Shown: piece after piece, positions 1 to 38,353 of the stretch | Position numbering within the stretch: the stretch's first letter is position 1 | Layout of the letters: every line of letters starts with the position of its first letter | Virus record (IMG/VR): IMGVR_UViG_3300009107_000005 | Coordinates: 1 to 38,353 of that record | DNA from: a virus | DNA length: 38,353 nt | Direction: 5' to 3' (one strand) | Notes under the pieces: generated by a model | The model's database searches: none | Told to the model about the DNA's origin: nothing | The model's input: only the letters and a program-made list of their open reading frames with translations | Program-made: the position numbers and the translations under genes

Positions 1-3000
1 TAGTGTAATAGAATTTTTAGATCCTGGAGATGATTCTTTTTTTCTGAAATATAATTCTATGCTATCTAAGAAAACTCCTGATGGATAATTATCTTCCGAG
101 ACAAAAAACGATTGTGCTAAAGGTGCAAAAAATTTATTTGACTCGGATCTTCTAGGTGTCGTATAACTCTTTACAATTTTTTCTGATGAAATGTCATCAC
201 GCTTTTTTATGAGTGGTCTTACTGAAACTACATTATCTTCCCTATTCGAGTCAATTGCGCCTTTTGAATGAAACATACTTTCAGCAACCGATGTTGTACT
301 TGCTAAAATATTATCTGAATCGTCTGTCAATCTAAATAGAGTTTCTCCTGATATAAATTTATCTGATGGTACGTTAAATATGCCTGCGGTTGCACCTTCG
401 TTATTCACTAAAATCTGACCATCAGATAAATTGTAATTTGTTACAGATGAAATTGTTCCATTAGCACCAGTATCTTGCCCTTGTACGACTGAACCGAGAT
501 TGAAAGCACTTTCACTCGTTTGATTAATAATCATTATCGAGCATGAATTAACATCATTTCTATCTGACATGTAAACAACTTTGGCTGTATTTCCTGCACT
601 ACTTCCAGACCCTGTAATAGAAATCGTTTCAAAATTTGATGATGTTGTTCTAAAAACATTAGACGTACTTACGTTTGATAAACCTAAAAGAGTTGCTTGT
701 TTACAAAAACTCGTTACTTTTGTGTCATCAAAATAAGCATATACATTTTTATTAGGTTTTAATCCTTTTGCAAGAAAGGTTATTGTTTGAGGTCTTATTT
801 TTGGTAGAACTGAAACATTAACGACTTTATTACCAATCGTTTTAAGAATTTTTTCAGGAACATTACCCTTTTTCAAACCTGTTAACGTTTTATTTTGTCC
901 TGTAGTTTTTGCTCTTCTGTCATTACTAGCAACATCACCTGCATCTCTTGTTCCAGATTTCACATCTTCTATAACTTGAACACCTGACCATATTTCTTCC
1001 CAATCGTTATAGTGTGATCCATGACCATTATTGGTTGGAATATATTTCCAATTATCATATTGACCTTCAAGATTCACTACAATTTGAGTTCTAATATTTG
1101 TATCGTACCAATTGTCTGTAGGAGGATCTAGATCAAGTGTTCCAATATAATTCTGAAATGAAAATGGGTTAACAGATATTTTCTTTTGTATATTTTTTCC
1201 AAGTAGGTTTCCAGTTAATGGCTGATCGAGAAAAGGACTCGATGCAAATGGTAATGTCAAAATTCCGCCGTTATTTACTAATGTACTATTTTGTGTATTG
1301 GCATCAAAGTCGAGTCTATGCAAATCCGATTTAAAAGGAGGACGTAAATGTTTATTATTAAAATCAACCGATGCATTAAAATCTGTATTGAAAACATCAC
1401 TAATACTATGTCCTGCAAAAGGATCTACTAAAATACCATTCTTAAATCTATCGTTATCATTAACATCTGTAATTGTCAATCCATCCGCTTCTTTTTCAAG
1501 TAAATTTAAAGAAACGTAATATTCAAGATTTTCAATTCTTTTTTCGAGAGTTCCAATATCTCTCATAGTAAATTTTTTATTATCAATATATCTTGCTTGA
1601 ATATCATTTGGATTAAATGTATACGCAGGTATTTCCATCGAATATAATGTCATACTATCTTCATCATCTGCAGGTAAAACTGGAGCAATATCAGAAACAC
1701 CTTTGATAACTTTAAAATTTCTATCTCTCGTAAGAACTACTTTGTCTTTTCTTGGAAGATAATGTGCATAGTCTGTATCAAAAGTATAATCGAAATCCGG
1801 CAATATCTTACCATGAAAGACATTTGCGGTAGTAGTTATATCATTTGTATAAGAATATCCATCAGTGTTTGCGGTATCGATACCAATTCTTTTGGGTCTA
1901 AAATCAACAACATCTCTCAATTGAAATTTGTTTCCTGTTACAGGTGATGTAAATGCTGGTATTTCCGTATAAGGTGTATTTGCCGAACCACTATACGTGT
2001 ATGAGTCAACTGTAAATGGTCCAGAACCACTGTGAGTATAATAATCTACAATTGCCATTACTTGTCCTACTGGTTTATCTTCACCAGGTTTTAATGATAT
2101 TTTTCCATAATCATAATAATTATCTTTTTGTCCAGTATCAAATTCAAATCTTGAAGTTATATTATGTTGATTTGCGGAGTCAGCAATAGATGCAGTTACC
2201 ATAGCGGTTTTTACATTAGCATCAGGATTTAAAGAATCAATTACTGCAACCAATTTTTTCACATCAGAAATTTTTAATGAATTGTTCGCACCAGGTTCAG
2301 TATTCATAGACGTACCTAATACTATTTGTCCTGAATCTGCCTGTATCGTATTTGAAGAATTATAGTCTACATTTGCAACTGTTGTATTTCCCGTAACAAG
2401 TAGTTTCTTTGCAATTTGAGATCCGGCACCACTATTTGTAGCATTAGATCTCTCCATAGTTGCTATGATTTGTACTTGATGAGATGACAAATCTGGAGCA
2501 CCAGTAGCATCAGAACGTGCTTGTATTGATAGGGCACCGCCATTATTTTCAAGAGAAAGACTTCTAGTGTAAGAAGAACCTCCATTTAAAGCAGTACCAG
2601 AAGTGTTAGAAAATTCTATCACTTTTCCATCATGGACACCACTAATGGCTGTTATAATATAATTTGCATCTGCTTCTGATTCAGATAAAGTTTTTGTTGT
2701 TGCTGGATAAAATGCTTCTCCTGATGGAGCAGTGGCAGTTCCAGTTTGATCGGCAGTCAAATTAACTATAAATGTTCTCTTAAATCTATAAGTTGTTGAA
2801 CTTGAACCTGTTGGATTTAGATTTGCTACTGTAGAATTTTGTAATGGAAAAATTAAACTTCTTTCTTCGTCATTTGCTTTATAGAGTATGGTATCACCAG
2901 TTTCTACACCACCTACTTTACCACTTGGATCAATATTAAACGCATCAGTAATAGCATTAGAATCTATTTTTACACCAGATCTTACGTTTTTTACAGAAAA

Positions 3001-5271
3001 ATTTAGACTGTATGTTGAGTCATCTATGGTTGGTTGTGACAATGGACTATCTAAACGTGCCCTATATGAACTGTTCATTGGTGAACTATAATTACTGATC
3101 GCACCAGTCCATTCAATAATTCTACGTGTATCTGATGTTGTTACACCAAGAAAAGATGTATTTACAGTTACCTCTACACCATATAATGTATTGGCAGTAC
3201 CAAATTTATTTGTATTCAAATCTATTTGACTTGTGTTTGCATTACCTCTTCCGGATCCAACCGTACCTGTTGTTTTATTAAATCTAAAATCAAATAAGTG
3301 TGCATCATAGATTGAATGAAAAATTCTGTGTGCGGTACTTGCCTCTGTACTTGCATTAGGGTCGCTATCATCATATAATACTGTTACAGAACTATCTCTT
3401 CCTCCTCTATAATCAAGTTGGCGTATTCTTGCAGTACCTATTTTTGTATGATCACTTGTTGGATCGATACCAACAAAATCAATATTATTATTTGTTGAAT
3501 TAGATTGATCTCCTGAAATTAAAATAGATCTATCTTCACTATTAATTGCATCTGTGGATGGCCATTTGACACAATGCAATTCAATAAGATCCATACCGGC
3601 GGCACCTGTGGTGTCCCCCATTGCTCCAGTATCAACACCAAGATCAAAACCAACTTTTTGATATAAATCTGTCACCTTTAAAAATGGTCCAAAGTCTGTA
3701 CCTTGTTGCTCACCACTAACAGTTCTTGTATCTCGTCCTTTATCAATATCAACAAAAGATGTTGTGACTGTTTCAAATTCATAACCTTTAACATATGCTT
3801 TGCCTGGATTGAGTGATGCAGTAACTTTTGTGTCAACACCTATTTTTTGATCATCACTACCATCACCTAATGATGTGCCTGATGATAATGTCAAAGATGT
3901 ATTGTTTGCAATTGTAGAAATTGTGGCAGTTTTGTTTGTATTTCCTGAAAGAAAGATTGTATCTCCATCTACTAATTGAGAAACAAACCCTGTTCCTGCA
4001 CCTGTAAAATTTGTACACGCATTTGCTGTTGTTCTTGCAGAAGCAACACCTGCTATTTTGTGTGTTTCAAATGCTAATGAAAACGGTTTTACTGTAAAGT
4101 CACCGGATTGATCAAATGTTCTTCTTGCCAGAACATCACCTATTGCACCATACAAAGGACTCGAAACTTGTTTGACTATAATTCCATTTTCAACTCTTAA
4201 CAATTCAATAAAGTCTACATCAGACCTTGCTTCAAGAGGATCAGTAATTACTTTTGTATACTCAGGTGTTCCTGTCGCAGGAGTCGTTGGTTTTCCAGCA
4301 ACGAAAACTGTAAAAGTAGTGCCACTGGTGACATTTGCTATAGGAAATCTACCATTAAATTCAGATTGATTTGCGCCACTTATTACAACAATATCCCCGT
4401 TATTTAAGTTATGATCAGTCGATGTTGTTATTGTAGCAGTATTAGATGAAGCAGTAAAAGTTAGTCCAGAAGATACTATAGGTACACCACTTTGAAAAAT
4501 TTCTTTTTTAGATAAAGTTAAATCAACTTTATATCGATTTGCACCAGGTGCGGTATAGTTTGGTGTTCCTAATGCATTATCTAACAAACTTGTATCATCA
4601 ACACTAGATACGATGCTTTCAACAATTTGCAATCCTATTCTATAAGTAGGTGCATTTTTATATAAATCAAGAGCAATAGTTTGTGGAGACACATAAACAA
4701 AATATCCTCCAACATAAAACACACCTTCTTCTATCGATACAATCGATCCAGGTTGAGATGCTACTGAAGTTGTTAGAGTTGTAACATCTGCCAAACCCTC
4801 TTCTTCTCCTGCAACGTTTGCAAAATATGTTGTGCCTGTATCTACTGTTTGAATAATTTCATCATCTAAAAATACCTTTTCATCGAGATAGGTTATCATT
4901 AAAGTATTTAATGTTGTTTGTGTAAATTTTTCTGCCTTTACTACCGTTGCTCTTGCTCCAGACGTATTGCCTTCAATTATTCTTCCATCAAAATTTGCTA
5001 TGACAACTTCTACACTTGCATAATTTGTTTTTATTTTAAGAGAATTAATTTTTGTATTAAGAGAAACTTCACAACCATATACTCTGTCACCATCTGAGAA
5101 ATTATAATCGCCTAATTGTTCGATTTGATTTTGTAAAATTGATTGCATCTGCGAAAGTTCTCTTGCTTGCACAGAATATGCAGGACGATACAATATTTTG
5201 AAAAATTTTTTCGACTGATCAAAATCATCAAAGTATGGCGTTACATTAAAGTCGGTAGTTAATTTAGGCAT
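1..5271 (-). CDS. Giant baseplate/tail structural protein, DUF4815-like (3'-truncated by window)
   Basis: The reading frame is open from the ATG at 5271 to base 1, giving 1757 residues; the C-terminus lies outside the window. The N-terminus (PKLTTDFNVTPYFDDFDQ, then a YRPAYSVQARELSQMQ stretch) resembles the DUF4815 virion proteins of marine T4-like phages, which sit after gp8 in the T4 gene 9/10 position. A Trp-rich stretch around residues 1380-1420 (NWYDTN, YNDWEEIWSGV) is also typical of that family. Residues about 269-340 carry the beta module with HNLNNGDIVVISGA, and about 420-477 carry a GDGS-type module; both recur in neighbouring wedge proteins. An AAGGA ribosome binding site precedes the ATG and the gap to gp8 is 9 bases. 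I infer a baseplate-periphery or fibre-attachment role. Family assignment is from memory of the motif pattern; I could not align it. Confidence 0.75.
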   Translation of the reverse strand, partial: MPKLTTDFNVTPYFDDFDQSKKFFKILYRPAYSVQARELSQMQSILQNQIEQLGDYNFSDGDRVYGCEVSLNTKINSLKIKTNYASVEVVIANFDGRIIEGNTSGARATVVKAEKFTQTTLNTLMITYLDEKVFLDDEIIQTVDTGTTYFANVAGEEEGLADVTTLTTSVASQPGSIVSIEEGVFYVGGYFVYVSPQTIALDLYKNAPTYRIGLQIVESIVSSVDDTSLLDNALGTPNYTAPGANRYKVDLTLSKKEIFQSGVPIVSSGLTFTASSNTATITTSTDHNLNNGDIVVISGANQSEFNGRFPIANVTSGTTFTVFVAGKPTTPATGTPEYTKVITDPLEARSDVDFIELLRVENGIIVKQVSSPLYGAIGDVLARRTFDQSGDFTVKPFSLAFETHKIAGVASARTTANACTNFTGAGTGFVSQLVDGDTIFLSGNTNKTATISTIANNTSLTLSSGTSLGDGSDDQKIGVDTKVTASLNPGKAYVKGYEFETVTTSFVDIDKGRDTRTVSGEQQGTDFGPFLKVTDLYQKVGFDLGVDTGAMGDTTGAAGMDLIELHCVKWPSTDAINSEDRSILISGDQSNSTNNNIDFVGIDPTSDHTKIGTARIRQLDYRGGRDSSVTVLYDDSDPNASTEASTAHRIFHSIYDAHLFDFRFNKTTGTVGSGRGNANTSQIDLNTNKFGTANTLYGVEVTVNTSFLGVTTSDTRRIIEWTGAISNYSSPMNSSYRARLDSPLSQPTIDDSTYSLNFSVKNVRSGVKIDSNAITDAFNIDPSGKVGGVETGDTILYKANDEERSLIFPLQNSTVANLNPTGSSSTTYRFKRTFIVNLTADQTGTATAPSGEAFYPATTKTLSESEADANYIITAISGVHDGKVIEFSNTSGTALNGGSSYTRSLSLENNGGALSIQARSDATGAPDLSSHQVQIIATMERSNATNSGAGSQIAKKLLVTGNTTVANVDYNSSNTIQADSGQIVLGTSMNTEPGANNSLKISDVKKLVAVIDSLNPDANVKTAMVTASIADSANQHNITSRFEFDTGQKDNYYDYGKISLKPGEDKPVGQVMAIVDYYTHSGSGPFTVDSYTYSGSANTPYTEIPAFTSPVTGNKFQLRDVVDFRPKRIGIDTANTDGYSYTNDITTTANVFHGKILPDFDYTFDTDYAHYLPRKDKVVLTRDRNFKVIKGVSDIAPVLPADDEDSMTLYSMEIPAYTFNPNDIQARYIDNKKFTMRDIGTLEKRIENLEYYVSLNLLEKEADGLTITDVNDNDRFKNGILVDPFAGHSISDVFNTDFNASVDFNNKHLRPPFKSDLHRLDFDANTQNSTLVNNGGILTLPFASSPFLDQPLTGNLLGKNIQKKISVNPFSFQNYIGTLDLDPPTDNWYDTNIRTQIVVNLEGQYDNWKYIPTNNGHGSHYNDWEEIWSGVQVIEDVKSGTRDAGDVASNDRRAKTTGQNKTLTGLKKGNVPEKILKTIGNKVVNVSVLPKIRPQTITFLAKGLKPNKNVYAYFDDTKVTSFCKQATLLGLSNVSTSNVFRTTSSNFETISITGSGSSAGNTAKVVYMSDRNDVNSCSIMIINQTSESAFNLGSVVQGQDTGANGTISSVTNYNLSDGQILVNNEGATAGIFNVPSDKFISGETLFRLTDDSDNILASTTSVAESMFHSKGAIDSNREDNVVSVRPLIKKRDDISSEKIVKSYTTPRRSESNKFFAPLAQSFFVSEDNYPSGVFLDSIELYFRKKESSPGSKNSITL

Positions 5272-5280
5272 TACTATTCC

Positions 5281-7083
5281 TTAAAACTCAAGAACAATCT
5301 TGAAATCCTCGATTTGATTTGTTGCTCTGGTTACATTTGTTCTATTTTCAATATACAAAATATCTCCACTATAAGGTTTCATGTCTGCATTTGATACACC
5401 ATTATTTACAATAATTGCAGTTGATCCTGAGGTGGTTCCTGTTATTGAATTTACTGTAGAATTTGATACGAAAGTTCCTGATACTTGATTTATTCTTACT
5501 TTATTATTATTTAGAAAATCAATTACTACTCCATTAGCCGTACTATTCGCAAGTGTATCTCCTTGAAATATAACCTCATCTGCCTGAAAAGTTCCAGCAA
5601 CCTCTCGTACTGTAATTTTTGTTGATTGATCTGCCAAATCACTTGTATAAAAAGCATTTGCATTAGCACTTTGAAGAGGATCTCTTACAAGTCCAACCTG
5701 TCTAAACTCATTATCGGTTGTGAAAAACCCAGATTCATTTCCAGTAATTCTGGAGTCCACCAAAACTCTATTACCTGCAAGTTCTTCAATAGCATTAAAT
5801 CCATGACCGCCAACAGGACCAATAACTACTTCTGCATTTGCTCCTGTACCGTGAGATCCATTAGCAGTGATTGTAACGCTTGCAGTCGTATAATTCAATC
5901 CCTTATTTGTAACTAATATTTCTTGCACTCCAAAACTTGAATTTCCTATTGATCTTACTTTAGCATTAATACCATCTCCGCTAATGGTGATTGTTGGTGA
6001 AATTGTATATCCTGAACTGGTATTAGGAGTAATTGTAAATGCATTTTGAACTGTAACTCTCCTAAGGGCCGCATCATAAGCAGAAATAACAGATTGCTCT
6101 CCTCGACCTGCATTATTTGTGATATACAAGGTTGAACCAACATAAACACTATCTGAAGTTGTGTTTGCATCTTTTGCCAATTGTAGAACTGTTGTGCTTG
6201 TAACTGATGTAAAAGTGTTTTGCTCAAATTTGTAAGTTGACATTATATCTGCACTAAGAGTCGCTTGTGCTCCTGAAGTATTACCTACAACTATTTCAGA
6301 ACTTGTAAATAAAGCATTAGCGTTTGGAAAATATGTAAGCGTATTTGCACCAGAAGAATATGTAATTACGACACCTTTATTACCGGATGTCTGACCAGTT
6401 AAAACTTCACCAACTACAAAATCTCGTACCTCAACACCTGTACTATCAGTTGGTGTCGCAGAAAATTGTGCAAGAAAATCACCATTAGATGTTCGATTAA
6501 TAACGTCTATTGCTCCATCCACGGCTGATTGTTCTATCGTATATTGATTAGAACCATCATTAATTGATCCTATCTTTTTAACAGGAATATATTCTGATGT
6601 TGTAAATTTAAGAGTATCTTGAGGTGAAATAGTATACATATATTTCCACTTATAACCATCACTTAATTCAATTAAACCAGTACCAGTACCAGTTGGTTTA
6701 AATGTAGAAGCACCATTCGCAACATTATTTTGCAAGCATTTGTAAACATTTAATTGATCGGTTACAACATAGAAATTATTTGCCGATTGTTCATTATTGC
6801 TTTGTCTATGTGCCGTATAAGCAGTATTTGATTCCCAATTAACTCTGGGTATAATATGACTAACATCAGCAGACGTAATTTTTTTAGCAGATGTCATAGA
6901 TCTCCAATATTCAAATGATGTATTGGCAATCGAATCGGTTGGTGCTGGCGGATTATTTTCATCACTCCATGCATTTATTTTACCTATAAACAGATAAAGA
7001 TTTGTAGCAGAAGTTTCTGATAATGACTCTATAAATTGTTCAGCATTGTGTATTTTAAATTTATTTGTAACTAGATTAGGCAT
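5281..7083 (-). CDS. 8: Baseplate wedge protein gp8-like (extended)
   Basis: 600 residues against 334 in T4 gp8. The N-terminal 180 residues (FIGKINAWSDENNPPAPTDS, the Trp-rich FEYWRSMTSAKK, then DGYKWKYMYTISPQD) are the conserved gp8 signature of marine T4-like phages. Near residues 420-450 is GGHGFNAIEELAGNRVLV, another gp8 hallmark. Between them, residues about 215-290 hold inserted modules of the GxxSGAxAxV type (VLTGQTSGNKGVV, IVVGNTSGAQATL) that account for the extra length and recur in the gp7-position protein. gp8 dimers bind gp10 and gp7 in the T4 wedge. The start at 7083 has no Shine-Dalgarno; it is preceded by the late-promoter-like 15-mer described separately. It lies 8 bases after the stop of the 1400-residue gene. 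Confidence 0.85.
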   Translation of the reverse strand: MPNLVTNKFKIHNAEQFIESLSETSATNLYLFIGKINAWSDENNPPAPTDSIANTSFEYWRSMTSAKKITSADVSHIIPRVNWESNTAYTAHRQSNNEQSANNFYVVTDQLNVYKCLQNNVANGASTFKPTGTGTGLIELSDGYKWKYMYTISPQDTLKFTTSEYIPVKKIGSINDGSNQYTIEQSAVDGAIDVINRTSNGDFLAQFSATPTDSTGVEVRDFVVGEVLTGQTSGNKGVVITYSSGANTLTYFPNANALFTSSEIVVGNTSGAQATLSADIMSTYKFEQNTFTSVTSTTVLQLAKDANTTSDSVYVGSTLYITNNAGRGEQSVISAYDAALRRVTVQNAFTITPNTSSGYTISPTITISGDGINAKVRSIGNSSFGVQEILVTNKGLNYTTASVTITANGSHGTGANAEVVIGPVGGHGFNAIEELAGNRVLVDSRITGNESGFFTTDNEFRQVGLVRDPLQSANANAFYTSDLADQSTKITVREVAGTFQADEVIFQGDTLANSTANGVVIDFLNNNKVRINQVSGTFVSNSTVNSITGTTSGSTAIIVNNGVSNADMKPYSGDILYIENRTNVTRATNQIEDFKIVLEF

Positions 7084-7095
7084 ATTATTATTTAT
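7081..7095 (-). promoter_or_regulatory. Late-promoter-like 15-mer at the gp8 start
   Basis: ATAAATAATAATATG, whose last three bases are the gp8 start codon; preceded by C, so the box reads CATAAATA (T4 late consensus TATAAATA). It also includes the TAA stop of the upstream gene. No Shine-Dalgarno lies before this start. Confidence 0.55.
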
Positions 7096-10000
7096 GATGA
7101 AACGATGATTTTTGGTTCTACATTTGAAAATGGAGACAATTCTTCCATTTGCAATTTACCAGAAGATGAATTTGATGTTTGATATAGAACATTAAGTAAT
7201 CCAACACCATCTTCTAAATGAATGAAACCAGAACCACTACTATCTGTTAAACCCATAAAATTATTCGTTCCTTCATATTTATTAGATAAAGTTACGGTTA
7301 ATTCAGATGGCTCTAAATCCATATTTCTAGACACCTTTAGATCAATTGAAACATTAGACGACCCATCACCTATGACGGTATTAGTCACTATGGCTGTACT
7401 GTTTATTATTGAGGTAACTTGTGCTTTAATTGCAGTGTTTGTTGCTAAACAAATAATGTCACCAACTAATAAATCTTCATCAAAAAATGAATTTTCTCCA
7501 ATTACAGTTGTATTGCCGTCACTAATACCGTTCGCAGATGTTGTACCTCTTAAAGTTGTTTCTAGCATAAGATGTTCAACAAGATTATTATCAAATTTGA
7601 GAGTTGATCCATCACCTATTGTTGTATTACAAATTATAGCGGTAGAATTCAAAATACTTAAAACCTGCATCTGTTCCGTTCCACCTTGTAATGTAATCAC
7701 ATCATTAATTGAAAGGTCGTCTTCAAAATTAGTATCAACACCAATAATTAAATTTTTATCAAAACTCGTTATGTTTGCAGTTGCTTCTGATGTTACACCA
7801 TTAGCATTTGAAGATAATGAAAAACTATTTGCTCCAGTTGAATGTAATATCAAAATTTTATTATTAGATGCATCTGTTGAATATTCTTGAACTGTACCAT
7901 TTGAAGTTGTGTTTTGTACTTCAAGAAAAAGAATATCAGAAACACTTGAGTTTGAACTTTCTAATAATATATCACCTGTATTTGGTTGAAACGGATCAGC
8001 AGTTGATTCTAGTAATGATAGTGAGTTGTCTTCGTAAACAAATTTTGTTCCTGTTTCAAGCGTTAAAAAATGCGAAACTATATTTGCAGAATTTGTTCCA
8101 TTGTCACTATTAAGAATAAAACTATCTCTATCCCCCTGAAAAACTTCTTCACCAACTGTAAAAGATGCACTAGCATTACCTAAAACAAAATATGAAAGAA
8201 CGTTAGATGATGAACAATTTAGGGTACCAGACAAAGTTTTTTCCAATAATAATTCTCCATATGTGATTTCAAATGCTTGCTCATCGTCTATAATAATTTT
8301 AGATCCTTCAGGAAAATTTTCTGGAAAATCAGTTGATATAAAACCGGTTTCTAATAAAAAGTTATCGAAGGTTTCTAATATCATAACACCAGTATCATCT
8401 TCTAATGTCATTTCATCAGTAAGACTTTCATCAGACGTAATAACATCCGAATTACCTGTAATTGAAATTGTACGGCCTGTACCACCAGCAGATAAAGTTT
8501 GCAATTTATTTAAATTGATACTATGAGATGGTTCAAGATATTGTTCCATTAAAATATTATCACCATCTTCAAGAATTAAAATTCCACCATCTTCATTCGC
8601 TAGAAGATGATCAAACCCCATTTGTAGAGTAGGAGGGGCCGGCCTAAACTCTCCAAACAATTTTGAACCTACTGGATGTAATAAGTCATTTATCGTTTCT
8701 TCGTATTCAGAAACTTGTTTTGACGATCTAAGTGAATAACTATAATCTTGATAATATTCACTATCAGAAAGTTTTTTTATAGAACTTGGTCTACCATCTT
8801 CATTCAAATATTCGCCTGTCTTTTCACCTACGGCACCAATATTTGCTGTAAGTAAAGCATTACCTCCGCCTTTAAGTGCTAACGATAATGTTGGAGCACT
8901 CGTAAACCCAACACCAAAGTTTATAAGATCAATATCTCGTACAGATCCTGCGGCTAATCCAGCAACATCAATCACTGCATTATTACCCCTAATACCACCA
9001 TCGGCAATTGCCGTACCTGTATTTACAGTTGCGTTTGCAGATGTTGTAAAACCTGTAATTTTTTCATTTGATGTAAAATCAATAGCAGAAAATAAAAATC
9101 TATCATCATCTTTATGTCCTTTTGGAAGCGTAAATTTAACTGCTACATTTTCGTCATATACTATTGTACCTGATGCTGGTGTAGAAGGAGAACCAGATAT
9201 CGTAAAAGTAAAAGTCGTGTCATCTGTTACTGAAATTGTTTTTTCACCATTATAACCTGCTGGAGATGCCCCACTTAAAATAACTTTTTGTCCATCATCA
9301 AGTCCATGCTTTACTGGAGTTATAACAGTTGCGGTTGTACTAGACCTAGTAACACTTGTAATAGGAAATTGTAATGTTTGAAATGCGCCTGTGATAGACA
9401 TAGATGTAGAAGTATATTCAATGGTTGTGTCTGTATTTGTTGATTCTGTTACACTGGAGGCATTTACTCCTCTACGAAAAACAAAAGTATTTGTATCTTC
9501 TAAACCGTTTGTTGTTGTCGGAGCATTAAATTGTACGTCATAAACTGTGGGTATTGTAGAGTTAATATAATTTGAAGTATTAATTGTTAAATCATTTCGG
9601 CCTACACCAAAAGTACCAGTATACAATACAGGCCTTGCACGAAATCTAGCAGGATCATTTAAGGTTGAAGTATTACTCACCAATCCTAAAAATGTTCCTA
9701 CCTTATTACCAGAATTAGATGTAATTCGTTCACCTGTTTTAAATGTTCCTGATATTGCATTTGTCTCACTAATTTCATCAGGATCTTCATTTAGATTAAT
9801 TATTCCAACTGCAGGATCATTAAATTTTACAACATTATCCTGAACAACTGTTATTATTGGAGATAATTCATATCCAGAACCCAATCCAATAGCTCTTACG
9901 TTTGCTATCGTACCAATTTGAAGAGCCGAAAACCCTAAAGCATCAACTAACCTTGTAGATTTTATAGTTGTTTCTTGTCCAGATAAATTATAGTTAGAAT

Positions 10001-11294
10001 CATCAAAAACCACAGTTGTAAAATTACCAATAATATCTTCGTTAATTGAAAAAGTAAACGTATGTGCAATATTACTTACATCACCAGATACTCCTGTACC
10101 ACTAGTAGCAAAATTATTAACAGTTAATACGGCTGTATTCACATAACCATCACCACCATCAAAAATTGTAAAACCTGTAATTGCACCGGTTCCAATTTGA
10201 GATACCCTGGCGGCGGCATCTTGTCCACCTCCTCCAGTAATTGTAATAGTATCACTAATTTTATAGTTCGTACCTGCACTCACAATATTGATATTTGTTA
10301 TTACACCTTGTGCAGTTCCGCTTCCTGTTGTTTCTTCAAATTCAGATGACGTAATATTTTCACCTACAACAAACGTACCAACAATATTGGTTAAGAATAA
10401 TTCTGTTACAGTTAATGCTCCAGACTGAAAATTTTCTACTCTATCGACTGTAGCAGTTGCAGAAGATGATTGACCTGTAATAATCCTAGATTCAAATTTA
10501 TCATTAGTATCACTTGTAATAATCCTAAGTGTTTTCTCTCTTCTAAAATCACCGAATGAGGGTTTTAATAAATCAATTTTTGGTCTATAAACCTCAAGAT
10601 CTTGTACGTTAAAAAAAGATTTAAAAAATAAATCAAAGGAATATACAGTACCTTTTGATCTATACAGATTAAAAATTCGTTTGAAAAAATCTCTCTTCTC
10701 TGTTAAAATATTTGTATCGGATGTTGTTGCAAATTCTTTTCGAAATAACTCAATTATATTATCACCAACTAAATCTATATCTCTTTCCGATAAAAGACTT
10801 TTAGATGCAAACAATGGATTTTTTGAGAATGATGTAACCGTAGCATTTGTTCTATTATTTTCGCCTATTATTTCCTCATCTCTTATAAACTTATTTCTTT
10901 CCAAACCAGTAACATAAATTTTAGTATTTGATGTTGTCATATCTCGATCAACAATACCAACGGCACCAGATGCTTGTCCTACAATCTTTTCATTTTTTTC
11001 AAATGAACTGAGTATTGATGTATTACTGGTCTCTCGTGTACTTTCAAGCGTAAGAGTTGAACCATCCTCCAGTACTAAATTTGTATTTTCATCTTCTAAC
11101 GTAAGTCTATATTCGTTCTGAATTACATCTGTTATTGTTAGTTCACTAGACTCCATCCATTTGTAATACTCTTTCATAAAGTTTATGAAAGTTGGTGCAT
11201 CTTCTCGAATAAATTCAGGAAATTGTTGTTCTAAGAGAGGAACAATAGAATTTATAATCTTATTATTTTTTTCGTCAGTTAGATATACAGTCAT
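7092..11294 (-). CDS. Large baseplate wedge protein in the gp7 position
   Basis: 1400 residues, placed between gp6 and gp8 exactly where T4 has gp7 (1032 residues). The N-terminus (IVPLLEQQFPEFIRED, FMKEYYKWMESSE) matches the start of the large wedge/structural proteins of marine T4-like phages. The first 240 residues look like the conserved anchoring part (DLFFKSFFNVQDLEVYRPK). The rest is beta-rich and modular: GxGY/GGGG repeats (residues 330-400), an HGLDDGQKVILSGA module (645-713), five LEDGxxxLLE-type repeats, and two GDGS modules (about 1185-1235 and 1265-1318). No catalytic motif is seen. The role is probably wedge arm and anchoring of peripheral fibres. The start ATG overlaps the tail of gp6 by spacing (1 base apart) and has no clear ribosome binding site, which suggests translational coupling. 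Calling it gp7 rests mainly on position. Confidence 0.7.
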   Translation of the reverse strand: MTVYLTDEKNNKIINSIVPLLEQQFPEFIREDAPTFINFMKEYYKWMESSELTITDVIQNEYRLTLEDENTNLVLEDGSTLTLESTRETSNTSILSSFEKNEKIVGQASGAVGIVDRDMTTSNTKIYVTGLERNKFIRDEEIIGENNRTNATVTSFSKNPLFASKSLLSERDIDLVGDNIIELFRKEFATTSDTNILTEKRDFFKRIFNLYRSKGTVYSFDLFFKSFFNVQDLEVYRPKIDLLKPSFGDFRREKTLRIITSDTNDKFESRIITGQSSSATATVDRVENFQSGALTVTELFLTNIVGTFVVGENITSSEFEETTGSGTAQGVITNINIVSAGTNYKISDTITITGGGGQDAAARVSQIGTGAITGFTIFDGGDGYVNTAVLTVNNFATSGTGVSGDVSNIAHTFTFSINEDIIGNFTTVVFDDSNYNLSGQETTIKSTRLVDALGFSALQIGTIANVRAIGLGSGYELSPIITVVQDNVVKFNDPAVGIINLNEDPDEISETNAISGTFKTGERITSNSGNKVGTFLGLVSNTSTLNDPARFRARPVLYTGTFGVGRNDLTINTSNYINSTIPTVYDVQFNAPTTTNGLEDTNTFVFRRGVNASSVTESTNTDTTIEYTSTSMSITGAFQTLQFPITSVTRSSTTATVITPVKHGLDDGQKVILSGASPAGYNGEKTISVTDDTTFTFTISGSPSTPASGTIVYDENVAVKFTLPKGHKDDDRFLFSAIDFTSNEKITGFTTSANATVNTGTAIADGGIRGNNAVIDVAGLAAGSVRDIDLINFGVGFTSAPTLSLALKGGGNALLTANIGAVGEKTGEYLNEDGRPSSIKKLSDSEYYQDYSYSLRSSKQVSEYEETINDLLHPVGSKLFGEFRPAPPTLQMGFDHLLANEDGGILILEDGDNILMEQYLEPSHSINLNKLQTLSAGGTGRTISITGNSDVITSDESLTDEMTLEDDTGVMILETFDNFLLETGFISTDFPENFPEGSKIIIDDEQAFEITYGELLLEKTLSGTLNCSSSNVLSYFVLGNASASFTVGEEVFQGDRDSFILNSDNGTNSANIVSHFLTLETGTKFVYEDNSLSLLESTADPFQPNTGDILLESSNSSVSDILFLEVQNTTSNGTVQEYSTDASNNKILILHSTGANSFSLSSNANGVTSEATANITSFDKNLIIGVDTNFEDDLSINDVITLQGGTEQMQVLSILNSTAIICNTTIGDGSTLKFDNNLVEHLMLETTLRGTTSANGISDGNTTVIGENSFFDEDLLVGDIICLATNTAIKAQVTSIINSTAIVTNTVIGDGSSNVSIDLKVSRNMDLEPSELTVTLSNKYEGTNNFMGLTDSSGSGFIHLEDGVGLLNVLYQTSNSSSGKLQMEELSPFSNVEPKIIVSS

Positions 11295-11295
11295 T

Positions 11296-13128
11296 TTAAG
11301 ATGTAGAGGTTTGCGTGGTTGTTGTCAAACCTGTCCTCACACTTGAAACATCATTCATCGTTATATTAACATTCGATTCTGAAATTAATACAACTTGTTC
11401 TCTTAATGGTTGAACATCTTGATTTAGAGGGTTGACAATAATATCTAAGGTTGATCCCACATATGCCGTTGGATTAAAAAGACTTAAAAGAATTTCACCT
11501 TTATCATAATCAATTGTTCCTTGATTTTTATAAATGATTTTTTTAGCACCATCGACAATTCTGAAAATTCTAATTACACCATCCATATCATCAAATTTAC
11601 ATCCACTTCTGGATATGTTTTCACCGTCTAATATTGTAAATTCAGTTGATGTGATTGCGCCTATATAATCAGCATAAGGATGATAAATAGGATTACTAAA
11701 ACGTATGGTATAATTTAACTTTTGATTTAATGTAGGATTAAAAGATTTTTTTAATTTTAATGAAAGTTCATTACCGACAATAGAATTATTTGTATCATCA
11801 ATAGATCTAGTGAGTTTTGATACTCTTAACTGTTTTGAAAATTCTTGCAATTCATTAGTAGAATAAGACGTTAAAGAATTTAAAACATCTCGTCTAAGAA
11901 CGGACGTAGTTTTATTTGTAAATCGTGAATCATAATTTACTGTTAAAGTCAATATTGGATATATGTAATCTATGTCTACAAACTCAGGTGTTATCGAACC
12001 AACATTATATTTTTTCAAAACATCTCTAATAAAATCTTTGACCGATGTCGTAATTGCCAAACCTGATTTTGGTTTTACACCTATAAACACTTTTCCAAAT
12101 TGAGGAGGATCAGCATTCTCACCTCCATAAACAATAACCGATTCTGCTTGAGGATATTCTCTTGATATTATTCTTTTATAATCGTTTGCCGTAACGGCTC
12201 TATTTTGCACCTCATAATGTTTTGGTGCGTTAAATCTTATATTATCATTTGTCTCTTCATTTGATCCTCCAACAGAAGATGATATAGTTGTAACAGTTGC
12301 TCCTGCATACCCTCCAACAGTAGAGACTGGACTAAAAATTCTTGCTCCATTACCTAAAACACCACTTGTTATATTATATCCTATAATGACAATATTACCT
12401 GTCTTTTCCTTTCTTCCTAATATTCCATCCCCAAATTTTACTTGAAAAGTATCGTCTGCATCTGGCTCTATAAAAAATACGTTTGATGTAGGATTAATAT
12501 CCAATAGATCCGTAGCGAGTGTATAAGAACTTCGAGTAGTGTTTTCATCAGATTCTTGTAACGTTACGGTTATTGAATCTGTATCAATACCAGTATTCGG
12601 TATTTTGTACTTTATTGAATTATCAGATGTATTAGCAGTGTATCTAAATGTCAATGGTTCACCTTGAACCAGTTTTATATTTGGAAGAGTTACTGTTGAA
12701 TTCCCATTTGCTACTGCCGAATAAGATTGATCTGTGACGAATGTAAAAGTAATACCATTAATATCAGATTTAAATCTTGTATTTTTTGCTATGGTTATAT
12801 TTGAAGGATTGTCAGTAGGTGTTACGGATACAGTTACATTTGCATACGAACTTTTTCTAGATTTTGGTAAATACCCTAACATTTTTGACAAAGACATAAT
12901 TGAATTTCTGTTTATTGCAGTATCCAAAAACATCTCATTTGCGACCATATTTAAATAAAAGGCATTTAAATGTGTATTATATGCAAGCACATCAAGAAGA
13001 ATTGAAAATGCAGATCCGGTCGAATCATAATCTGTAAATTCATTTTGAGTCGCCAGATAATTTTTAAAGTTATCTTTGAGTTCATCAAAGTCTAGTCCTG
13101 TTAATTTCAAGTTTGATGGAGATGCCAT
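11296..13128 (-). CDS. 6: Baseplate wedge protein gp6
   Basis: 610 residues against 660 in T4 gp6. gp6 forms the iris-like ring that joins the wedges of the baseplate. Diagnostic N-terminal features are LDFDELKDNFKNYLATQ, the helical stretch with VLAYNTHLNAFYLNMVANEMF, and SLSKMLGYLPKSRKSS, all typical of gp6/baseplate J-like proteins. The middle has the domain with RAVTANDYKRIISREYPQAE, the usual baseplate-J core sequence. An AAGGA ribosome binding site lies 7 bases before the ATG. It starts 3 bases after the gp25 stop, preserving the gp25-gp6 pairing found in contractile phages and in type VI secretion (TssE/TssF). Confidence 0.92.
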   Translation of the reverse strand: MASPSNLKLTGLDFDELKDNFKNYLATQNEFTDYDSTGSAFSILLDVLAYNTHLNAFYLNMVANEMFLDTAINRNSIMSLSKMLGYLPKSRKSSYANVTVSVTPTDNPSNITIAKNTRFKSDINGITFTFVTDQSYSAVANGNSTVTLPNIKLVQGEPLTFRYTANTSDNSIKYKIPNTGIDTDSITVTLQESDENTTRSSYTLATDLLDINPTSNVFFIEPDADDTFQVKFGDGILGRKEKTGNIVIIGYNITSGVLGNGARIFSPVSTVGGYAGATVTTISSSVGGSNEETNDNIRFNAPKHYEVQNRAVTANDYKRIISREYPQAESVIVYGGENADPPQFGKVFIGVKPKSGLAITTSVKDFIRDVLKKYNVGSITPEFVDIDYIYPILTLTVNYDSRFTNKTTSVLRRDVLNSLTSYSTNELQEFSKQLRVSKLTRSIDDTNNSIVGNELSLKLKKSFNPTLNQKLNYTIRFSNPIYHPYADYIGAITSTEFTILDGENISRSGCKFDDMDGVIRIFRIVDGAKKIIYKNQGTIDYDKGEILLSLFNPTAYVGSTLDIIVNPLNQDVQPLREQVVLISESNVNITMNDVSSVRTGLTTTTQTSTS

Positions 13129-13131
13129 AAA

Positions 13132-13617
13132 TTATCCTTGATTCGTTTCTAAAAAAGTCGTAAAAGTTACTGGGCTATCACTTCCTTTTATAGCAAAAAC
13201 AATTGTTACATCATAACCTAATCCATCTCTGACAGACTTTACATCAACATTTTTAACTATTGCTCTTTTTTCATGTATTTTAATAGTTTCTGTAATAAGT
13301 TCTTTTATTCTTATTTCCGTAATTCGATTCGATGGTTCAAACAATAGTTTTGTCAGATCACATCCAACATCCGGTCTCAAATATCTTTCAAATCTATTTG
13401 TTCGAATTAGATTTTTGACACACTGCTTTACTGCATTGTCTCCTCGCAAAATTGCTATATCATTCGTATTTGGGTTTTTGTTAAATTTTACACCAAAGTC
13501 TACGTATTGTGTCGCTTTTAATCTTTTATCTAAATAATCTTTTGCTACATCATCAAAAGAGTTGTACTTATCACTCTGAGAAATGTAGTATTGTCTTGTT
13601 GTATCTGCGGTAGCCAT
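13132..13617 (-). CDS. 25: Baseplate wedge protein gp25 (GPW/gp25 family)
   Basis: 161 residues (T4 gp25: 132). This small lysozyme-like-fold protein sits next to the sheath initiator at the inner wedge and works with gp6 and gp53; TssE is its type VI secretion homologue. The conserved core is visible: FNKNPNTNDIAILRGDNAVK, NLIRTNRFERYLRPDVGC, LLFEPSN, then IKELITETIKIHEKRA and a beta hairpin VKNVDVKSV...GYDVTIVFAI. The first 40 residues are an added N-terminal extension. The start at 13617 has no Shine-Dalgarno; instead the late-promoter-like 15-mer lies at 13615-13629, overlapping the stop of the upstream gene. Confidence 0.93.
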   Translation of the reverse strand: MATADTTRQYYISQSDKYNSFDDVAKDYLDKRLKATQYVDFGVKFNKNPNTNDIAILRGDNAVKQCVKNLIRTNRFERYLRPDVGCDLTKLLFEPSNRITEIRIKELITETIKIHEKRAIVKNVDVKSVRDGLGYDVTIVFAIKGSDSPVTFTTFLETNQG

Positions 13618-13629
13618 ATTATTATTTAT
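13615..13629 (-). promoter_or_regulatory. Late-promoter-like 15-mer at the gp25 start
   Basis: The same 15 bases as at gp8, preceded by A (box AATAAATA), ending in the gp25 ATG and overlapping the previous stop codon. The box ends 5 bases before the A of ATG. Confidence 0.55.
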
Positions 13630-13904
13630 TAAGAAAGTGTGCCAGTTCCTGTGCCTGTAACGGTTGCAGGAGCAGTTATTGGACCTGGAACAGGAGGAGC
13701 AGGCGGAGCAAGTACACTTGCATTAACACCTCCACTAGCAACTCCTGTAACAGTTGTTGAAACAGTTGCTTGAATTAAATAATTATAAATTGCTTGTGCT
13801 AAAGCATTACACAATGTTGTTTGTGATGCGGGAGAAGGATCTGCTTGTGATGCTTTAAATGCATTCTCAATTTCAGTCGCTAATGTCGCTTTATTTAGTG
13901 CCAT
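13629..13904 (-). CDS. Small virion-type protein, tandem paralogue B
   Basis: 91 residues from the ATG at 13904. I chose this start because it overlaps the stop of the preceding gene as TAATG and because the product then aligns end to end with its upstream paralogue. A longer frame starting at 13982 is out-of-family sequence. Architecture: a helical N-terminal half (ATLATEIENAFKASQADPSP, then LAQAIYNYLIQ), a strand TVSTTVTGVASGGV, a proline-rich linker (APPAPPVPGP) and a terminal VTGTGTGTLS. Small proteins of this helix plus TVTxxVxG plus GTGT(L/I)S form are common beside baseplate genes in T4-like marine phages. The function is unknown to me; a central spike-tip or hub accessory role is only a guess from location. 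Confidence 0.75.
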   Translation of the reverse strand: MALNKATLATEIENAFKASQADPSPASQTTLCNALAQAIYNYLIQATVSTTVTGVASGGVNASVLAPPAPPVPGPITAPATVTGTGTGTLS

Positions 13905-14161
13905 TAACTTAATCCTGTCCCTGGTGCTCCTGTTCCAGTTCCTGTGACAGTTGCACCTGCTACTGGTCCAGTTGGAGTACACACTCCACCAACCGCAGTG
14001 CCAGTTACAGTTGTTGTTACAGTTGCAGTTTTGACAAATGTATCAATTGCCGTAGCCATGTCCTGTGCTAATTTTGTTTGTGATGCAGGACTTGGATCTG
14101 ATTGTGATGTTTTCAGGGCGGCTTCAAGTTGGCTCGCTAATGTTGCTGGTACTAATGCCAT
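13904..14161 (-). CDS. Small virion-type protein, tandem paralogue A
   Basis: 85 residues with a strong ribosome binding site (AAGGAG, 6 bases before ATG). N-terminal helices (ATLASQLEAALKTSQSDPSP, then LAQDMATAIDTFVKTA), a strand TVTTTVTGTAVGGV, CTPTGP, and a terminal VTGTGTGAPGTGLS. It shares with the next gene the SQ(S/A)DPSPASQT segment and the GTGTG tail, so the pair is a tandem duplication followed by divergence; the other copy has gained a proline-rich linker and lost the Cys of CTPTGP. It sits between the 1215-residue Ig-like protein and the gp25-gp6 wedge pair. Function not recognised. Confidence 0.75.
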   Translation of the reverse strand: MALVPATLASQLEAALKTSQSDPSPASQTKLAQDMATAIDTFVKTATVTTTVTGTAVGGVCTPTGPVAGATVTGTGTGAPGTGLS

Positions 14162-14169
14162 TATTCTCC

Positions 14170-17100
14170 TTATGATGCAGTCGTAAAAGAACCAAATTCT
14201 TGTGCAGTAGATATAGCACGTCCACCATCATTTGAACCTCCAGAATTTGCTTTAACGTAATAACGTGTTCCTGCACTTAATGCGGATGATGGAGTTGCTA
14301 TAATTTGATTTCCAAATCTTCCTGATTTCGATAGTGTAACCGTAATTGGGGATGCAAAATTCGAATTATTATCTATCAAAATTTCAGCACCAGCACTAGA
14401 AGCAAAGGCCGATATATTCACCGCTTCACTATAATGAAAAATTATTGGACTATTTACTGATGCAGAACTTGTTTTACTATTATTATTTTCTGTGCCTAAA
14501 ATTACTTCTGTCCCATCTGTGTTAAATACTGTTGCATTTATACCTTTAAAATCAGGCGATATTCCTGTTCCTATTCTTGCACTTGAAGACGTATATTCCG
14601 AGGCAGTGTTTTTTGCGCCTTTTGTTTTTGCATCTCTCGTAACTTTTACATAGTAATAATCATTTTGTGATAGTCTTAAACTTGTATTGGCAAGAATTAC
14701 TGGTTTGAATTCGTACTTTGATCCATTCTCAGTAATTGTTGGATTTGGCAACAATGGTATACAATTTGTAAAACTGCTATCTTTTGATAATATAACGGTA
14801 TCTGATGAATTAACTTGATTATCAGTTGAATTTACGATAATAGTATCAGTATTCATAGTTTGACTAAATTTTATTATAACATTCGAATCATGATCAATAC
14901 CTGTTCTGCTTGATGATAATTCCAATAATGTATCAGAAGTATTTCTCATAAACGATGTTACACTCAAGGCAGTGGATTGAGTAGAAAATCCAGTATTAGT
15001 TATTGCCGTCATCGTGCCTTTAACACCTGATGTAACACCTGTCAAAATACCGTCAGTAGTGTCAAATGCGATTGAAGTATTCGAATGTCTAATTCTTAAA
15101 CTTGGATCACTAAAATTTAAAACCACACCAGAGGCGGCTGGCGTTATGGATGCACTTGATGTAGTTATTGTTTCGCCAGATGAGAGTCCCACTAATACTT
15201 CACCTGGTAGAAACTCTTTGACTGTTTCATCTTCGCTTGCTATCTCAGTGTATTCTATCGATGTAAGAGTTCCACTACCAGGAGTATGAGTCCTTAATAT
15301 ACCTTTTGCCAGAGATGTTGTTCCTAATAAAGTTTCATTTAAAGTTACGGCTCCACTATTTGCTCCCACACTTGCGGTTCTTGTTCCAATAACTGTTTCT
15401 CCTGTTGTAAATGATCCAGATACACTTCCAACAGTTAAAGTTTTTGAAGAAGAAACATTATCCTTTACTAGAAAATTTTGATTTGGTGATTCATCTGCAA
15501 CACCTTTTGTAACTTTTACTACATATGCTACATTTGACGAAACATTATCTACAGGACTAAATGTGAATGTATCATTTCTTTCGTTTGTTGTTGAAACGGC
15601 TGGTTGAGCATCCATTTGAATGACTGTGTTAAAATCATCAGCCGAAATTTGTATTGTACCAAAAGGATCTGTATTAGTAGAATTGACATTAACCGTTTCA
15701 ACGTTCATAGATTCATTAAATTGCACAACAAAGTTATCTGTAAAATTCACTGCTACACCAGTAGGTGATGCAGAAATTTCTTCAACATTTGAACTTTCTA
15801 GCACATTTGATCCTAAACTTATTTTTTCTATTATTGGAGGTATGCTATCGACAAAAACAAGTTCTTTACCAGTTAATGGATCATAACTTTTTATACCAGT
15901 CGAAAAAGTGTCAGCGGTGATGTAATTTACATCTGTATTTGTATCACCAAGATCTCTAACATTTGTTGTGACTTTCACTTTATATGACTTACTACGTAAT
16001 AGTGTTTCTGGAACTATTGTAAATAAAGAATTTCCTGTATTTGCTGATATAGATTTGCAATTCACTAAACCAGTTGATGTAGCAAAATTATCATCTGACA
16101 ATTGAATAGTGGCTGCCGTTTTGTCATAACCAGTAGTTGAAGAAGTGCCATTCGCATAAATGAAATGTGAAGCATTTGCCACACATATCGTACTTGTATT
16201 CATAGATTGACTAAAACGAACCTGAAAAGCAGTTGCTTGTAATGCAGGAGTATCGCCTGTCTTTAAATTAATTTTGCCTGTTAAAGGAGTTGCAGGCGAT
16301 CTCGGTTCATTTGCAACTTCATATGTAAATCTAAAAGAATCGATAACAGTTTGTACAGTTGCAGAAATATTATAATCAGTTTCATTACAACCCTCTATTT
16401 TTATTGAGTCACCTATGTTTAACGCATGAATTGAATTCGTAAAAACTGTTGCGGTCGTACCGCTCCTTGTAATTTCAATTACTTCTAAATGTCTTGTTAT
16501 CGCATCATTCGCATTTGGCACAAAATCTGTTACCGTAGGTGCAGATGTGTTAAATGGGTGTGTGTTATGAGTAGGATTTGTGTTTGCACTCACAAACATA
16601 GTGATTGTGCCTTGCTTTAAAATAATATTATTTGCGAAATTATCAGTTGATTTAATAATATTTGATTCTGAACCAGTCACTGGAACATAACTTAGTTGAT
16701 TATTTGTGTCATCAAATCTTATACTCTTCGCAAAATTTTTAGTAGTGGTCGTTGGTAAAAATTGTTGTATTTCTTTATTTAATTCTATATCAACAAAATT
16801 TTTTCTTGGGTTTGAGGTTGCTTTTATTTGTATATTGTTTGTTCTTTCTGTAGAAACAATCTCATCATCAGCAGAAAAATCAACGTAAAAATTTATTCTA
16901 CCAGCAATACCATGTAAATTATTGACACCATCTAATGTTATAGTAGTTGTTCCTACGCTTGATATTGAGTAAGTTCTTTTTGATAATCCACTACCACTCA
17001 CTATATCATATATTGTAATTTTATTATCAGCAAATAATCCGTGAGCAGATGGTGTTGTTATTACGCATGGACTGGCGGCGGTAAATGCAACATTTATGAA

Positions 17101-17817
17101 GTAACAAACTGGATTTAGATTATAGGTTAATATTGAAACCTCATCGTGTTCAAAAACAGTTGCTACTGGTAGATTTCTTCCAGATTTTTTAACAACTTCA
17201 TCTTTTTCAAACTTTAATTCATTATCCGAGGGTAAATTAATGATGTGACCATTAAAAGGTCTAGAACTTAAAATTACACTTCTAGTATTGTCCGTGACAA
17301 AACCTGTACCAACGGTAAACGAGGTTTCGCTACCATCGTTGTCTTGAACATCTTTAGTCACATTAAAAATGTATGTAGAATTACTGGCTAAATTAACTAC
17401 TGGTTCAAAAGAAAATGTAGCGTTTGCATTTGATATAACTGGTTGTGATAACATTTCTACTTCAATAGTAGCATCTTGATCTTTTATCAACGTACCAGGA
17501 GAAGAAGATATAACAAAAGGAGGGCTACTCGTACCTTTTTTTAATCTTAAATTTAAAGAATCGGCATCAGAACCAAGTCCTGGATCACCAACACAAGATA
17601 ACTGCACAGAACCTCTTTTACCTCTTTCGCTTACATCTATGTCTGTATTATTTGTATGAAGAGATATTGTTTCAGAATCCATTAGATCATCAAAAGTAAG
17701 TATAAATGATTTCTCTATAGGTACAAAGATAGTATTATTTGAGAAATTATTTTGATTGATTTCATCAACATCAAAATCACTTGCAGTTGAATCAATTTGT
17801 TCTCTATTAAATGCCAT
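14170..17817 (-). CDS. Large Ig-like (SbsA/Big_5-type) baseplate or tail adhesin
   Basis: 1215 residues. At least five repeats follow the pattern of SbsA-type Ig-like domains: a strand with F(S/N)(Q/E)(S/T)MN, then a long loop, ending in a Y(Y)(V/K)VKVT-x-(D/G)V strand. Clear copies begin near ILTFDDLMDSETI (residue 40), VRFSQSMNTSTI (530), VVQFNESMNVETV (690), IIKFSQTMNTDTI (980) and IIFHYSEAVNISA (1130). Between them lie two HGL-type beta modules (about 239-312 and 446-515) and GxxSGxxxG segments (about 800-900). No signal peptide or membrane segment. Such domains usually serve as surface-exposed scaffolding or carbohydrate contact, so an outward-facing tail part is inferred. It overlaps the preceding gene by one base (TAATG). 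Confidence 0.7.
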   Translation of the reverse strand: MAFNREQIDSTASDFDVDEINQNNFSNNTIFVPIEKSFILTFDDLMDSETISLHTNNTDIDVSERGKRGSVQLSCVGDPGLGSDADSLNLRLKKGTSSPPFVISSSPGTLIKDQDATIEVEMLSQPVISNANATFSFEPVVNLASNSTYIFNVTKDVQDNDGSETSFTVGTGFVTDNTRSVILSSRPFNGHIINLPSDNELKFEKDEVVKKSGRNLPVATVFEHDEVSILTYNLNPVCYFINVAFTAASPCVITTPSAHGLFADNKITIYDIVSGSGLSKRTYSISSVGTTTITLDGVNNLHGIAGRINFYVDFSADDEIVSTERTNNIQIKATSNPRKNFVDIELNKEIQQFLPTTTTKNFAKSIRFDDTNNQLSYVPVTGSESNIIKSTDNFANNIILKQGTITMFVSANTNPTHNTHPFNTSAPTVTDFVPNANDAITRHLEVIEITRSGTTATVFTNSIHALNIGDSIKIEGCNETDYNISATVQTVIDSFRFTYEVANEPRSPATPLTGKINLKTGDTPALQATAFQVRFSQSMNTSTICVANASHFIYANGTSSTTGYDKTAATIQLSDDNFATSTGLVNCKSISANTGNSLFTIVPETLLRSKSYKVKVTTNVRDLGDTNTDVNYITADTFSTGIKSYDPLTGKELVFVDSIPPIIEKISLGSNVLESSNVEEISASPTGVAVNFTDNFVVQFNESMNVETVNVNSTNTDPFGTIQISADDFNTVIQMDAQPAVSTTNERNDTFTFSPVDNVSSNVAYVVKVTKGVADESPNQNFLVKDNVSSSKTLTVGSVSGSFTTGETVIGTRTASVGANSGAVTLNETLLGTTSLAKGILRTHTPGSGTLTSIEYTEIASEDETVKEFLPGEVLVGLSSGETITTSSASITPAASGVVLNFSDPSLRIRHSNTSIAFDTTDGILTGVTSGVKGTMTAITNTGFSTQSTALSVTSFMRNTSDTLLELSSSRTGIDHDSNVIIKFSQTMNTDTIIVNSTDNQVNSSDTVILSKDSSFTNCIPLLPNPTITENGSKYEFKPVILANTSLRLSQNDYYYVKVTRDAKTKGAKNTASEYTSSSARIGTGISPDFKGINATVFNTDGTEVILGTENNNSKTSSASVNSPIIFHYSEAVNISAFASSAGAEILIDNNSNFASPITVTLSKSGRFGNQIIATPSSALSAGTRYYVKANSGGSNDGGRAISTAQEFGSFTTAS

Positions 17818-20800
17818 TATAGTAATCCAATATCAATTATTGTAGTTGGCGATGTTGTAAATCCTAAAGTCATCTCAAACCCCTCTTTGAGTTGTTGATT
17901 ACTTTTATTTAATATGGATTTTTTTATTTTAAGTTTAAAGTTTGTTTTTGATTCTAGTTTATCTTGTGGTTTAATAATAACTGATTTTATAACTTCTATC
18001 TCTTGTTCGTTTACAGTTATAGTTTCCCTAATTGGTTGTACTGAATAATTTAATGGTGTTGAGGTTACAAAATTATCATTTGATAATATTACATTTCCCC
18101 CATCAGCATTTGTCGATCTTGTGGGGATCATTGACCCATAGTTTATATCGACATCAAAAATAAAATCATTTCCTTTTGCATCTTTTATTAATTGTTTTTC
18201 ACCATCAGTCAAAGATTTGCTATCATTTTTGAACGTAATTTTTATTTGGGTGTCTTTTCTAACAAGTTCGGCACCCTCTGCTTGTATAAAAACATTATCA
18301 TTTATAGATCCTGCTTGTTTTATTTCAATCTTATCAACCTCTGGCTGTACTTTTTCAAGTAAAGATTTCACTGATGTATCATCAGTTGTTGTTTTTTCTG
18401 ATTGAGGATTTTCTTTTTCTTCTACTTTCTTCAAACCACTCGTTAATAAAAATTTCTCTAATAGTTTAGTATCGTTTCCTTGTGCATAGAAAACAAACCC
18501 TCCACTATATTTTAAAGAGTCGAGATCTGACCAATTAATCAATTGTTCACCCACGCTTTCAGGGTTTTCTTTTTGTACAAGTTTTAATACTTCTGCTTGA
18601 ACTTCTTCACCATCACCTCCAATTCTATTTACTACGACAGGTTCAAGAGAAAATTCTTTAACCGGTTCAAGATTGACGTTTTTTATTTTTGCACTAGAAA
18701 GACTTCTTTTAAAACCGTTGACGCCATCATTACCAGAAAAACTTGCAAAATACAACCCTGATTTATCCAATCCTGATGCTAAAAATTGAAGCAGATTTTG
18801 TATTTCTTTGTTTAATGTTTTTAAATCTCGTACAAGATCCTCAAAATATTGAATCCATTTGTTTATGTCTTCTAATGAACCAGAAGCCAAATCTTTTGCA
18901 AATTCCAATTTATCTATTATACGATCTAAAACTTTTCCGTATACTGGAAAAATATCTTGTATTCGTGTAAACTTCCAATTTGGAATACTTGATCTTGTGG
19001 CAGTTGTTTTATGTAAAGTCAACGGCACATCAAGAAATGCATTATTAACGACTTTATTCGGTACTATCACATCCTTAGAATTATATGGTTCAATCTCACC
19101 AGACTTCGTAAGTCTACCAAGTTCGATTGTAATTTCATACATACTTTCATATTCAATATCTTTTGAAGAAGAAGATTTTTTTCTAGTTTTAAATAATTGT
19201 GTTTTTATATCTTGTTTTTTAAGTTCTGTCCCATTTATTAAAACCTTTCTGATACATGGTGTTAATCCCATACCAGGAAATAAAGTCCACCCCAATCTGT
19301 CAAAAGGATTTACAGGAATGTTCATTTCAGATACAGATGATGAAACTATAAAATTATGCGTGATTGGAGACCCAATAGTAAGATTTTCTACAAAATTTTC
19401 CATCATAACTTGAAAAGATAATTTACTAATCAAATTTTGATCAGTATAGATATCGGTGACGGTTAAAGGATCATCTTGTGCAGTACCTGTTGAGTTATAT
19501 TTAATAAATTCATCATTAACTGGTAAAACTGTTCTTAAAATATTACTTTCGGTATGCATAGTTGCTTTAATTTTTAAAGCAGGCTGTAATTCAGGAACAT
19601 CAGGATTAGTTGGAGCAAACATAGGAAAATTCAAAGAATCTTTTGCCCCTTGAACACCTTGACCCGTTTTCAAAATACCAAATGAATCTAATTGTTTTCC
19701 ATCTAATGCAATAATCGGAGGGACATTAATTTGTTGCATAGGTGAACTTGTATTATGTTTAATATTTCCTCTGACTTTTCTTACTTTTAATTTATTACTA
19801 ATAACATGTCCATCTTTAACTCGTATCTCTACGTGTCTGACAACTTCTGCGGTGAAATCATTAAATACATGACCCTGTTGAATTAATGTGCCCTCCGCAA
19901 ACATTGGTATTGTCACACCATTATGCGTATTATTTTTAGGAGTAAATATTTTTTCTTCTGTTATTGCGGACAAATCTCTCATCGATGTATTATCTAAGGT
20001 ATAGAATTTTTCTTGTAAAACCGTTGTATCGAGACTAATATTGTTTCTCTTTTTTTCTAGTGCATTTCTTTTTGCTTGAATTTGCTTCACCTTTTCTATT
20101 TTATCATTAAAATTTGATTGTAAATTATTTGCTTCAGCAGTTGCATTGGCTAAATGTCTTCCGTATTCCTGTTGTGTAATTAATTCGGCTCTAACATTTT
20201 CAGATGCCTTTGTTGCTAAGTTTGATAAACGAGCAATCTCTTGTTCTATTGATACTGTATCTGGTGAAGTTAATAATTGTTGTTGTAAATCATTTATTTG
20301 AGTTGAATAGTTGGCCACTTCGCTAAATGCATTTGTGTATCGTTCTCTGGATTTTTTTAAGTTTCCTTTATATTTTTTAATATTTTCAGAATTTGCACCA
20401 AAAAGTAATTCTACTCCTGCTTCATTTTCAGCATCTTGTGCATCAGAGATTTCATTTGCAACATCTACTATTTCACTATCGGCCGCACTTATAGCATTTT
20501 TTGTTTCTAGTAATAAATCAGTCTCTAATCCAGCAATTACTAATGGGTGTCCTAATTCGATATCTGTAATTTTATCATCTTGTAGATCAGGTATGTTTTT
20601 CAAAAAATTCGCAAAAAATTTAAGAAGTGAATTAATCATATCTCTCAAAGCATGATGAGTTGGTAACGCAAAAAAACCTACAAATGCTATATAATCACCG
20701 CTACCAATAGGTCTTCCTGGATCATTAGAGTCATCAAATGAACTACTAACTTCTGAAACAAATTGTGAAGGAGTTAATGTTCTTATCTGAAATGATTCGT

Positions 20801-21548
20801 TTAATGAATTTATAAAACGTTTTGTTGCATTATCACCTTCTTCCCATTCTTTTGGATTTAAATAATTGTAAATTGTATTTAAAGTATTATTAACAAATGT
20901 TTTATCTAAATTTTTTGTCTCAATAGTTCGACCCTCATCGTCTGTTGAGATTGATACCTGCTCAAAAGCCGAAAAACCAAATGGTTGAGTATCTAAAGAT
21001 TCTGCTCCTTGTTGTTGTAACTCATCACTTGCTTCATCCTCATTCCAAGTATTATCATCCGCTACAAGTGCATCTAGAAAAGATTGGTCCGCACCAGCAT
21101 CTAACATTTCCTGATTTGTTACTCCATCACCTAAGACAGTTACGGATTGAAATTGATTTGTTCTAGGATCCCATTTTAAATTGTCAGGCTCAATATCGTT
21201 TAATGCAACAATTAGTGACTGTATGGCCTCTAATGCCTTAGTAGAATCAATGCCACTTTCTACCTGCCCAACTTCCCATGGCCATACAGATAACGTACCA
21301 AATCCAATATTTTTTAAATCTTCAATCGCTTCAATCAATTGATCTATTGCAGGTATTAATATTAATGCTATTGGATCAGCAATTGCCTTTAAATAAATTT
21401 TAGTTAGATTTAAAAATTCAACTAAGGTACCTAGTCCACCAGAAACATCACTTGCAAACGTTGCAATATTTGTTAATACTGCATTTAGCAAAGGATCGTT
21501 TTGATCAAATAATTTTTTCTGGTCAAATAATACAGGTGCTTCAGCCAT
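17817..21548 (-). CDS. Large tail/baseplate structural protein with coiled coil
   Basis: 1243 residues in the hub-to-wedge gene block. N-terminal 120 residues are helical and hydrophobic (LILIPAIDQLIEAIEDL). Residues 140-172 are the acidic peptide module encoded by a 97-bp sequence repeated exactly in the gp27-like gene. Residues about 340-520 are a long predicted coiled coil (SAADSEIVDVANEIS through KVKQIQAKRNALEKKRNN). The middle has beta-rich segments (HVEIRVKDGHVISNKLKVRK), and the last 200 residues look like an Ig-like pair with FKLKIKKSIL and GFEMTLGFTTSPT, similar to the SbsA-type domains of the next gene. No enzyme motif is visible. Its start overlaps the 52-residue ORF by 8 bases. 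Likely a virion protein bridging hub and periphery; function not established. Confidence 0.65.
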   Translation of the reverse strand: MAEAPVLFDQKKLFDQNDPLLNAVLTNIATFASDVSGGLGTLVEFLNLTKIYLKAIADPIALILIPAIDQLIEAIEDLKNIGFGTLSVWPWEVGQVESGIDSTKALEAIQSLIVALNDIEPDNLKWDPRTNQFQSVTVLGDGVTNQEMLDAGADQSFLDALVADDNTWNEDEASDELQQQGAESLDTQPFGFSAFEQVSISTDDEGRTIETKNLDKTFVNNTLNTIYNYLNPKEWEEGDNATKRFINSLNESFQIRTLTPSQFVSEVSSSFDDSNDPGRPIGSGDYIAFVGFFALPTHHALRDMINSLLKFFANFLKNIPDLQDDKITDIELGHPLVIAGLETDLLLETKNAISAADSEIVDVANEISDAQDAENEAGVELLFGANSENIKKYKGNLKKSRERYTNAFSEVANYSTQINDLQQQLLTSPDTVSIEQEIARLSNLATKASENVRAELITQQEYGRHLANATAEANNLQSNFNDKIEKVKQIQAKRNALEKKRNNISLDTTVLQEKFYTLDNTSMRDLSAITEEKIFTPKNNTHNGVTIPMFAEGTLIQQGHVFNDFTAEVVRHVEIRVKDGHVISNKLKVRKVRGNIKHNTSSPMQQINVPPIIALDGKQLDSFGILKTGQGVQGAKDSLNFPMFAPTNPDVPELQPALKIKATMHTESNILRTVLPVNDEFIKYNSTGTAQDDPLTVTDIYTDQNLISKLSFQVMMENFVENLTIGSPITHNFIVSSSVSEMNIPVNPFDRLGWTLFPGMGLTPCIRKVLINGTELKKQDIKTQLFKTRKKSSSSKDIEYESMYEITIELGRLTKSGEIEPYNSKDVIVPNKVVNNAFLDVPLTLHKTTATRSSIPNWKFTRIQDIFPVYGKVLDRIIDKLEFAKDLASGSLEDINKWIQYFEDLVRDLKTLNKEIQNLLQFLASGLDKSGLYFASFSGNDGVNGFKRSLSSAKIKNVNLEPVKEFSLEPVVVNRIGGDGEEVQAEVLKLVQKENPESVGEQLINWSDLDSLKYSGGFVFYAQGNDTKLLEKFLLTSGLKKVEEKENPQSEKTTTDDTSVKSLLEKVQPEVDKIEIKQAGSINDNVFIQAEGAELVRKDTQIKITFKNDSKSLTDGEKQLIKDAKGNDFIFDVDINYGSMIPTRSTNADGGNVILSNDNFVTSTPLNYSVQPIRETITVNEQEIEVIKSVIIKPQDKLESKTNFKLKIKKSILNKSNQQLKEGFEMTLGFTTSPTTIIDIGLL
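21031..21127 (-). repeat. 97-bp perfect direct repeat, copy in the 1243-residue gene
   Basis: Identical base for base to 24766-24862 and in the same reading frame. It encodes GVTNQEMLDAGADQSFLDAL and then VADDNTWNEDEA, residues 140-172. Similarity continues about 10 bases beyond one edge (7 of 10). Confidence 0.95.
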
Positions 21549-21699
21549 TCTTTAACTCATCTCTATTTTGTCTCATTTCTTTTAACTTATTCTCTAAGAA
21601 ATCCAAATATTGGATATTAAAATCTAATGTTTTTTGTAAAACATTTTCTAATTTATGATTTCTAATTTTCTGTTCTTCAAATATTACGTCTTCTGTCAT
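21541..21699 (-). CDS. 52-residue helical protein between gp5 and the 1243-residue gene
   Basis: An intact small frame: ATG at 21699 overlaps the gp5 stop as ATGA, and its TGA (21543-21541) lies 8 bases inside the next gene. Translation is highly charged and heptad-like (EEQKIRNHKLENVLQKTLDF, then YLDFLENKLKEMRQNRDELK), consistent with one long amphipathic helix or a coiled coil. It fills what would otherwise be a 147-base gap in an operon where every other junction is tight, which supports it being real. No ribosome binding site of its own, so coupling to gp5 is likely. Function unknown; it could act as a small chaperone or a clip for a coiled coil such as that of the following protein. Confidence 0.7.
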   Translation of the reverse strand: MTEDVIFEEQKIRNHKLENVLQKTLDFNIQYLDFLENKLKEMRQNRDELKNG

Positions 21700-23804
21700 G
21701 CTAATAATGCCTTTAATTTGACTTGTACTGCCGTTAAAGCAGGTGCGTTTATTGGAGGTCCACTCGGACCAACGCCAGTCGGTACGTTTAATTGCAAAAG
21801 TGCCTGCATCAATTCATCTAATATAGCACCCAATGAACCAATCTTATTTTCTATTGTTATTTTGCCTATTGCACCTACACTTATGGTGGCTAACAAATTT
21901 TCTATCGTTAAACTACCAAGAGTGCTAGAAATGCTTACAGGTCCTAATGTTGACATATCCATTTTTACCTTAGCACTTAACGAATACTTACCTAATGTTG
22001 AAAAATCAAAGCCTAATGCATTCATAGACGATGAAGTAAGTGAACCTACAGGACCAACATTTACATCAAAACCTCCTAATGGATTAATAGAATTGACTTC
22101 CATTTTACCTCCAAGAATATTAACTTGCTTTCCTATGTTAAATTCTCCAGGAAAACCAAACGTGAGTAATCCATTTATAGTTTCTTTTGAACCAAATGTT
22201 GCAGACATTTTAATAGATTTATTCGCATTAATTGTATAATCTCCTGTCACAATATTGTGATTTGAAGAATTCATTTGTATGGCGCCCTCAGATTTATAAT
22301 TCATAGACTTGGATCTCAAATCTATTTGGCCCATATTAAAACCTTTTAAATTATAATTGTCTAATCCAAAAGATTTTTGATCTATAGGTTTACCATCACC
22401 TGATGTAAAAACAACATCAGTACCCTTTAATATCACTCTACCATTACCACCTGCAACAATATTAATATCACCATTTTCAGTAACAATTGATGCATTACCC
22501 GATCCTATTTTGACATTATATGCATTTGTAGAAGTGCTATCATTAAGACTAGGAGATACTGTTTTAGCACTTCCGTTTACGTATAGATCATAAAACCCAT
22601 TTATATTTGTAAATGAATTGCCTAAAGCATGAGTATTAATATTTGAGTCAACCATATCAAACTTTTCACCTACGGTATTATCAACCCTATCACCGTCTTG
22701 TAAAAATTCTAAATATGATGTTGATCGATGCATAAGTCTCATACGTTCTTTATTTGGAGTATCATCCATTTCAAAAAGATGTCCACTTTCAGAATATGTC
22801 ACATGATTAAATGGATATGAAGGCTCACCTAAAGTTCCTGTACTTCCAGGTTGGCTGATTTTTTTGTCAGGGTTTGTAGTCTCAATATTTGTATGTAACG
22901 CAACTCTATAATCTTCTAGTTCTAGATTGATACGATGGGTTCTGAATATAACACTCGTGAATGGATTTTTTTGATCTATAAATTTGTCTTTATTTTTTTG
23001 CTTTGCGGACGCAAGAATATTGGTTGTTGGTAAACTGTATTCTAAAAAACCATTCTCATTAAATGATGTTCTATTTTCATTTGGATGTGCAGAAAAATTA
23101 ATATAAGACCCTAATCTTACATTTTCGGTATTATCAGGAACATATGCAGTTGTGTAGTCATTTGTATTGATAGGTCTTCTCAAACCTTTGATGACAATTT
23201 CTGCTTTTTGTGCTATGTCATCTCTTGATAATTCTAAAAATGATTTATGTTTTGCCCACGAACTTGCACCATGTATTTCATGAAGTTTTGTACCGTCCTT
23301 AATGTTTTGTGAAAACACAGGGAAATGATTTATTATCTTTGTTTTCTCTGGTGATTTCGTTCTTTCAATAAAAAGTGGGGGAAACGGATCTTGTTCTCTC
23401 TGTTCAGGTGTTCTTGGATCAAAAAACCCTCTTTCTGGATTTGACAATCTTTCAGGGACACCATTCAACGTACCAAGTACAACAGGTTCTTGTGCTTCAT
23501 TTGCATCTCTAAAAAATCCAAACACATGTGTACCAGGAACCATACCTGTAGGAGATCGTCCAATACCTGACATAGAAGCAGAGGTTATTGGATTGATCAC
23601 ATCTGCCCACGGTAAATCTTCTGTAGGTATACCAGAGCCAGGAGTTTTATCATCAGTATGCCAACCAATGCATCTAACTTTAACACGACCAAGATATAGT
23701 GGATCGTGACGATCTTCTACAACACCGTAGAACCATACAAAACCATTTTTACCCATAAAAGATTGGGTATCAAATTCTTTAAATGCTTGAGCAAAATTTT
23801 CCAT
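21696..23804 (-). CDS. 5: Baseplate hub/central spike protein gp5, no lysozyme domain
   Basis: 702 residues. The N-terminal OB-fold domain of gp5 is clear at residues 20-130 (GFVWFYGVVEDRHDPLYLGR, VKVRCIGWHTDD, LPWADVINPITSASMSGIG, GTHVFGFFRDANEAQEPVVLG). Downstream, the T4 lysozyme domain is absent: no GIGH-type catalytic stretch is present. From about residue 410 to 640 the chain is repetitive, short beta strands rich in G, N, S (NVKIGSGNASIVTENGDINI, GGNGRVILKGTDVVF), consistent with the triple-stranded beta-helix needle. The C-terminus is a short helix and proline/glycine tail. In T4, gp5 trimers form the membrane-piercing spike bound to gp27. It overlaps the upstream kinase-like gene as TAATG. 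Confidence 0.9.
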   Translation of the reverse strand: MENFAQAFKEFDTQSFMGKNGFVWFYGVVEDRHDPLYLGRVKVRCIGWHTDDKTPGSGIPTEDLPWADVINPITSASMSGIGRSPTGMVPGTHVFGFFRDANEAQEPVVLGTLNGVPERLSNPERGFFDPRTPEQREQDPFPPLFIERTKSPEKTKIINHFPVFSQNIKDGTKLHEIHGASSWAKHKSFLELSRDDIAQKAEIVIKGLRRPINTNDYTTAYVPDNTENVRLGSYINFSAHPNENRTSFNENGFLEYSLPTTNILASAKQKNKDKFIDQKNPFTSVIFRTHRINLELEDYRVALHTNIETTNPDKKISQPGSTGTLGEPSYPFNHVTYSESGHLFEMDDTPNKERMRLMHRSTSYLEFLQDGDRVDNTVGEKFDMVDSNINTHALGNSFTNINGFYDLYVNGSAKTVSPSLNDSTSTNAYNVKIGSGNASIVTENGDINIVAGGNGRVILKGTDVVFTSGDGKPIDQKSFGLDNYNLKGFNMGQIDLRSKSMNYKSEGAIQMNSSNHNIVTGDYTINANKSIKMSATFGSKETINGLLTFGFPGEFNIGKQVNILGGKMEVNSINPLGGFDVNVGPVGSLTSSSMNALGFDFSTLGKYSLSAKVKMDMSTLGPVSISSTLGSLTIENLLATISVGAIGKITIENKIGSLGAILDELMQALLQLNVPTGVGPSGPPINAPALTAVQVKLKALLA

Positions 23805-24739
23805 TAGGCACTAAGTCTCTGTTTTATTCTTCTACCGATACCAAATTTTTCAACATCTTTTGGGTCTCTTGTTGCTTTTGTAGGATCTTTAACTATGATA
23901 CCTTCTTTGTTTCTAAAAAGATCTATAAGTTTTACGTTTCTAGGTATGTTACTTTTCACCCATGTCATTACTTTTTCAAGTGCTTTTTCAGAAGTATCAA
24001 TACGTTGTCCTTCTCGTTTTATTCTAAAATATTCAAAGTCTTGAACATTCTCAATTTCTTTATCTTGTGCAAATGCACTACTCTTAAATTTAACCGTATT
24101 ATTTTTATTATTCAAAACAATATTCACCTGTCCATCAACACCTCTTGGTAAATTGCCTTTAATGACATTATACATAGATGTAGCGGCACCTGTATGCGTA
24201 GCAATCATAATATCATCTGGTACAATTCTATCTCGTTCTTTATTTTGCTTGACCGCAATATGATAATTCGTAAGAACCCATGTAATATGAATATCTCTAG
24301 GTTGATAACCTGCTCTCAATAACATAGGCATTGCTTCATCAATCTCTTCTGTGTCTTTAAATGTTATGTCAAACATAATGTTAGGTAGTCTGTCAGGTCT
24401 TACATCTCTCAAAAGCAATTGAAGACTTCTACCTTTGATACCCATCTTTTTAACTGCCATGTGTAACTTGAAAACATCATCAGGATTTCTAAGATTTAAC
24501 CCTTTAAGTTCAGAATATTTTTTTATCGTTGAGGACAATTTAATAAACAATTTCTTCCATTCATCCACATCACGAACCTTGAAAAGTTCTTTTTGCATAA
24601 ATTTTTCAGAAGCAAATCCTTTACCAGATCCTGCACCTCCAGCAAGAAAAACGATTTGTCCATATTTTTTACCGCCACCATAGACAATGAGTTTTTCTTC
24701 TAATGGTACGGCAGTTTTAAATTGTGTGTAGTTTAACAT
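23804..24739 (-). CDS. P-loop kinase-like ATPase (zeta-toxin/AAA-like) in the hub operon
   Basis: 311 residues. A Walker A motif GGAGSGKG at residues 34-41 follows a hydrophobic strand (QIVFLA), the usual arrangement in small P-loop kinases and zeta-toxin-like proteins. Further features: NIMFDITFKD near residue 120, a candidate Walker B strand, and RAGYQPRDIHITWVLTN near 142, resembling the GY..hhhh strand of zeta-type kinases. The C-terminal 100 residues are basic and lack obvious domain signatures. It has a strong ribosome binding site (AAGGGAG). Similar ATPases appear in baseplate clusters of marine T4-like phages as far as I recall, but the substrate is unknown. It could be a virion-assembly enzyme, an injected effector, or a nucleotide/polynucleotide kinase. 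Confidence 0.65.
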   Translation of the reverse strand: MLNYTQFKTAVPLEEKLIVYGGGKKYGQIVFLAGGAGSGKGFASEKFMQKELFKVRDVDEWKKLFIKLSSTIKKYSELKGLNLRNPDDVFKLHMAVKKMGIKGRSLQLLLRDVRPDRLPNIMFDITFKDTEEIDEAMPMLLRAGYQPRDIHITWVLTNYHIAVKQNKERDRIVPDDIMIATHTGAATSMYNVIKGNLPRGVDGQVNIVLNNKNNTVKFKSSAFAQDKEIENVQDFEYFRIKREGQRIDTSEKALEKVMTWVKSNIPRNVKLIDLFRNKEGIIVKDPTKATRDPKDVEKFGIGRRIKQRLSA

Positions 24740-24752
24740 TTATACTCCCTTA

Positions 24753-26378
24753 TTATTCGTCACCTGCTTCATCCTCATTCCAAGTATTATCATCCGCTAC
24801 AAGTGCATCTAGAAAAGATTGGTCCGCACCAGCATCTAACATTTCCTGATTTGTTACTCCATATAAATCTTCTAAAATTTCTAATTTTTCAGTCAAATTA
24901 TCTTTTACTAATTTCATATCCATATAGTAAGAATCCCCAACAATTTTGTGACTTAATTCCGTAATCAAATAATTTCCAGAATAATATCTATGTTTTTCGT
25001 TTGCAAAATGTGATGACGGCAAATCGATATTTACTATATCACCAACTGTTCTTGTATGATTTCCAGGCACTCTAATAGATAAAACAATATTCTTCATTTG
25101 TCTATTTTTTGAATTGTTTGGGAGTAACCACCTTTCTGTTTGAAAATCAAAATTTATTTCTTGGCCCATATCTTTTGATAAAATCTTTACTTGTTTTCTA
25201 GCATCTCTTTCAAAGTTTGTTGATACATACTTATAACTGGCTTCTGGACTACCATATGCAAAATGTTTTTTAGTAATAATTGGATTTGCTGGCCCAAAAT
25301 TATGTGTAAATTGATTAAATCTTCGTAAATAATCAAAATCATAAAATTTTTGTCTTACACTTGATTTTCTTGTTGCCTTGGTTGATCCAGATGTAGATGC
25401 ATATGCCCCTTCATTATCAATTGCTCCAACTCTCATAGTGATTGGATCATATGTCAATAATCTAGAATTATACATACCACCTACTAAATTTGCCACGACA
25501 TTAAAAGTCGATTCAAATTTGAATGACGTAATGATATTTGACTCCGAAGACAAGTCAAAAAGATCACTTTCTGACATGGCATTTGCTGGCATCAAAATGT
25601 ATTTGTCTATTACAGGATTTTCTTCAAATTGCAATTGCTTTGATCTATTAACATTTGCTAATGTTGATTCCCCTTCATATGTTTCAAGATCTTGTACAGA
25701 TGTTTTTGGTTGCATGAGAGTATCAATCGTTTTGAAATTAAAACCATCCTTGTTTTCATAAAAAAGAAATTTCGCTCCTATAGTTGAACCTCTTCCAGAT
25801 ACAGATTTTTTAGCAACAAGATTAATGCATTCAAAAGGTCTAAACATTCCCATAACCATTTGCATTTGAAAAAGAGTAGAATCACTATTATTTTTTTCGT
25901 ATCCGAATAATGGTTTCTGAAAAGTTACATTTGTTTTTATAAACTCGTGATAAATGTCACTCACTATTTCATATCCAAAATCTTTATATGAACGTGACAC
26001 TTTAAATTTTAAATTAGCAATATATTCTTCCGAAACGAAAAACAATACATAGGCTTGCTTTTTACTCTCATCAATTAATTTCGGAGACATATTATAAATG
26101 ACAAAATGTTTATTTTGAATTGGAACGTTATTCAAATCTTTTGACCCAAATCTAATGTTTATTCTCTCTTGTCCTATAATTGGTACTCGTTCTTCAAAAC
26201 CACCGATATCAAGTATTGTTATTTCACCATGAATAACATTATCATTTAAAGATTCATGTATAGCGAAATCAATTACAACACTAGAATCTAATTCAATTTT
26301 TTCATTTTTATAGTTCGTAATTACAACACCGCTTTTAGATTCGGCAGGTTGTTGATTATCTAATTTTGCATCAGCCAT
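24753..26378 (-). CDS. Baseplate hub protein, gp27-like
   Basis: 541 residues (T4 gp27: 391), immediately before the kinase and gp5. Tube-type hub features: the N-terminal strand set NEKIELDSSVVIDFAIHES and DNVIHGEITILDIGGFEERV, and the late segment RTVGDIVNIDLPSS...YYSGNYLITELSHKIVGDSYYMD, the pattern shared by gp27, Mu gp44 and VgrG hub domains. gp27 trimers cap the tube and hold the gp5 spike. Oddity: residues 505-537, the C-terminal tail up to the stop, are a copy of a peptide found inside the 1243-residue protein and the DNA is identical over 97 bp. The native protein probably ended near LEILED. Start overlaps the gp53 end by 8 bases with no own ribosome binding site. Confidence 0.8.
   Translation of the reverse strand: MADAKLDNQQPAESKSGVVITNYKNEKIELDSSVVIDFAIHESLNDNVIHGEITILDIGGFEERVPIIGQERINIRFGSKDLNNVPIQNKHFVIYNMSPKLIDESKKQAYVLFFVSEEYIANLKFKVSRSYKDFGYEIVSDIYHEFIKTNVTFQKPLFGYEKNNSDSTLFQMQMVMGMFRPFECINLVAKKSVSGRGSTIGAKFLFYENKDGFNFKTIDTLMQPKTSVQDLETYEGESTLANVNRSKQLQFEENPVIDKYILMPANAMSESDLFDLSSESNIITSFKFESTFNVVANLVGGMYNSRLLTYDPITMRVGAIDNEGAYASTSGSTKATRKSSVRQKFYDFDYLRRFNQFTHNFGPANPIITKKHFAYGSPEASYKYVSTNFERDARKQVKILSKDMGQEINFDFQTERWLLPNNSKNRQMKNIVLSIRVPGNHTRTVGDIVNIDLPSSHFANEKHRYYSGNYLITELSHKIVGDSYYMDMKLVKDNLTEKLEILEDLYGVTNQEMLDAGADQSFLDALVADDNTWNEDEAGDE
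24766..24862 (-). repeat. 97-bp perfect direct repeat, copy at the 3' end of the gp27-like gene
   Basis: Second copy, 3.7 kb from the first in the same orientation. Here it forms the C-terminal tail of the hub protein, which stops four codons after the repeat (GDE, stop). Confidence 0.95.
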
Positions 26379-26946
26379 ATATTGTTCTAGATTCCTCTAA
26401 AATTTGTTGAGCGTAAACATCTTCAATTAAAATTATATTTCTTTTTGATTCATTTTCTAAAATTTCATAATCAAAATTACTTATGCTTTTTCGTTCACTT
26501 GCAAGTAAACTATCATAGGTAGTCTTATCCACATGCACGGTCTTTTCCAATATTCTCTCTGTGTCAGTAGTTGCCGCCACTTCTGTTCTCAAAATTTGCT
26601 CATAATGATGAACCGTATTTGATGCAGAAAGTATCGAACCATACTTATTTACTATAAAATTTTGTAATTGTTTTCCAAAAAAAGGCCAGTCATAATATAC
26701 GTCAAAAATTTCATTTGCATATAAAATTAACCACATAAAATCTACCGAACCATAATACATGTGTGCAAGAGTATCAGGCCTCTCACCCTCTTGAACTTGA
26801 TAAGGATAGTAAGATGTGATATTCGATAAAATTTTATCTCTTACAAAATTTCTTCTAAAAATATCTACCGCCAAATATTCAGTAGAAGGTTTTTTTCTAT
26901 CTAAATCATATGTAATTAAAGGTAGATTTGAAAAATACTCTGACAT
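26371..26946 (-). CDS. 53: Baseplate wedge protein gp53
   Basis: 191 residues (T4 gp53: 196). Conserved core: the N-terminal YFSNLPLITYD, DIFRRNFVRDKILSN, then YYPYQVQEGERPDTLAHMYYGSVDFMWLILYANEIFDVYYDW split over residues 60-100, the LysM-like region typical of gp53, followed by FGKQLQNFIVNKYGS. gp53 clamps neighbouring wedges together through gp25 and gp6 at the inner ring of the baseplate. A GAGGG ribosome binding site precedes the ATG, 1 base after the upstream stop. The C-terminal helix (ILENESKRNIILIEDVY..ILEESRTIYG) is also family-like. Confidence 0.93.
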   Translation of the reverse strand: MSEYFSNLPLITYDLDRKKPSTEYLAVDIFRRNFVRDKILSNITSYYPYQVQEGERPDTLAHMYYGSVDFMWLILYANEIFDVYYDWPFFGKQLQNFIVNKYGSILSASNTVHHYEQILRTEVAATTDTERILEKTVHVDKTTYDSLLASERKSISNFDYEILENESKRNIILIEDVYAQQILEESRTIYG

Positions 26947-26947
26947 G

Positions 26948-28048
26948 TTAACCCTCTAAATTTGTAGCAAGATTTCTTGATAAAGCAAAATTTTCTTTGA
27001 ATGTGATATCCATTTTGACATGTTGAGGTGCTCCATTTTTAAAAAACACTTGCTGACCTCCTTCTCCATATGACAATTTTAAATTTAATATTGAAGACTG
27101 TCCTATTTGATGAAGAAACTCATTTTTTGTGCCGTTTGTTTTGTAAAATTTAATAGTGTATACATTTGGGTAATTGAAAAATGCAGACTTCAATAAACTT
27201 GTTTGTGCATCAGATGCAGGTGCTGTTTTAATATATTTTGTACCAGCTAAAGGACCTGCTTTAATCGTTTTCAATTGTTCAATTTGATATTTTTCAGTCT
27301 TTTTTTTATTTTCAACATCTGGTTTATGATAATCAGGTAACATGCCTGCTTTCAATTTTGTTATGATTTTTAAAATGTTTTTCGATTCATCAGAATTTCT
27401 TGGATAAAAATCAAATGAGAATGCATGTTGTCTTCTTTCTTTTACACCTGCAAAAACTAATGTAGAATATGGATTTCCAGTCTTTCTCATAGATAATGAT
27501 GCCACTGATGCAGTCTTATCTTTCGATAATAATAGTCCACCAACCGCATCACCAATGTTAAATGCCATTCGTGTACTCATATCTTGTTCAATATATCTAT
27601 TCACATTTGGTGATAATTCAGAACCAACCGTAGTTGCTATTTTTTTATAAAAATCAAATGATTTTGAAATTTGATTTCTATCAGAATGTACAATGTTAGG
27701 TAATTGTGCCTGTAATCGATTTAACACATCTGATGATTCTGAATTTAGTAATGCACCAAAAAATCCAAAGTCTACTTTTTCATGACTTGCATTATATTGT
27801 GTTTTTAAAGAACCTTTTGGTAAATACAAAGCAAACGCATTACGTGACTCATATGGTGCAGTAGTTGATATTTGTTCTGAAAAACGAGTTAAGGCATCTC
27901 TGTTTTTTGTATTTGTGTTTTTATATTGGTACTCAGTAATCATCATAAAATGTCCAACTTCATCACTAGCAACATTTTCAGGAAATTTTTCAATTGCAGT
28001 AACTCCTAGACTTCGTTTTATATTATTTAATTTTTCCTGCGGTGACAT
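26948..28048 (-). CDS. 48: Tail tube cap/baseplate protein gp48-like
   Basis: 366 residues (T4 gp48: 364), directly upstream of gp53 as in marine T4-like phages. The second half has the tube-like fold signature HAFSFDFYPRNSDESKNILK, a strand VYTIKFYKTN, then ILNLKLSYGEGG and HVKMDITFKE, which pair up with segments in the preceding gene, so the two are paralogues. gp48 sits on the hub and nucleates the tail tube. A good ribosome binding site (AGGAG) precedes the ATG, which overlaps the upstream stop as TAATG. The family call rests on length, position and tube-type strand pattern; which paralogue is gp48 sensu stricto is not certain. Confidence 0.65.
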   Translation of the reverse strand: MSPQEKLNNIKRSLGVTAIEKFPENVASDEVGHFMMITEYQYKNTNTKNRDALTRFSEQISTTAPYESRNAFALYLPKGSLKTQYNASHEKVDFGFFGALLNSESSDVLNRLQAQLPNIVHSDRNQISKSFDFYKKIATTVGSELSPNVNRYIEQDMSTRMAFNIGDAVGGLLLSKDKTASVASLSMRKTGNPYSTLVFAGVKERRQHAFSFDFYPRNSDESKNILKIITKLKAGMLPDYHKPDVENKKKTEKYQIEQLKTIKAGPLAGTKYIKTAPASDAQTSLLKSAFFNYPNVYTIKFYKTNGTKNEFLHQIGQSSILNLKLSYGEGGQQVFFKNGAPQHVKMDITFKENFALSRNLATNLEG

Positions 28049-29004
28049 TAAAATTTCTCCTGTAAAATTTGATACCTATCATTTTCTTTTCTTACATTAT
28101 CTCTGGTATAAATTTTAGATTCTGTAAATGTCATGTTTATAACTGTACTGACTGGTGATGCATCTTTGTGAAATGCGGGTGCTCCTTCAGTTTCATAATC
28201 AACTGAGAAACTGGTCATGGCGGCATCATTAATGCTTGGTAAATAGCGAGAACCATAGAGTTGTCCATCTTTTACTCCAAAATCACTTCTTTCGGAATCA
28301 CTTCTTGATGTAAAGAAATCTACATAAAACCTTCTTGGTAATGTTTGCAATCCTGTTTGTTGTTTGTACAAAAATTCTCCATCTTCATCATATTGATCTA
28401 TTACCTCGTCTTCGGGCAACATAGAATTTCTAAAAAATTTAATAATTTGTGTAAGATTTTGCGTGTCTGTTGAATTTCTTGGATGACACCTAAAAGTAAA
28501 ATTAAAAGTTTTGAATCCTATACTCTTAAATACACCTGTAATGTATGGATTTACTGCATTATTTGTAGCAGATGTGACAATCTGTCCAGCGACAGAGGCT
28601 TGTCCATCTCCTGTACTGATTCCAGGTATAAATTCTACTGCTTTTTTTGCAACAACTTGTCCAAGTAGTCCTGTATTAAATGATCCGAGACCACTCATAA
28701 TTGATTTTTTTATATTTTCTAAACTGACTTCCGTTGCAATACTTCCCCCAACTCCTACCGCAGTAGCACCTAAAGGTCCTAAATTGGCATCTGTATATTC
28801 CACTTTATAATCATCAACAATATCTAAAGGCATAGGTAATGCAATTGTACCCACCAACGTTTGTTTTCCTCCTTTTTTTATATCTTTGACCAATATATAA
28901 GTGAAGTGCTTTTCTTCGTCAGAACCACCTAATGTTGAGGGAAATGCAAAATCATTTTTTCCCTGACTTTTTAATGCTTGAATTTTTTCTACTGGGTTAG
29001 ACAT
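28048..29004 (-). CDS. Second tail tube cap-like baseplate protein (gp48/gp54 paralogue)
   Basis: 318 residues from the ATG at 29004, chosen because AGGAG lies 7 bases upstream; an in-frame ATG at 29022 lacks one. Residues about 60-160 include a glycine/alanine-rich stretch (GPLGATAVGVGGSIATE, FIPGISTGDGQASVAGQ), followed by the tube-type region FKTFNFTFRCHPRNSTDTQN, IIKFFRNSMLPED, PRRFYVDFF and MTSFSVDYE..STVINMTFTE. The FxFxFxPRNS and II..(x)MLP pattern is shared with the next gene, so an ancient duplication is likely. The length is close to T4 gp54 (320), but the motif pattern is closer to gp48. It is the first gene of the 29-kb baseplate operon. Confidence 0.6.
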   Translation of the reverse strand: MSNPVEKIQALKSQGKNDFAFPSTLGGSDEEKHFTYILVKDIKKGGKQTLVGTIALPMPLDIVDDYKVEYTDANLGPLGATAVGVGGSIATEVSLENIKKSIMSGLGSFNTGLLGQVVAKKAVEFIPGISTGDGQASVAGQIVTSATNNAVNPYITGVFKSIGFKTFNFTFRCHPRNSTDTQNLTQIIKFFRNSMLPEDEVIDQYDEDGEFLYKQQTGLQTLPRRFYVDFFTSRSDSERSDFGVKDGQLYGSRYLPSINDAAMTSFSVDYETEGAPAFHKDASPVSTVINMTFTESKIYTRDNVRKENDRYQILQEKF

Positions 29005-29032
29005 TATTCTCCTGATATACATAATATTTAGT
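29005..29032. promoter_or_regulatory. 28-base divergent intergenic region between the baseplate operon and gp4
   Basis: The two start codons (29004 minus, 29033 plus) are only 28 bases apart. On the minus strand this space holds ACTAAATA (29028-29035 region), matching 6 of 8 positions of the T4-type late box TATAAATA including the TAAATA core, then 14 bases with AGGAG before the ATG. On the plus strand there is neither a Shine-Dalgarno nor a clear late box before gp4, so its promoter probably lies inside the minus-strand gene or the message is leaderless. Assignment of the minus-strand promoter is inference. Confidence 0.35.
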
Positions 29033-29473
29033 ATGTCTTACAAAGGTCGGTACAAAGTTAAAAATCTTAATAAATATAAAGGTGATCCTACAAGTGTAAC
29101 ATATCGTTCATTATGGGAACGTAAGTTTATGTTATACTGTGATGACAATCCAAGCATTCTAAAATGGTCTAGTGAAGAAATTGTTATACCATATCGTTCA
29201 CCTATAGATAAAAAAGTACATAGGTATTTTCCAGACTTTTGGATTCAAGTATTAAATAACAAGGGTATTAAAGAAGGTATTCTAATAGAAGTTAAACCTA
29301 AAGCACAAACGACCGCCCCTAAAAAGAAGTCACGCATCACAAAAAAATATTTACGAGAAGTTTACACATACGGTGTGAATGAAGCAAAGTGGAAAGCCGC
29401 AACTGAATATTGTAAAGATAGAGGTTGGAAGTTTCAGATTTTGACTGAGGACCACATCTTTGGTAATAAATAA
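29033..29473 (+). CDS. 4: Head completion protein gp4 (TnsA-like nuclease fold)
   Basis: 146 residues (T4 gp4: 150). The sequence has the head-completion family opening (YKGRYKVKNLNKYKGDPTSV, then TYRSLWERKFMLYCD) and a PD-(D/E)xK-like set: E in LWERKF (residue 29), D in RYFPDFWIQ (about 61), and E-x-K in ILIEVKPK (about 79-81). The C-terminal NEAKWKAATEYCKDRGWKFQILTE is the typical last helix-strand of TnsA N-terminal-like folds. gp4 acts with gp2 to finish DNA-filled heads before tail joining. No ribosome binding site is visible at the ATG. First of the plus-strand genes. Confidence 0.88.
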   Translation: MSYKGRYKVKNLNKYKGDPTSVTYRSLWERKFMLYCDDNPSILKWSSEEIVIPYRSPIDKKVHRYFPDFWIQVLNNKGIKEGILIEVKPKAQTTAPKKKSRITKKYLREVYTYGVNEAKWKAATEYCKDRGWKFQILTEDHIFGNK

Positions 29474-29480
29474 TAATATG
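29466..29480 (+). promoter_or_regulatory. Late-promoter-like 15-mer at the gp2-like start
   Basis: Third identical copy, on the plus strand, ending in the ATG at 29478 and overlapping the gp4 stop. Box AATAAATA with 5 bases to the ATG, again no Shine-Dalgarno. Confidence 0.55.
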
Positions 29481-30062
29481 GCTGAAAGAGAAAAATCGTT
29501 TCTTGAAAAACTCAAGGATGCGTTAACTAAAAGTCAAGGCAGAGTAAAAACAAGGAATGCAAGAGATTGGTTTCAAAGAAAAGCCAGGGCATTAAAATCA
29601 GAATTAAGAAGTAAGTTCACACAAGTTGATACTGCTGATGAATTCTATCAAAAATCTAAAAAGACAAGTAAACGTAATATTGGACCTGGTTCAATGTTTG
29701 CATATTTTTATGATCCAAAATATAAAAAAGAATTAAAATACTATGATAGATTCCCTCTTGTTCTTGTATTTGATTTTAAGCCAAATGGTTTCATTGGTTG
29801 TAATATGCACTATCTACCACCTCTCTTGAGAGCAAAATTGATGGACGAAATCGACAAAGCAAAAGGTATAAATTGGAAAGCATTGTCAAGAATAAAAGAA
29901 GTGAAACCAACAGTCAAAAGATATTTGTACAAACATATAAGTTCTAAGGTCGTTGAGATTGCAGATGATGAAAGAGAAATAGCATTGTTTCTACCAACAG
30001 AACGTTTTAAGAAAGAAAGCAAACTCGTAGTTTGGGGAGATAGTAGGAGCATGATCAAATGA
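29478..30062 (+). CDS. Virion/head protein, candidate gp2-like DNA end protector
   Basis: 194 residues from the ATG at 29478; a more upstream in-frame ATG lies inside the gp4 coding end and would disturb the conserved 15-mer that precedes this start. The product is very basic (KSQGRVKTRNARDWFQRKAR, KSKKTSKRNIGPGSM) followed by FAYFYDPKYKKELKYYDRFP and LVLVFDFKPNGFIGCNMHYL, PPLLRAKLMD. T4 places gene 2 next to gene 4 and the basic nature suits DNA binding, so gp2 is a reasonable guess, but T4 gp2 is longer (about 270) and I cannot align them. The end overlaps the next gene by ATGA. Alternatively a neck or connector accessory protein. Confidence 0.5.
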   Translation: MAEREKSFLEKLKDALTKSQGRVKTRNARDWFQRKARALKSELRSKFTQVDTADEFYQKSKKTSKRNIGPGSMFAYFYDPKYKKELKYYDRFPLVLVFDFKPNGFIGCNMHYLPPLLRAKLMDEIDKAKGINWKALSRIKEVKPTVKRYLYKHISSKVVEIADDEREIALFLPTERFKKESKLVVWGDSRSMIK

Positions 30063-30628
30063 CAGATATAGGAAAATTAACAAACCTTACAAATTTTAAT
30101 CCTGTACCAGTAAATAGGTACATAGCAAAAGTATACTGTCCTATCGTTTCAAGTATTAATACGCAAACTCTGGCTATGACGGTAGAAAGTGCAGAACTTC
30201 CAGGCAAAACAATCACTACGAGTGAATCAAGATTATATGGACCTGTAAGAAAAATACCTTATAATCTAGGTTTTATAGATACGACATTTACGTTTATGTG
30301 TTCAGATGCTTATATAGTAGAAAAAAGATTTTTTGATAAATGGGCAGATTATATTATTAATCCTGATACTTTTGATGTAGAGTATCATGATAGTTTAGTA
30401 GGAAATATCAATCTACAATTAATGGATAATCATAATGAAGTAATGTACGAGGTAGACTACATAGACGTTTTTCCTATCAACGTAAGTGCAATGAACTTAG
30501 GATTTGGTCAGATGAATGACTATGCAAAATTTTCTGTTACATTTTCTTATAGAAAATGGAAGGCAAAAGATATTGAATTTAATACCCCTTCTCAGCAATC
30601 ATTAAATCCTGCTGATAGATTAGGGTAA
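30059..30628 (+). CDS. Tail tube-fold protein (gp19 or gp54-like)
   Basis: 189 residues. The layout follows phage tube proteins: an N-terminal strand block (VNRYIAKVYCPIVSSINTQT), the ESAELPGKTITTSE turn (as in VxxxxLPG of tube monomers), DTTFTFMCSDAYIVEKRFFDKW with WADYIINP, then VEYHDSLVGNINLQL, YIDVFPINVSAMNLGFGQ and FSVTFSYRKWKA. The FPxxVxxxxLxxxxxxxxxxFxVTFxYxxW ending is shared by T4 gp19 and gp54. Because gp19 normally sits beside the sheath gene, which is not in this window, this copy may be the tube initiator gp54 or a second tube protein. It directly precedes the gp26 chaperone and tape measure, the standard tube-chaperone-tape order. Ribosome binding site GGAG, start overlaps ATGA. 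Confidence 0.72.
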   Translation: MTDIGKLTNLTNFNPVPVNRYIAKVYCPIVSSINTQTLAMTVESAELPGKTITTSESRLYGPVRKIPYNLGFIDTTFTFMCSDAYIVEKRFFDKWADYIINPDTFDVEYHDSLVGNINLQLMDNHNEVMYEVDYIDVFPINVSAMNLGFGQMNDYAKFSVTFSYRKWKAKDIEFNTPSQQSLNPADRLG

Positions 30629-30638
30629 TTAATAATTT

Positions 30639-30650
30639 GTGACACAGGCT
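30639..30650 (+). repeat. Leader arm of a 12-nt inverted repeat flanking gp26
   Basis: GTGACACAGGCT, 5 bases before the AAGGAG of gp26. It is the exact reverse complement of 31399-31410, which begins at the last base of the gp26 stop codon. The arm can extend by a G-U and two A-U pairs on its outer side (30636-30638 with 31411-31413). It is noticeably more GC-rich than its surroundings. Confidence 0.8.
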
Positions 30651-30654
30651 AACA

Positions 30655-30660
30655 AGGAGA
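30655..30660 (+). promoter_or_regulatory. Shine-Dalgarno of gp26
   Basis: AGGAGA (with the preceding A, AAGGAGA) ends 4 bases before the ATG at 30665. It lies just 3' of the long-range complementary arm, so pairing of that arm could affect ribosome loading. Confidence 0.8.
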
Positions 30661-30664
30661 TATT

Positions 30665-31399
30665 ATGGCTTTACCGGTGCTTAATGCACCAACTTATGAA
30701 TTGACTCTTACATCAACCGAAGAAACGATACGTTATCGTCCTTTTTTGGTGAAAGAAGAGAAAATTTTGTTGATGGCATTAGAAAGTGGTGATGATAAAG
30801 AAATGATGAGATCTATGAAACAAATCATTTCAAATTGTGTGGAGAAAGAGATAAACATTGAAAAGTTGCCTCTATTCGATATACAGTATTTGTTTTTAAA
30901 TATAAGAAGTCAATCAGTAGGTGAGACTTCTCAATTAAGATTTAAACATCCTGATGATACAAATTCAAAAGGTAAAACTTGCACACATATCCAAGATGTT
31001 GTAATTAATCTTAAAGAAATAAAACCAGAAGCAGTTGAAGGACATACAAAAAAAATTAATTTAACAAATGATGTTGGTGTGACTATGACCTATCCTGGTT
31101 TTGACATGTATGACAAAATTATTGCACTTCAAGACGAAACTGCTTTAGATATAATATTTGATATTGTATCGAGTAGTATAGAGATGATTTACAAAGGTGA
31201 AGAAGTTTTTTATGCTGAAGATCATACAAAAGAAGAGGTGATAGAATTTTTAAATAGTTTGAGTTCTATTCAATTTAATAAAATAAGAAATTTTTTTCAA
31301 ACTATGCCTTATCTTAGGCACGAATTCGATTATAGTTGTGATAAATGCGGTTGCACAGAACATGTAACATTAGCGGGAATTGAAGATTTTTTCGCATAA
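30665..31399 (+). CDS. 26: Baseplate hub/tail assembly chaperone gp26 family
   Basis: 244 residues (T4 gp26: 208). It carries the family opening LPVLNAPTYELTLTSTEETI followed by RYRPFLVKEEKILLMALES, typical of T4-type baseplate chaperones, then IEKLPLFDIQYLFLNIRSQSVG and the GVTMTYPGF strand. The C-terminus has a small Cys cluster (CDKCGCTEH) that may bind zinc. It is flanked by a tube-fold protein and the tape measure, the position of the lambda gpG-type tail chaperone. Its last codons (GAT TTT TTC GCA TAA) contain a slippery heptamer; a -1 shift would extend it by 63 residues into the next ORF to give about 306 residues. Strong Shine-Dalgarno. Confidence 0.88.
   Translation: MALPVLNAPTYELTLTSTEETIRYRPFLVKEEKILLMALESGDDKEMMRSMKQIISNCVEKEINIEKLPLFDIQYLFLNIRSQSVGETSQLRFKHPDDTNSKGKTCTHIQDVVINLKEIKPEAVEGHTKKINLTNDVGVTMTYPGFDMYDKIIALQDETALDIIFDIVSSSIEMIYKGEEVFYAEDHTKEEVIEFLNSLSSIQFNKIRNFFQTMPYLRHEFDYSCDKCGCTEHVTLAGIEDFFA
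31387..31393 (+). other. Candidate -1 ribosomal frameshift site TTTTTTC
   Basis: Read in the gp26 frame as T TTT TTC, the classic X XXY YYZ arrangement, two codons before the stop. After a -1 slip the codons CGC ATA AGC CTG TGT CAC GAA AAT CTT CAA AAT CAC TAT lead without a stop into the ATG at 31432. The 5-base spacer GCATA separates the heptamer from the long-range complementary arm. Confidence 0.75.
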
Positions 31400-31410
31400 G
31401 CCTGTGTCAC
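31399..31410 (+). repeat. Downstream arm of the 12-nt inverted repeat flanking gp26
   Basis: AGCCTGTGTCAC, exact reverse complement of 30639-30650. It overlaps the last base of the gp26 UAA codon and forms most of the loop of the local 11-bp hairpin at 31380-31422. Confidence 0.8.
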
Positions 31411-31431
31411 GAAAATCTTCAAAATCACTAT

Positions 31432-31584
31432 ATGACAAATTTTAACTTGATGCAACACCACAAATATAGTTTGACTGAATTAGACAATATGATACCATTT
31501 GAAAGAGAAATTTATGTACAATTATTGATACAACATATTAAAGAAGAAAACGAAAGGTTGAGAGACCAACAAAACCAGAGATAA
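31432..31584 (+). CDS. 50-codon tail chaperone extension (T-like), probably expressed as -1 frameshift fusion to gp26
   Basis: A short frame between gp26 and the tape measure. Its product reads KYSLTELDNMIPFEREIYVQ then LLIQHIKEENERLRDQQ, the same kind of short 'aromatic, LxEL, (P)FxRxIYxxLL' peptide seen in the T part of tail chaperones. The ATG at 31432 has no Shine-Dalgarno (AAAATCACTAT precedes it), while the frame is open upstream to the slippery site inside gp26 in the -1 register. I therefore regard the fused product (gp26 residues 1-243 plus 63 more) as the likely form. It ends 1 base before the tape measure ATG. Independent translation by reinitiation after gp26 remains possible. Confidence 0.75.
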   Translation: MTNFNLMQHHKYSLTELDNMIPFEREIYVQLLIQHIKEENERLRDQQNQR

Positions 31585-31585
31585 A

Positions 31586-33730
31586 ATGGCTAGAAAAACA
31601 CTCGGTAAAATGGAGTTCGCAGAATTAATTGACAGTTTGAAAGAACAAAATCAAGGTCAATTAGAGGCTCAACAAGAAACGACAAAAAGCATCAGAAATC
31701 TCACTGCATACTTTCTTAAACAAGATAGAGCAGAAGCAAGAAGAAGTCTTGAAGATCTTGAAGATGCAATGGAAACGAGAAAAGATGCTGAACAAGTTGG
31801 AACATCAAAAGGTAAAGGTATTATAGATGCAGAAAGTGCTTTGAGTGATAAAGGTCTTAATCTAGTAGAGGCTCAACAACAAACAACAAAAAGCATACAA
31901 GATCTTCAAGCATATTTTTTTAAACAAGATAGAACAGAAGCAAGAAGAAGACTTGAAGATAAAATGGAAGAAGAAAAGTTGGCAGTACAAGTTAGTAGAG
32001 ATGGTTCAAAAAAAGAAAAAGGATTCAAAGAAGGAAAAGGAAAAGGTTTACTAGGCGCATTTAGCAACTTTCTTACTACTGGTTTATTGGGAACTGCTGG
32101 TGCAGGACTTTTTAAAACTGCAATGAGTGCTATAAGATTTAAGCCTGGTTTTGGTATGAAACTCGGTAAACTTTTTACAGGTGCTTTAATTTTACCTAGT
32201 CTTTGGGAGTCAATTAGTAAAGGTATTGACGAATATGGAAAAAGTGGTGATCTAAGTGACTCCTTAGCAAAGGCAGCCACAACATTTTTCAAAGACGATC
32301 CTGTAACAAGTGCAGGATTAGGAGCATTAGCAGGTTTTACTTTTGCAGGACCTAAAGGTGCCATAGCAGGGGCAATATTAGGTGGAGCAGTAAGTGCATT
32401 AGTTGCAGGTATTGGTAGAGAAGGTACTGAAAATCTTATAAGCAGTATTGGAGACTTCTTTACAGGACCTGCTGGTATGGGGGCACTTGTTGGAATTTAT
32501 GGTGGTAAAGCATTAATGAAACAGAAAATTGTGAAAGGTAAAGGTTTAAGACTGTTTGGTATGAGAGGTATGAGGGTTGGTTTAGCCGCTTTGATTATTG
32601 GACCTGTATTAGGAGCAATCGAAAAAGGTATGAAACCATCCGGAGATGATGTTGGCATATCGAGTAAAATAAGCAAGTTTTTATTTTCAACAGATCAAGG
32701 TGGAATATCAACTGCTGATGCCGCCTTAACTGGATTAGGTTTGGCGGCACTTGGACCGTTTGGTATACCTGGTATGATTGCAGGTGCAGTTTTAGGACTT
32801 GCATATAAGGCAGTTGACGATGGCATGAGAAGTAAAACTGCTGGTGCAGGTATTATGGATGTGACATCTGATGCAGTAGGTTCTTTTTTTAGAAAACTAG
32901 ATTTAGGTATTGCCGCCTTTTTTGGTGATGATAGAGCAGACGAAATTCTTGAGAATATGGCTCTTAAAGAATCGAGAATGGATTTTGGTGAATCATTATT
33001 GAAAATAGGTCAACACGGAGATAAAGGATCAATAGGTGACCTCTTTCAACAATTCAGAAAAGATAACAAATTATCATATGATTCTTCAAGTGATAAAAGT
33101 GTAGATGAACAAACCCATGAAGCATTTCTAAAATTTTTATCTGGTTCACAAGTAGCAAGAGATAAAGGAATATTAAAAACTGATGCCACAGGCAAATCAA
33201 GTTTAGATCTTGGAAGTTTACAAGGTGCCGATCTACAAGAAACACAAGCATTACTAAAAAGTTTTATAGGTGCATTTGCTAAAGAGCAAGGAGTTGAAGT
33301 AGGTGGAACAGAGACAAGAGGATATGGTAAAACTAGATTTATGTCAGGATTTCAACCTTTGATATCTGGTATAGGCAGAACGGTAAGAAATGAAACAGAA
33401 GCCAAAAAAGAATTGGAAGCAAAAGGTGTTGTAGCAAATGCAAGAGGTGCCCAAGTATATCGTAAACCTACACTTGCTCTTGTAGCAGAAAAACCAGGTA
33501 CCGCAGAATATATTATGAGTGATAGAAATCTTGCAAGATTAGCAGATACTATTGCAACTCAAAGAGAAAATCAAACAATGTCTTCTATGATTCCTATTAT
33601 GATGGGACAAGGTGGTGGAGGAACATCTATGCCAGTTATCAATAACTCATACTCATATCAAAACACGGAAAATACCGTGAGAGAAATGCCTACCACCAGT
33701 TCTCTAAACATGATGACGGCACTGGCATAG
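31586..33730 (+). CDS. Tail length tape measure protein (gp29 analogue)
   Basis: 714 residues (T4 gp29: 590). Helical, charged N-terminus (FAELIDSLKEQNQGQLEAQQ) with an internal repeat, then several glycine/alanine-rich hydrophobic stretches: residues about 152-175 (LLGAFSNFLTTGLLGTAGAG), 241-275 (AGLGALAGFTFAGPKGAIAG and on), 330-345 (GLAALIIGPVLGAI) and 380-410 (LGLAALGPFGIPGMIAGAVL). These resemble the membrane-inserting parts of tape measures. The C-terminus has the familiar ending LALVAEKPGTAEYIMSDRNL followed by a helix, as in many tape measures. It follows the chaperone and its frameshift extension, the normal gene order. It ends 13 bases before the convergent gp32 end, with no terminator hairpin that I can see. 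Confidence 0.78.
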   Translation: MARKTLGKMEFAELIDSLKEQNQGQLEAQQETTKSIRNLTAYFLKQDRAEARRSLEDLEDAMETRKDAEQVGTSKGKGIIDAESALSDKGLNLVEAQQQTTKSIQDLQAYFFKQDRTEARRRLEDKMEEEKLAVQVSRDGSKKEKGFKEGKGKGLLGAFSNFLTTGLLGTAGAGLFKTAMSAIRFKPGFGMKLGKLFTGALILPSLWESISKGIDEYGKSGDLSDSLAKAATTFFKDDPVTSAGLGALAGFTFAGPKGAIAGAILGGAVSALVAGIGREGTENLISSIGDFFTGPAGMGALVGIYGGKALMKQKIVKGKGLRLFGMRGMRVGLAALIIGPVLGAIEKGMKPSGDDVGISSKISKFLFSTDQGGISTADAALTGLGLAALGPFGIPGMIAGAVLGLAYKAVDDGMRSKTAGAGIMDVTSDAVGSFFRKLDLGIAAFFGDDRADEILENMALKESRMDFGESLLKIGQHGDKGSIGDLFQQFRKDNKLSYDSSSDKSVDEQTHEAFLKFLSGSQVARDKGILKTDATGKSSLDLGSLQGADLQETQALLKSFIGAFAKEQGVEVGGTETRGYGKTRFMSGFQPLISGIGRTVRNETEAKKELEAKGVVANARGAQVYRKPTLALVAEKPGTAEYIMSDRNLARLADTIATQRENQTMSSMIPIMMGQGGGGTSMPVINNSYSYQNTENTVREMPTTSSLNMMTALA
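31664..31756 (+). repeat. Tape measure N-terminal repeat, copy 1
   Basis: 93 bases encoding EAQQETTKSIRNLTAYFLKQ and the following DRAEARRSLED. By hand count it matches copy 2 at about 79 of 93 bases, starting 204 bases (68 codons) upstream of it. Confidence 0.8.
31868..31960 (+). repeat. Tape measure N-terminal repeat, copy 2
   Basis: 93 bases encoding EAQQQTTKSIQDLQAYFFKQ and the following DRTEARRRLED, in frame with copy 1. The segment between them is less conserved. Confidence 0.8.
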
Positions 33731-33743
33731 ATGTTTTTATAGA

Positions 33744-34637
33744 TTACTCGTTGGCTAGTTTAGCAAAGTATGACATCTCTTCGTCTTCTTCACCAGTAGT
33801 TTCACCAGTATAATCCTCAGCCGTAGTTGGCTTCTGAGTTGGTGCAGTAGATGGCTCAGCAGTTTTATACATTTGAGACACCTTTGGAGAATCAAGACCA
33901 AGAACGGTATTCATACGTTCTTGGAGTTCCTCAAACGGTTTGAAATTTGATGCATCTGTAAACTCATTCAACTTATATTGAGTCTTCCAAATTCTTTCGA
34001 GTTCGGCCTCGTCCTCTACAAGTTGTGAAGGCTTCTCAAACTCACTCTTATCATAATTTTGAAATCCTTCAACTTTACGTATCTTCAACTTGAAGTTTGC
34101 ACCCTCCCAGAAATCGAATGGATTTACTGGAGTTTCATCTTCAAACTCTGGATTCATCAGATCGTTAATCTTATCAAAGATTTTCTTACCATATTTGTAG
34201 AGAAAAACTTTACCTTCATTTTGAGGATTTTTCGGATCACTCACAACATAGATGTTAGAGAAGTATGTCAATCTTCTCTTTTGCTTACGAGCAATTTCTT
34301 TGTTGGCCTCAATACCAGAATTCCAAAGAGTTCGATTGTAATCTGAAACAGGATCTTTCTTACCAAGAGTAGTCAAAGAGTTTTCAATATACCATTGTCC
34401 TGTTGGACCTTGAAAACCATGATTGAATACTCTCGCCCAAGGAACATCTTCACCGTCACATGGAGGAAGGAAACGAATGACGGCATAACCATTGCCAGAT
34501 TTATCTACTTCTGCTTTCCAGATACGATCATCTGTGTAATTTTTTGTTTCTGTTTCGGGATTGTTTACTTTGCTGATTTCTTCATTTAACTTTTGCATGA
34601 AATCATTGCGGGACTTTTTTAGTTTTGCAAACGACAT
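33744..34637 (-). CDS. 32: Single-stranded DNA-binding protein gp32
   Basis: 297 residues (T4 gp32: 301). Domains in order: basic N-terminal LAST-like KLKKSRNDF for cooperativity; OB-fold core with YAVIRFLPP, VFNHGFQGPTGQWYIENS, RRLTYFSNIYVVSDPKNPQN, EGKVFLYKYGKKIFDKIN, and PFDFWEGANFKLKIRKVEGF; acidic C-terminus (TGEEDEEMSYFAKLANE) for partner binding. The zinc-site cysteines of T4 (C77, C87, C90) are replaced: the segment after WYIENS reads LTTLGKKDPVSDYNRTLW without Cys, as I recall for marine relatives. Its base composition is visibly richer in GC than the rest (29 of 60 at 34441-34500), consistent with codon selection for high expression. Own sigma70-like promoter and AAGGAG ribosome binding site. 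Confidence 0.95.
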   Translation of the reverse strand: MSFAKLKKSRNDFMQKLNEEISKVNNPETETKNYTDDRIWKAEVDKSGNGYAVIRFLPPCDGEDVPWARVFNHGFQGPTGQWYIENSLTTLGKKDPVSDYNRTLWNSGIEANKEIARKQKRRLTYFSNIYVVSDPKNPQNEGKVFLYKYGKKIFDKINDLMNPEFEDETPVNPFDFWEGANFKLKIRKVEGFQNYDKSEFEKPSQLVEDEAELERIWKTQYKLNEFTDASNFKPFEELQERMNTVLGLDSPKVSQMYKTAEPSTAPTQKPTTAEDYTGETTGEEDEEMSYFAKLANE

Positions 34638-34677
34638 ATTACTCCTTATTTCGTTATATTAAAATATTAAGTTAATA
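34638..34677 (-). promoter_or_regulatory. gp32 mRNA leader with Shine-Dalgarno
   Basis: About 40 bases of almost pure A/T (runs such as TTAACTTAATATTTTAATATAAC) precede AAGGAG and the ATG. In T4 an unstructured A/U-rich leader near the gp32 start is bound by gp32 for autogenous repression; this leader has the right composition for the same control, which is inference. Confidence 0.5.
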
Positions 34678-34683
34678 GACAAT

Positions 34684-34712
34684 AGTATAACACGATTGTT
34701 ATAAAATGTCAA
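34684..34712 (-). promoter_or_regulatory. Sigma70-type promoter of gp32
   Basis: On the minus strand TTGACA (34712-34707), 17-base spacer, TATACT (34689-34684): a perfect -35 and a 5 of 6 match -10 at ideal spacing. Start expected near 34677. The -35 lies in the last codons of gp59, so it would give gp32 its own early or middle transcript independent of gp33-gp59. Confidence 0.75.
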
Positions 34713-35301
34713 GTTTCTTCCGAAGTATATCACGGAATTTCGTCTTATCCACCTCCAAGAATGGAGAATACTTTTGCACTTTTTTGAGATAATCGGGCCA
34801 GATTATTTTTTCTGAAATCCTTTTATTCCATTTCGGCACAAAATTAACAACATCATTAAGTATGATAAAAGTCTCAATCATAATATATTTAGCAATACCC
34901 ATTTTCAGTAAAATGGGATGCTGGCCATTTTCAACTTTAAACAAATCATCAAAATGATGTTCATTCAAAAGTTTATCAATATCATTATTGAACATATATG
35001 ACAAACTTTGAATTCTTTTTCGCCAATCTTTATATAAAAGTTCGGCCTGTTCTGTTAATGCATCTTCAATGTAGAAAGTTTCACTATCTACAAAATTTGC
35101 CACAAAAAACTTTGTGATTTCATCATCACTATAATTTCTTGCCAATTTATTGAAAAAATATTGATCTTTTCTTTTTGAAAATGTTACTTTGGAAGTACGA
35201 GTTCTTCCTGAATATTTGAAATAATCGTATGTAGGATACTGAAAATGTTTTTTAATTGCGACATATTCTTTGTAACATTCGTAAGGTTCCACTTTGATCA
35301 T
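34699..35301 (-). CDS. 59: Helicase loader gp59
   Basis: 200 residues (T4 gp59: 217). The N-terminal half has the family signature YKEYVAIKKHFQYPTYDYFK followed by YSGRTRTSKVTFSKRKDQYF; then NYSDDEITKFFVANF and FYIEDALTEQAELLYKDWRK, and the C-terminal domain with HPILLKMGIAKYIMIETFII and FVPKWNKRISEKIIWPDYL. gp59 binds fork DNA and gp32 and loads the gp41 helicase for recombination-dependent replication. The order 33-59-32 is the T4 order. Start overlaps the gp33 stop by 4 bases (ATGA), and the end overlaps the gp32 promoter. Confidence 0.92.
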   Translation of the reverse strand: MIKVEPYECYKEYVAIKKHFQYPTYDYFKYSGRTRTSKVTFSKRKDQYFFNKLARNYSDDEITKFFVANFVDSETFYIEDALTEQAELLYKDWRKRIQSLSYMFNNDIDKLLNEHHFDDLFKVENGQHPILLKMGIAKYIMIETFIILNDVVNFVPKWNKRISEKIIWPDYLKKVQKYSPFLEVDKTKFRDILRKKLDIL

Positions 35302-35522
35302 AGTCCAGGTATGCGAGTTGGTTTAGGAAAAAAATGCAATTCTTCGGCTTCTTCTCTTACTTTTTGCTTTAAAGCACCTTGAACAAGTTTACCAATCGTT
35401 TCTAATTCTATATTATTTTGTTCACAATAATATTGAATAGCATCCATATAGGTCATATTTTTTGACCTTCTTATATGCTCAATTGTTATTATGAAATCTT
35501 GAGGTGATAGTATTTTAAGCAT
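35298..35522 (-). CDS. 33: Late transcription co-activator gp33
   Basis: 74 residues against 112 in T4. The family core is MTYMDAIQYYCEQNNIELET followed by IGKLVQGALKQKVREEAEEL, ending in HFFPKPTRIPGL. gp33 binds the RNA polymerase beta flap and, with gp55 and the gp45 clamp, turns on late promoters. The T4 C-terminal clamp-binding hydrophobic motif is not obvious; the short LHFFPKP end may serve instead. Position beside gp59 and gp32 supports the call. It overlaps the preceding glycosyltransferase by 8 bases and lacks its own ribosome binding site. Confidence 0.85.
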   Translation of the reverse strand: MLKILSPQDFIITIEHIRRSKNMTYMDAIQYYCEQNNIELETIGKLVQGALKQKVREEAEELHFFPKPTRIPGL

Positions 35523-38353
35523 TTAATTTTTTGATTATATTATCGATTGAATGTTTGACCATATCTGGCGTAATACTTTTTGTGCATATAAAATCGTTAT
35601 TGTCAGGACACCAATCCCATTTACCAGGATCAAATTTATGTCTATTATAACAACTATTACATACATCGTTATTGTGTACTCGTTCACACTCAATATCAAA
35701 TTCGGAATAGGGCTCGCTAAATCCTGAAATCAATACAACAGGTTTTTCTAATGCCCAAGCAAGCCAAGACAGTCCAGATCCAAGACCCATAAAAAATTCG
35801 CATCCGTTTATAGTTGCTATTGTCTGATCTAATGTTCTTTCGTGTCTATTAATTACACCTTCAGGAGCAGAATTCATAAAATTACCTGCTCCAAACATTT
35901 GATGTTTATCAACGCATACGACATCATAATTTTTTTCTTTAAGATATTTAATTATTTCATCCCACCCTCCTTCATAGTTCCAGTATTTTGCTTGTGCCGT
36001 AGATTGCATTCCTATGCACACATATGGATTTTGTAAATCTGCTTCTAATTCATTAACCATTATTTTAGCACGTTCTTCCTTATAGTCAAGTCCTAGAATT
36101 GAAGAACTTACTTTTTGTAACGGGATCTTTTTCGTGTCCTCAGGACATTTGCTCATGTCATCTGTAAGCCAACCAATCCAATATTTGTATGTAAATTTAC
36201 CACTATTCAAGAATGTATTGTGTTCATCAATAAATTCTATATTAGGATACTTGTCTCTAAACAGATGATTAAAAAACGTGAAACAATAAACCTTGCACTT
36301 GTGTTTTTGCTGAAATTGATTTACTGAACCAACCCATGCTAAATTATCCCCCAAAGCACCAGAATCAAAATAAATATAAACAGATTCATTATTCAAATTC
36401 ATCTTGTGATCTTTAACAATTGGTCCATCCTTTTCTTTAACTATAATGTGCCATTGCATGAAATATTGAATATTTGATCCACACCAATTATTATTTCCTA
36501 TCACATTTGAATATACTGTACCACCATTTTCTAAATTTTTAAATGTGACATCATATTGTTTTTCAGTATTGCCCAGTATTTCTACAATTGGGTTTGGATC
36601 AAATTTAATATTGATTTGATTTTGTTCAACGATTGATTCCTTTTTCTGAAAGTCAGTATTGTTATAAGCAAATATCAATCGATCTTTCATCGATCTTGGT
36701 TTGCTCGATTTCAAATCTCTTGCCTCGTAATAATATTTTTCAAGTGGTTTAAATATATTAACCCAATCTCTTTCTACTGCAAATGCTCTTGCTTTCTTAG
36801 AATAGTCATCATAGTCGTTAATGATATTTCTTATACCCTCGACAATTGTATCAACTTCTCTTGTACACTCCACCAAACCAGGAATTTCTACCTTATCTTG
36901 CATAGTTCCTACGCATGGTAAACCACATGCCATTGCTTCAAGTACCGCTAGACACGGTTGTCCAGTCTCAATAGATGAAGGATGAACAATAATATCATGT
37001 TCATTTAAGATTTTCCTCAGTTCATTTTTATCTACATTTCCTGCCTGTACAATTTCAATATCTTTTTTACAACTGTTTAACACCTTGTAAAAAATATCAT
37101 TATAATTTTCATGTATGCTATCTGGACCAACTATTGTAATAGGCATATTCAATTTGTGTGCCGCCTGAATAGCAAAATGAAAACCTTTACGATCATCCCC
37201 ACCGCCTACACAAACAAGTCTGGGTTTATCTTTTCTATTGTTAGTTGGAAAAAAGAAATTAGAATCGACGCCATGATCTAATTTTCTCAATTTTTCAGGA
37301 GTGTCATAATATGGTATTAAATGATCACAAGGAATTAATGAAAATAATGAATTTTTTATTGATTTGTTATTGACACGATAATACCATGATTCCTTTCCAT
37401 TAATCCAAGGATGCACATCATGAGTTGTAAAGATGTAAGGTATGCACCTATCTACTACTAAATCTGCAAAACCCCCAGTATGTACATGAAACACATCATA
37501 TTCATCAAGATCTGCTTGTGTAATATCATCTAACCATTTTAATGATACATCATGTCCATAATGTTCTGTCATTCTTATATAATGATAAATTACTTCTTCT
37601 AGTCCACCATATTTCTTAGGTGGTATGTCAAGACCACACCCCACATGCACTTGCATAATTTTTAAGTTATCAGTTTTCTCAACCTTATTTTCTATTTTTT
37701 CGATCTTAAAATCTTCTTTTATTTCTATTTTTGTCTCTTCGAAATTCTTTAAAGAAACAATATGATATCGATTCATTTGCTCAAAGAAATTGAACTGATA
37801 TCCGTTTCCTAAAATAACATCATATATCGATTGAATATTATCAACACCAGTTCTCAAATTATAATGTAAATTTTTATTCTCACAAAAGAATACTATCTCA
37901 TAGTTTTGAGCATTACTGTTTTTTATTTGTTGAATTTTATTGTTGACAAAGGCCGGTTCAGTCTCTAATTGAATTTTAAAAAAATAATAGTCGACCGATT
38001 GATCAAAAAAATCAAACCTTATATCATGATCAAAAAATAATTTTCTCGATTTGTCTTTTTGATTATCTGTATAATCATAATTCACAAATGATAGTGTTTG
38101 TATTTTATCGGCCCAATTTAGAGAAGTTGTATATGTTGACTCTGCAAGTTCATAAATATCATCAAAATATTTGATATTACGGGGATATTCTAAAACAAAT
38201 TCTTTTCTACGTTTTCTAGCATCTATTGCAAGTTGTGCCTCACCTCTTTGATTCCATCTCGTAAAATTTTCAGATGCACCATGCTCTCTGGCAATGTATA
38301 GTGTTCTAGGGATTGTCATCCATTTTCCACGTTCTTCAAGCATCAACAACCAC
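35515..38353 (-). CDS. Two-domain glycosyltransferase: GT4-like plus TibC/Aah-type heptosyltransferase (5' end at window edge)
   Basis: At least 942 residues. The frame stays open to the window edge; a candidate ATG is at 38343, but the true start may lie outside. Residues 1-225 match nothing I recognise. Residues about 230-545 are a GT-B, GT4-type domain: PPKKYGGLEEVIYHYIRMTE, DVFHVHTGG, FTTHDVHPW, RLVCVGGGDDRKGFHFAIQA, and IETGQPCLAVLEAMACGLPC. Residues about 580-944 resemble the autotransporter O-heptosyltransferase family (TibC/Aah): VEILGN..YDVTFKN, YIYFDSGALGDNLAWVG, GMQSTAQAKYWNYEGGWDEI, FMGLGSGLSWLAWALEKPVV, then CNSC...FDPGKWDWC...C (Cys about 897, 900, 914, 922), the likely metal site. 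Targets could be phage fibres or host surface proteins. It lies upstream of gp33. Confidence 0.8.
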   Translation of the reverse strand, partial: WLLMLEERGKWMTIPRTLYIAREHGASENFTRWNQRGEAQLAIDARKRRKEFVLEYPRNIKYFDDIYELAESTYTTSLNWADKIQTLSFVNYDYTDNQKDKSRKLFFDHDIRFDFFDQSVDYYFFKIQLETEPAFVNNKIQQIKNSNAQNYEIVFFCENKNLHYNLRTGVDNIQSIYDVILGNGYQFNFFEQMNRYHIVSLKNFEETKIEIKEDFKIEKIENKVEKTDNLKIMQVHVGCGLDIPPKKYGGLEEVIYHYIRMTEHYGHDVSLKWLDDITQADLDEYDVFHVHTGGFADLVVDRCIPYIFTTHDVHPWINGKESWYYRVNNKSIKNSLFSLIPCDHLIPYYDTPEKLRKLDHGVDSNFFFPTNNRKDKPRLVCVGGGDDRKGFHFAIQAAHKLNMPITIVGPDSIHENYNDIFYKVLNSCKKDIEIVQAGNVDKNELRKILNEHDIIVHPSSIETGQPCLAVLEAMACGLPCVGTMQDKVEIPGLVECTREVDTIVEGIRNIINDYDDYSKKARAFAVERDWVNIFKPLEKYYYEARDLKSSKPRSMKDRLIFAYNNTDFQKKESIVEQNQINIKFDPNPIVEILGNTEKQYDVTFKNLENGGTVYSNVIGNNNWCGSNIQYFMQWHIIVKEKDGPIVKDHKMNLNNESVYIYFDSGALGDNLAWVGSVNQFQQKHKCKVYCFTFFNHLFRDKYPNIEFIDEHNTFLNSGKFTYKYWIGWLTDDMSKCPEDTKKIPLQKVSSSILGLDYKEERAKIMVNELEADLQNPYVCIGMQSTAQAKYWNYEGGWDEIIKYLKEKNYDVVCVDKHQMFGAGNFMNSAPEGVINRHERTLDQTIATINGCEFFMGLGSGLSWLAWALEKPVVLISGFSEPYSEFDIECERVHNNDVCNSCYNRHKFDPGKWDWCPDNNDFICTKSITPDMVKHSIDNIIKKLNA

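Follow-up and report, generated by a model that had tools for sequence, protein, structure and literature searches.

Genomic setting of the repeat

The DNA analysed here, which we refer to as the window, is a 38,353-bp fragment of a marine T4-like phage held as an IMG/VR virus record. Its PHROG families include baseplate wedge, hub, tail tube cap, head closure, DNA end protector and tail tube proteins, and gp32 and gp59 are recognised by Pfam. The names gp6, gp7, gp8, gp25, gp53 and gp48/gp54 are ones we take from the PHROG families and from the gene order of T4. PHROG 230 (baseplate tail tube cap) is matched by two adjacent genes (26948-28048 and 28048-29022), whose hits cover overlapping stretches of the profile; the two presumably constitute the gp48/gp54 pair.

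Four genes on the minus strand are of concern here. A 1243-aa protein of unknown family is encoded at 17817-21548, between gp5 and gp25. It is accompanied by a gp5-like hub protein with an OB domain (21696-23804; Gp5_OB, E=2.4e-27; PHROG 430), a 311-aa P-loop kinase-like protein (23804-24739; weak Zeta_toxin match; PHROG 5268) and a 541-aa gp27-like baseplate hub protein (24753-26378; PHROG 350, E=2.1e-62). The 1243-aa gene and the hub gene each contain one copy of a direct repeat, and the gp5-like and kinase genes lie between the two copies. The exact repeat comprises 98 identical bp (21030-21127 and 24765-24862), bounded by a mismatch at each end. A direct-repeat search of the whole window extends the match to 113 nt at 96% identity (21015-21127 and 24750-24862), and an alternative alignment gives 106 nt at 98%. 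Strand (minus) and reading frame are the same for the two copies. Chance can be excluded as the origin of the pair, since the whole 38,353-bp window holds no other exact repeat of at least 18 bp. The initial annotation had described an identical, in-frame sequence of 97 bp, internal in one protein and C-terminal in the other; identity, frame and placement hold, and the length is corrected to 98 bp. A diverged tandem repeat lies elsewhere, within a 714-aa ORF at 31586-33730 (31636-31756 and 31840-31960; 121 nt, 79% identity, spacing 204).

The shared peptide, GVTNQEMLDAGADQSFLDALVADDNTWNEDEA, has 32 residues, nine of them acidic and none basic when counted by eye. It occupies residues 142-173 of the 1243-aa ORF (21030-21125) and residues 507-538 of the hub (24765-24860), which ends three residues further on.

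Integrity of the assembly at the repeat

A pair of identical segments naturally raises the suspicion of an assembly artefact: a false join at the repeat, as already voiced in the initial annotation, or a spurious copy. No record other than the window joins the two copies in a single contig, and the kinase gene that separates them is where contigs from several samples break off. Each copy nevertheless recurs with both of its flanks in a second assembly, which makes a misjoin at the repeat very unlikely: the hub copy in L003 (100% identity over 8,010 bp, window 24132-32141) and the inserted copy in L082 (99.993% over 14,431 bp, window 9820-24250), two contigs that derive from different IMG samples. 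Both genes are moreover open and colinear with those of relatives across the repeat, continuous at both sites, and a misjoin would have swapped the flanks. The contig ends themselves fall at 24096-24259, away from the repeat.

Eight contigs (L003, L101, L005, L082, L105, L106, L084 and L107) end in this part of the kinase gene, and the window's own path between the copies crosses it. In overlapping blocks of the region no difference separates the window from L101, L105 and L106 (100% identity) despite their different flanks, which suggests that the contig ends are probably due to an assembly tangle at the shared stretch. Contigs fetched under several identifiers were counted once throughout (L083/L087/L004/L097; L085/L088/L007/L092/L098; L082/L086/L093/L102; L084/L108/L109; L003/L091/L100).

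The hub protein and its C-terminal tail

The neighbourhood of the hub gene is T4-like, with the adjoining gp53 as a baseplate wedge gene (PHROG 232) upstream and the gp5-like gene (PHROG 430) downstream. The best solved match of the predicted hub structure is T4 gp27 (Foldseek E 2.0e-13, Z 23.5), so that the earlier assignment of the 541-aa protein as a gp27-like hub is borne out at the level of the predicted fold. The superposition aligns 329 residues at an rmsd of 4.4 Å and 11% identity over model residues 5-497; the model has a mean pLDDT of 55.6, and its poorly modelled part is mostly residues 226-430, where the fold is weakly tested. Beyond the aligned gp27 fold the protein continues into an acidic C-terminal extension of about 44 residues (498-541), which contains the repeated unit and is modelled with two short helices (510-515 and 520-527) at low confidence (pLDDT < 50).

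This tail is present in the hubs of all six other contigs with at least 61% hub identity to the window (L003, 100%; L004, 95%; L007, 96%; L005, L006 and L008, 61%), its sequence in the 61% hubs being GATEQELLDSGADQSFIDALQEDTNTW-EDEIGDE. The comparison of gp27-like C termini that the initial annotation had proposed thus identifies the hub as the original site of the peptide. A four-row alignment of the tail has 23 invariant columns. Between the window and L005, pN amounts to 0.173 over 31 codons of the tail, compared with 0.255 over 484 codons of the hub body and 0.333 over 10 codons of the linker preceding the tail. The lower value in the tail than in the body indicates that the tail, though short, is under a constraint similar to that on the hub body. 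Since it has been kept under such constraint in hubs down to 61% identity, the tail probably has some role in the hub.

More distant hubs lack the tail. We read 37 C termini, picked from 79 hub homologues plus two named phages with apparent near-duplicate loci omitted; 33 were without the tail and four carried it. Five further loci with the kinase were read as well; in two of these, L103 and L104, no hub match lies beside it. The hub of L099 (56% identity) lacks the GADQSF/helical part and has NDNTWT as its end; the L096 and L101 hubs (39%) finish quite differently. In three hubs that lack the tail peptide (L099, L009 and L013) a TW motif is nevertheless found close to the C terminus (NDNTWT in L099, and NPTWTAAAGN and SPTWQNVVGG), and the window tail likewise ends near TW (NTWNEDE); TW is possibly a separate short conserved motif of the hub end.

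The peptide gave no match among 50,697 phage records and no confirmed match in the genome contigs database, and in IMG/VR it was found only at hub C termini and in the one insertion in the 1243-aa protein. A search for it in other phage proteins, suggested at the outset, thus gave no sign that independent lineages carry it in at least two protein families. To judge from these comparisons, the tail is a lineage-specific hub extension that predates the copying event, and the peptide appears undescribed but narrow in distribution.

The recipient gene and its insertion

The 1243-aa protein is presumably structural, to judge from its position in the baseplate operon. Profile searches placed it in no PHROG at 1e-3 and in no Pfam family above cut-off (Big_5 appears sub-threshold near the C terminus), and tblastn against the 50,697 phage records, which are those of named phages, gave no match. 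A sequence search against solved structures with this protein and the hub gave nothing better than E 0.28.

Homologues of the 1243-aa protein in all seven other contigs are without the insertion. In five of them the alignment is otherwise straight and precisely the 32 residues are missing (L083, 86% identity; L085, 85%; L084, whose homologue appears again as L108, 64%; L107, 61%; L008, 40%); a motif scan of the 32% homologues in L105 and L106 found no trace of the peptide. The filled site occurs only in the window and in L082, the near-identical contig from a different IMG sample. Pattern searches of IMG/VR returned three contigs for a degenerate empty site and one for the filled left junction, counts that possibly omit the window's own record. 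When the proteins of the window are compared with relatives of at least 85% identity, the 32-codon unit is their sole insertion of at least 20 aa.

The unit follows residue 141, and the sequence near the site varies in length among relatives; the site is thus probably a flexible, length-variable linker. The term linker derives from this length variation, because the AlphaFold model of the N-terminal part (pLDDT 38.1, built from 5 sequences) is unusable.

In the converse comparison, the relatives of at least 85% identity hold one insertion of at least 20 aa with respect to the window. It consists of 47 proline-rich residues in the L085 homologue of the neighbouring ORF at 14170-17817 (1215 aa, Big_5), at window residue 327. 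A general copying of modules into linkers, which we considered, was set aside, as this was the only further insertion of that size found.

Direction, junctions and age of the copy

Both the donor and the empty recipient site are found in relatives. Since their hubs carry the tail and their 1243-aa genes have an empty site, the hub copy is the original and the comparison points to copying from the hub tail into the 1243-aa gene. This distribution also speaks against the possibility, mentioned in the initial annotation, that the tail is the ancestral end of both proteins, as relatives have it in hubs and in none of the seven 1243-aa homologues.

The inserted unit measures exactly 96 nt, or 32 codons. 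At the left junction the recipient reads ...TTAGGTGAT and the donor ...TTATAT, with 2 bp (AT) in common. The right junction is imperfect (recipient AGTGATGAG..., donor GGTGACGAA...), with 6 of the first 8 bases in common. The outgroup L084 reads GAT AGT GAT at the empty site, so that the right-hand AGT GAT is most likely the recipient's own.

The two copies in the window differ at 0 of 98 positions. The hub unit of the window differs from that of L004 or L007 at 7 of 96 nt, all synonymous, the same 32 residues being encoded. Copying must accordingly be well younger than the split from these 95-96% relatives. Independent support for an origin in the window's own hub comes from the sequence of the insert, which is identical to that hub but differs from the hubs found in relatives. 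The recent duplication that had been suggested from the identity of the copies is therefore supported, the insertion being absent from all relatives found.

The same annotation offered ongoing gene conversion as an alternative, by which an old duplication would have been held identical. Gene conversion could indeed also yield zero differences in 98 bp, but it is not needed given recent copying. For the old duplication itself, absence of the segment from the 1243-aa gene in all seven other contigs, including those at 85-86% identity, would require several precise losses, and we regard this scenario as highly improbable. Zero change in the new copy would by itself also be given by a selected function, by gene conversion or by youth.

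A possible docking tag, the kinase and the loop-out

It had also been proposed that the peptide is a portable docking tag: the hub tail would bind a partner, perhaps a baseplate, chaperone or host component, and selection would have favoured its move into the 1243-aa protein, with the partner then common to both. The conservation of the tail in hubs, with a lower pN than the body and its invariant columns, is in keeping with such a reading, as are the two short helices of the low-confidence model and the retention of all 32 residues in the new copy. On the other hand, no relative has the peptide in a second protein, the 56% hub of L099 does without the helical part, and in so young a copy selection would not yet be visible. 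Furthermore, in L096 a hub with another tail stands beside a kinase and gp5 start that are 99.9% identical in DNA to those of the window; kinase and gp5 are thus unlikely to require the tail, as L096 pairs them with a different one. The docking tag is not borne out by these comparisons and we consider it improbable. That the 1243-aa protein of this young lineage has been rewired to bind, or to compete for, the hub's partner via the copied tail seems similarly doubtful. If the new copy did bind that partner, the spread of a motif between structural proteins would have been caught happening.

The kinase as an obligate partner of the tail was rejected, its protein being 100% identical in L096 beside the different hub tail. 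L096 (1-7044) is an apparent recombinant: its hub side resembles that of L101 (39% to the window hub), and at the kinase start codon (24739) it switches to sequence with 99.9% identity to the window, which continues into gp5 (22696). The kinase thus appears to be exchanged between phages more readily than the hub. L096 could itself be a chimera; the switch falls at the kinase start codon and not inside a long visibly shared stretch. In L005, L006 and L008 the kinase (23804-24739) is 81-84% conserved, compared with about 61% for the hub and gp5, and distant relatives of the kinase occur in RB43-like phages.

Recombination between the copies, which the initial annotation foresaw as a loss of 3.7 kb, is possible in principle and would delete the kinase and gp5. 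A pattern search for the corresponding junction, in which the left flank of the hub copy and the right flank of the recipient copy would stand 85-105 bases apart, found no match in IMG/VR, a search that rare or lethal products would escape.

A recent in-frame copying event and its known counterparts

Taken together, these observations are very probably explained by the recent copying of a 96-bp segment from the 3' end of the hub gene into the neighbouring 1243-aa gene, where it is tolerated as an in-frame linker insert. The segment lies after residue 141, in frame and in the same orientation as the donor. We propose that illegitimate recombination or template switching may have copied it as the phage replicated, a route for which the junctions offer only slight homology (2 bp at the left one, an imperfect 6/8 at the right one). 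The insertion would persist owing to its frame and the tolerance of the linker, and the copy in the 1243-aa protein probably has no selected role yet, a neutrality that we infer. An in-frame partial duplication between neighbouring genes of a baseplate operon is thus real and recent, and belongs to an ordinary, known kind of process. What the phage displays, real and tidy, looks like a recombination accident and not like a new system. Donor, recipient and empty site can all be pointed to, which makes it a clear natural illustration of the movement of short in-frame pieces between T4-like virion genes.

Literature searches on intragenomic duplication in phages and on a shared peptide motif returned nothing, and one on partial gene duplication and template switching returned nothing apparently relevant. 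With regard to the hub itself, the closest known counterpart is T4 gp27 (PDB 1K28, 2Z6B), which it resembles in the fold of residues 5-497 and in the position of its gene beside gp53 and near gp5, and from which it differs by the acidic extension of about 44 residues and by the low identity (11%) of the aligned part. Other members of PHROG 350, from T4-like cyanophages, Caulobacter phage Cr30 and Methylophilales phage Melnitz, share a homologous hub body, at 21-26% identity among the rows listed; the hubs of Melnitz-3 and Cr30, unlike that of the window, are without the tail peptide.

As for the process, recombination at homologies of 2-10 bp reportedly gives rise to amplifications and deletions in T4 (PMC9391042). 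The likeness is that in each case a T4-like genome has duplicated some of its DNA with little homology at the sites. In the T4 work selected genes are amplified in tandem as whole loci, whereas here a single 96-bp piece has come to lie 3.7 kb away, inside another gene and in nature.

Follow-up and report, generated by a model that had tools for sequence, protein, structure and literature searches.

What is a pair of exactly complementary 12-mers doing on either side of a gp26-like gene, one beside its ribosome binding site (RBS) and the other just past the slippery sequence at its end? The pair was noticed in a first-pass annotation of the stretch of viral DNA analyzed here (38,353 bases, hereafter the window), and was taken there for a long-range stimulator of -1 frameshifting that might also bear on initiation.

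The gp26 locus

PHROG matches (tail tube cap, baseplate wedge and hub, single-strand DNA binding protein, helicase loader) identify the window as part of a T4-like phage genome. A short + strand operon runs in the order head closure, DNA end protector, tail tube, gp26-like, gp51-like extension in the -1 frame, and a 714-aa ORF (Table 1), for which no Pfam or PHROG matches were found. The extension adds 63 codons past the slip, for a fusion of 306 aa, and the fusion frame is open in all of 17 representative relatives, two of which are cut by the contig end. A short ORF with an overlapping -1 ORF, 5' of a tape measure gene recognized from its position, is the arrangement typical of tail chaperones, and a slippery heptamer (T TTT TTC or T TTT TTT) is present at the end of the short ORF in each of the 25 non-redundant loci carrying the arms. 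By sequence, then, the genes are arranged as for a tail assembly chaperone with a short form and a frameshifted long form. Vladimirov and colleagues are said to have reported frameshifting in other T4-like groups too. Elsewhere in the window, two adjoining genes on the - strand (26948-28048 and 28048-29022) both match phrog_230 (baseplate tail tube cap).

Table 1. Features of the gp26 region, in order along the window.
Feature	Coordinates	Strand	Basis or remarks
Upstream arm GTGACACAGGCT	30639..30650	+	core 30640-30649 (TGACACAGGC); exact complement of downstream arm
AAGGAG, taken to be the Shine-Dalgarno-like motif of gp26	30654..30659	+	sequence; 3 nt past upstream arm
gp26-like gene, 244 aa, probable short tail assembly chaperone (TAC-N)	30665..31399	+	start codon at 30665; Pfam T4_baseplate PF12322 1.8e-60; phrog_150 1e-65
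Slippery heptamer T TTT TTC	31387..31393	+	sequence; relatives retain the T6 run
-1 frame extension, gp51-like, probable TAC-C	31393..31584	+	phrog_634 baseplate hub assembly catalyst 4.5e-27
Spacer GCATAA, 6 nt, heptamer to core	31394..31399	+	contains gp26 stop; equal length in 25 of 25 arm loci
Downstream arm AGCCTGTGTCAC	31399..31410	+	core 31400-31409 (GCCTGTGTCA); S-L-C-H in -1 frame
714-aa ORF, probable tape measure protein	31586..33730	+	gene order/position

The two arms in the window

Sequence comparison confirmed that the arms are exact reverse complements, as annotated, and that three outer pairs extend the duplex (the wobble U30638-G31411, then U30637-A31412 and U30636-A31413). The upstream arm lies in the gp26 5' UTR, 11 nt beyond the end of the upstream gene. 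On both strands of the window, the arms are the only sites with at most one mismatch to GTGACACAGGCT, where 0.06 would be expected in shuffles.

The claim that a 12-mer match within about 750 bases is very unlikely by chance did not hold up. Counting exact inverted repeats of at least 12 bases with a loop of 100-1000 nt, the window has six, compared with an average of 5.7 in simulated sequence, so length and distance alone are not improbable. The sole unusual feature is composition: two of the repeats have an arm G+C of at least 7, and none did in any of the 40 simulations. The other repeat of this kind (13685-13696 / 13927-13938, CTGGAACAGGAG) is 12 nt long with a loop of about 230 nt. That 12-nt inverted repeats are common here speaks for a chance origin, in which the S-L-C-H peptide constrains the downstream arm and the upstream match is accidental; the evidential weight of the pair comes from relatives and not from the length of the repeat.

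There is also a local 9-bp inverted repeat, 31382-31390 / 31412-31420 (GAAGATTTT / AAAATCTTC), which overlaps the slippery run with its 5' half and encloses the downstream arm in its loop. It was considered as a stimulator and dropped; its 3' half is in codons that vary among the 17 representatives.

Distribution of the arms in relatives

Loci with gp26 were gathered by protein similarity and by searches with each of the two arms separately. This gave at least 266 sequences, including the window: 208 with gp26, 194 of them with both ends, and 152 of these non-redundant; loci cut by a contig end on either side and exact duplicates were left out of the counts. Among the 152 non-redundant loci listed, 25 have both TGACACAGGC upstream and GCCTGTGTCA downstream, 127 have neither, and none has one alone. 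The arms thus behave as the conserved pair they had been proposed to be, wherever both ends of the gene are visible, and the independent variation that the first-pass annotation had named as grounds for giving up the idea is not seen.

Searching from one arm led to the other in both directions. The upstream pattern was found in 41 stretches, 26 with gp26, and the downstream arm is present in all 23 of these with a visible gene end; the downstream pattern was found in 79 stretches, 36 with gp26, with the upstream arm in all 32 that have a visible start. One contig (L090/L140) has both arms, with a downstream piece that was not recognized as gp26 in the downstream-pattern scan, and L094 has the downstream arm but no visible gene start. 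Each of 10 clade records has exactly one forward and one reverse copy of the 10-mer, with no third exact copy, and a reversed control pattern had no copies in them.

In the gp26 tree the 25 arm loci form one group (changes = 1, branch support 63), so a single origin is compatible with the tree without being demonstrated. Their co-occurrence would likewise be compatible with one origin followed by retention, rather than repeated gain. The arm-bearing loci are a group of marine T4-like bacterial viruses. Among the matches listed, gp26 proteins in this clade range down to about 45-50% identity; none of the 60 isolate records listed, of 973, exceeds 45% gp26 identity to the window, and no relative was found in the bacterial and archaeal genomes searched.

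Conservation and codon constraint

Representatives for the comparisons here and below were picked by hand (17, 15, and 12 from the 25 arm loci, and a further 12 from the non-arm loci). All ten positions of the upstream core are identical in 17 of 17, as are the two A's right after it, while the 40 nt 5' of the arm have an identity of 0.32 among seven deep lineages, the same as the 0.32 expected from composition. The upstream arm begins 3-92 nt past the end of the upstream gene and is outside that gene. Four lineages have a long open frame (251-256 codons) over the arm, which in three of the four runs into the gp26 region and does not come from the upstream gene.

In the fusion frame the downstream arm is coding sequence, with the codons AGC CTG TGT invariant in all 17 representatives and the next CAC in nine and CAT in eight. 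Observed identity in the AGC-CTG-TGT window is 1.00, compared with an expected 0.41. Ranked by excess synonymous identity, the top three of the 189 windows in the fusion gene all overlap the arm; the first two also span slippery-site and stop codons, which are under constraint in any case, and the third consists of AGC-CTG-TGT alone. CTG accounts for only 26 of the 529 Leu codons in these representatives, and 17 of the 26 are at the arm site.

As a synonymous control, the S-L-C-H site was sought in any codons, giving at least 64 new stretches, at least 32 with gp26, and at least 29 distinct ones with a visible start; by construction, these do not include loci already fetched by the exact arm. 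In the 29 listed, Ser is AGT in 16 and AGC in 13, Cys is TGT in 17 and TGC in 12, and the Leu position is CTT in 16 and CTC in 10, with CTG, TTG, and TTC once each. Neither the upstream arm nor an exact upstream complement of the locus's own sequence was found in any of the 29. Loci with the same peptide thus vary their codons and lack the arm, whereas the arm clade has one codon for each residue and a fixed non-coding partner, and a chance match seems hardly credible.

Covariation between the arms, proposed in the annotation as a check, was not borne out: the ten core pairs never vary, and in the flanks there is a weak signal at one pair. This pair, U-1, is formed in 16 of 18 distinct sequences, compared with 13.5 in permutations (p 0.024); for all ten flanking pairs together, p was 0.83. 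Since synonymous and G-U intermediates are available, the invariance of the core could reflect a further constraint, such as a trans-acting partner. Full invariance at ten positions, with no covariation in the core, would also fit 10-mers that are sites for a protein (for instance a DNA dyad) or for a host or phage RNA acting in trans, their pairing with each other being incidental. Such sites would not by themselves account for exact mutual complementarity, for an exact, ribosome-scaled distance from the heptamer, or for the predicted folding and the hairpins that relatives have in this place (below), and each 10-mer occurs as a single copy with no third exact copy in the 10 records; this explanation is considered quite improbable.

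Spacing and predicted folding

The downstream core starts exactly 6 nt past the heptamer in all 25 arm loci, with either type of heptamer, so the placement expected of a -1 frameshift stimulator, as annotated for the window, extends to the clade. In the window itself the 12-mer does begin 5 bases past the heptamer, as had been noted, and the part conserved in relatives begins after 6. According to PMC5009743, most 3' stimulators start 6-9 nt past the shift site; a spacing of 6 nt is at the short end of this range and in keeping with stimulators generally. Such spacing has no evident place in a DNA-level explanation, in which inverted repeats on both sides of one gene would serve for inversion or mobility of gp26. 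In every one of the 17 representatives gp26 runs through the downstream arm into the -1 frame, so that inversion would break the fusion, and no inverted form was seen; this possibility was not seriously entertained.

The upstream arm, for its part, is by the RBS in all 25 loci, in agreement with the annotation, ending 6, 11, 12, 15, or 17 nt 5' of the start codon. Three loci (L007, L009, and L014) have no AGGAG-type Shine-Dalgarno sequence before gp26; in these the only AGG is the one within the arm (CAGGC), which ends 6 nt before the ATG.

All 10 core pairs are present in the minimum free energy fold of the mRNA (861-879 nt) from each of 15 representatives, with a mean core pair probability of 0.90-1.00, in a calculation that ignores translation of the loop. 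For the stretch from -20 to +15 relative to the start codon, the predicted cost of opening the RBS goes up by 3.5-12.5 kcal/mol in each of 12 arm loci once the downstream arm is included; the same addition in 12 non-arm loci changes it by -2.2 to 0.7 kcal/mol.

These last results would also fit a helix that mainly controls initiation, with the end of gp26 sequestering its own RBS, either as translational self-repression or as re-initiation coupled to termination, and with the position after the slippery site incidental to the end of the gene. The constant 6-17 nt between upstream arm and start codon, the arrangement in L007, L009, and L014, and the higher opening cost in 12 of 12 all point that way. 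Left unexplained are the exact 6-nt core spacing in 25 of 25 with both heptamers and the local hairpins that occupy the same spot in other lineages; moreover, a short 5' UTR offers few other untranslated places for a partner strand. Control of initiation as the main role is therefore regarded as unlikely.

The post-slippery strand in other T4-like lineages

A signal for a local hairpin past the slippery site (z < -1.5) was found in 38 of the 127 non-arm loci and in none of the 25 arm loci, where mean local z is 0.66 and no locus has significant local structure. About two thirds of the non-arm loci have neither the 5' UTR helix nor a clear local hairpin, so a stimulator is evidently not required everywhere.

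In a group of 11, a six-pair hairpin begins 6 nt past the heptamer, with 97% of cells paired and one double change, C-G to G-C; since 89 of 500 shuffles reach such a change, the covariation in this group is weak taken alone. In a group of 18, a five-pair hairpin has 8 cells changed on both sides (as high in 5 of 500 shuffles) and 76.7% of cells paired (19 of 500 shuffles), a figure that falls when the pairing is slid by one to three columns.

Pairing with the 5' UTR through other sequences was not detected outside the arm clade: in 59 non-arm loci, a locus's own duplex energies are not better than mismatched ones (mean p 0.51), and in all 127 the longest complement follows the mismatched distribution. 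One possible second case of an upstream partner is L030, which has a perfect, G+C-rich 10-nt complement of the post-slippery strand inside gp26, 361 nt upstream of the slippery site.

Strong candidate partners downstream are found in non-arm loci at about +22-27, +49-54, +78, and +102-107, with a few single cases. Comparing own with mismatched pairs of strands in 98 loci, at a minimum of 7 pairs, there were 9 vs 1.4 ending at +65, 9 vs 3.6 at +89, 16 vs 6.6 at +115, and 85 vs 51.0 over all ends. The strand at +104 also encodes a conserved W-E-R motif, and the G-U terms of the stacking energies used are approximate; for these reasons the downstream partners are suggestive only, and coding constraint could contribute to the enrichment 50-110 nt downstream. 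Strong candidate partners are found at about +78 in L213, L221, L222, and L212, at +49 in L040, L204, and L214, and at +52 in L041, L196, and L218, with sequences that differ by lineage. These are perhaps pseudoknot-like stimulators of T4-like tail chaperone frameshifts. Most simply, the strand 6 nt past the slippery site can be read as one strand of a stimulator in several lineages, with the arm clade taking its partner from the 5' UTR.

A proposed mechanism

The arms are probably a clade-specific -1 frameshift stimulator with its partner strand at the gene's own RBS. They would be the strands of a conserved long-range mRNA helix, with 10 invariant pairs and 10-16 in all, which on forming in the cell would turn the gp26 coding sequence into a closed loop of about 740-755 nt. 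For a ribosome on the heptamer, this helix would begin 6 nt ahead, at the mRNA entry tunnel, and would stimulate the -1 shift that yields the gp26-gp51 fusion, the long tail chaperone. The partner strand would be supplied by the 5' UTR, beside or over the gp26 RBS, instead of by a local hairpin or pseudoknot. Because that strand adjoins or covers the RBS, gp26 initiation would be involved as well: the helix should hinder new initiation, and initiating ribosomes would melt the helix. The rate of initiation might thereby be linked to the ratio of short form to fusion, a coupling that is the least certain part of the proposal. Complementarity, conservation of both strands, co-occurrence, spacing, codon constraint, and predicted folding are what the sequences show; a helix in the cell and its effects on frameshifting and initiation are inferred from them. 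Counting against the proposal are the invariant core with its weakly covarying flanks, the confinement of the arms to one clade, and the many relatives with no clear stimulator.

Because the two strands of the helix lie at the RBS and at the shift site, respectively, initiation and frameshifting would compete for it, and a feedback device can be tentatively imagined, at somewhat less than even chances. Frequent initiation would melt the helix and lower the share of fusion; when initiation is rare the helix would form, raising the fusion share and keeping new starts repressed until it is opened by a ribosome that has come to the end of the gene. On such a closed mRNA loop, ribosome traffic would determine the chaperone ratio. 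The same tentative view has T4-like phages keeping the strand 6 nt past the slippery site and relocating its partner, which might be a local hairpin, a strand 50-110 nt downstream, or the 5' UTR. If the stimulator proposal is true, a translated, looped mRNA can keep its two ends together, and the arms offer a simple two-strand system linking initiation and recoding that is open to base swaps. It bears on how the ratio of short to long tail chaperone is set in T4-like phages outside the T4 group.

Comparison with known systems

The window resembles the lambda gpG/gpGT type and the T4-like TACs gp26/gp51 in having a short chaperone and its -1 fusion just before the tape measure gene. Tail chaperone -1 frameshifts are discussed in PMC10885494, citing Vladimirov et al. 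2022 (Virology 566:9). No description of a long-range stimulator in phage tail chaperone genes was found in searches of the open-licence PMC literature.

Distant pairing is also what -1 frameshifting depends on in the barley yellow dwarf virus element, and Barry and Miller are said to have proposed, in 2002, control of ribosome traffic for this type. There, according to PMC10602861, a local stem-loop has its pairing partner close to the 3' end, thousands of bases further downstream. The arms share with it a distant strand conserved as the complement of the post-shift strand. They differ in two ways: this strand is upstream of the shift site, not 3' of it, at a distance of about 750 nt and in the 5' UTR, before the start codon; and a local stem-loop with a pairing loop is absent from all 25 arm loci.

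The HIV anchoring helix is similar in pairing strands from the two sides of the shift site, but its 5' strand is just upstream, while that of gp26 comes before the start codon of the whole gene. In the MS2 coat-replicase system, a distant coding segment pairs near an RBS and translation opens the pairing; there one gene is paired to the RBS of the next, whereas gp26 would have its end, at a frameshift site, paired to its own start. If true, a stimulator with its second strand before the start codon of the same gene would be a new layout.

Follow-up and report, generated by a model that had tools for sequence, protein, structure and literature searches.

The window, that is, the whole stretch of 38,353 nucleotides of viral DNA analysed in this study, belongs to a marine T4-like phage and carries a gp26 locus on its plus strand. 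The upstream gene (30059..30628, +) is tail tube/gp54-like (phrog_3629, E 1.5e-28; phrog_45, E 3.5e-28). Between its stop codon and the Shine-Dalgarno sequence of gp26 (AAGGAG, 30654..30659, +, identified from the sequence) lies an untranslated element, TTTGTGACACAGGCT (30636..30650, +), hereafter the leader arm, whose invariant core TGACACAGGC (30640-30649, +) is spaced 11 nt from that stop. The gp26 gene itself (30665..31399, +) encodes 244 aa, matches PF12322 T4_baseplate (E 1.8e-60) and phrog_150 (E 1e-65), and would specify the short form of a tail assembly chaperone (TAC-N). It ends GAT TTT TTC GCA TAA; a single codon (GCA) separates the slippery heptamer T TTT TTC (31387..31393, +) from the stop TAA (31397-31399). 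A second element, the 3' arm AGCCTGTGTCACGAA (31399..31413, +; core 31400-31409), starts 5 nt past the heptamer and doubles as coding sequence, specifying S-L-C-H in the -1 frame.

The -1 frame extension (31393..31584, +) would form the C-terminal part of a 306-aa long form (TAC-NC). It is gp51-like, matching phrog_634 (E 1.1e-22; annotated as 'baseplate hub assembly catalyst', gp51) and the C-terminus of phrog_150, and it contains a 50-codon ORF that begins with an ATG (31432..31584, +). One base further on, where an earlier reading of this DNA made from the letters alone (the sequence-only reading) had placed the tape measure, a 714-aa ORF does begin on the plus strand (31586..33730), and its identity as the tape measure protein is presumed from its position and length and from HTVC008M, in which a gene shortly 3' of gp26/gp51 carries the annotation 'putative tail tape measure'. 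Pfam and PHROG profile searches with this ORF gave no Pfam match and no convincing PHROG match. The region encoding its N-terminus (31586-31990) holds a diverged tandem repeat, LEAQQETTKSIRNLTAYFLKQDRAEARRSLED / LVEAQQQTTKSIQDLQAYFFKQDRTEARRRLED. HTVC008M (L094) differs from the window in that a 110-codon ORF (2403-2735) separates its gp51-like ORF from the tape measure gene.

A -1 slip on T TTT TTC leads into CGC ATA AGC CTG TGT CAC GAA ..., a frame that stays open up to the TAA at 31582-31584 and gives a fusion product of 306 aa with the junction FF-RISLCHENLQNHY. The sequence-only reading had described a canonical heptamer at the end of gp26, a -1 frame open into the 50-codon ORF, an ATG at 31432 without a Shine-Dalgarno sequence, and products of 244 and about 306 residues joined at this very junction, and we found all of these as described. 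It had also given gp26 the role of lambda gpG with a programmed -1 frameshift, and had looked to the heptamer and the open -1 frame in relatives as the point on which this would stand or fall; both proved to be conserved, which supports the proposal. Specifically, in the first 80 related viral contigs T TTT TTY stands at the gp26 end in 80/80, and in the same 80/80 the -1 frame is unbroken from the heptamer to the gp51-like domain. Among 188 non-redundant loci, 180 have T TTT TTY and two (L239 and L262) have T TTT TTA, by which the second slip codon of gp26 changes from Phe to Leu. At least 40 open codons follow in the -1 frame of 176/176 untruncated loci of this set, and in the +1 frame of 0/176. 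In the final non-redundant set the heptamer is present as T TTT TT[C/T/A] in 232/239 loci, and the remaining 7 are T4-type and Ackermann-type phages. Isolates sharing the layout include S-PM2, HTVC008M, Atu_ph04, Stenotrophomonas Yut3, Cronobacter S13, Aeromonas 65 and Vibrio D482.

Fixation at the wobble position points the same way. In 178/178 loci the heptamer uses TTT for its first Phe, against 27% TTC among Phe codons elsewhere in the same genes (log10 P ~-31 with loci taken as independent; ~-10 with 50 representatives of <55% identity); this test took in heptamer-bearing loci only, the heptamer-less loci being few. At the level of sequence, we therefore regard the joining of gp26 and the -1 frame ORF by a programmed -1 frameshift as a confirmed observation. 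Besides, the Ackermann-type loci L089, L096, L097, L098 and L100 carry gp26 homologues without T TTT TTY, and their -1 frame is open across the stop. Their ends read N NTT TTY or similar (ATT TTC, CTT TTC, GTT TTT), like the T7 gene 10 type of site, and are probably a variant frameshift site.

The PF12322 match, together with the gp51-related C-terminal part, places the product of the window in the T4 gp26/gp51 family. The abstract of Vladimirov and colleagues is said to report frameshifting that is conserved across several T4-like groups, with T4 using genes 26 and 51, and our data from the window and its relatives agree with that account. T4 itself has 26 and 51 as divergent, separate genes. 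The long-form profile matches T4-group gp51 over the full length (hhalign 99.4%, E 2.7e-21), and the alignment of T4-group gp26 to the same profile reaches the slip site only (hhalign 99.3%, E 6.5e-21); judged by these alignments, gp51 is the fused long form in T4. The frameshift described here is a further case of a known kind and not a first. The sequence-only reading knew of no frameshifted chaperone established for the gp26 family, and the view that there was none is not supported. Vladimirov, Gautam & Davidson 2022 (Virology 566:9-15) identified T4-like tail assembly chaperones, as cited in the PRFect paper (PMC10274946) and the phage Adele paper (PMC12846349); the former credits them with finding, in some T4-like phages, a short gene together with a long fused one, and the latter with poly-T slippery sites in the TAC-N genes of such phages. 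The present locus resembles these pairs in family (PF12322, phrog_150/634), in its short and long forms, in the poly-T slippery site and in its place before the presumed tape measure gene. It differs in the long-range leader pairing described below, which is not mentioned in the papers citing them.

GenBank records frequently list gp51 as a CDS of its own, and this might suggest that gp26 and the 50-codon ORF are separate genes, the latter using its own ATG, and that the heptamer merely reflects a conserved Asp/Ser-Phe-Phe end. We consider this highly improbable and have rejected it. Codon usage does not account for the fixed wobble positions, conservation of the -1 frame extends back as far as the heptamer, and T4 gp51 aligns as the fused long form. 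Furthermore, in 5 loci of the 188-locus set none of the first 30 -1 frame codons is a start codon (ATG/GTG/TTG), and the ATG in the window has no Shine-Dalgarno sequence; the small ORF probably has no translation start of its own. We argue instead that what is annotated as 'gp51' in many cyanophages and pelagiphages is the second half of a gp26 gene. The two products are predicted to be a tail assembly chaperone pair, TAC-N and TAC-NC. An AlphaFold model of the chaperone reached a pLDDT of 87; a PDB fold search for the TAC fold gave nothing significant, with the HK97 TAC 2ob9 at a probability of only 0.30 (E 2.2), and a PDB sequence search gave no match.

The most unusual part of the locus, absent from the sequence-only reading, is an inverted repeat formed by the two arms. 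An inverted repeat search showed the leader arm to be complementary to the 3' arm over 15 nt, with 14 Watson-Crick pairs and one G-U pair, at a distance of ~760 nt. The pair of arms is also present in relatives, even though the rest of their leaders is unrelated. Among 229 non-redundant loci with a readable leader, both arms (the leader motif TGACACAGGC and, past the heptamer, GCCTGTGTCA) are present in 23 and neither in 206, and a single arm is found in none. Nine of the 23 are the window or were found by protein similarity, and fourteen were found by the 3' motif; a search for the 3' motif gives no preference to the leader motif. The 23 loci form one clade, with gp26 identity down to ~45%. 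A single supported set of 24 rows (97) contains them all, and its one other row, L234, lacks both arms. In all 23 the arms lie 751-769 nt apart and the 3' arm begins 5-6 nt past the heptamer, and the distance from the leader arm to the ATG varies from -16 to -27. The duplex would comprise 10-16 bp (-19.6 to -28 kcal/mol), and in the predicted fold of 23/23 transcripts the core has a mean pair probability of 0.97-1.0.

Several look-alikes were set aside. Chance explains the pattern hits in L107, L123, L124 and L137, which fall outside gp26 and lack a leader arm, and a pattern scan of genome contigs returned two unrelated hits without gp26 or a leader arm. The near-motif loci L299 and L258 have no leader partner. 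The window and its nearest relatives also hold an 11-bp perfect local inverted repeat (31380-31390 / 31412-31422); as a candidate stimulator this hairpin was rejected, its 5' arm including part of the slippery site and the repeat being lost beyond the closest relatives.

The sequence constraint on both arms is strong. Among 14 representatives (<75% identity) the leader core, which is positioned past the stop of the upstream ORF, is 100% conserved, against 30-65% at most flanking positions. The 3' arm codons AGC-CTG-TGT are identical in 91/91 representative pairs, although these genes encode 4% of Ser by AGC and 2% of Leu by CTG, and the other Leu codons of the -1 ORF are identical in 17-50% of pairs. 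Relatives outside the clade that encode the same Ser-Leu-Cys-His after the heptamer vary these codons (AGT/AGC, CTT/CTC/TTG, TGT/TGC), and they have no leader copy. The flanks of the arms are variable yet mostly paired (G-C, A-U, G-U), reaching 16 bp without a mismatch in L122. Standard pair counting and covariation on the 23-locus duplex were not significant, because the 10-bp core never varies and compensatory change is confined to the flanks, and tree-based pair tests of the duplex had too few independent changes (2-4 events). Taken together, selection on the pairing of the two arms is well supported.

An inverted repeat around one gene could look much the same if the arms were opposite-strand copies of a single DNA element flanking gp26, such as a protein-binding site, a promoter, or the ends of a recombination unit or mobile cassette, with no RNA pairing at all; the invariance of the core would fit such an element. 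However, among the longer clade contigs, each one spanning the complete locus has exactly one plus and one minus copy of the core 10-mer, and the pair is the sole occurrence in contigs of up to 84 kb. The 3' copy, moreover, lies inside coding sequence in a fixed register to the heptamer, and complementarity extends past the core, with G-U pairs and the compensated flanks seen in L122. We judge the DNA element very unlikely and take the arms to be, most likely, strands of an RNA duplex.

What this duplex may do is suggested by the same stretch of sequence in the other clades. There, the stretch after the heptamer is complementary to sequence 34-180 nt downstream (mean score 16.97 vs 14.0 for shuffled sequence), with strong downstream matches in 16.3% against 0.7% of shuffled cases. 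It shows no excess pairing in those clades to an upstream coding control (14.03 vs 13.84 shuffled) or to the leader, and the leader pairing is thus not general to T4-like phages. In the window clade the leader pairing score is 31.6, compared with 13.3 for shuffled elements, and the same comparison yielded no downstream partner. Examples of such downstream pairing are a hairpin in S-PM2 and the helix CCCT[C/T]TC / GA[A/G]AGGG at +13/+114. This helix has both sides changed in 8/19 sequences (0/500 shuffles), C-G and U-A interchanging between the strands, which amounts to about 3 independent changes. Local folding past the heptamer is the stronger in non-motif loci, with a mean z of -0.81 vs +0.46 in the motif clade. 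In non-window clades, for example in L017, L019, L044, L046 and L278, a stretch 6 nt past the heptamer pairs with Trp-Glu-Arg codons ~100 nt on. A distance of 5-6 nt past the heptamer is the usual place for a stimulatory stem. As the 3' arm occupies the position from which other clades pair downstream, the duplex is most likely a frameshift stimulator whose partner has moved upstream into the leader. The simplest reading of the relatives is that the strand after the slip site has stayed constant as the 5' side of a stimulatory helix, and that its partner was relocated among several downstream places and, once, in the window clade, to the leader upstream.

A sequence of the form T TTT TTY is able to slip without any structure. 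The poly-U heptamer might then suffice, and the duplex might be kept for control of gp26 translation initiation, by occluding or exposing the Shine-Dalgarno sequence or by closing the mRNA for re-initiation, with slipping unaffected. This is a real alternative, since the leader arm adjoins the gp26 ribosome-binding site and, in one subclade, lies within it: the arm stops a few nt before the Shine-Dalgarno sequence in the window, and the L007/L009/L014 group shows no other Shine-Dalgarno sequence between the core and the ATG. Against it stand the 3' arm, which begins 5-6 nt past the heptamer in 23/23 loci, where other clades have downstream-paired stems, and the leader arm, whose distance to the ATG varies. 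We hold initiation control to be unlikely, though it is the main rival. Against a stimulator we count L234, a member of the supported clade that dispenses with both arms.

Our preferred reading, which we hold with reasonable though not high confidence, is a single frameshifted chaperone gene in which the slip is stimulated by an RNA duplex between the leader and the 3' arm ~760 nt apart. The majority of ribosomes would terminate after gp26 and yield TAC-N (244 aa), and some would slip by -1 on T TTT TTC and yield TAC-NC (306 aa). The helix would start 5-6 nt past the heptamer, its other strand being the untranslated leader of the same gene, so that, with both arms paired, the whole gp26 reading frame would be the loop of a giant hairpin. 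A ribosome translating gp26 would thus travel inside the loop and reach the G-C end of the helix with the heptamer in its decoding sites, and a stall at that point would favour slippage of both Phe codons by -1. We infer that the duplex forms during translation and raises frameshifting. As a likely consequence, a ribosome initiating on gp26 would cover the leader arm, so that frameshifting might fall as initiation rises and the ratio of short to long form would be tied to the initiation rate. That the locus holds a natural frameshift stimulator formed in cis by a strand 5' of the start codon, with a short:long ratio responsive to ribosome loading on the same gene, we put at an even chance. The ratio of the two chaperone forms is considered critical for building the tail; here a DNA phage appears to set it by a long-range RNA helix from the leader to the frameshift site, a layout that would couple initiation to recoding.

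The slippery sequence of lambda G/GT differs from T TTT TTC. Lambda G/GT nevertheless has, like the window, a short form and a -1 frameshifted long form of a chaperone, which in lambda binds the tape measure (PMC5009743 Fig. 4), whereas the protein sequences are unrelated; the available part of that review describes no duplex with a leader 760 nt upstream for lambda. Long-distance stimulators in BYDV, PEMV RNA2, RCNMV and IS3411 have downstream partners (review by Atkins et al., PMC5009743). In the first three the partner joins a local stem-loop, whereas the window has it upstream, within the leader of the frameshifted gene itself, and a conserved local stem at the shift site is not seen in the motif clade, in keeping with its positive mean z. 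The ALIL pseudoknots of the IS3411 type are also bacterial frameshift elements stimulated by pairing with a distant second element, but theirs is a stem-loop in its own right, found 44-104 nt downstream. Frameshift stimulation has also been tested with synthetic oligonucleotides that anneal 3' of shift sites (PMC5009743 section 49); these share with the window a plain duplex 3' of the shift site, the difference being that they are synthetic and act in trans, and the strand in the window is natural and in cis. T7 gene 10 has an unexplained effect >200 nt 3' (PMC5009743). The stimulators of this review include no natural partner in an upstream leader, with a stem that the ribosome would approach from within the loop; our coverage was of open papers, and an earlier description is possible. 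What looks new is a conserved upstream RNA strand, ~760 bases off in front of the gene, apparently built to pair exactly at the slip site and probably favouring the slip. Finally, a strong local hairpin occurs right after the heptamer in L082 (S-PM2), L273, L281 and L307, outside the clade of the window; in S-PM2 its arms are GTTCTATAATAAT ... ATTATTATAGAAC.
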